Below are positions 1 through 27,553 of a stretch of 27,553 nucleotides of DNA, one piece after another. The notes beneath the pieces were generated by a model. That model did no database searches, was not told the origin of the DNA, and was given only the letters and a program-made list of their open reading frames with translations. The translations under genes and the position numbers were made by a program. Each line of letters opens with the position of its first letter. Positions within the stretch are counted from its first letter, which is position 1. The stretch is from a virus. The stretch spans positions 1-27,553 of IMG/VR virus record IMGVR_UViG_3300006332_000204; one strand, written 5' to 3'.

Positions 1-120
1 GGAGCACAACTCCGCGACCGGCAAACGCCGACTTTTCAGGTTCGCCGGGACTATGATGTGTTTACCCGCAAGCCCAAGAAAGCCAAGGGCAAGGGCTGGG
101 CCACCTTCCTGTCCCGCTAA
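1..120 (+). CDS. Probable terminase large subunit, C-terminal end (partial)
   Basis: An open frame enters from the left edge and stops with TAA at 118-120, leaving 39 residues. The visible end is basic (KPKKAKGKGW near the terminus). The function is inferred from position only: in T7- and BPP-1-type podoviruses the terminase large subunit, the ATPase/nuclease that packages DNA, commonly lies just upstream of the portal block. No ATPase or nuclease motif can be seen in this fragment. The stop codon is embedded in the first copy of the AATGTGCGTTGCG element. Confidence 0.45.
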   Translation, partial: GAQLRDRQTPTFQVRRDYDVFTRKPKKAKGKGWATFLSR

Positions 121-145
121 TGTGCGTTGCGGGGCTGTCCGCAAC
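119..145 (+). repeat. Late-region repeat element, copy 1, with hairpin
   Basis: AATGTGCGTTGCG at 119-131 is identical to 3536-3548 and 14610-14622. The last six bases of the element are part of a perfect 7-bp hairpin: arms 126-132 (GTTGCGG) and 139-145 (CCGCAAC), with a 6-base loop. With copy 3 the identity extends to 17 bases (115-131 versus 14606-14622). It lies between the upstream stop codon and the gp13-like gene. Confidence 0.7.
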
Positions 146-162
146 AGGCATTTGTGGCAGGC

Positions 163-636
163 ATGGATGAGTTGCGGGACACCACGCCTGAGCATCTTGA
201 TGCAATTTCCAAGAATGCGCGCAAGGCCGACGTTTTTGAGTGCTATTTCATAAATGGCGAGCCGTTTATCGACACGCTGAAAGACGCGCTGCGCGTGTCA
301 AGGCGCACGACAACCTGGCTCCATAACGGAACGCCAGCTGCTGTTTACGGCGTTTCCTCGATTGATCGTGATCGCGGTGTGCCGTGGCTCCTCGGCTCCA
401 AGCTTATGGACTCCTTTCTGGAGCCGGGGAGCATTCGTAACCAGAGCCGGTTCATGAAGCAGTCCCGTTGGGTGCTGGGGGGCTGGCAGGAAATGTACCG
501 GCATCTTGAAAACTATGTCTGGCAGGAAAACTCCAAAGCCGTTGCGTGGCTGCGTGCGCTTGGCTTCGAGGTTCATGACCCCCGGCCTTTCGGCAAGTTT
601 CGTGAGCCTTTTCACAAATTCACATGGAGCGAATGA
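163..636 (+). CDS. T7 gp13-like virion protein (DUF2833 type)
   Basis: This 157-residue protein resembles the T7 gp13 / DUF2833 family, which has a GNAT-like fold. In T7, gp13 is an internal virion or assembly protein. Recognition rests on the C-terminal half: a tryptophan- and tyrosine-rich segment followed by WLRALGFEV and a terminal PFGKFREPFHKF block, the usual ending of this family. The ATG at 163 is preferred over an upstream in-frame TTG at 127, because that TTG falls inside the repeat hairpin. No strong Shine-Dalgarno sequence is visible. It overlaps the next gene by 4 bases. The alternative is a general GNAT acetyltransferase, but position and ending favour the virion family. Confidence 0.7.
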   Translation: MDELRDTTPEHLDAISKNARKADVFECYFINGEPFIDTLKDALRVSRRTTTWLHNGTPAAVYGVSSIDRDRGVPWLLGSKLMDSFLEPGSIRNQSRFMKQSRWVLGGWQEMYRHLENYVWQENSKAVAWLRALGFEVHDPRPFGKFREPFHKFTWSE

Positions 637-884
637 TGTGCCTTCCCTCACCGCCTAAACCGTCGGGCCCCAGTGCCGAACAGATTGCCCGCCAGGAAGC
701 CATACAGAAAGCGCAGCTCGAGGACATCGAGCGCAAGGAATCCGAGCTGAAGGCGGAGGAAGAGCGTCGTGGAAAGCGTCTTGAGAACGCGCGTCTGGGC
801 TATGCCTCGCTGTTTACCAGCGGTGCAGGCGGCGGCGGCTTTGTCGATGAAGACGCAGAAAAACGCAAAACGCTTGGTGGCTGA
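633..884 (+). CDS. Small conserved phage protein, probable virion component
   Basis: This 83-residue protein begins MMCLPSPPKP and overlaps the preceding stop codon (ATGATG), with GGAG just upstream. The start could equally be 636. It is proline-rich at the N-terminus, then has a charged helix or coiled coil (about residues 15-55). It ends in a glycine-rich segment of the type LGYASLFTSG, then GGGGF, a pattern common in small proteins next to podovirus portals. Its function is not established. It sits 5 bases before the portal start, so it is probably co-translated with it. Confidence 0.6.
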   Translation: MMCLPSPPKPSGPSAEQIARQEAIQKAQLEDIERKESELKAEEERRGKRLENARLGYASLFTSGAGGGGFVDEDAEKRKTLGG

Positions 885-889
885 CGTTT

Positions 890-2470
890 ATGGTTGTTGA
901 AGCTCCACAATATCCCACCCCGTCCGGTGATCCTGCCGAGTTCTACATGCGGCGTTTCGAGCGTGCGCGTGCCATCCGCGAGAACTGGGTGTCCCTGTTC
1001 GAGGACTGCTACACCTATACGTTGCCTGCGCGTGAGAGCTTCTACATGGAAAGCGGCGGCAGCGATCGTACGGATCACATATTTGATGAAACTGCGGTTG
1101 TCGGCGTGCAGGAGTTTGCCTCGCGTCTGCAATCCGGGCTTGTGCCGACCTTTGCACGCTGGGCGGATCTCAAGGCAGGACAGGAAATTCCGGACAGGGC
1201 GCGTGAGGAAATCGACCGCAAGCTGTCCGAAGTCACCGAGTATATCTTCGAGATCCTGCAGAACTCCAATTTCAACCAGGAAGTTCATGAGAGCTTTATG
1301 GACCTGGCGGTCGGTACAGGCTGCCTGCTGGTCGAGGAAGGCGATGTAAACCACCCGATCCGGTTCAATGCGGTGCCCCTGCCCCATATCTATCTTGAGG
1401 CGGGGCCCGACGACCAGATCGAGGGCGTGTATCGCACACGCCGGATGCGGCATGAGGACATACAGCGCATGTGGCCCGGTGCGGAAATGCCTGCGTCCAT
1501 GCAGGCCCGTATCATGGCAAACAGCAATCAGCTGTGTAACCTCATTGAATGCACCGTGCGCAATACCGAGCGGCCCAACGAGGTTGCCTACGATTATCTT
1601 GTGATCTCGAAAGACGACAAGGCGATCATTTACCGCGAGGAGTTCAAGGGAACCGGCTCGTCGCCGTGGGTGGTTTTCCGCTGGTCCAAGGCCAGTGGCG
1701 AGATTTACGGTCGCGGCCCCGTGCTAAACGCACTTCCTGCGATCAAGACCACAAACCTGACCGTTGAGCTGATCCTTGAAAACGCCCAGCTTGCAATCTC
1801 GGGTATCTGGCAAGTTGATGACGACGGCACGGTCAATGCGGACACAATCAATCTGGTCCCCGGTACGGTTGTTCCACGGGCGCCCGGTTCTGCAGGCCTG
1901 ACACCCATAGCCCCGCCAGGGCGTTTTGACGTTGCCCAGCTCATCCTCGATGACATGCGGCTCAACATTCGCCGTGCGCTTTACAACGAGATGCTGGGTG
2001 ACCCGAACAAGACGCCCATGACAGCAACGGAAGTTGCGGAACGTATGGCGGACCTGTCGCGTCAGATCGGCAGTGCGTTTGGCCGCCTACAGGCAGAGCT
2101 GGTCCAGCCCCTGTTACAGCGCGTGATTTTCCTGCTGAAAAAGCGTGGCCTGATCGAGATCCCGCAGATTAATGGCCGTGAGATGCGGATCGCCGCAACC
2201 TCACCGCTTGCCCGCTCGCAGAAGCTGCAAGATGTCACGACAGTTGATCGCTTTGTGGAGCTGGTGGGTGCCCGCTTTGGCCCGCAAGCCCTGTCGCTTG
2301 CCGTCAAGCCCGAGGCTGCAGCGCAATACATGGCTGAACGACTGGGTGTGCCGCCTGAAATCCTGCGCACAGAGGTCGAGCGCCAGCAGATTGTCCAGTA
2401 CATGCAGCAGGCCGCTGCGAGCGCACAGCAGCAACAGATGCAACAGGCTCCGGCTGATGCCGCCGACTAA
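890..2470 (+). CDS. Portal protein (head-to-tail connector)
   Basis: This 526-residue protein matches the podovirus head-to-tail connector family (T7 gp8 type, usually 500-560 residues), which forms the dodecameric ring through which DNA is packaged and ejected. Supporting features are an N-terminal segment with RFERARAIRENW and YTLPAR, the internal YGRGPVLNALPAIKT segment characteristic of the family, and the later MTATEVAERM segment followed by helices. The C-terminal tail is rich in Q and A, as in many portals. The start at 890 follows the preceding gene closely. The gene overlaps the next one by 14 bases. Order before scaffold and capsid fits the assignment. Confidence 0.93.
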   Translation: MVVEAPQYPTPSGDPAEFYMRRFERARAIRENWVSLFEDCYTYTLPARESFYMESGGSDRTDHIFDETAVVGVQEFASRLQSGLVPTFARWADLKAGQEIPDRAREEIDRKLSEVTEYIFEILQNSNFNQEVHESFMDLAVGTGCLLVEEGDVNHPIRFNAVPLPHIYLEAGPDDQIEGVYRTRRMRHEDIQRMWPGAEMPASMQARIMANSNQLCNLIECTVRNTERPNEVAYDYLVISKDDKAIIYREEFKGTGSSPWVVFRWSKASGEIYGRGPVLNALPAIKTTNLTVELILENAQLAISGIWQVDDDGTVNADTINLVPGTVVPRAPGSAGLTPIAPPGRFDVAQLILDDMRLNIRRALYNEMLGDPNKTPMTATEVAERMADLSRQIGSAFGRLQAELVQPLLQRVIFLLKKRGLIEIPQINGREMRIAATSPLARSQKLQDVTTVDRFVELVGARFGPQALSLAVKPEAAAQYMAERLGVPPEILRTEVERQQIVQYMQQAAASAQQQQMQQAPADAAD

Positions 2471-2714
2471 ACGCCCGCCCAGTGCGGATGGTGTTCTGCG
2501 TAGTGCAGACGCTGAACGGGATCTCAATTCGCTGTTTGCCGCCGTGTTTGACGGCTCCAACGGCGACAAGGCGCTTTCCTATCTACGAAGTATTTCCATC
2601 GAACAGGTATGTGGGCCAGAGGCGGTATCAGAGCGCCTGCTGCACCTTGAGGGGATGCGCTATCTGGCAGCAATCATTGAAAACCGTGTGAAAAGGGGTC
2701 GCGAACATGAGTGA
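2457..2714 (+). CDS. Small Bbp19-like phage protein
   Basis: An 85-residue reading frame starts with ATG at 2457 inside the end of the portal gene and ends 8 bases into the scaffold gene. It fills what would otherwise be a 236-base gap. After a basic, proline-containing start it has a helical segment (DLNSLFAAVFDGSNGDKALS) and a second helix (LEGMRYLAAIIENR). This pattern, a phenylalanine and glycine followed by a leucine-rich repeat-like half, is seen in small proteins between portal and scaffold of BPP-1-type podoviruses (Bbp19-like). Its role is unknown, possibly head assembly. Overlaps on both sides suggest translational coupling. Confidence 0.7.
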   Translation: MPPTKRPPSADGVLRSADAERDLNSLFAAVFDGSNGDKALSYLRSISIEQVCGPEAVSERLLHLEGMRYLAAIIENRVKRGREHE

Positions 2715-3465
2715 CGAACAAGCCAGTGCGGCAAGTGAGGGAAGTGAAGGGGCAAACGTTTCTGGTGAGCCGACCGGGGCCGAACGTCCCGAAGGTGTAC
2801 CGGAAAAATTTTGGGATTCTGAAAATGCTCAAATCGATTCAGGACGGCTTTTGCAGTCTTACAAGGAGCTTGAAAGCTATAACGGTAAACGTATGGAGGA
2901 GCTGCGTGCCTCTGTCGCTGAGGAATATGTGCAGACGCGCATGGCGGATCGTCCGTCCAGTATGGATGATTACGAGGTGCGTGGTGATGGTCCCGTGGCT
3001 GACGCTCTGGAGAATGTTGACGCTGACGACCCGCTGCTTGGCTGGTGGCGTGAAACGGCTTTTGAAGCGGGGCTAAGCCAGAGCCAGTTTGAGGCCGGTC
3101 TGAGCGCCTATGTTTCACGGCGGATGGCGGAAATGCCCAATCCGGTCGAGGAAATGGCCGAGCTTGGCGACAATGCGCGTGTGCGTGTAGACGCCGTTGA
3201 AGTCTGGTCGCGACAGAATTTGCCAGCCGAGCTCTACCCGATGGTAGCGCAGATGTGCGGAACGGCTAATGGCGTCAAGGTCATGGAGCAGCTGATCGAT
3301 CGCACAACGCCGGTCAATATGGCAGCGGTTACGGGCTCGATTGCCGAGCAGGCCCCGACCAAGGGCGACATTCGCGACATGATGAATGATCCCCGTTACT
3401 GGGATCCGAACGAGCGCGACAAGTATGTGAAAGAGGTTGAGCGGCTTGTGAGCCGAGTGCGCTGA
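2707..3465 (+). CDS. Scaffolding protein
   Basis: This 252-residue acidic protein lies directly upstream of the major capsid gene, the normal position of the procapsid scaffold. The N-terminal 35 residues are low-complexity S/E/G/P. The segment PEKFWDSENAQIDSGRLLQS then KELE (about residues 32-55) is the classic scaffold signature, where a cargo-like PEKFW is followed by a LLQSYKELE helix. The C-terminal third is charged and contains the MNDPRYW motif typical of the family's capsid-binding end. The start at 2707 overlaps the preceding gene and follows AAAAGG. It probably co-assembles with the capsid protein and leaves before or during packaging. Confidence 0.85.
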   Translation: MSDEQASAASEGSEGANVSGEPTGAERPEGVPEKFWDSENAQIDSGRLLQSYKELESYNGKRMEELRASVAEEYVQTRMADRPSSMDDYEVRGDGPVADALENVDADDPLLGWWRETAFEAGLSQSQFEAGLSAYVSRRMAEMPNPVEEMAELGDNARVRVDAVEVWSRQNLPAELYPMVAQMCGTANGVKVMEQLIDRTTPVNMAAVTGSIAEQAPTKGDIRDMMNDPRYWDPNERDKYVKEVERLVSRVR

Positions 3466-3535
3466 TATGACGGCGTGCCTTGTTTTCTGGGAGCCTGTGG
3501 TCCCTCCTGCCCTGGCTTCTTAAACTTGCGCATTC

Positions 3536-3548
3536 AATGTGCGTTGCG
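3536..3548 (+). repeat. Late-region repeat element, copy 2
   Basis: AATGTGCGTTGCG is identical to copies at 119 and 14610. It is the only recognisable landmark in the first part of the 208-base gap between scaffold and capsid genes (3466-3673). Its last bases form the 5' arm of the terminator-like hairpin that follows. I see no convincing gene in the gap. Confidence 0.7.
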
Positions 3549-3573
3549 CGGTTTTGTGCCGCGCTTTCTTTTT
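3546..3573 (+). terminator. Rho-independent terminator-like hairpin before the capsid gene
   Basis: GCGCGG (3546-3551) pairs perfectly with CCGCGC (3559-3564) around a 7-base loop and is followed by TTTCTTTTT (3565-3573). This is a canonical intrinsic terminator shape. It lies between the scaffold and capsid genes, so it would either attenuate upstream transcription or protect the 5' end of a capsid transcript. A leader of about 100 bases remains between it and the capsid start. Confidence 0.6.
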
Positions 3574-3673
3574 GCGGGTAGGCCCCGTTACGAATTTTGC
3601 CTGGCCCTCGGATAACCTTGCAAGCCAAGACGGGATAACCGGCTGACACCAACTTCTAACTTGTGAGGTAAAA

Positions 3674-4495
3674 ATGGCACTCGACATTTCCGATGCCTTT
3701 ATCACGCAGTTTGAGTCAGAGGTGCATGTCGCGTATCAGCGTATGGGCTCCAAGCTCCGTCCGTTGGGCCGCAACATCACCGGCGTCACCGGCTCGACTG
3801 CGCGGTTCCAGAAAGTGGGAACCGGCACAGCGGTAACGAAGGCACGAAACGCCGACGTTGCGGCTATGAATCTGACGCACTCGTCCGTTGATGTAACGCT
3901 GTCCGACTACTACGCAGCCGATTACATCGACCGTCTCGACGAGCTCAAGACCAACATCGATGAGCGACAGGTTGTTGCGCTCAACGCTGCTGCTGCTCTT
4001 GGCCGCAAGACGGATGAGCTGATCACCACCGCGCTCGACGGTACGTCGAACACGACGGCGCATGGCTCTGCGGGCATAAACACCACGAAAATCTTCGGGG
4101 TGTTTGAAAGCATGGGTGAGAACGACGTTCCTGATGACGGTCAGCGTTATTGGGTCGTGGCACCTGACCAATGGACTGAACTGCTGGCAATCACGGCTTT
4201 TGCTGACGCGGACTTTATTGGCTCCGACGACCTTCCCTACAAGGGCGGTATGACGGCCAAGCGTTGGCTGGGTTATGTCTGGATGGTTCATTCCGGCCTG
4301 CCCGACGACGGGTCCAGTAACCGTAAGACCTTCTGCTGGCACAAGTCCGGTATCGGCGTTGCGACCGGTGCGGACATCGCCACGGAAGTAAATTACGTGC
4401 CGGAAAAAGTCTCTAACCTTGTTACTTCAATGCTCTCGCAGGGTGCCGTCCTAATCGACGACAATGCGGTCTTTGAAGTGCAGTGCTCGGAATAG
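3674..4495 (+). CDS. Major capsid protein
   Basis: This 273-residue protein is recognised as a phage coat protein from its position after the scaffold and its content. The N-terminus contains FITQFESEVHVAYQ and a loop with GSTARFQKVG. The middle has AALGRKTDELITTALDG. The second half has RYWVVAPDQWTELL and RWLGYVWMVHSGLP. These are conserved segments of the HK97-fold capsid proteins of marine and alphaproteobacterial podoviruses. The ATG at 3674 follows GAGG with suitable spacing. The protein is predicted to form the icosahedral shell. It is preceded by a long leader holding a repeat element and a hairpin, unlike most genes here, which suggests dedicated high expression. Confidence 0.9.
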   Translation: MALDISDAFITQFESEVHVAYQRMGSKLRPLGRNITGVTGSTARFQKVGTGTAVTKARNADVAAMNLTHSSVDVTLSDYYAADYIDRLDELKTNIDERQVVALNAAAALGRKTDELITTALDGTSNTTAHGSAGINTTKIFGVFESMGENDVPDDGQRYWVVAPDQWTELLAITAFADADFIGSDDLPYKGGMTAKRWLGYVWMVHSGLPDDGSSNRKTFCWHKSGIGVATGADIATEVNYVPEKVSNLVTSMLSQGAVLIDDNAVFEVQCSE

Positions 4496-4504
4496 GAGGG
4501 AATA

Positions 4505-4750
4505 ATGGCTCTTTCTTCTAGCGATCTGCACAAGGTCGGCGGCGGCAACAAGCAGCTCTTCCTATATGAGTCTGCCGATGCTGTCGGGACTATTGCCGGA
4601 AGCGGTTACTTCAATGACGTAACCAACCAGCTCAACCAGGATGATGTGATCATCGCGGTTGGCGCAACCGGCGGTACACGCACCGTGGACGTTCTCGTTG
4701 TTACGAGCGCGTCGGGTGCGGCGACTGTTACTTGCACTAACGGTACTTAA
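4505..4750 (+). CDS. Small capsid accessory protein (possible decoration protein)
   Basis: An 81-residue protein starts 9 bases after the capsid stop with a near-perfect AGGAGG ribosome site, implying strong translation. The sequence is glycine-, alanine- and threonine-rich and predicted to be mostly beta structure, with little charge. It resembles small proteins encoded just downstream of capsid genes that decorate the shell or form head fibres. No specific family is recognised, so the function rests on position and composition. Confidence 0.6.
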   Translation: MALSSSDLHKVGGGNKQLFLYESADAVGTIAGSGYFNDVTNQLNQDDVIIAVGATGGTRTVDVLVVTSASGAATVTCTNGT

Positions 4751-4756
4751 CGGGAG

Positions 4757-4778
4757 AGGGAGGGGGAAACCCCTCCCT
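4757..4778 (+). promoter_or_regulatory. Strong GAAA-tetraloop hairpin just before the tail tubular A start
   Basis: GGGAGGGG (4758-4765) pairs with CCCCTCCC (4770-4777) around a GAAA loop; A4757-T4778 extends it to 9 bp. There is no T-run after it, so it is a poor intrinsic terminator. It lies 7 bases upstream of the TTG start of the next gene. It sequesters the only purine-rich stretch that could act as a ribosome site, so it may limit translation of the tail gene or mark an mRNA end. Confidence 0.5.
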
Positions 4779-4785
4779 TGACCTC

Positions 4786-5406
4786 TTGGCGACACCGACA
4801 GCTCCTACTTCAAATATCGACATCTGCGCCCGGGCCCTTGTGCTCGTCGGCGCAAACCCGATTACGTCCTTCGAGGACGGAACCACCGAGGCAATGATTA
4901 CCTCGAACCTGTACGAAGATATCGTGCGGGCTGACCTCAGCTCATGCCGCTGGCGGTTTGCCGTCAAGCAGGCCGTGTTAAACCGGCTGGTTGATGCGCC
5001 GACGGGGCGCTGGGATGCAGCTTACCAGCTGCCATCCGATCTCCTGATCGTGAATGCGGTCACGATTGCCGACAAGGCAGTCGATTACGACGTTTACGGC
5101 GACAACATCTACGTTGATGCAGGCGAGGATGAAACGCTTGTTATCGACTACACCTACCGCGCCGAGGAGTCTGACTGGCCCCCGCATTTTGTTTTGCTGG
5201 TCGAGTACCACATGGCGAGCATTCTGGCGGCCTCACTGGCGCGTGATGCCGGTCTCGCAGACCTTATGAACAGCCAGTACAGCATCCAGAATTTGCGAGC
5301 GCGCAATATCGACGCCCAGCAGCAGACAACGCGCAGGCTGACCGTCAACAGATTCCTCGAGGGTACTGGCCGGAGATCAACACGCGGTTCAAGGCGAGCA
5401 CGCTAA
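4786..5406 (+). CDS. Tail tubular protein A (gatekeeper/adaptor)
   Basis: This 206-residue protein resembles T7 gp11 (196 residues), which binds the portal and carries the nozzle. The N-terminal segment IDICARALVLVGANPITSF followed by an acidic DGTTEA block is the hallmark of the family. DAAYQLPSDLLIVNAV and WPPHFVLLVEYHMASILA follow in the expected places. The start is TTG at 4786: no in-frame ATG lies upstream, and the family motif begins about ten residues in. Its stop overlaps the start of tail tubular B. The strong hairpin upstream and the rare start codon suggest reduced translation compared with the capsid genes. Confidence 0.87.
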   Translation: MATPTAPTSNIDICARALVLVGANPITSFEDGTTEAMITSNLYEDIVRADLSSCRWRFAVKQAVLNRLVDAPTGRWDAAYQLPSDLLIVNAVTIADKAVDYDVYGDNIYVDAGEDETLVIDYTYRAEESDWPPHFVLLVEYHMASILAASLARDAGLADLMNSQYSIQNLRARNIDAQQQTTRRLTVNRFLEGTGRRSTRGSRRAR

Positions 5407-7574
5407 TGCCGACCTACCGCCTTGAAAAAACAAACTTTCAAGCTGGCGAACTGGACCCGAACTTTCATTCGCGTTCCGATCTGAAGCTGTATGACGAGGG
5501 CGCAAAACAGGTTCAAAACTTCTACCTGATGCTGACCGGGGGCGTTATGCGCCGTCCCGGCACGACCTATCTTGCCAACCTTGGCGCAGCATCACGTATC
5601 GAGCCGTTTCTGTTTTCCGGCGATGAGCGTCATATCGTGGCGTTTCAGGCGAGCGGAGCGAAGATCTACGGCATTGACGGCACCTTGCAGGCAACCCTGA
5701 CCGGTGCGCCGTGGGGTGCGGACGACCTGTTCGAGCTCAACATTACCCAGGCCGGTGATGTAATGATTGTTGCGCATCGCGACTATCAGCCGACCCAGAT
5801 CACCCGCACCGGGGCAACCAGCTTTACACGCGCAGACTATGCCTTCGAGGGCGACAGCAGTACGACCCACAAGCGCCCGTTCTTCAAATATGCCGACGCC
5901 GCTGTAACCCTGACCCCTTCAGGTACGAGCGGCTCGATTACGCTGACGGCAAGCGCAGACACCTGGGAAACATCGCATAACGGGACAATTCTCGAATACA
6001 CAGACACCGCCGGGACCGTGCGGCAAATGGAGCTGGGCACCCGCGTTTCGGCTACCGTCATAAATGCCACGGTCCTGTATTCCGCAACATTGCCCAACAC
6101 CACAGCGGTCAAGACATGGCGTGAGCAAATGTATTCGGCTGTTCGCGGCTGGCCGGGTGCGGTTGAATTCCACGACAACCGACTATGGTTTGGCGGTAAC
6201 AGCCAGCGTCCCGGTGGCCTTGTCGGCTCGCAGTCCGGCGCTTTTTACAACTTCGAGCTCGATGATGGTGACGATGATGAGGGTATCGACATCACGATTG
6301 CCGGCTCGAGCGTCAACGAAATCCGCCATCTTGTCTCCACACGGCGGCTTGAGATCCTGACCGACACGGGCGAGTTCTACATTTCAGACAGTGATGTGCG
6401 GGCGATTACGCCGGGCAATGTTTCCGTGCGTCGCCAGACAACCTTTGGATCGAGCCGCACGCCGCCAGTGTTTTTTGATGGGCAAACGGTGTTTGTGCAG
6501 CGTTCCGGGCAAAACTTGCGTGCCTATGCCTACGACTTTGTGCGCGACACCTATGCTTCTGACCTGTTGAGCGTAAAGGCGTCCCATTTGGTGCTGTCAC
6601 CTCGTCAGATTGCCAGCACTTTCGGCTCTGACACACGCCCTGAACAATACCTGTTGTTTGTAAACAGCAACGGCACGCTGACCTACATGCACTCAATCCG
6701 CGAGCAGGAGGTCCAGGGCTTTGCCCAGTGGTCAACGCGCACGAACGACACGTTTGAAAGCGCGTGCGGGGTTGCAGAGGATGTGTTTGTCGTTGCCAAA
6801 CGCACGTTGAACAGCTCGACGGTGTACGCGCTCGAGCTTCTTGCCGACGATGATTCCGTTACGCTTGATTGCTCGCTTGCAGGCACACGTTCGCAGTACG
6901 GCACGCCGCTTGTCGATGGGGCAAGCCAGAGCGGCACAACGCTTAACATTGATGGGCTGACATCGACGCCGTCTGCGGGCGACCAGTTCACGATTGCGGG
7001 CGTAACCGGCACCTACACTATCGACCGCCTGACCTATACCAGTGGTGATGCAGCACTTGTGTTGACCAGTGCGCTTGCCAGCTCGCCCGCGGACAATGCG
7101 GTGATTACCTTTACCACCGGGCATCTGTACACGGGGTTCAGCCATTTGGCGAACGAGACCGTGCATGTGGTTTCCGGCAATCTGTATCTCGGAACGGAGA
7201 CTGTTTCAGGCTCGGGCACCATAACAATCGACTATACCGGGCTGAGTGCGGTTCGAGCCGGGTTTACCTACACACCGACGTTGGAAACCATGCCGGTCGT
7301 GTTCCAGAGCCAGCGTGGCAACCTTAATGGCGTTGTGCGTCGCGTGACGCGCTGTCTTGTCGATATTACGGGTGCGTATGACATCAAGGTCGAGGGCAAC
7401 CAGCTGGCTGTTCGACAGGTCAATGACGATATGAGCCTGCCGTTGCAGGCACAGGCCGGTCATTACGAGTTTCCGGTTATGGGATATTCGCGCGAGCCCA
7501 CGATCACCTTGACCCAGACAGACCCATTGCCCCTGCGCGTTCTGGGCATGGGCGTAGAAGTGAGGTCTTACTGA
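5406..7574 (+). CDS. Tail tubular protein B (nozzle)
   Basis: This 722-residue protein is the homologue of T7 gp12 (794 residues), which forms the hexameric tail nozzle. It begins LEKTNFQAGELDPNFHSRSD and then has a stretch with VQNFYLMLTGGVMRRPGT, the typical start of the family. FHDNRLWFGG (about residues 257-266), a second diagnostic motif, lies in the propeller region, followed by SGAFYNFE. The second half is beta-rich with many repeats of T, S and G. It starts at the A of the preceding stop codon and overlaps the next gene by one base. Confidence 0.92.
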   Translation: MPTYRLEKTNFQAGELDPNFHSRSDLKLYDEGAKQVQNFYLMLTGGVMRRPGTTYLANLGAASRIEPFLFSGDERHIVAFQASGAKIYGIDGTLQATLTGAPWGADDLFELNITQAGDVMIVAHRDYQPTQITRTGATSFTRADYAFEGDSSTTHKRPFFKYADAAVTLTPSGTSGSITLTASADTWETSHNGTILEYTDTAGTVRQMELGTRVSATVINATVLYSATLPNTTAVKTWREQMYSAVRGWPGAVEFHDNRLWFGGNSQRPGGLVGSQSGAFYNFELDDGDDDEGIDITIAGSSVNEIRHLVSTRRLEILTDTGEFYISDSDVRAITPGNVSVRRQTTFGSSRTPPVFFDGQTVFVQRSGQNLRAYAYDFVRDTYASDLLSVKASHLVLSPRQIASTFGSDTRPEQYLLFVNSNGTLTYMHSIREQEVQGFAQWSTRTNDTFESACGVAEDVFVVAKRTLNSSTVYALELLADDDSVTLDCSLAGTRSQYGTPLVDGASQSGTTLNIDGLTSTPSAGDQFTIAGVTGTYTIDRLTYTSGDAALVLTSALASSPADNAVITFTTGHLYTGFSHLANETVHVVSGNLYLGTETVSGSGTITIDYTGLSAVRAGFTYTPTLETMPVVFQSQRGNLNGVVRRVTRCLVDITGAYDIKVEGNQLAVRQVNDDMSLPLQAQAGHYEFPVMGYSREPTITLTQTDPLPLRVLGMGVEVRSY

Positions 7575-8269
7575 TGTGTGGTCCTGCTGCTCCTGCTGCC
7601 GGGATGATGGCTCCCAGTGTTGTTGCCGCGCCTGCTGCTGCCGGTGCGCTGTCGGCTGCTGGCCCTGGCATGATGGCCGTAGGAACATCAGCGGCAGTGG
7701 CGGGCCCGGGACTGATGGCAACTGCCCCTCTGGCCGCGACTTCCGGACCAATGATGCTGGCTCCGCTTGGCGCTTCGTTTACGTCTGCGGCCCCGATCGC
7801 ATCGACCTTTGGCTTTGCCGGGATCAAAAGCCTGATCTCGGACGCAGCCGATGTTATGGATATCGTATCGCCGGTTGCGTCTGGCATTACAAACCTCAGA
7901 ACCGCAAAAACGTTGGCAGAAATGGGCCGGATGCAGGCGGACTCGCAACGCATCACCATGAACCAGCAGATACTTGACCGACGTATGCTCGAGCTTGAGC
8001 GCCGTGAAAAGGCCAATGCAGAGCTTGCAAGCATGATTGCGGGGGGACAGCCCGGGCAGTCTCTCGTTGCGCTGACACAAAAGAAACTCGACGATAACGA
8101 GAGATCCCGTCAATTCAGCGAGACGGCAGTTGGGGCTATTGGAATTACCGGGCGAACCAGAATTGCAACAACACAAGGCAAAACAAAAACAGCTGTAGAT
8201 GCCGCTTTGAAAGAAGCGGGTAAAGATCTTGGCCAGGCAACCGGGTTCCTGCGCGAAAGGTTTGCCTGA
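7574..8269 (+). CDS. Internal virion protein, T7 gp14-like by position
   Basis: This 231-residue protein begins MCGPAAPAAGMMAPS. It has a long hydrophobic, A/G/M-rich N-terminal half (about residues 1-85) able to insert into membrane, then a charged coiled-coil segment (about residues 105-165, including LDRRMLELERREKANAELAS). This layout and the position right after the nozzle gene match the gp14-type ejection protein, which leaves the head first and forms a pore in the outer membrane. Sequence identity to gp14 itself cannot be judged by eye. It overlaps both neighbours by one base. Confidence 0.7.
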   Translation: MCGPAAPAAGMMAPSVVAAPAAAGALSAAGPGMMAVGTSAAVAGPGLMATAPLAATSGPMMLAPLGASFTSAAPIASTFGFAGIKSLISDAADVMDIVSPVASGITNLRTAKTLAEMGRMQADSQRITMNQQILDRRMLELERREKANAELASMIAGGQPGQSLVALTQKKLDDNERSRQFSETAVGAIGITGRTRIATTQGKTKTAVDAALKEAGKDLGQATGFLRERFA

Positions 8270-10191
8270 TGGTTTCCGGTTTTTTTTCAGGATTTGTTTC
8301 AGGTGCAGCGCCCTCTTTTAGGCGAGCACAGGAAGCAGAGGACGAGCGCAAGCTAAACACTCTCCTGTTGCAGTCCTCGGAGGCCTATATTGCGGAAAAA
8401 GATCGGCTGCTGAACCTTGCCGATGACGAGGATTGGGCACCCAATAAAGTGGATCAGCAGCTCGACACGCTGCTCGAGCGCAGTCTGGCCGTTCCCGATC
8501 TTGATGACTGGCGCAGGCAACGTCTTACAAATGACCTGAACAACAGAAATCGTGCGGGTAAAAACGGCTACAGAAACAGGTATGAAGGCAAGGTTGACGC
8601 TGTAGAGGAAGCGCAATACGCGCTCGAGCTGACGCAAGGCTTTCAGGCTATAGACGCCCGGGCAAGGGGCGGTGGCGCTCCGGCAGACGAGTTCAGCGGT
8701 GCAGCGCCGCAACCTTTCAGCATTTCGCCTGCGGATGTCATGACGCAATACGCCGATTATCTGGCGGGTACGCTTGACGAGCTGAACGCAGACCCGAGCC
8801 TTGAGGCTCAGGAAAAGGTTTTGAAGCGGCAGCTGACCGCGCAAAAAGCCATCAAAACCATTCATGACGGCTACAAGCGGGACTACAACAAATATCACAA
8901 TGACCTACGTGATGCGCTCATTGCGCAAACCGTAGAGCAGTCCAGAATCCGTGTTGAGGAAGCGGTCCGTGGTGTTTTTACGCATCTGGGTATGCCGGTA
9001 AGCGAGGATGACCCAGCGGCAAAAGCGGCAATGGACCCAGGCTCTATTGTTGCAGCCCTTGATTACGACAACATTCGCCAGCTCGCGGAAACGCGAGGAA
9101 AGACCTACTTCGATGTCGTTGACAAAGATGGGCTGCAGGAAGTTCTTGGCTCGCTGTTGGCAGTCAAGTTTTTGCAGACAAAGGGACCTGAAGAGGCTGA
9201 TACAGATTCTGTTTTCTGGAGATCATGGGTTCGCGAGCTTGAAAACACGCAGAATGACAAACAGTTAAGCGCAGTTTTTTCAGACGTTTTGGGCTCGGAA
9301 ACAGCCGAGTTTGTAAAAACGAATGCCTCGGAAATTATTAACCAGGCACGCAAGGCAGTAAATGTGCAGCGCCCAACGCGAGCTATTCTGGAGCAGGATC
9401 ACAGACAACGAGAAACAAACGCTAAGGAGACCACGGACGCCTTGCTCGGAGGAATGCGTGCGGCTTCCTTGTTTGACGAGGAAGCAGCCATATTTCGGCA
9501 AACCTTCGATGCTGCGTTTGAGCCAGGTGTTGGCGATGATGGTGATATGCGCTGGCTTGATGTGCTGAACGGGCAAATGGAAGAACTTGCAGCACAAGGC
9601 GTGTTTGGTCCGCAAACAGAGTTTGGCGACCAGGCGATTTTTAATGAAAACACCAAAGCAAACGCGACAAAGATTTACGATTACGTTGGCGACAGGGTTC
9701 AGCGGACACTGAACGTATTGAACCAGCCGGGCTATGCCACCGAAAACCTGGCAACACTCACAGAACCAGAAGACCGCAATATCATTCTGCGCGATGTCGT
9801 TCGACAGGTTGCGCCTGAGTTTAACGATCAAAACAATTATTTTGTGCAGGACGACAAGCTGTCTGACACGGCAGGGAACGCCTTAACCGGGTTTGCCCAG
9901 ACGCGGGGATTCGTTCCGCCTGCCTATATCGATTTTGTTGAGCGCGAAATCGAGAACTACAGGCAACAGGAGCGCGGGGGTGAGTTCAGGGGAGACACGC
10001 AGGAAACTGCGGACAAGGCGCGACTGAACCCCGTGCGAATGCACCTGAACAGCATCTTGAACTCAAAGATTTTTGTGGTGTTGCCGATAAATCAGCGCAC
10101 GAAACTCAACGATCTTATAGATGCTCTCAACGAGATACGCGACCCTCGCGCTTCCGAAGCGCCTCGTCCTAACAGTGCGAGAGGGGAATGA
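8269..10191 (+). CDS. Internal virion protein, gp15-like by position
   Basis: This 640-residue, highly charged and largely helical protein follows the gp14-like gene, where T7 encodes gp15 (747 residues), a soluble component of the periplasmic ejection tube. An N-terminal segment (about residues 20-110) is helical with many D, E, R and Q residues, and helical segments continue to the end. No enzymatic motif is seen. The start codon overlaps the preceding stop (TGATG). The assignment rests on order, size and composition. Confidence 0.65.
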   Translation: MVSGFFSGFVSGAAPSFRRAQEAEDERKLNTLLLQSSEAYIAEKDRLLNLADDEDWAPNKVDQQLDTLLERSLAVPDLDDWRRQRLTNDLNNRNRAGKNGYRNRYEGKVDAVEEAQYALELTQGFQAIDARARGGGAPADEFSGAAPQPFSISPADVMTQYADYLAGTLDELNADPSLEAQEKVLKRQLTAQKAIKTIHDGYKRDYNKYHNDLRDALIAQTVEQSRIRVEEAVRGVFTHLGMPVSEDDPAAKAAMDPGSIVAALDYDNIRQLAETRGKTYFDVVDKDGLQEVLGSLLAVKFLQTKGPEEADTDSVFWRSWVRELENTQNDKQLSAVFSDVLGSETAEFVKTNASEIINQARKAVNVQRPTRAILEQDHRQRETNAKETTDALLGGMRAASLFDEEAAIFRQTFDAAFEPGVGDDGDMRWLDVLNGQMEELAAQGVFGPQTEFGDQAIFNENTKANATKIYDYVGDRVQRTLNVLNQPGYATENLATLTEPEDRNIILRDVVRQVAPEFNDQNNYFVQDDKLSDTAGNALTGFAQTRGFVPPAYIDFVEREIENYRQQERGGEFRGDTQETADKARLNPVRMHLNSILNSKIFVVLPINQRTKLNDLIDALNEIRDPRASEAPRPNSARGE

Positions 10192-11372
10192 TGGACGACG
10201 AGCTCAAGACAAGCATTATCTCGGCAATACGAACCCTCGATGACGATGCCTATCGGGCGTGGTTTGGCACGAAGCCGCCGCGCATGTTTGCGCGACTTGC
10301 CTCGCAAGTTGGCTTTGGTTCGCGTGTTCTGGATCTCGAGGAACTGCCAAGCCAGTTTTTTGACGATGTCAGCTTCTACATGGGATCCAACGCTGACACC
10401 GACAACATCCTGCAAAGCGTTCGCGCGACATTGAATGAGGGCTGGTACGTCACGGACCTTGCGGATTATGCCGGGGCTGACGGAACGCGCGGCCTGCGTT
10501 TTGTCAAAGGTCCGGCAGATGGGGGTATGGGCGACATTGACGACAGTTTCGCCCGGTTCATGTTGTCGCAGCTGGAGGTTCGTGACTTGCCGCTGGACAT
10601 GATGGGTCCGCAGACAATGACGTTAAACCGCAATCTGCTTGAGCGTAATCCTGCTGATCCAGAGGTTTCGTTTGGTGATGATCCGCCATACCTGTCTCCC
10701 CGCACGATCTCGCAGATTATTGACGAGGGAAACTGGCGCGTAGAAGAAACCGGTAACGGCAAGATTAACTTCTACTACCAGGTTGATGGTGTTGAGTTTG
10801 CCTATCCATCTTCCCGCCTTGTGCCCAATCCTGACGATCTGCGCCTGTCGGTAATGCACACCCCGCGCGGTCGGGGGATTGAACTGCCCGGCCCTGTTGC
10901 TCAAACACGGGAGTTTGGCAAATCCGGTTTTCCTGCGCTTGATGACGGCCATCGAAAGCAAGCGATTGATGATGGCGTTAAAAGATTGATGTCCTTTAAC
11001 CCGCGCCCCTTGCGCGACACGCCTGAAAACTGGAGGCAAATGGAAGAGGACTTAAAGGGTTTTGTTACCAACCAGTTTGACAGGCAAGAGCTAAACCGCG
11101 AGATACAAAACGGAAATCGCGACATATCGTTTTGGCAGTGGGTCAGGGGCAATCTTGCTCTTGCGTCCGGTGTTCCTGGCGTTGGTGATATGGATGCAGC
11201 AATGGATGTGTCTGCAGCGGGTCAGCCGGGGCCTCTGACAACACCAGACGATCTGCGACAGGCTGAGTTTCTGCAGCATCAAATAAAGATTATCAACGAA
11301 GAGCGCGCGGCTATGGGCTTTGAGCCGACAAGCTTGCCCGAGATCGAGGCGGCACGCCGAGGCGCAGACTGA
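10188..11372 (+). CDS. Virion-associated protein between two ejection proteins
   Basis: This 394-residue protein of unknown family begins 4 bases inside the preceding gene; GAGGGG lies just upstream, and starts at 10188 or 10191 are both possible. It is acidic and soluble, with no signal peptide, membrane segment or enzyme motif that I can identify. Being embedded between the gp15-like and the large gp16-like genes, it is probably a fourth internal virion or ejection component. T7 has only three such proteins, so this phage family appears to have an extra one. Confidence 0.6.
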   Translation: MMDDELKTSIISAIRTLDDDAYRAWFGTKPPRMFARLASQVGFGSRVLDLEELPSQFFDDVSFYMGSNADTDNILQSVRATLNEGWYVTDLADYAGADGTRGLRFVKGPADGGMGDIDDSFARFMLSQLEVRDLPLDMMGPQTMTLNRNLLERNPADPEVSFGDDPPYLSPRTISQIIDEGNWRVEETGNGKINFYYQVDGVEFAYPSSRLVPNPDDLRLSVMHTPRGRGIELPGPVAQTREFGKSGFPALDDGHRKQAIDDGVKRLMSFNPRPLRDTPENWRQMEEDLKGFVTNQFDRQELNREIQNGNRDISFWQWVRGNLALASGVPGVGDMDAAMDVSAAGQPGPLTTPDDLRQAEFLQHQIKIINEERAAMGFEPTSLPEIEAARRGAD

Positions 11373-14300
11373 TGGCTTCAGAAACCTTAACTGAAGCCGA
11401 GCTTGCCCAGTTTAATCCTGCTTTAGAGCCTCCAACAGAGCCTGAGTCTGCTCAATTTAATCCTTTGCTGCAGCCAAGCGGGTACACGTCATCGGCAACG
11501 CCCAAGCGCCCCGGTTTTGAGCCGTCATTTGAGGACACACGCACAGGCCCGGCAGCGTTCAGGCGTGCGTTCCAGCAGGAAAATCTTATTTCACTGCTGG
11601 CTGGAGGTGCGGAAGACAATCGCCTTGCTGACTTGTATGCCATTACCGAGGCTGCAGGCAGGAAGATAGATCCCGGCTACAACGTAGAAGAGGACCCCCG
11701 GCTTCAAAATCTAGAGCCGGGAGAAATTGCGTTTTTCATACACAGCAACTCTTTTGACCACACCACTGCAATGCTCGCAGAGCGGCGTGCGCAGGATCGT
11801 TTGGACAGGCAGGACCGTCAGGACTCCGGTGCAATTATAGCCGGTACAGTTGCGGGCGCTGTTCTAGACCCCTCCCTGCTATTGCTGCCGACAGTGCGTG
11901 GTGCCACCAGGCTGCAATCGGTGCGCAATATGTCGGCTTTGCTGGGAACTGAAGAAGCCGTAAAGCAGGCGTTGGATGGCACGCGCCCGGATTCGTATCT
12001 TGCTTATGCTCTGGGTGCGGGGACCATTGTTGGCTTGTTGAGCAAGGCGCGCCAGCCGCTACGTACAATTACAGACCAGGAAGTACAGGAGATTGAGTCT
12101 CGCGCTGTTGCGCGATTACTCGACGATGAGCAGCAAGTTACCGGGGCTCGCATAGAAGCGGCACAGGCGCGTCGCGCTGGAAGCGTCGGCGCACGCGAAA
12201 CGCCTACCGGACAGGTTATTTCTGATGTTGATGACATTCGGGCAAACCGCCCGGCACCGGCACCCGGTGGCCTCGAGCGGCTAAACATGAACCCGATCAT
12301 GGTTTTGCTAAACGAGCAGAACCCAAAACTTGCGGCAATCACGCAGCGTGTTGTGTTGGGGGCCTTGGAGATCCCGTTTTACTTGCGCGGAAATATGCAA
12401 AAGACCGCACTTGCAACGCCAGGCGAGAACGCGGAAGGCTTGCTACGCGCAGGGCGCGGTGCCGTGGTTGAGACAACGCAAGTGATCCGCACTAACTACA
12501 ACGCCTACGTACAGTCTGTAACAGGAAAACAACCGGGACGGTTCAGCGTAGCTTTTGGCAGGCGTCCTGCTGACGGAGTTTTGACTTATCGCGAGTTTGG
12601 CCGGGAAATCAGCCGTGCCCTGCTCGATGAGGGCAGGCACGCAATTCCCCAGGTTGCAGCAGCTGCGCAGCGCACACGGCGTTTTTACGATGACATTTGG
12701 GAAAACGGGCAGAAATCTGGTGTCTGGGAGGGCGTCGCTATCAGTGAGCTGCGTGCGATCGATGAAGCCATATCGCGCCTTGCTGCAATTACTAAAAGAG
12801 GCCGCAAGCTCAGCCCTGAGCAAACCAAGCGAATGGCAGGACTGCGCAACAGTAAGGCGCAAAAGGAAGCGCAGCTCGAGCGCATCCGTACTGGCAACGC
12901 AGGCGGTAAACGTAAAAATTACCTGAATGTTGTCTATCGTCGGGACTACTGGCGACAAAACAAGGAACGCCTGATTGGCGTGATTATGCGCGAAGGTGGC
13001 CATGAGCGTCAGGTTGCCGAGGAAATCTTTGACCAGATAACCCGTAGCGTTCCGTATCGCGGCAATCCGTTTATGCGGGTTGCCCAGCAACGCACGCTGA
13101 ACATTGATCCTGTCAAGTTTATGGACGACGCCGCTGGCGATGCGATTGAGACAGATATTTTTACGCTGATGCGGATGTACCAGCGTTCAACAGACGCTGA
13201 CATCGGCCTTTACAAGAACTTTGGCTCGCTCGACCTGGCTGACGAGATACAGGCTGTTCGAGACGTTTTCAAAACCATGCCTGTAAACGCGGCAAACCAG
13301 CGCAAGATGGAGGCGATGATCCAGCGTATCGAAGCGGTACGCGATCTTGTTCGTGGCACGTATGGCCTGCCTGCAGATCCCGCAAACGTGACATCTCGCG
13401 CAATACGTATGTCGAAGAACTATGCGGCATTGACCCTGCTGACAGGCCCGCTTGCAGCAGCCCCTGATGTTGCACGTTCAATGATGGTCAACGGCATAAG
13501 CAATACGTTCCGCTCAGCACTTGAACCTCTCTTCAATAACGTTGGCCAGTTCAAGGCCAGCAAACGAACCCTGAACGCTGTTGGCGAAGCAGCTGACATG
13601 ATCCTGGCGTCACAAGCGGCGCGCGTGACAGACCTTGGCGATTATGTGGGCGTGTTTACCGGCTTCGAGCGCAAGCTCGAGCGCGGCACAAACTTCTATT
13701 TCAATTACATCAATGGAATGAATTTGTGGACGGACACCATGAAGACCTTGAATGGCATGGTGAGTCAGACGCAGTTGCTGCGTGGCATCGAGGAGATAGC
13801 CACAAAGGGCAAAACAAGTAAGAAAATAACAGCGCGGCTTGCCAAGCTGGGCATCGATGCGCCGATGGCCAATCGCATTCATGCGCAAAACGCCAGCTGG
13901 GAGCGCACCAAGCACAACATTATCGCGCACACGGATGAATGGTCCGATGATGTCGCACGTGAAACATTTGAACGTGCAATAGGCACTGACGCCCGGTTCA
14001 CAATTATTACGCCGGGGCTCGGTGATGCGCCGCTGTTTGCAACGGACATTCGGGCAATCAAGGGAATGCCGGATTGGGTATCGCCTGAAATCGGTAGCCT
14101 GTTATTCCAGTTCAAGAAGTTTGGCCTGAGTGCCCACCAGAAGGTGTTGCTGGCAGGCTTGCAGGGCGAGAAACGTGATGCGGTTATGGGTATGGTCGCA
14201 ATGGTCGGGCTTGGCGCAGTGGTTGATTATGTGCGCTCAACACAGACGAATGCGCCGGGATACAACACCCGCAACTTTACGCAGAAGCTGTACGGCGCTG

Positions 14301-14611
14301 TTGAGCGAGCGGGCATTGTTGCTCCGTTTCTTGATGTCTCGAACCACACAGAAGCTTTAACCCACGCGATGCTGGGAGCTCCGGTCGGAGTTAAGCCTGT
14401 GCTCGGGATCCAGCAGCGTTATGACCCGACAATGCGGCAGATCATCGGCAACGCCGTCGGGCCAGCTGCCGTAAACTATGTAAACCTTCTGGATTTTCTC
14501 ACGACCAGCAGTGACATGGTGGAAGCGCGACGCCTACGAGAGCTGGCTTTTGCCAACCGTCTCGCGCACCTCGACTGGTTTTGGGACGACGTAGAGCGCG
14601 GGTTGCGCTAA
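11372..14611 (+). CDS. Large internal virion protein (gp16-like position)
   Basis: This 1079-residue protein is the largest in the window and occupies the place of T7 gp16 (1318 residues), the inner-membrane part of the ejection channel. A hydrophobic stretch with glycine spacing (about residues 153-175, AIIAGTVAGAVLDPSLLLLP) could span a membrane, and another weakly hydrophobic area lies near residues 685-705. The N-terminus contains a duplicated AQFNP motif (AELAQFNPAL and ESAQFNPLL, about residues 10-34). I do not see the transglycosylase motif found at the T7 gp16 N-terminus, so wall degradation during entry may be done otherwise or not at all. The rest is helical and charged. Confidence 0.75.
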   Translation: MASETLTEAELAQFNPALEPPTEPESAQFNPLLQPSGYTSSATPKRPGFEPSFEDTRTGPAAFRRAFQQENLISLLAGGAEDNRLADLYAITEAAGRKIDPGYNVEEDPRLQNLEPGEIAFFIHSNSFDHTTAMLAERRAQDRLDRQDRQDSGAIIAGTVAGAVLDPSLLLLPTVRGATRLQSVRNMSALLGTEEAVKQALDGTRPDSYLAYALGAGTIVGLLSKARQPLRTITDQEVQEIESRAVARLLDDEQQVTGARIEAAQARRAGSVGARETPTGQVISDVDDIRANRPAPAPGGLERLNMNPIMVLLNEQNPKLAAITQRVVLGALEIPFYLRGNMQKTALATPGENAEGLLRAGRGAVVETTQVIRTNYNAYVQSVTGKQPGRFSVAFGRRPADGVLTYREFGREISRALLDEGRHAIPQVAAAAQRTRRFYDDIWENGQKSGVWEGVAISELRAIDEAISRLAAITKRGRKLSPEQTKRMAGLRNSKAQKEAQLERIRTGNAGGKRKNYLNVVYRRDYWRQNKERLIGVIMREGGHERQVAEEIFDQITRSVPYRGNPFMRVAQQRTLNIDPVKFMDDAAGDAIETDIFTLMRMYQRSTDADIGLYKNFGSLDLADEIQAVRDVFKTMPVNAANQRKMEAMIQRIEAVRDLVRGTYGLPADPANVTSRAIRMSKNYAALTLLTGPLAAAPDVARSMMVNGISNTFRSALEPLFNNVGQFKASKRTLNAVGEAADMILASQAARVTDLGDYVGVFTGFERKLERGTNFYFNYINGMNLWTDTMKTLNGMVSQTQLLRGIEEIATKGKTSKKITARLAKLGIDAPMANRIHAQNASWERTKHNIIAHTDEWSDDVARETFERAIGTDARFTIITPGLGDAPLFATDIRAIKGMPDWVSPEIGSLLFQFKKFGLSAHQKVLLAGLQGEKRDAVMGMVAMVGLGAVVDYVRSTQTNAPGYNTRNFTQKLYGAVERAGIVAPFLDVSNHTEALTHAMLGAPVGVKPVLGIQQRYDPTMRQIIGNAVGPAAVNYVNLLDFLTTSSDMVEARRLRELAFANRLAHLDWFWDDVERGLR

Positions 14612-14636
14612 TGTGCGTTGCGACGTTTAGGCGTCG
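14610..14636 (+). repeat. Late-region repeat element, copy 3, with hairpin
   Basis: AATGTGCGTTGCG at 14610-14622 overlaps the stop codon of the upstream gene exactly as copy 1 does. It runs into a hairpin of CGACG (14621-14625) and CGTCG (14632-14636) with a 6-base loop, extendable by two G-T pairs. It precedes the tail fibre gene, which lacks an obvious ribosome site. Confidence 0.7.
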
Positions 14637-14651
14637 TGCGTTCATTGCAGT

Positions 14652-15998
14652 ATGACTATCTCTGACACTACACCGCGCGTGCAATACACCGTGGGCAGCG
14701 GTGGGCAAACTGCGTTCACTGTTAGCTTTCAGTTCTTTGCCGTCACTGATCTTGCCGTTTACAACGGCACCACCAAACTGACCTACGCGGCGTCGCCGTC
14801 CGGTGCAACTCAGTATTCTGTTGCCGGTGCAGGGGCTTCTTCCGGTGGCACTGTGACGCTTGGCGCTGCTGTTGCCAGCACGACGGTAACCATTGTGCGC
14901 GACGTGCCTGTTGCACGTTCTACGGATTTCCCGCCCAGCGGACCTTTCCAGATCGGCTCATTGAACGACGAGCTCGACAAGTTTACGGCAATGATCAAGG
15001 AGCGCGAGGACGATATTGGTCGTTCGGTTGCAGCTCCTGACACCGATCCAACGTCGATTGATATGACCTTGCCGGTCAAGGCGGACCGTCTTGGCAAGTT
15101 GCTGGGCTTTGATTCCAGCACCGGCAATCCTGAAGCAACCACTGGTCGCATTTTGAGCGTGTCTGCGTCTGATGTTGCGGCGGGTGGTTCGGCAACCGTT
15201 TCGTATAATGATGCGACGGGCGCGCTGGCCCTTGGAATACCAACAGGAGCCACAGGCGCAACGGGCGCTGGCATCGATGTGCTTACGACGCGCGGCGACA
15301 TTGTTGTGCGCAACGCCTCGAACGCAACCGCACGGCTTGCAGCTGGTTCAGCAAATACGGTTCTGAAAAGTGATGGGTCTGACGTTGCCTACGGTCAGGT
15401 AGCAACTGCCATGATCGCGGATGACGCGGTTAGCCTTGCCAAGATGGCAAGCGGCACGGACGGCAACCTCATCAGCTACGATACAAGTGGAAATCCGGTA
15501 GCAGTGGCCACGGGATCGTCGGGCCAGGTGTTGACCTCAAACGGGGCTGGCGCTGCGCCAACGTTCCAGACCGCGTCTGGCGGTGGTGGCAAAGTCCTAC
15601 AGGTCGTAACGGCGGCTACCTCTACAGAGGCAACCACGACATCGGGCACCTACGCTGACACGAATTTGACGGCGGACATTACCCCGGCTAACACCGCCAA
15701 CAAGATTCTCGTTCTGGTGTCGCAATCAATAAGCAGCACAGGCGGACGCGCTGGCGGTGCGCTGCGAATTGTTCGGGGTAGCACTGAGATCGAGGAATAC
15801 AACCAGATCAGCAATGCCGAGAACCAGATGTCTCAGCATTTCATACAACACCTCGACAGCCCCAGCAGCACCTCGTCAACGACCTATCACACCGAGTTCA
15901 AGCGTATCGACCAAAGCGGCACGATTGCTGCCCAACGTAATGACAGTTCGGGGAACGCCACCTCAACCATCACTCTCATAGAGCTGGATTATTCCTAA
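14652..15998 (+). CDS. Tail fibre protein with T7-type N-terminal anchor
   Basis: This 448-residue protein starts like the T7 tail fibre anchoring domain: VQYTVGSGGQTAFTVSFQFF, then a beta-rich region and the helix LNDELDKFTAMIKEREDD (about residues 103-120), which is the conserved end of that domain and attaches to the tail. A collagen-like GIPTGATGATGAG (about residues 195-207) follows, then a short shaft and a C-terminal beta domain of about 130 residues ending TSTITLIELDYS that probably binds the receptor. It is shorter than T7 gp17 (553 residues). Host specificity should lie in the last third. No reverse transcriptase or variable-repeat arrangement accompanies it. Confidence 0.85.
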   Translation: MTISDTTPRVQYTVGSGGQTAFTVSFQFFAVTDLAVYNGTTKLTYAASPSGATQYSVAGAGASSGGTVTLGAAVASTTVTIVRDVPVARSTDFPPSGPFQIGSLNDELDKFTAMIKEREDDIGRSVAAPDTDPTSIDMTLPVKADRLGKLLGFDSSTGNPEATTGRILSVSASDVAAGGSATVSYNDATGALALGIPTGATGATGAGIDVLTTRGDIVVRNASNATARLAAGSANTVLKSDGSDVAYGQVATAMIADDAVSLAKMASGTDGNLISYDTSGNPVAVATGSSGQVLTSNGAGAAPTFQTASGGGGKVLQVVTAATSTEATTTSGTYADTNLTADITPANTANKILVLVSQSISSTGGRAGGALRIVRGSTEIEEYNQISNAENQMSQHFIQHLDSPSSTSSTTYHTEFKRIDQSGTIAAQRNDSSGNATSTITLIELDYS

Positions 15999-16294
15999 TG
16001 GCCAGACGATCTGAAGCACTTGCCAGCCTTGCTCCCGATGCGGAGTGGAGTATTTCTGCCAACGGTTTGCGTTGGGATAGCCCGGATATACCGCAGCCGT
16101 CAGATGCAGAAATAGAAGCAGAAATGGTGAGGCTTGACTCTGCTTATGCAGCAAACGAGTACGCCCGTAACCGAGCAGCTGCCTACCCGGCTATCGCAGA
16201 CCAGCTGGACATGCAGTATTGGGACCAGATCAACGGCACGACGATCTGGGCAGACACGATAGCTGCGGTAAAGGCCGCACACCCCAAACCGTGA
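15998..16294 (+). CDS. Tail fibre accessory/assembly-type small protein
   Basis: A 98-residue protein overlaps the tail fibre stop by one base. Its C-terminal half, YPAIADQLDMQYWDQINGTT followed by a W, an alpha helix and a terminal HPKP, is the widespread pattern of small proteins encoded after tail fibres (YPSIADQLDALYWD...WxxxIxxVKxxxPKP). They are thought to assist fibre folding or attachment. The precise function is not established. Confidence 0.72.
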   Translation: MARRSEALASLAPDAEWSISANGLRWDSPDIPQPSDAEIEAEMVRLDSAYAANEYARNRAAAYPAIADQLDMQYWDQINGTTIWADTIAAVKAAHPKP

Positions 16295-16578
16295 TGTTCC
16301 GCGCCTTGGCTATAAGCGCCTTGATCGCATTCGCTACGCCTGCTGCTGCAGTTCAGCTGGCTTGCGTTGATCATGAGGAGCAGATGGTCGAGGCGAGCGC
16401 GGCGTACGGCGAGACGCTGCAGTGGATGGGAGCAAATCAATACAAGCAGCCGTTCTGGTTTTTTGCCTCTCATGCAAAGCAAACCTGGACGGTTTGGTTC
16501 AGGCTGCCCGACCAAAGAATTTGCACGGGCCCGGGATACGTCGGGGAGATTCATAATCTCGGTGGTCAGCCAGCATGA
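16294..16578 (+). CDS. Small exported protein in the lysis region
   Basis: A 94-residue protein starts at an ATG overlapping the previous stop (TGATG). This start gives a clean signal peptide: MFR, a hydrophobic core LAISALIAFA, then TPAAA with probable signal peptidase I cleavage before VQLACVD. The mature part has two cysteines (one just after the cleavage site, one in RICTGPG) that may form a disulfide. The first cysteine does not sit in a lipobox, so it is not a lipoprotein. The location between fibre and holin genes suggests a role in lysis or envelope modification. No family is recognised. Confidence 0.6.
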   Translation: MFRALAISALIAFATPAAAVQLACVDHEEQMVEASAAYGETLQWMGANQYKQPFWFFASHAKQTWTVWFRLPDQRICTGPGYVGEIHNLGGQPA

Positions 16579-16748
16579 ACGTCGAAATCAAAACAGGTAT
16601 CGATATGGCAGCAGTTCTCGGAGGCTTTGGCAGCTGGTTAGCACTCCTGCCCGATGTTGCTGCTCTTTTATCTGTTATCTGGCTGGCCCTACGGATCTGG
16701 GAAGCTGAAACAGTAAAGCGATGGACTAACAGAAGCGGGTCCAGTTAA
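16575..16748 (+). CDS. T7-type (class II-like) holin
   Basis: A 57-residue reading frame overlaps the previous stop (ATGA) and ends at TAA 16746-16748. The segment LPDVAALLSVIWLALRIWE (about residues 26-44), followed by TVKRW, is typical of the short holins of T7-like phages in alphaproteobacteria, with one clear membrane helix and a possible second weak one (about residues 12-23). Holins permeabilise the inner membrane at a set time and release the endolysin. The frame is short but its coupling and motif leave little doubt. Confidence 0.75.
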   Translation: MNVEIKTGIDMAAVLGGFGSWLALLPDVAALLSVIWLALRIWEAETVKRWTNRSGSS

Positions 16749-16751
16749 CCC

Positions 16752-17153
16752 GTGTTGGGACTGCTCGGAGCGGTACTGCCTGGCGTTCTCGAGGTCGCGG
16801 GTCGTTTTTTACCCGAAGACAAAGAGCGCAGAGCACAAGCCGAGCGTGAGATCGAGGCACAGCTTGCCAAGCACCTTGCCTCTGTCGATCTTGCACAGAT
16901 TGCGGTCAATCGTGAGGAAGCTCGAGGAAACTGGTTTCAGTCAGGTTGGAGGCCGGCGACCGGGTGGATAGCCGCCCTGTCTTTTGGCTGGGTTTATTTC
17001 CTGCAGCCAATCGTCTCGTTCGTGCTCGCGCAACTCGGGTTGCTCGTTGAGCTCCCGACCCTCGACATGAGCCAGATGATGCCAATCCTGATGGGCCTTC
17101 TTGGGCTGGCCGGATATCGAAGTTTTGAGAAGTCCAAAGGCATCAACAAATGA
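16752..17153 (+). CDS. Three-helix holin (GTA_holin_3TM type)
   Basis: A 133-residue protein starts with GTG at 16752, three bases after the T7-type holin stop. It begins MLGLLGAVLPGVLEVAGRFL, then has an amphipathic charged helix (about residues 24-50), the motif NWFQSGWRPATGWIAALSFG and a C-terminal membrane helix (ILMGLLGLAGYRSFEK). WRPATGW is diagnostic of the 3TM holin family first named for gene transfer agents. It is a probable second lysis-timing protein or the main holin. Its stop overlaps the endolysin start. Confidence 0.85.
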   Translation: MLGLLGAVLPGVLEVAGRFLPEDKERRAQAEREIEAQLAKHLASVDLAQIAVNREEARGNWFQSGWRPATGWIAALSFGWVYFLQPIVSFVLAQLGLLVELPTLDMSQMMPILMGLLGLAGYRSFEKSKGINK

Positions 17154-17584
17154 CGACGGTTTATGACATTGAATCGATTGCTGGCGTGCTGACCGAAGAG
17201 GAAGGTTATCGACGTTTTAGCTACGAAGATCACCTTGGATATACGACGGTAGGAGTCGGACGCTGTATTGAGAGGGGTGTCGGCTATGGCATTGATGAAG
17301 AAGAGGCTCAGTACCTCTTAAAACGCGATATAGAGCGCATCTGTGTGTCGTGCTCCGAGAGGTTTTCTTCCTTCTGGGGAGATCTCAGTCCCAACATTCG
17401 CGAGACAATTATCTTGCTGGTTTTTCAGCTCGGTTTGTCTGGTTATTGCCTGTTCAAAAATCACTTGGCAGCAGTGCGTGGCGGCGATTGGGCAGCTGCA
17501 GCGCATCATCTCCTTGATAGCAAGTTTGCGAAGCAAACCCCGGCACGCGCAGAACGAATGGCGGACCGAATACGGCGAGGCTAA
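17150..17584 (+). CDS. Endolysin, GH24 lysozyme (T4 lysozyme fold)
   Basis: This 144-residue muramidase has the catalytic pattern E-x8-D-x5-T seen in T4 lysozyme: E18 in EEEGYRRF, D27 in YEDHLGY and T33 in YTTVGVG. It would cleave the MurNAc-GlcNAc bond of peptidoglycan. There is no signal peptide or SAR helix at the N-terminus, so it needs a holin for access, in agreement with the two holin genes directly upstream. The ATG overlaps the holin stop (AAATGA). Length is normal for the family. Confidence 0.9.
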   Translation: MTTVYDIESIAGVLTEEEGYRRFSYEDHLGYTTVGVGRCIERGVGYGIDEEEAQYLLKRDIERICVSCSERFSSFWGDLSPNIRETIILLVFQLGLSGYCLFKNHLAAVRGGDWAAAAHHLLDSKFAKQTPARAERMADRIRRG

Positions 17585-18529
17585 ATGGCACTTGCAACAG
17601 TAGATAAGGACAGTTTTCTCGCTCTTATCGAGAAGCACGGTGTGCATGGCACCGCGAAAAAACTCGGCATAAATGTGCGATCTGTGTACTCGCGGCGTGC
17701 GCGGATCGAGGCCGAGCTGGGCTTTCCCATTATGCGGCAGCAGAAAGTCGCAGGGCATGAAGATCGTATAAGCGAACGACTGGCGACATCGTTGGCAAAC
17801 GGCACGATCGTAGTTGGCAGCGATGCGCATTACTGGCCAGGAAAACCCACGACTGCACACCGCGCTTTCGTCAAACTGATAAAGACTCTCAAGCCATCAA
17901 TCATTGTCTATAACGGCGACATTCTCGACGGGGCTTCTATCTCACGACATCCGCGCATTGGCTGGGAGGAACGTCCGTCTCTCGTGGATGAGCTCGAGGC
18001 TTGCAAGGATCGTTTGCAGGAGGTGCGCGAAGCGGCACCAAAACAAACGCAACTCTGTCACACAATCGGAAACCACGATCTGCGCTTTAATTCGCGTCTT
18101 GCCAACGTCGTGCCCGAGTTTGCGCAAGTACACGGCACGCGCCTCGAAGATCACTTCCCGCACTGGGAAACGTGTTGGTCCGTTTGGGTCAACAACGACA
18201 TCGTGATCAAGCACCGCTTCAAGGGGGGCGTACACGCGACTCATACAAACGCGATGACGGCAGGCAAAACTATGGTGACGGGCCATCTGCACTCGCTGAA
18301 GGTAACGCCCTACAGCGACTACACGGGCATTCGTTGGGGTGTTGATACCGGAACGCTTGCGGATCCCTACGGCCCGCAATTCTCGTATTACACGGAGGAT
18401 GGGCCTGTTAACTGGCGTTCGGGTTTTGTGGTCTTGACGCTCAAGGACAGTGAGCTGTTGTGGCCTGAAACCGTCTCGGTCTTGCGCGACGGCGTTGTTT
18501 GCTTTCGCGGCGAGCTGATCGATGTATAG
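17585..18529 (+). CDS. Metallophosphoesterase with N-terminal HTH
   Basis: This 314-residue protein has two parts. Residues 8-45 look like a small DNA-binding helix-turn-helix (GTAKKLGINVRSVYSRRARI). Residues 73-290 carry the calcineurin-like metallophosphoesterase motifs: D80-x-H82, GD (111-112), GNHD (162-165) and GHLH (233-236), with further histidines at 210, 217 and 220, enough for a two-metal centre. Known members hydrolyse phosphodiesters or phosphomonoesters; the substrate here is unknown. The gene abuts the endolysin stop and overlaps the next gene by 8 bases, so it belongs to the late transcript although it is not an obvious virion protein. Confidence 0.82.
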   Translation: MALATVDKDSFLALIEKHGVHGTAKKLGINVRSVYSRRARIEAELGFPIMRQQKVAGHEDRISERLATSLANGTIVVGSDAHYWPGKPTTAHRAFVKLIKTLKPSIIVYNGDILDGASISRHPRIGWEERPSLVDELEACKDRLQEVREAAPKQTQLCHTIGNHDLRFNSRLANVVPEFAQVHGTRLEDHFPHWETCWSVWVNNDIVIKHRFKGGVHATHTNAMTAGKTMVTGHLHSLKVTPYSDYTGIRWGVDTGTLADPYGPQFSYYTEDGPVNWRSGFVVLTLKDSELLWPETVSVLRDGVVCFRGELIDV

Positions 18530-18794
18530 GGACGAGGCGCTTGAGAGGGCCGCGGAGCTGGTCACGAAACAACGTGAGACACAGCACGGGCCTGCCGCGC
18601 GGAACGCAGAAATAATAGCTTTGCTCTGGTCGGCCTACACCGGACAAAAAATAAGAGAGCACGACGTATGGGCCATGCTCTCTTTAATGAAGGTGGGACG
18701 TATCGTTTCGGGTGACGCAAAGAACGACGACCACTGGGTAGATGCTATCGGCTACCTGGCTCTTGGCGTCGAGCAATGCACGGAAACAGACTAG
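18522..18794 (+). CDS. DUF6378 protein
   Basis: This 90-residue helical protein carries the DUF6378 pattern: HGPAARNAEIIALLWSAYTG, then DVWAMLSLMKVGRI, then DDHWVDAIGYLALGVEQ. The family is frequent in phages of Gram-negative bacteria and resembles all-alpha MazG-like folds, but no activity is established. It starts inside the end of the metallophosphoesterase gene and is the last gene of the coupled late operon. Its stop touches an apparent remnant on the other strand. Confidence 0.8.
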   Translation: MYRDEALERAAELVTKQRETQHGPAARNAEIIALLWSAYTGQKIREHDVWAMLSLMKVGRIVSGDAKNDDHWVDAIGYLALGVEQCTETD

Positions 18795-18838
18795 GCGTTA
18801 CCTTCGATAAATAAGTTGCTTGGCGTGAACACATATTT
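18791..18838 (-). pseudogene. Remnant related to the 24068-24271 small gene
   Basis: On the minus strand this stretch reads KYVFTPSNLFIEGNA then TAG, matching KYVLTPGNASIE of the intact small gene. At DNA level 18815-18838 matches 24155-24178 at 21 of 24 bases. The frame upstream is open for about 100 bases but has no start codon, so it is a fragment, not a gene. It overlaps the probable promoter of the next plus-strand gene. Confidence 0.3.
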
Positions 18839-18864
18839 GCCCCGCGCGCATTCCGGTCTATCCT
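18837..18864 (+). promoter_or_regulatory. Probable sigma70-type promoter of the moron-like gene
   Basis: TTGCCC (18837-18842) and TATCCT (18859-18864) are separated by 16 bases, each matching 4 of 6 consensus positions. The ATG at 18871 is only 7 bases past the -10 box and has no Shine-Dalgarno sequence, so the transcript would be leaderless or nearly so. Confidence 0.35.
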
Positions 18865-18870
18865 GCGGGC

Positions 18871-19377
18871 ATGAAAGCTGTGACCGTCGCCATTATCGCT
18901 ATCGGACTTTGCTTTGCTGCTATTTGCTTTGCTGCTATCTGGTGGAGTCCTTGTTTCCTCTGCCCAGACCAGCTCTCGAAGGTTGATGGCGTTAGGGTTT
19001 TGGTCCGTGCGGATGTGAGGGACGGCTGTCTTAACAACCCAGATGCGCTAAAAACCGAAGCTGAGTTGGCACTGCGTCGATCTGGGATCAAGTTTGTGGA
19101 TTACGACGCTAGCCATAGTTTGCATATGAACGTGATGGGCTATGAGACAACTGATGGCTGCGTAGCTACTATTGCTATGAGGGTTTACAGATACGAATGG
19201 CTGGCCGACCTCACTTTTGGATCTGTCGTAGCGTGGTATAAGCTGAGTATACTTTCAGGTCCGAAGGCTAGCTTTGCGCAGCAGCTTAGTGAGAGAGTTG
19301 ACGAGATGGTTACCGCGCTCGGCAACGAAAAAGAAATTCCTAACTGGGTGCCATTTTCGATTAGCAGAACTGGCTAG
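18871..19377 (+). CDS. Membrane-anchored protein of unknown function (moron candidate)
   Basis: This 168-residue protein has an N-terminal hydrophobic segment (about residues 3-25), most likely an uncleaved anchor or signal, followed by a soluble domain containing CFLCP and DGC motifs, four cysteines outside the helix, and a mixed alpha/beta sequence. The hydrophobic segment holds a short tandem duplication (FAAICFAAIW, 18909-18940). The gene stands alone at the end of the late region with its own probable promoter and is not coupled to the upstream operon. This is typical of lysogenic-conversion or exclusion genes. The domain loosely suggests a LptE- or DUF4136-like periplasmic lipoprotein fold, but I cannot confirm that. 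Confidence 0.55.
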   Translation: MKAVTVAIIAIGLCFAAICFAAIWWSPCFLCPDQLSKVDGVRVLVRADVRDGCLNNPDALKTEAELALRRSGIKFVDYDASHSLHMNVMGYETTDGCVATIAMRVYRYEWLADLTFGSVVAWYKLSILSGPKASFAQQLSERVDEMVTALGNEKEIPNWVPFSISRTG

Positions 19378-19422
19378 TAGCCCCGGTTATCATCCATCGC
19401 AATTGTTCGTGGCCTTTTTGCT

Positions 19423-19440
19423 GACGTACCCTCCTACGTC
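19423..19440. other. Hairpin between convergent transcription units
   Basis: GACGTA (19423-19428) and TACGTC (19435-19440) form a perfect 6-bp stem with a 6-base loop in the gap between the two convergent genes. It lacks a T-run on the correct side in either direction, so any terminator role is weak. The rest of 19378-19466 shows nothing else. Confidence 0.3.
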
Positions 19441-19466
19441 CTTGCAGAGCACTTGATAGATATTTG

Positions 19467-19715
19467 TCATTCCGGTAGTTCAATCCATGCATCGCCAAAC
19501 TCGACCTCTGCCTTGATCACGGCGTCGGCTTTCGCGCGTTCGACAGTCTCTTCATCGAACTTTGCGGCCAGCTCTTCAGCGTAATCTATTGCCCACTTCG
19601 CGTCCTCTTCCTTGCCTTCGGGCGCTGTTATTGCCAGAGCCAGGCACATCACCAACGTTTCGTATTCATTTTTAGGTTCTGCCCCGTACTCAAGTATTTT
19701 GCTTTTGGTGTTCAT
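19467..19715 (-). CDS. Small acidic protein of unknown function
   Basis: An 82-residue, strongly acidic, alpha-helical protein (MNTKSKILEYG at the start). GGAGG at 19722-19726 places the start at 19715 (6-base spacing) or at the adjacent ATG 19718. No domain is recognised. Its last residues, GDAWIELPE, match GNASIELPY in the small gene at 24068-24271, and the DNA agrees at 21 of 24 bases (19473-19496 versus 24137-24160). It is last in the DUF932 operon. Confidence 0.6.
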   Translation of the reverse strand: MNTKSKILEYGAEPKNEYETLVMCLALAITAPEGKEEDAKWAIDYAEELAAKFDEETVERAKADAVIKAEVEFGDAWIELPE

Positions 19716-19761
19716 CATTGGCCTCCGTTTTCGCGTGGCACCCAATGAATTATGTAGATCA

Positions 19762-20295
19762 TCAGTGCTGTTGCAAAGACGTTGGTGTTTGATTTGCTTG
19801 AATCGCAGTCCACACAGCTCCGTAATTCAACTTAAAATTTTCGTCTGTTGCGAGCAATTCGTTAGCGCGTTTGCAAGCGTGCAGAGCGGTTGTGTGATCC
19901 CGGTAGTTAATTGCAAGTGCAACTTCCAGGGCCGTGTAAAGCAATCGTTTATGGGCAATATGACAAAAGGCAAAACGCGGCGTTGCTATTTCTGGTTTGC
20001 GGCTATCACTGTACAGCTGATCGATTGTTACACACCATTGCACGGCAACAGCGGTTCTTAACCCGTCGAGCAAGTTTTTCGATTTACGTAACTCCGCAGG
20101 AATCTTGGGGGCAGAACCTAAAATCGATAGAGGAACGTTAGTTTTGTTTTGCGCCTGCAAAGCAAATTCAAGGCGTTGTCTTTCTTTAGCAATTTTATTG
20201 GCTAACTTTTCGCCACGGTTTATGGCGTCCGAGAGAAGATCGATTGTTTCTCTCAGACGCCGTATTTCCACAGCCAGGTTGCTTGGGTCATTCAT
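19762..20295 (-). CDS. Stand-alone DnaA domain IV-like DNA-binding protein
   Basis: This 177-residue protein has two parts. Residues 1-50 form a probable coiled coil. Residues 80-165 align with domain IV of the replication initiator DnaA, the part that binds DnaA boxes: a first helix with TIDQLYSDSRKPEI, then ATPRFAFCHIAHKRL, then the signature RDHTTALHA (132-140) and a closing helix. The residues known to contact the major groove (D-H-T-T-x-x-H) are kept. The AAA+ ATPase domain is absent, so it cannot initiate replication as DnaA does. It may bind DnaA boxes of host or phage as a competitor, anchor or repressor. The gene begins 2 bases after the DUF932 stop. Confidence 0.8.
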   Translation of the reverse strand: MNDPSNLAVEIRRLRETIDLLSDAINRGEKLANKIAKERQRLEFALQAQNKTNVPLSILGSAPKIPAELRKSKNLLDGLRTAVAVQWCVTIDQLYSDSRKPEIATPRFAFCHIAHKRLLYTALEVALAINYRDHTTALHACKRANELLATDENFKLNYGAVWTAIQANQTPTSLQQH

Positions 20296-20297
20296 AA

Positions 20298-21170
20298 TTA
20301 CGCTGCCTCTGCCTCAATGACCGGCTCGTACTTGCGCCACGCAGTCGAGCTCTCGAGCAACGACACGACATTCTGTCGATCGATCGAGGTGCGAACATTG
20401 GGCTGCTCGTAATGCGTTGCCCAGCTGGTCAACACATCATCGAGGGTAGACAGGAACGGGCCTTCAGGCGTCTGCACAAATTCCTGGTAGATGTGGTCGC
20501 GCACTGACTTGCTGACCTTCATGTTTCTGAGAAGATTGTAAGCTTGGTCGGCTTCGAGGTGGATGTTGTGCCAGTAAACGCGGCGCTCCATCTCTCCCTC
20601 GTAGTCAACAATGGCACCAAGCAGTGTGTCGATGATCTCGGGGATGCGTTCGCCAATGTTGGTCGTGTGTCTTGCGCGGATGTGCGAGTACTCGCCACCG
20701 CTGTAAGGAATGATCGCCTGGTTAGCGCAGACAAACTTGTACAGACCGCCACGGATCGTGAACGCGCAGGACCCGTCGTAGCTGTCAAACATGATGACGC
20801 GCAGGGAGATTGCCCTGTCGCCTTCGAGGCGCGTGTAGGCAGGCAGGATTGCCTGATAAAACAGCCGACCGCCGTTGGGGGTTATGTCCATCGTTACTTG
20901 CATGTCGGTCGTGTCGACGTTGTTCGAGCGCATTGCTTCCTGCACAGCTGCGACAGATTCCTCGTAAGGTACAAGCGCATAGCGCGAGGAGTGGATCTCG
21001 ATAGTCTGGTCGGTATCCCGGTTGAACACGCGCTGCCAGTAACGGCCATCGCTATCGTTGCGGAAGATGTTCTCGCAACCGACCTCGAAGAACTGTGGTT
21101 CGTGATGGTTGGCAGGCACAAAGCCGTGCTGAGCGATTTTTTCGGCGTAGGGAAGATTGTCAAAAGGCAT
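20298..21170 (-). CDS. DUF932 phage/plasmid-like protein
   Basis: This 290-residue protein belongs to the DUF932 (phage/plasmid-like TIGR03299 type) family: VFNRDTDQTIEIHSSRYALV and VPYEESVAAV near residues 45-70, ISLRVIMFDSYDGSCAFTIR in the middle, followed by GGLYKFVCANQAI. Its function is unknown; relatives occur widely on phages and plasmids. The ATG at 21170 is chosen over a longer frame because AAGGAG lies 6 bases upstream and the longer frame would run into the tRNA-like att site. It heads a three-gene minus-strand operon with the DnaA-like protein. Confidence 0.8.
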   Translation of the reverse strand: MPFDNLPYAEKIAQHGFVPANHHEPQFFEVGCENIFRNDSDGRYWQRVFNRDTDQTIEIHSSRYALVPYEESVAAVQEAMRSNNVDTTDMQVTMDITPNGGRLFYQAILPAYTRLEGDRAISLRVIMFDSYDGSCAFTIRGGLYKFVCANQAIIPYSGGEYSHIRARHTTNIGERIPEIIDTLLGAIVDYEGEMERRVYWHNIHLEADQAYNLLRNMKVSKSVRDHIYQEFVQTPEGPFLSTLDDVLTSWATHYEQPNVRTSIDRQNVVSLLESSTAWRKYEPVIEAEAA

Positions 21171-21201
21171 TCGAGACTCCTTGGTTGGGGCATAACGAGA
21201 A

Positions 21202-21218
21202 CGCATAGCTGCTATGCG
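21202..21218. promoter_or_regulatory. Palindrome upstream of the DUF932 operon
   Basis: CGCATAG (21202-21208) and CTATGCG (21212-21218) are perfect 7-bp arms around CTG, 32 bases before the DUF932 start. It may be an operator or a leader hairpin. The surrounding 21171-21356 is noncoding, and I see no convincing -35/-10 pair in it. Confidence 0.4.
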
Positions 21219-21356
21219 CGCTAGTGTGCCGGATTTTGTGCGGAAACTTGTGCAGGATACGCAGCAACGTTCTCCGTATGCCCCCAAATTTCCTGCAAAA
21301 ACGCAGTTCTTGGAACGTGCCAAAACGAAAATACGTAATGATTTGAGGGAGTTGGT

Positions 21357-21405
21357 TGGCGCGCCCGGGAAGATTCGAACTCCCAACCTCCTGATCCGTA
21401 GTCAG
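21357..21405 (-). other. attP core: 3' part of a tRNA-Arg(ACG) gene
   Basis: Read on the minus strand, this is a tRNA 3' portion. It holds the anticodon loop CTACGGA (anticodon ACG) with both stem arms, the variable region, a T-arm with the GTTCGAATC core and the 3' acceptor strand CGGGCGC followed by G and CCA. The outermost anticodon-stem pair is already mismatched, and no D-arm or 5' acceptor strand exists upstream, so the host-identical part ends at about tRNA position 28. It lies 4 bases beyond the integrase stop. This is the classic phage copy of a tRNA attachment site that restores the tRNA on integration. Confidence 0.88.
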
Positions 21406-21409
21406 TGTA

Positions 21410-22540
21410 TTATCCCTTTCTTTTCCGTTTCTTTTCAGATGGTTGCATAGTCTGCGTCGGATTAGTGTGACGGATAATGTGCGAAATCGCCTCTGTGCGC
21501 TCACGTTTTCGCTCGGGCGTTGTGTGCGTATATTTCTGTGTTGTGGCGACTGATGTGTGCCCCAGCTGCTCTTTTGCATCGATCAGGTCGAAGCCTTGCT
21601 CGAGCAGCCAGGTTGCACAGGTATGCCGCAGATCATGAAAGGTGCAGTGTTCAAGTCCGGCGCGTTTTCTGGCGTTGTTAAATGCTGTTTTGTAGTCTTT
21701 GAACGGTCGGTACTGCCGCGTTACAGGATCTCGATACAAAAACAGGTGGCGATACTCGTTTGTGCGTGTCCGGTTCCTTGCACACAAGTCGAGCAGATAG
21801 GCACGCAGGCTTTGTCCAATTCCAATTTTAAGTTCCCTGCCCCCGGGCTGTTCGCTTTTTACATACACCGTGATCTCGTCTCTCTCGAAATCAATCTGGT
21901 CTTCTGTAAGTGACAACAGGTTGCCTTTTCGCAGCCCTGTCTGCACAGCAACAATCACGATCGGAACCAGATGCTCGGGCAGTTCAGCAATCAGTCTGTT
22001 GTATTCAGCTTCTGTATAGAAATTCGTGCGTACCGCGACACCCGGATAGAGATGATCTTTCCAAGTATCTTTTGTAACTGCGCCGACGCGAAAGCCCTGC
22101 GCTCGCGTGTAGTTGATGGCGTGACGCAAGACGCGCAGATAAGCGTTAACCGTGCCAGGCGTTATCTCGTCATTAACCACACGACGTTTTAACGAGAGTA
22201 CGAGTTGATTGAGATTTGCCTTCTCAAGCTGGTGCATGTGGGTCAGCTTCAAGCGGGTGGCGATAGCCTGCATTGCGCTCAGCTGCTGTATCGGCGTCTT
22301 GTATGATTTCTTGAAAGCATAATGATCGGTAACAAGCGCGCTGAAGGCAGCATCGATTGTTATTGCCGGAACTTCGCCCAGCAATTCTGTCTGCCGCCAA
22401 TCAGCCTGCAGCCTTATGGCGTAGCGTTCTGCTTCTTGCTTGTCAGATGTACGACAGCTTCCGCGAAGCTCTTTTGAGGAGCCTGGCGGCGTCCAACGCC
22501 ACCACCAGTAAGGTGATCTGTCACGTTTGTAGAGGTGCAA
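21410..22540 (-). CDS. int: Tyrosine recombinase integrase
   Basis: This 376-residue integrase has an N-terminal arm-binding region (YKRDRSPYWWWRWTPPGSSK), a SAM-like core-binding domain (about residues 60-155) and a catalytic domain with R204 (TGLRKGN), H302-x-x-R305 (HDLRH), H328 (LGH) and the nucleophile Y337 (QKYTH). It should recombine attP at 21357-21405 with a host tRNA-Arg. The start is TTG at 22540 with GGAGGG about 8 bases upstream. It lies inside the end of the excisionase reading frame, overlapping it by 127 bases. The rare start may keep expression low. Its own 3' end abuts attP. Confidence 0.93.
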   Translation of the reverse strand: MHLYKRDRSPYWWWRWTPPGSSKELRGSCRTSDKQEAERYAIRLQADWRQTELLGEVPAITIDAAFSALVTDHYAFKKSYKTPIQQLSAMQAIATRLKLTHMHQLEKANLNQLVLSLKRRVVNDEITPGTVNAYLRVLRHAINYTRAQGFRVGAVTKDTWKDHLYPGVAVRTNFYTEAEYNRLIAELPEHLVPIVIVAVQTGLRKGNLLSLTEDQIDFERDEITVYVKSEQPGGRELKIGIGQSLRAYLLDLCARNRTRTNEYRHLFLYRDPVTRQYRPFKDYKTAFNNARKRAGLEHCTFHDLRHTCATWLLEQGFDLIDAKEQLGHTSVATTQKYTHTTPERKRERTEAISHIIRHTNPTQTMQPSEKKRKRKG

Positions 22541-22725
22541 AGGCGAGCCCTCCCTTTTACGAAGTTCTCGATCTGCTCGGCAGTAAAGCGCATTATTCGA
22601 TGCTTGTCTGTGCCGAGGTTGACAAAGGCTAAATCACCTTTGTCGACCCAGCCGCGTACAGTCTCGTTGGTCACATCGAAGTGGTCAGCGACCTCGTTCA
22701 TCGTGATCAGCTGCGTCAATCCCAT
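22414..22725 (-). CDS. xis: Excisionase-like HTH protein
   Basis: This 103-residue protein has a MerR-like/HTH_17 DNA-binding domain at residues 5-58: ITMNEVADHFDVTNETVRGW, then a wing (HRIMRFTAEQIENFV). This is typical of excisionases, which bend DNA and direct the integrase toward excision. It starts within the end of ssb and immediately precedes int. From about residue 62 the frame overlaps int by 127 bases, so its last 42 residues are translated from DNA that also encodes the integrase N-terminus. That tail has no recognisable fold and may be a by-product of stop-codon loss. Confidence 0.75.
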   Translation of the reverse strand: MGLTQLITMNEVADHFDVTNETVRGWVDKGDLAFVNLGTDKHRIMRFTAEQIENFVKGRARLCTSTNVTDHLTGGGVGRRQAPQKSFAEAVVHLTSKKQNATP

Positions 22726-23132
22726 GAGACCGCCTCAGCAGGAGCAGTTGCAACGTCAGCGCCGTTCTGTGGAGCAGCTGCGCGAGCGGCAGGCTTTGGC
22801 ATTGTCTTGAAGGTGCCCCATGTGTCGACCTCGATGCTGACACCGGTCTTATCGACACCGTTCTTGTCCTGGTACTTGTCCACCTTCAGGCGGCCCTGCG
22901 CATAGGCAATGTCGCCTTTCGAGATGTCGCGCTTGCCAAGCAGCTCAACGAGGCCAGCTGCCCAGATGTTGACCTTGTGCCAGGTCGTATCTTCCGAGTA
23001 GCTGCCGTCCTGTTGCTTGCGACGTAGGTTGGTGGCAACGGACGCGACTGCAAAGGTCTTGCCGTTGCTGGTGGATTTGAACTCGATGTCGGATCCGAGG
23101 CGTCCACAAATTGTAATCTGGTTGATATCCAT
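22716..23132 (-). CDS. ssb: Single-stranded DNA-binding protein
   Basis: This 138-residue SSB has an OB fold over residues 3-110: INQITICGRLGSDIEFK, SVATNLRRK, WHKVNIWAAG and YAQGRLKVDKYQDKNG are the expected family segments. The start at 23132 follows AAGGAG with a 9-base spacing; a longer frame to 23183 lacks such support. The C-terminal tail is short and ends AEAVSWD. It lacks the acidic DDDIPF-type tip that cellular SSBs use to recruit repair and replication proteins. It protects single strands during phage replication or recombination, next to the annealing protein and exonuclease. Confidence 0.92.
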   Translation of the reverse strand: MDINQITICGRLGSDIEFKSTSNGKTFAVASVATNLRRKQQDGSYSEDTTWHKVNIWAAGLVELLGKRDISKGDIAYAQGRLKVDKYQDKNGVDKTGVSIEVDTWGTFKTMPKPAARAAAPQNGADVATAPAEAVSWD

Positions 23133-23145
23133 TAGAAGAGACTCC

Positions 23146-23856
23146 TTAAGCTGCTTCGATGAGAGAAGGGGTGATGTAGTCAATGAGACGAAGCGCAGCT
23201 GCTTTCAGAACAGCGTGCGTTTTCATCAGGGGAATGTAATCAGCCTGCAGCGATATGAACTCTGCGCTGCTGGCCTTGCGATCGAGCAAGTCGAAAGCCT
23301 GTCGGGCGAAATCGACAAAGACCTTGCGCTGCTCTTCAGGTGCAGACTTGACGGCTTCGAACTCATCGCCGCCGATTTCCTCAATGCACCGTGTAAGTGC
23401 GTTTGCGCTTGGTTTATTGGCAGGCTTGACGGCCTTGAGGTTTTCCATCTGCTCGATCTTGGCGACCTTGCCCTTGTGGATCTCAAGCTCGTTGAGAGAT
23501 GCGTACTCGGAACCCGCTAACCCAAGGCAGGCAAGCGCACGACCAATGGCGCTGGTCTCGCAGTTTTCCAAAGCACTGCCTTTGTTGACCATGCCGGTGC
23601 CGCGGACTTCTTCGGCAAGACCGCTGGCAATAACATTGTTGAGCTTGTCGGTAATGACAGCGCGAACGCGGACATATTTGTCGTCGGCATATTCGATGGA
23701 GGTTTCGATGCCGTAGTCGAGAGCGTAGTTCTCGCGGAACAGTGCGACGCGATGCTTAACCTCGAGGTACTTCTTGCCGCCGCGTTGCGCGACGCCGAAC
23801 TTCTCGACCATCTTCTCAGCGCGAGACATAACGTCTGCGTGATTAACCTCACTCAT
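23146..23856 (-). CDS. Probable single-strand annealing protein (Erf/Rad52-like)
   Basis: This 236-residue protein carries the central motif NKGSALENCETSAIGRALAC (about residues 91-110) followed by LGLAG, known from a family of phage proteins placed among single-strand annealing recombinases. An N-terminal alpha/beta region (residues 1-90) precedes it, and a helical, charged C-terminal region follows. The genetic setting, SSB directly downstream and a YqaJ-type exonuclease upstream in the same operon, is that of a lambda Red-like recombination module. The exact family cannot be fixed by eye. GAGGAG lies just before the ATG at 23856. Confidence 0.55.
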   Translation of the reverse strand: MSEVNHADVMSRAEKMVEKFGVAQRGGKKYLEVKHRVALFRENYALDYGIETSIEYADDKYVRVRAVITDKLNNVIASGLAEEVRGTGMVNKGSALENCETSAIGRALACLGLAGSEYASLNELEIHKGKVAKIEQMENLKAVKPANKPSANALTRCIEEIGGDEFEAVKSAPEEQRKVFVDFARQAFDLLDRKASSAEFISLQADYIPLMKTHAVLKAAALRLIDYITPSLIEAA

Positions 23857-24064
23857 ATGGGACTCCTCTTTTTTTGGTTAGCTCGATTGTTTGGTTCCAC
23901 ACCCGACGCGGTAGCTTGCTGCGCTGACTGTTTGGTTTGCTGGCACGCCGAATGTGAACGTGCTTCCACCCGACATCGGCGATGACCTCCTGAAGGCCGC
24001 AGCCAATGCGTCGGTACGCGCTGCATTCGTCGAAGAGGTAGACCCAGCGTGTTTCGCTAGCCAC
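23849..24064 (-). CDS. Small hypothetical protein in the early operon
   Basis: A 71-residue protein starts with GTG at 24064, preceded by GGAGGG, and overlaps the next gene by 8 bases. It contains a WVYLFDECSAYRRIGCG segment and a basic C-terminal half (RRASKPNSQRSKLPRRVW), so nucleic-acid binding is possible. No family is recognised. Coupling on both sides supports that it is real. Confidence 0.5.
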   Translation of the reverse strand: MASETRWVYLFDECSAYRRIGCGLQEVIADVGWKHVHIRRASKPNSQRSKLPRRVWNQTIELTKKRGVPYE

Positions 24065-24067
24065 GGA

Positions 24068-24271
24068 CTAGCCCTCCGCAATGTAGCTAAGCTGTTCTTC
24101 AAGGTTTTCGCCGAGGTATTCGACAGCCTCCACATACGGTAGTTCAATCGATGCGTTGCCCGGCGTGAGCACATATTTCTGATTATCGTTAGAATGAAGT
24201 TCGTAGATTTTTTGGCGCTTCTTCCCGTGTGTCGTATCTCTGGTCAGATACACTTCGACTGTCGTTGGCAT
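24068..24271 (-). CDS. Small hypothetical protein with KYVLTPGN/IELP segment
   Basis: A 67-residue protein, AGGAG before the ATG, three bases upstream of the next gene. It begins MPTTVEVYLTRDTT, apparently beta-rich, then has KYVLTPGNASIELPY (about residues 32-46) and an acidic helical tail. Parts of this central segment recur at the end of the small gene 19467-19715 and in the remnant at 18791-18838. No function is known. Confidence 0.6.
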   Translation of the reverse strand: MPTTVEVYLTRDTTHGKKRQKIYELHSNDNQKYVLTPGNASIELPYVEAVEYLGENLEEQLSYIAEG

Positions 24272-24280
24272 GGCGGACTC

Positions 24281-24595
24281 CTAGATCAGTGAGAGTTGAT
24301 GACCGCGCTGGTAGTTGCAGTGAACGTGAACGATGGCGTTGCGACCGGAGGGCGTTTTGCGCTTGCTGTTGGTGGCAACGATGATGCCTGCGGCAGATAG
24401 TTCCGATCGCCTGGTGCGATAGGTGCTGCCGTAATCGTTGAAGTGACCTTCGAGCTCCTTGTCAGTGAAGCCGTGTGTGCCGCGTTCGAGGGCATACTGG
24501 TGGACCTGTTCTCGAACGCGAGCCACGTGGTCGCTGGACAGGCTGTCAGCCGCTTCCCAGCTCGTTAATGGATCTGTTGCGCGTGCGTAGCTCAT
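24281..24595 (-). CDS. Winged-helix phage protein
   Basis: This 104-residue protein has a winged-helix pattern: GFTDKELEGHFNDYGSTYRT (about residues 42-61), then a recognition helix with RRSELSAAGII and a wing ending in KTPSGRNAIVH. Proteins of this type are common in phage early regions and often precede recombination or modification genes. A role in DNA binding is likely, target unknown. Its start codon overlaps the zinc-ribbon gene stop. Confidence 0.65.
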   Translation of the reverse strand: MSYARATDPLTSWEAADSLSSDHVARVREQVHQYALERGTHGFTDKELEGHFNDYGSTYRTRRSELSAAGIIVATNSKRKTPSGRNAIVHVHCNYQRGHQLSLI

Positions 24596-24756
24596 GCTGC
24601 ACTCTTTCGTTCAACGGCGGTCGTCTCGGCAAAGTCGCAGTTGGCGCAGGAAACATTGTCGTATGACGCCAAGACCTCATCGTTTTCGTCGACATAAGCG
24701 TCGAACCAGAGGTCACCGCTGCCGCATTCAGAGCAGATGTATTTTGTGTCGGTCAT
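24592..24756 (-). CDS. Short zinc-ribbon protein
   Basis: A 54-residue frame starts at 24756 with GGAGG 7 bases upstream. Its start overlaps the exonuclease stop and its stop overlaps the next start, both as ATGA. Two cysteine pairs, CSEC (residues 8-11) and CANC (residues 37-40), form a zinc-ribbon with an acidic loop between. It is probably a small nucleic-acid- or protein-binding adaptor. No further function can be given. Confidence 0.7.
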   Translation of the reverse strand: MTDTKYICSECGSGDLWFDAYVDENDEVLASYDNVSCANCDFAETTAVERKSAA

Positions 24757-25532
24757 TCGGCTGCCTCCACTGCTGTCGGTCGGTCATCGATGCGAACCGT
24801 CAAACGATTGTTGCTGGAACGCTTGACGGTAATGCCGTGGCCGCACGCTTCGCGTGCGTCCTTGGGGACGATCTTGCGAAGGTTTGCCGCTGCATGGTCG
24901 AAGCGGTTTTTGAATGGTTTCATGGCAAGCCACTCGGCTGCCTCGCTGCCCCATTCGTTGTCGCCGGTCATGTCGACGACGCGCATGTGGTCGAGGACGA
25001 TCTCGTCGGGCTCGACCTTGAGCGAACGTTCGGAGGGAGGCGTGTCGCTTTCCAGGCAGTCCTGAAAGTGGTGCATCGAGTCGATGAGCGCGTCGAGATA
25101 ATCGTCGTCGCGAGCGACTGTCTGACGCGCATACTCGTTGCCGCGAATGATCGACAGGTAAATCTCGTCTGCGTCTGCCATCCACGTGTAGAACTGGAGC
25201 TGCGCGAAGTAGTACCCAGCGACGTCGCGGTTAAATGCGTTGGTATGCTTGCACTCAACAGGGGTGCGCGACCCGGCAATGCGACCGTCGAGGTGAGCGA
25301 CGAAGTAGTCGAACTCGGGGTGATGAATGGCGACGTCGCGTTCGACTTCAAGGCCGCTCTGTTGCTCGAACCAAGAGAGGTTGAAGCTTTCGGTGTAGAC
25401 GCCGAGCTGAACCCGGAAAACGTCGTCGAGATTGTCGGGCTCTTTGCGCTCCGTCATTTCTTCCCACAGGCCGTAGGCGTCGCCGTTTGCAATGCGGTTA
25501 GCCGCTGATCCGCCGAGGTGCTTACGCGCCAT
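24753..25532 (-). CDS. YqaJ/lambda-exonuclease-type PD-(D/E)xK nuclease
   Basis: This 259-residue nuclease has the PD-(D/E)xK layout of YqaJ-type phage exonucleases: N-terminal KHLGGSAANRI, E48 in GVYTESF, D82 in AHLDG, then E93-x-K95 in VECKHTN and the later Q in YYFAQLQFY. Such enzymes chew one strand of double-stranded DNA and supply ends for an annealing protein, here encoded four genes downstream. The ATG at 25532 is supported by AGGAGAG upstream; a longer frame reaching 25766 has no such support and would overlap a real gene. It overlaps the preceding small gene by 11 bases. Confidence 0.8.
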   Translation of the reverse strand: MARKHLGGSAANRIANGDAYGLWEEMTERKEPDNLDDVFRVQLGVYTESFNLSWFEQQSGLEVERDVAIHHPEFDYFVAHLDGRIAGSRTPVECKHTNAFNRDVAGYYFAQLQFYTWMADADEIYLSIIRGNEYARQTVARDDDYLDALIDSMHHFQDCLESDTPPSERSLKVEPDEIVLDHMRVVDMTGDNEWGSEAAEWLAMKPFKNRFDHAAANLRKIVPKDAREACGHGITVKRSSNNRLTVRIDDRPTAVEAAE

Positions 25533-25791
25533 GAAATCTCTCCTCATATAGGTCGAGAGCTTCGGTATATGCGGCAACAGCAGCCTCGCTGCCGTGCACC
25601 TCGCTAGCGATGAACTGGACCAGGCTGCGTGCGAGCTTAAGAAGTTGCTCGCCGTTGATTGCGTTGTTGATGACCTCGACCTGGGCGTCGATGTCGCCAT
25701 CGTCAGCGTCAGGGGTGCGAGCAACGACGACATCTGAAGCGCGTTCGATCTCGCGCACCAGGTCATTGAGGGCGGTAAATTGATCGTGCAT
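25522..25791 (-). CDS. Small acidic protein, first gene of the main early operon
   Basis: An 89-residue acidic helical protein with no recognised domain. Its start has AAGGAG with an 8-base spacing, and the ATG itself lies within the operator-like palindrome at 25786-25799. It is the first gene after the best promoter in the region (TATAAT at 25812-25817), so it is expected to be made early after infection or induction. Confidence 0.65.
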   Translation of the reverse strand: MHDQFTALNDLVREIERASDVVVARTPDADDGDIDAQVEVINNAINGEQLLKLARSLVQFIASEVHGSEAAVAAYTEALDLYEERFHGA

Positions 25792-25799
25792 TATTGCAA
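25786..25799. promoter_or_regulatory. Operator-like palindrome, copy A
   Basis: GTGCATTATTGCAA, read on the minus strand as TTGCAATAATGCAC, matches the palindromic consensus of the three other copies. It overlaps the start codon of the 25522-25791 gene, about 41 bp centre to centre from copy B, downstream of the predicted transcription start. Confidence 0.65.
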
Positions 25800-25811
25800 C
25801 TCCTTGGCTTG

Positions 25812-25840
25812 ATTATAGCATATTGACTGCAGTAATGCAG
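25812..25840 (-). promoter_or_regulatory. Leftward early promoter
   Basis: On the minus strand an extended -10, TGCTATAAT (perfect TATAAT at 25817-25812), lies about 15-20 bases before the ribosome site of the first gene. The -35 region is weak (CTGCAT at 25840-25835) and lies inside the operator at 25827-25840. A bound repressor would therefore block it directly. Confidence 0.7.
25827..25840. promoter_or_regulatory. Operator-like palindrome, copy B
   Basis: CTGCAGTAATGCAG, near-perfect two-fold symmetry and the same half-site (CTGCA/TGCAG) as the other copies. It covers the -35 region of the leftward early promoter. Confidence 0.7.
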
Positions 25841-25850
25841 TGTCTAAGGC

Positions 25851-25881
25851 AAAAAAAATCAGGTATTTCTGCGTAAACGCA
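25851..25881 (-). terminator. Possible terminator after the regulator operon
   Basis: On the minus strand TGCGT/ACGCA (25881-25870) is followed after about ten bases by eight T (25858-25851). A second small hairpin (GTGCC/GGCAC, 25891-25905) lies just before. Together they could end the transcript that starts at 26936. The stem is short and the T-run is not adjacent, so this is weak. Confidence 0.3.
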
Positions 25882-25916
25882 TGTTTTTTAGTGCCTCGAT
25901 GGCACGACGAGATTCC

Positions 25917-26207
25917 TCAAGCTGCGCTTTGGAGGGCTCCTTCTCGTCCCGCACCGCTCTCCAGCGAGGGTTGGTTGCCAGCCGGGCTTTCGTCACTGCC
26001 GAGGAGAGTGCCGCTGTCATATGCGATTTTGATTGCATGATTGGCCTCGAGAATCTTGGTTGAAAGGAGAGCTTCGAGCTCGTTCAAAAATTTGTTGGTT
26101 GGATCGACATGCAGGCCCAGCTGCACCTGGTCGTCACATTTGCCGAGTAAGGTTCTGACCTGGCCTAAACTTTGAGCTAACTGCTGAAAGCCGATAATTG
26201 TTGTCAT
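25917..26207 (-). CDS. Small hypothetical early protein
   Basis: A 96-residue protein whose ATG overlaps the DUF1064 stop (AAATGA) with GGAGATAG upstream. The N-terminal two thirds are helical (QQLAQSLGQVRTLLGK and a further helix with LNELEALLSTKILE). The last 25 residues are low-complexity S/G/E/A and probably disordered. No family is recognised. Confidence 0.6.
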   Translation of the reverse strand: MTTIIGFQQLAQSLGQVRTLLGKCDDQVQLGLHVDPTNKFLNELEALLSTKILEANHAIKIAYDSGTLLGSDESPAGNQPSLESGAGREGALQSAA

Positions 26208-26566
26208 TTCACTATCTCCACTTCGATATCGTAGGTTGCTTCGACGAGTTTCTTTTTAAGCTTGAACAGCGCGGTGACTACGCCTTTGACGTCCTGGATT
26301 CTGAAGCGTCCCTGAAGCTCATCGTAAAAAATAAAGTCAGGTTCGTACCGGCAAATGCGCTGGTTGTTGATGGTGATTGTAAAATCCCTGGGATGAACCC
26401 GTAGCTGTGAGATCTCGCCAGCCGCTTCGAGCATCTTAAGCTCCTGGTAGTGCGCGCACTCTCGCTTGGAATCGAACTTGATTCCGTCGTACTCGACGCG
26501 GACATTGCGGAACTTTGCTTTGCCCTTGCGCTTGAGAATTTTCGGGGCAGGCAGATCAGTGGTCAT
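26204..26566 (-). CDS. DUF1064 endonuclease-like protein
   Basis: This 120-residue protein is a DUF1064 member, with the sequence order AKFRNVRVEYDGIKFDSKRE, then YQELKMLEAAGEISQL, YEPDFIFYD, QDVKG and a final LKKKLVEATYDIEV. It keeps PD-(D/E)xK positions E36, D77 and D92-x-K94, as in small phage nucleases related to resolvases. The activity is not proven. The start overlaps the upstream HTH stop (ATGA). Confidence 0.82.
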   Translation of the reverse strand: MTTDLPAPKILKRKGKAKFRNVRVEYDGIKFDSKRECAHYQELKMLEAAGEISQLRVHPRDFTITINNQRICRYEPDFIFYDELQGRFRIQDVKGVVTALFKLKKKLVEATYDIEVEIVK

Positions 26567-26772
26567 CGAATTGTGAGCTCCACGTCTAGCGCGTCAGCCC
26601 AGCAGCCGAGCAGGAATGCCCGAGGGCGTCGCTCATGCAGTTCCCACTTGCCGCATTGGCCGCGTGTAACGCCTATTTTCTCGTCGACATCGACCTGGCT
26701 TAGCCCAAGCTCCTCTCGACGACGACGCAACGCTTGCACCAGCGAGTGATATGCGTCGCTGCCGCAACTCAT
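26563..26772 (-). CDS. XRE-type HTH regulator
   Basis: This 69-residue protein has an HTH over about residues 10-65: LVQALRRRREELGLSQVDVD, then EKIGVTRGQCGKWELHERRP, the recognition-helix pattern of Cro/CI-family proteins. The ATG at 26772 overlaps the stop of the preceding HTH gene, so the two regulators are translated together. A longer frame to 26841 would overlap that gene widely and is not preferred. It may be the partner or antagonist of the neighbouring repressor. Confidence 0.75.
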   Translation of the reverse strand: MSCGSDAYHSLVQALRRRREELGLSQVDVDEKIGVTRGQCGKWELHERRPRAFLLGCWADALDVELTIR

Positions 26773-26936
26773 GTCCGCTCGAGGTATTCGAGGATGGCCT
26801 CGATGCTCGACGAGCGAGGCTGAAACAATTTTTTTTCCCATCGCCAGACTGTCGTGTCAGCGATGCCGATTTCGCGGGCAACCCGCTGAACGGTAGTGTT
26901 TTTCGCGGCGCAGCGATCCTGCAAAAAATCAATCAT
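26769..26936 (-). CDS. Cro-like HTH regulator
   Basis: This 55-residue protein has a small HTH over about residues 13-35 (TVQRVAREIGIADTTVWRWE), typical of Cro-like regulators. Three in-frame starts exist: GTG 26987, ATG 26954 (inside an operator) and ATG 26936. I prefer 26936, as it lies 7 bases after the -10 box and keeps the domain intact; it has no Shine-Dalgarno sequence, so a leaderless mRNA is implied. It is the first leftward gene and is expected to bind the palindromes in its own promoter. Confidence 0.65.
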   Translation of the reverse strand: MIDFLQDRCAAKNTTVQRVAREIGIADTTVWRWEKKLFQPRSSSIEAILEYLERT

Positions 26937-26942
26937 GCAGAC

Positions 26943-26970
26943 ACGATACTGCATTATTGCAGTTTGCCAA
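26943..26970 (-). promoter_or_regulatory. Leftward regulator promoter with operator in the spacer
   Basis: Minus-strand TTGGCA (26970-26965) and TATCGT (26948-26943) are 16 bases apart. The 14-bp palindrome at 26949-26962 fills the spacer. The ATG at 26936 begins 7 bases past the -10 box. Confidence 0.5.
26949..26962. promoter_or_regulatory. Operator-like palindrome, copy C
   Basis: CTGCATTATTGCAG; its minus-strand reading CTGCAATAATGCAG differs from copy B at one position only. It lies exactly between the -35 and -10 boxes of the leftward regulator promoter. Confidence 0.7.
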
Positions 26971-26981
26971 GCAGAAAGTGA

Positions 26982-26995
26982 TTGCACTAATGCAG
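26982..26995. promoter_or_regulatory. Operator-like palindrome, copy D
   Basis: TTGCACTAATGCAG, one half-site mismatch from the consensus. Its centre is 33 bp from copy C, about three helical turns, which would allow repressor dimers on the same face to cooperate. It lies between the divergent genes. The rest of 26996-27049 shows only a GATCAC direct repeat (27011, 27035). Confidence 0.65.
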
Positions 26996-27049
26996 GATTT
27001 TGTGCTCAAAGATCACAGTCTATTTGGGACCACAGATCACGGAGCAGGG

Positions 27050-27553
27050 ATGCAAAATCGCGAGCAGCTCATGAAAAGTCGCCAGCTTGCGCGTGAGGCG
27101 AATGAGCAGAGTTTAATTGTGCGCTACATTCAGTTCACGCTTGCGCAGCAGCAGTACGCGCGAATGCGTGAAGCGGAAGCACGCACTGATATGCAGGAAA
27201 ACAATGATGCCGCGCCCGTCACCTGGTGGTTTGAGACCGAGGGCAGAAAGTTCATCTGCTTTTATCTCTGGCTTGCACAGTTCGAGGGGCGCGAAATCAA
27301 TGTCTCTGAGATGGCGTATCACCTCGCGAAGTCGAGAGAGTTCTGTTCGCGCACGCTTACGGAAGCTCGTCGACTTAACATTCTTTGGGACGATAACACG
27401 CTGCCCGAGGAGCTTAACGACTCGATCAAAATGCGGGTGCTGGAATTTGTGCGAAGCAAGCCGTCGCTTGCATTCGTAAGGACTTCGATGGTGCAGACGA
27501 TGATGAAATCCGCACTTGTGTTCGATTCTGATATGGGTCGCGAGTTAATCAAG
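27050..27553 (+). CDS. Probable winged-helix protein, rightward (partial, runs off the edge)
   Basis: The frame is open from ATG 27050 (GGAG 5 bases upstream) to the window end, 168 residues without a stop. The first 50 residues are basic and helical with many Q and R. Residues 83-125 (INVSEMAYHLAKSREFCSRT, then LTEARRLNIL) resemble a MarR-like winged helix-turn-helix. It is transcribed away from the leftward regulators, in the place where the lysogeny repressor or the first replication gene usually lies. Its fold suggests a DNA-binding regulator, but the C-terminal half is missing. Confidence 0.6.
   Translation, partial: MQNREQLMKSRQLAREANEQSLIVRYIQFTLAQQQYARMREAEARTDMQENNDAAPVTWWFETEGRKFICFYLWLAQFEGREINVSEMAYHLAKSREFCSRTLTEARRLNILWDDNTLPEELNDSIKMRVLEFVRSKPSLAFVRTSMVQTMMKSALVFDSDMGRELIK

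Follow-up and report, generated by a model that had tools for sequence, protein, structure and literature searches.

A 13-base element, AATGTGCGTTGCG, stands at the head of three structural gene blocks in the window, by which we mean the whole stretch of DNA analysed here, an incomplete 27.6-kb IMG/VR fragment of a T7-like phage. Its core, TGTGCGTTG, is not a private repeat: it recurs at late-block heads in dozens of distantly related viruses. We propose, with a probability of roughly 0.6, that the element serves as the recognition sequence in a family of late promoters, at which the host RNA polymerase acts together with a putative factor. The proposal draws on the position and strand of the element, its conservation, constraint at the nucleotide level, a lineage-wide change of word, the TTGACA register at terS and the absence of a T7-type RNA polymerase gene. 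In the open-access literature, we found no report of this word as a phage element.

Three exact copies head structural gene blocks

An exact search of the window found AATGTGCGTTGCG three times on the plus strand and not once on the minus strand, in agreement with the initial annotation (Table 1). It is the only 13-mer with at least three plus-strand occurrences in the window, and none of 300 first-order Markov randomisations of the window gave a 13-mer present three times. When three mismatches are allowed, the window holds 14 matches with 14.1 expected by chance; the information thus lies in the exact copies alone. As had been described, copies 1 and 3 have 17 bases in common (CGCTAATGTGCGTTGCG) and each overlaps the TAA of the gene upstream, which for copy 1 is the TerL stop by homology.

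Protein comparison makes Pelagibacter phage EXVC031P Hodr the closest cultured relative of the window (portal 55%, major capsid protein [MCP] 59%). One relative, contig L011, joins the end of the window to its start and brings the missing terS and TerL genes. With these in place, copy 1 falls at the TerL stop, and the MCP and tail-fibre genes follow copies 2 and 3, respectively. Homology thus bears out the view that the copies head structural blocks, namely gp13-like/portal, MCP and tail fibre. Inspection of the sequence also found weak ribosome sites upstream of the starts at 163 and 14652, in line with the earlier remark that two of the following genes lack good ones.

Table 1. Features of the element and its surroundings, in window coordinates unless a contig is named
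Feature	Position	Strand	Remarks
Copy 1	119-131	+	Core at 121-129; overlaps TerL stop at 118-120
-35-like hexamer TTGCGG	127-132	+	Abuts TGTGCG; inferred by register with TGTGCG-TTGACA at terS
Candidate -10 ATTTGT	150-155	+	Inferred, weak; 17 bases past TTGCGG; gp13-like ATG at 163
gp13-like internal virion protein gene	163-636	+	PHROG 308, E 6e-35; headed by copy 1
Copy 2	3536-3548	+	Core at 3538-3546; MCP ATG 136 bases further on
Dyad GCGCGG-N7-CCGCGC	3546-3564	+	Terminator-like, 7 pairs; T-run at 3565-3573 (TTTCTTTTT)
MCP 5' leader	3575-3673	+	Repeated GGATAACC; conserved across lineages
MCP gene	3674-4495	+	59% identical to Hodr protein; headed by copy 2
Copy 3	14610-14622	+	Core at 14612-14620; overlaps stop at 14609-14611
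Candidate -10 TTCATT	14641-14646	+	17 bases past TTGCGA (14618-14623); 5 bases before ATG
Tail-fibre gene	14652-15998	+	PHROG 1640 tail protein, E 4e-21; headed by copy 3
DnaA domain-IV HTH protein, 177 aa	19762-20295	-	PF08299 at protein end, E 7e-11
Tyrosine integrase	21410-22540	-	
XRE-type HTH protein	26563-26841; L011:5482-5848	-	Candidate factor

The core is conserved in close and distant relatives

The initial annotation had named lack of conservation at these sites as one ground for refuting its reading. The element is conserved in relatives, so that ground falls away: all three sites are kept in close relatives (contigs with 68-87% nucleotide identity), and the core stands at the same heads in distant ones. 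Copy 1 is kept in L066, L011, L054, L015, L032 and L019, and with one mismatch in L093; the copy 2 13-mer is invariant in L091-L096, L066 and L012; and copy 3 is kept in L055, L012, L038, L020 and L085. Relatives that extend beyond the window have two more sites, one before terS (TGTGCGTTGACA) and one after it (AATGTGCGTTTC).

The core is also strongly oriented. In 80 MCP relatives, it lies 38 times on the coding strand versus twice on the other, and the reversed word does not occur. Across 295 related loci, many of them retrieved via TerL and tail-fibre proteins, the core is found 204 times on the coding strand versus 11 on the other, and the reversed word four times on each. In a gene-anchored set of 35 genomes, 44 of the 52 plus-strand cores are placed at late-block heads (TerL stop, 14; MCP, 15; tail fibre, 7; before terS, 8), as are none of the six minus-strand cores. 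A whole contig has 2-5 copies, which nearly always share a strand. Roughly 3.2-3.6 kb separate the copy at the TerL stop from the one at MCP, and the tail-fibre copy follows roughly 11-12.5 kb later. The distance from core to ATG in relatives is 133-155 bases at MCP and 40-56 bases at the tail fibre. In AT-rich phages, the core lies within the end of the upstream gene, where its translation is C-A-L, L-C-V-D or F-V-R-C; in other phages it overlaps a TAA or TAG stop. Because the core sits in genes in three reading frames, the constraint is on the nucleotides and not on a protein.

A sister word, AGTCCATTG, occupies the same four places in L118/G10, L119/G11, L123, L126/G12, L151 and L231, the last of which is a Novosphingobium MAG. 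The TerL stop of both L118 and L119 is formed by the TAG of TAGTCCATTG. Intermediate words (TGTGCATTG, AGTGCATTG and AGTGCGTTG) are found at the same sites in other relatives, and the word switches together at most sites of a given genome. A repeat search allowing one mismatch found no lineage word in Hodr, HTVC010P, Vibrio 1.257.O, MEP301 or SI2, nor in the genomes L099, L104, L112, L131, L146, L152 and L164. Among cultured phages, five genomes were examined in full, and the box is absent from all of them.

Co-evolution between a polymerase and its promoters typically leaves such a pattern: the element looks complete, stands at block heads and differs in word from lineage to lineage at all sites. 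Could the element then be the promoter of a phage-encoded RNA polymerase, as in T7? We consider this extremely improbable. The PF00940 profile found no T7-type RNA polymerase in any of 22 records, including the incomplete window, while the T7 positive control was recovered at E 1e-110. Furthermore, the early regions of G7 and G10 contain no unassigned large protein, and the 1079-aa protein matches the T7-gp16-like PHROG 342.

At terS, the box abuts a -35 hexamer

At the terS sites of the first lineage, TGTGC[GA] is followed immediately by TTGACA in 18 sequence clusters. In the sister lineage, CAGTCCA is followed by TTGACA (G10) and TAGTCCA by TTGACG (G12). It is at these terS sites (the 18 clusters plus G10 and G12) that a TTGACA-type -35 stands in register with the box; at sites other than terS, only the TTG of the -35 is kept. 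The box-less relatives Hodr, G18, G19 and G15 have ordinary TTGACA-N17/18-TATACT-type promoters before terS.

A de novo motif search downstream of the core returned GTGcTAtA at terS sites, which is extended -10-like with a spacer of 18-19, and a TG-n-TA-like motif with a spacer of 17-18 in 120 other clusters. The latter scored 0.93 per sequence versus 0.20 +/- 0.04 for shuffled sequences, a score reached by none of 200 shuffles; since the clusters share ancestry and are not independent, we regard this as supportive, not as proof. The window's own -10 candidates, ATTTGT, TCTTTT and TTCATT, are all poor, and a sigma70 promoter scan of the window found no promoter at the three sites. The candidate after copy 1 reads ATTT[GC]T across five aligned sequences; should translation begin at the TTG at 127, these bases may be coding as well. 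At copy 3, TTCATT is identical in the window, L055 and L012 though the spacer has diverged, and site 1 of L106, L145, L161 and L162 has ACCAAT at an equal distance (17 bases) behind four different spacers. A sigma70 -10 just upstream of the core was also considered and rejected, as there is no consistent TAnnnT.

Some sites have additional features. The terS promoters at L410:710, L346:655, L406:607 and L392:1077, among others, show two G-runs past the -10 (e.g., AGGGGGGGATTACAGGGGGGG), possibly an initiation-region signal. At L011:8690 and L066:1059, the core TGTGCGTTGACAAGC of the terS site has a partial second copy, TGTGCGTGAAACAAG, 48 bases before it. One lineage has a small palindrome of the TGCATTAATGCA type in the -35/-10 spacer of the TerL-stop site (seen at L334:2055, L351:2245, L315:3223 and L311:4603).

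Hairpins are not a defining part of the element

The initial annotation described a hairpin as part of each copy. Each window copy is indeed followed by a hairpin, but the folding z-scores are weak (-0.9, -1.5 and -0.2 for copies 1, 2 and 3), and the mean z-score after the core in relatives is about -0.5 in GC-rich and +0.4 in AT-rich phages. The sole hairpin kept in close relatives is that of copy 2 with its T-run, for which L091, L093 and L094 conserve the arms and differ in the loop. It is also the only one with the GC-rich stem and following T-run of an intrinsic terminator; it may act as a terminator or, lying between -35 and -10, as an operator dyad. We therefore reject the hairpin as a defining part: it is not conserved across lineages, and if the core is a -35, it falls in untranscribed spacer.

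This bears on what the element does. It had been read as a late promoter with a 5' mRNA hairpin, an RNA processing site or an antitermination signal. A conserved late control element at block heads holds up, and promoter is the best supported of the three functions; the 5' hairpin does not hold up, and the terminator-like dyad at copy 2 is all the positive evidence found for processing or antitermination. An element acting at the RNA level, as a 5' mRNA hairpin or processing site, would account for the hairpins past all three window copies. However, these are not conserved, the distance from core to start codon ranges from about 30 to 155 bases, and an Rfam covariance-model search of the window gave no match up to E 1, all of which makes this reading very improbable.

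Processive antitermination or pausing, in which the core, as DNA or nascent RNA, would load a phage antiterminator on the host RNA polymerase for readthrough of leader terminators such as that after copy 2, is in our view unlikely. Such a role would resemble that of lambda Q sites or of the GafZ element in the gene transfer agent of Caulobacter. It keeps some weight because the terminator-like hairpin and T-run lie directly past copy 2 and are kept in close relatives, and because terminator-like leaders are found upstream of MCP in chromosomal relatives in Micavibrio; GafYZ also provides a precedent in a phage-like late cluster (PMC11150451). However, copies 1 and 3 have no terminator downstream, hairpins are not general after the core, the core is not boxA-like, and its abutment to TTGACA at terS better fits initiation.

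The MCP leader holds GGCCC and two GGAYAACC words. Phages keep these whether or not they carry the box, and relatives in bacterial genomes keep them in part. There is no Rfam match, and we regard the leader as a candidate RNA element. T7-like MCP clusters (L232-L308) are present in about 12 Azospirillum species and many Micavibrio and other alphaproteobacterial genomes. About 24 of them have a TTGACA promoter with an AGGA..TCCT spacer dyad, then ATCAACGCC, a terminator-like leader and MCP. These clusters may be prophages or domesticated gene-transfer-agent-like clusters.

Candidate factors and the lack of an integrase in 15 other carriers

We found no gene family that is present in all box carriers and absent from the rest. 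The sigma70 region 4 profile (PF04545) had no match above the cut-off in 19 records; four of these gave sub-threshold matches (E 0.004-0.009), some to small HTH genes. The DnaA domain-IV gene of the window is also found in several relatives and in HTVC010P. We rejected its product as the cognate factor: six of the eight carriers in the first set have the gene, but it is found in only 2 of 21 further carriers versus 4 of 16 non-carriers. The XRE-type HTH gene is found in box carriers whose contig covers the region, yet also in six box-less genomes. In L011, a second small HTH protein (57 aa) lies beside it and has a weak, sub-threshold resemblance to sigma region 4. Both the XRE-type and the 57-aa protein are candidates for the factor. 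Of the two small early HTH genes weighed as the cognate factor, the XRE-type and the STYYR-type one, the latter has a patchy distribution, and neither was accepted.

The window also encodes a tyrosine integrase, which raises the question of whether the copies are stoperators, as in L5, at which a lysogeny repressor would block late transcription. The sites suit such a role in being short (13 bases), asymmetric, oriented with transcription, intergenic and overlapping stop codons. However, they are few, they occur at block heads only, and the element is fused to a -35. Moreover, among 16 carriers, only the window has an integrase; the PF00589 profile found none in the 15 other box-carrying contigs, several of which are 32-36 kb. 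Most carriers thus do not look temperate, and we consider repressor sites quite improbable. Altogether, the DnaA-like, sigma, antitermination and repressor readings are weakened.

A model for coordinated late transcription

In the host-polymerase promoter model, a lineage-specific hexamer (TGTGCG here and AGTCCA in the sister lineage) would sit immediately before a -35 hexamer of the form TTGnnn, and a weak extended -10 would follow some 17-19 bases after the -35. A putative factor, most likely phage-made, would bind the hexamer and let the host holoenzyme start all late blocks together: terS, gp13/portal, MCP and tail fibre. At copies 1 and 3, the predicted start of transcription coincides with the ATG (163 and 14652) or adjoins it, giving leaderless mRNAs or very short leaders, which would explain the missing ribosome sites. 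From the start predicted at copy 2, the MCP mRNA would have a leader of about 95 bases. We infer the use of the -10, the start sites, the factor and the temporal class. The poor -10 candidates of the window, the lack of a gene family that tracks with the box and the terminator-like dyad just past copy 2 speak against the model.

A broader version would have a single phage factor that redirects the host RNA polymerase to every late block in a large group of abundant marine T7-like phages through a box fused to the -35. Factor and box would have changed together repeatedly (TGTGCG, TGTGCA, AGTGCG, AGTGCA, AGTCCA), and late mRNAs would be leaderless at some blocks. This is conceivable, but we would lean against it at present. 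If true, the box would coordinate late transcription in these phages, which lack a polymerase of their own, as the T7 polymerase does for T7.

In the open-access literature, we found no explanation of late-gene timing in T7-like phages without their own RNA polymerase, and a pelagiphage transcriptome study (PMC12753301) contains no promoter analysis. Because the box predicts late-block heads in dozens of marine phage lineages, the question of late timing becomes testable. With the box, start sites can be predicted exactly, the factor can be sought with a bait sequence, and specificity can be tested on words that differ naturally between lineages.

Comparison with known systems

The control of alphaproteobacterial gene transfer agents by GafA and GafYZ (PMC9638019, PMC11150451) is similar in that a late phage-type cluster is transcribed by the host RNA polymerase with dedicated regulators, a weak -35 and a terminator near the start. 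In contrast, GafY binds far upstream with IHF (PMC9638019, PMC11150451), and in the present phages the distribution of the DnaA-like gene does not follow that of the box. T7-type late promoters (phi10 etc.) share with the element a single word repeated at late-block heads of a T7-like structural module and a word that changes between lineages. However, no phage RNA polymerase gene was found in the 22 records searched, and the architecture resembles a -35/-10 promoter.

The stoperators of mycobacteriophage L5 and the start-associated sequences of cluster K are likewise 13-base oriented elements in tight intergenic gaps; here, in contrast, there are 3-5 copies, at late-block heads, mostly in phages without an integrase. 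The boxA of a lambda-type nut site is a CGCTCTTT-type word. The element is not a boxA-boxB site of this kind, as its word differs from CGCTCTTT and hairpins are not general. We judge the resemblance of TGTGCGTTGACA to rrn boxA to be coincidental because conserved T residues are changed.

T4 middle promoters are activator dependent, with a MotA box at -35. As in those promoters, a short word would replace or overlap the -35, and several promoters would be co-regulated through the host RNA polymerase. The box differs from that of T4 in sequence and position, since here it abuts the TTG of the -35, and the phages and hosts are others. By its sequence architecture, rather than by membership in a named family, the element appears to resemble activator-dependent phage promoters with a box at -35.

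Follow-up and report, generated by a model that had tools for sequence, protein, structure and literature searches.

What becomes of the genes beside a phage attachment site when the phage integrates into a host tRNA gene? The question is raised by a virus record of 27,553 bases (G+C 55%), here called the window, meaning the whole stretch of DNA that was analysed, in which half of a tRNA-Arg gene lies upstream of genes for a DUF932 protein and a DnaA-like protein. A first-pass annotation had proposed that integration places these genes behind the host tRNA-Arg promoter. Under such an arrangement, genes for prophage replication would have been tied to the growth of the host, a link that is not common to the closest relatives. 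The coupling of tRNA to DUF932 is seen in the window only; what the relatives have in common is an attachment site inside the replication operon, which is split by integration.

Taken as a whole, the window is best explained as the attachment region of a temperate podovirus with T7-type virion genes and with marine alphaproteobacteria as hosts, in which attP would split an operon and read-through from the tRNA would be a by-product; this explanation is considered probable.

The attachment site and its gene neighbourhood

The plus strand of the window encodes podovirus-type head-tail adaptor, major head, tail, internal virion and lysis proteins, and the minus strand is the early region. Read in its own direction, the minus strand begins with a RecE-like/YqaJ nuclease and further genes, followed by a single-strand binding protein (ssb, 22716..23183; PF00436, E=1.8e-20), an excisionase-type HTH protein whose gene overlaps int (22414..22725; HTH_17 at 27.2 bits with a cutoff of 27; TIGR01764 excise at E=5.5e-5, below cutoff) and a tyrosine integrase of 376 aa (21410..22540). 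The 3' half of a tRNA-Arg(ACG) gene comes next (21357..21405) and then, after 186 noncoding bases (21171..21356), a DUF932 protein of 290 aa (20298..21170; PF06067, E=3.8e-18), a DnaA domain IV-type DNA-binding protein of 177 aa (19762..20295) and a small acidic protein (19467..19745). Excisionase, integrase and attP would thereby form a cassette that separates ssb from the DUF932/DnaA-domain-IV pair within the early replication operon.

The integrase has the Phage_integrase domain expected of a temperate phage that integrates into tRNA genes (PF00589, E=5.8e-29; phrog_1, E=1.7e-48). Residues R204, H302, R305, H328 and Y337 are invariant in the integrase alignment (A1) and are presumably the catalytic residues. 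In the 'phages' set all integrase matches are below 60% identity, the DnaA domain matched two unannotated records, and the DUF932 gene and a 168-aa plus-strand gene convergent with the operon (18871..19377) matched no annotated phage. The DUF932 gene starts at ATG 21170, with AAGGAG before it; a longer frame from TTG 21386 was rejected, ATG 21170 being the start in all relatives whose start is present. For the small acidic gene, which the Pfam search assigned to no family, the better and likely start is ATG 19718, behind GGAGG. Directly after dnaA, the integrase-less relatives described below have a gene matching window positions 18522-18794, and because of this arrangement the acidic gene and the 18871-19377 gene look like additions in the lineage of the window's phage.

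The first-pass description of a DnaA-like gene in the operon holds for the DNA-binding part but not for the rest of the protein. Residues 81-143 match Bac_DnaA_C (PF08299, E=7.3e-11), a match to 1j1v was obtained at E=9.7e-7, and the RDHTT..LHAC motif is kept. A DnaA initiator has an AAA+ ATPase as well as domain IV; in this protein domain IV alone was matched and the AAA+ domain is absent. The protein may therefore bind DNA in the manner of DnaA, but is not an initiator ATPase. The exact DnaA box TTATNCACA does not occur within the window, and the four TTATCCACA sites with one mismatch in the window all lie outside the P' arm.

The attP core, which runs from the anticodon stem-loop to the CCA of tRNA-Arg(ACG), shares all of its 49 bases (4 + 45) with the tRNA-Arg(ACG) gene of an alphaproteobacterial metagenome-assembled genome (MAG), locus L088. 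It is noncoding, sits between the int stop and DUF932, and its CCA ends at 21357; no complete tRNA was found in the window. The first-pass annotation had correctly read the tRNA copy as lying on the minus strand with its CCA side toward DUF932, and 186 noncoding bases as separating the two. Crossover in the anticodon loop would join the host promoter and 5' half to the phage 3' half and so rebuild the tRNA. An attL assembled in silico from the core and the host tRNA was called a complete tRNA-Arg(acg) by ARAGORN, followed after 186 bases by DUF932 in the same direction, as had also been proposed. Judged by its sequence, the attachment site in the window is real. The half carried here is the 3' half and not the 5' half, which would supply a promoter and which occurs, by sequence, in the two relatives L016 and L017.

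Sequences resembling integrase arm sites flank the core on both sides. A 20-base motif, CGCACANNATCCGNCACACT, has two exact copies in the window, one on each side of the core (0.12 expected at three mismatches or fewer), and both are recognisable in L016 and L017. The copy on the P' side (CGCACAAAATCCGGCACACT, 21223..21242, minus strand) lies within the 186 noncoding bases, which form both the P' arm and the leader of DUF932 and are conserved in L016, L017 and the relic L105 of the bacterium SP218; the copy on the P side (CGCACATTATCCGTCACACT, 21464..21483, minus strand) lies inside the 3' end of int. Both are putative integrase arm sites. A palindrome (GCATAGCAGCTATGC, 21203..21217, minus strand) just 5' of the DUF932 ribosome-binding site is the same in L017 and has one change in L016.

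The P' arm also contains, at 21171-21290, a long imperfect inverted repeat (GGGGCATA..GAGAACG / CGTTCTC..TATGCCCC), and the whole 189-base segment that holds it folds better than 200 shuffles (z -3.2). As a conserved structure it was set aside, the outer stem being broken, as judged by eye, at several pairs in L016 and L017. The repeat could represent integrase sites or a structure of the mRNA leader.

Apart from this locus, a 45-base match of 91% to the tRNA-Arg half of the window was seen in Corynebacterium phage Poushou (MF197383.2, 27158-27202) and in four related records. None of the five has an annotation there; the match is possibly an unmarked attP.

Transcription across the attachment site

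The DUF932-DnaA_C pair would, in the lysogen, be the first prophage genes behind tRNA-Arg, in the direction of the tRNA. Whether transcription could continue from one to the other depends on the 186 bases between them. No strong terminator lies there: the best candidate in the first 120 bases after the CCA is a weak terminator-like hairpin (GCACGTTCCAAGAACTGC then GTTTTTGC; 21303..21320, minus strand) of -3.9 kcal/mol, equalled or bettered by 116 of 200 shuffles. The same rule was applied to 73 host tRNA-Arg genes (from 78 full ones among 91 loci, five having fewer than 120 bases downstream), and 48 of the 73 are likewise without an intrinsic terminator, so the absence of one in the phage says little. 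No promoter-like site with at least 9 of 12 consensus positions is present on the DUF932 strand within the 186 bases. One 9/12 site at the end of int, with its last base at 21409, is directed towards the core; by eye, it is not kept in L016 or L017. Read-through from tRNA-Arg into DUF932 is possible, because the 186-base segment is without a terminator better than chance. At a low level it would be physically permitted, and it would follow from the tRNA half that the window's phage happens to carry.

Integration would at the same time cut the DUF932-DnaA_C pair off from ssb, recE and all upstream genes, with the integrase at the other end of the prophage. The latter follows from the geometry, as the first-pass annotation had said, and no integrase stands beside the tRNA-Arg gene of SP218. 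The same annotation had the operon severed from an early promoter at 25817. Separation from the upstream genes is borne out by the geometry, but the promoter is not established: eight 9-of-12 consensus matches occur, against a chance expectation of 5.0 +/- 2.3, and the site at 25817 is one of them.

Relatives with and without the integrase

Two viral contigs share this integrase lineage, namely L016 (3300006790_001760; integrase 83% and DUF932 94% identical to those of the window) and L017 (3300006919_011356; integrase 67%), the latter ending before DUF932; among ten relatives searched, PF00589 was found in these two only. At the position of the tRNA-Arg half of the window, and on the opposite strand, L016 has the 5' half of tRNA-Lys(CTT) (attP 7099-7343) and L017 the 5' half of tRNA-Lys(TTT) (attP 7129-7356). 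Both halves match SP218 exactly, and attL sequences assembled in silico with SP218 sequence were called tRNA-Lys(ctt) and tRNA-Lys(ttt) by ARAGORN. Between the tRNA-Lys half and DUF932 (in L017, beyond the contig end) both contigs have TTGATCTCCAAAAGG(C/T)CAAGGTTTATATGGT, a promoter-like sequence (TTGATC, 17 bases, TATATG) that points away from DUF932. In these phages the rebuilt tRNA-Lys would be expressed from a putative phage-carried promoter. Because the tRNA-Lys half is in the opposite orientation, the rebuilt tRNA should be unable to read into DUF932 in two of the three integrase-bearing members.

Unexpectedly, one and the same integrase lineage appears to use opposite tRNA halves, in one case with a promoter that the phage carries and in the other with that of the host. 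Literature searches, narrow in scope, returned no report of a lineage switching between 5'-half and 3'-half rebuilding, and priority is not claimed. All three cores are centred on the anticodon loop, and those of the window and L016 have the form CTGA-N7-TCAG, with flanks that are alike read either way; from this symmetry we infer that related integrases may use either tRNA half. Over short evolutionary distances, then, tRNA transcription can turn from pointing into a prophage end to pointing away from it, or the reverse, and a comparison of Arg-type with Lys-type members could show whether prophage genes are affected by tRNA read-through.

A different arrangement is found in nine further viral contigs, which have genes for DUF932 and its neighbours but not for this integrase. 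PF00589 was absent from all eight that were searched (all except L147), although viral records are fragments and these relatives could have an integrase elsewhere. Their DUF932 proteins are 67-70% identical to that of the window. The ssb gene stands directly before DUF932 in seven of the nine, 28 bases apart where read, and the remaining two contigs (L006, L008) break off inside DUF932, so that the order is visible in seven of seven where it could be seen; several of these contigs come from similar samples and look near-identical, so that the independent cases are probably fewer than seven. By this comparison, DUF932-DnaA_C appears to be part of the ssb/recE replication operon, into which the xis-int-attP cassette would have been inserted, or from which it would have been lost. 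Given the place of ssb directly before DUF932 in these relatives, the pair in a lysogen of the window's phage would be disconnected from the operon to which it belongs. In lytic replication, it is proposed, DUF932-DnaA_C acts alongside ssb and recE, and the pair is disconnected by integration and reconnected by excision.

Because the related phages carry the other half of a tRNA, that of tRNA-Lys, in the opposite direction, tRNA-driven expression of the pair looks like a by-product and not an evolved switch. The claim of the first-pass annotation, that control of the operon in the lysogen passes by design to the growth-regulated tRNA-Arg promoter and a DnaA-like factor is thereby kept in step with host growth, is regarded as quite improbable, although the geometry is correct, the 186 bases hold neither a strong terminator nor a promoter-like site of their own for DUF932, and a host hairpin of the kind that follows tRNA-Arg at L088 would be moved to the other end of the prophage. 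As a designed feature, however, it is not supported by L016 and L017, two of the three known integrase-bearing members, in which the coupling is absent and the tRNA-Lys reads away from DUF932 under a promoter that the phage itself would supply. Against the claim speak also the integrase-less relatives, in which the pair simply follows ssb, the presence of DnaA domain IV only, and the absence of the exact DnaA box from the window.

The by-product reading has also to be set beside one in which the tRNA side is irrelevant, and attP has been kept in the operon because lysogeny is stabilised when integration cuts the link between the replication genes and the early promoter. In all three integrase-bearing contigs attP comes immediately after int, whichever the tRNA or its orientation, DUF932 follows attP in both contigs that extend far enough, and a change of gene connection upon integration is a known principle, as in integration-dependent immunity (PMC9262239, in the part available). 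An attP beside int is ordinary, however, and its position may reflect only the point at which the cassette came to lie; the window yielded no identifiable repressor, and the contigs are very few. Such silencing is regarded as doubtful. A claim combining both sides, with attP as a transcription switch, is unlikely: integration would always cut DUF932/DnaA_C from the early operon, the integrase lineage would have moved between a tRNA-Lys 5' half with promoter, reading away, and a tRNA-Arg 3' half, reading into the prophage, and the pair would come under the host tRNA in the window's phage alone.

Published systems, as far as the available portions of the reports describe them, share parts of this arrangement. 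In the Islander set (PMC4383910), 3760 islands have a 3' tRNA fragment and 159 a 5' fragment, and 2083 are anticodon-centred. Like its tyrosine-integrase elements, the window has a tyrosine integrase, a half-tRNA attP core and a predicted anticodon-loop crossover, and it is of the 3'-fragment type, whereas the rare 5'-fragment type seems to be that of L016 and L017, so that one phage group with related integrases would show both. Archaeal pTN3-like integrases use the 5' half of the tRNA, and the rebuilt tRNA is expressed from the promoter of the element, which is seldom the case in bacteria, according to the available text (PMC8371274). The rebuilt tRNA of L016 and L017 would similarly use an element-carried promoter; in contrast to the pTN3-like case, this promoter, located between the core and DUF932, does not belong to the integrase gene and resembles one now found before the tRNA-Lys(TTT) gene of SP218.

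The possibility that islands profit from growth-regulated tRNA promoters has already been suggested (PMC2951348, seen in part), and in the same source 736 of 1273 tRNA-integrase pairs have the order tRNA then integrase in the same direction. As in the KplE1 type described there, the first prophage gene in the window would lie in the tRNA direction behind an attL with arm sites; unlike in that type, and in the STI order of tRNA then int, the gene behind the tRNA is DUF932 and the integrase goes to the other end. Integration-dependent immunity in mycobacteriophages (PMC9262239) is alike in that integration at a tRNA attB changes the expression of a gene at attP. In those phages attP falls within the repressor gene and the repressor itself is changed, whereas the core of the window is noncoding, between the int stop and DUF932, and would split two genes from an operon. 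The T7-like marine cyanophages (PMC8776855), which can integrate during lytic infection, resemble the window in being podoviruses with an integrase followed by a tRNA-copying attP, but all attP reported in the accessible part of that study copy tRNA-Leu, and that part mentions no DUF932/DnaA_C pair. The tRNA-dependent lysogeny of Fionnbharth (PMC10865867), as given in the portion at hand, shares with L017 the integration at tRNA-Lys-TTT and a phage-borne source of the tRNA; in Fionnbharth this is a whole separate tRNA gene, whereas L017 would restore the host gene by supplying a 5' half and a promoter.

Probable prophage traces beside host tRNA genes

An exact-pattern scan of genome contigs for the tRNA-Arg half, with two ambiguous bases allowed, gave 91 stretches, most of them titled Alphaproteobacteria, and 78 have a full tRNA-Arg by pattern. 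In one of them (L105, PBMH01000038.1, Alphaproteobacteria bacterium SP218, a MAG), an intact tRNA-Arg gene is followed at once by about 170 bases resembling the P' arm of the window. This sequence aligns with nearly the whole P' arm of the window, and blastn gives 75% over 83 bases (E=1.3e-6); the SP218 arm stops where the DUF932 ribosome-binding site would begin. A host gene, taken to encode a DUF924 protein, comes next, and no integrase is present there. At the syntenic locus L088 the tRNA-Arg is followed by a native hairpin of -13.7 kcal/mol and the DUF924 gene, without the arm; between the two loci the DUF924 gene is 77% identical and a neighbouring lipoprotein-like gene 81%.

L105 is likely a prophage relic, with a DUF932-side arm beside an intact tRNA-Arg; host assignment and junction rest on one assembly, a MAG contig. 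That the arm is instead host DNA flanking tRNA-Arg, captured by the phage together with the tRNA half, would agree with its shortness and with the host gene directly after it, but is thought highly unlikely, as the same arm with its arm-type repeats is joined to tRNA-Lys cores in L016 and L017 and is missing from L088. A model of the P' arm (R1) moreover matched five of 289 class genomes at E<=0.01, SP218 and four weak ones, and ARAGORN found no tRNA in the 3-kb loci of the four; the R1 score for SP218 is circular, L105 being in the model, and blastn is the independent evidence. Within the order of SP218 the arm was found in one of 24 genomes.

No intact prophage was recovered. Searches through DUF932 gave 112 pattern matches in genome contigs, none of them confirmed, and nothing in the 24 genomes of SP218's order, and the integrase was found at E<=1e-40 in none of 385 class genomes; none of these searches had a positive control. 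The gene order that the first-pass annotation had expected in integrated relatives, tRNA-Arg followed by DUF932 and the DnaA-like gene, is matched as far as the tRNA-Arg and P' arm of the likely SP218 relic.

SP218 also bears on the Lys-type phages. The 55 bases preceding its tRNA-Lys(TTT) gene match the promoter flank of L017 at 48 positions, counted from the alignment. In seven of seven other genomes a PPIase-like gene, presumably that of a peptidyl-prolyl isomerase, lies 86-182 bases before tRNA-Lys(TTT), against 1,744 bases in SP218. The insert of 1.74 kb between the two genes (L139, G001:C2, 12189-14005) contains at 13272-13718 a homolog of the 18871-19377 gene of the window (41.6% identity, E=6.6e-34), oriented as it should be after a deletion of DUF932-DnaA_C; the surroundings of the insert gave no orphan tRNA-Lys 5' half. 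The insert resembles what would be left of a Lys-type prophage whose promoter has come to precede the host tRNA-Lys(TTT); the alternative is that SP218's own tRNA-Lys promoter was captured by the phages. Read as a relic, the insert suggests that a host tRNA gene can retain a promoter of phage origin left by a prophage.

Among the stretches with the tRNA-Arg half, two (L025, L029) lie about 16 kb apart on one contig of Fodinicurvata fenggangensis (NZ_JMLV01000006.1). One of these copies of the 3' half is preceded by sequence unlike that of other tRNA-Arg genes, and ARAGORN still calls a weak tRNA there; the contig looks like one with an integrated element at the same tRNA-Arg.
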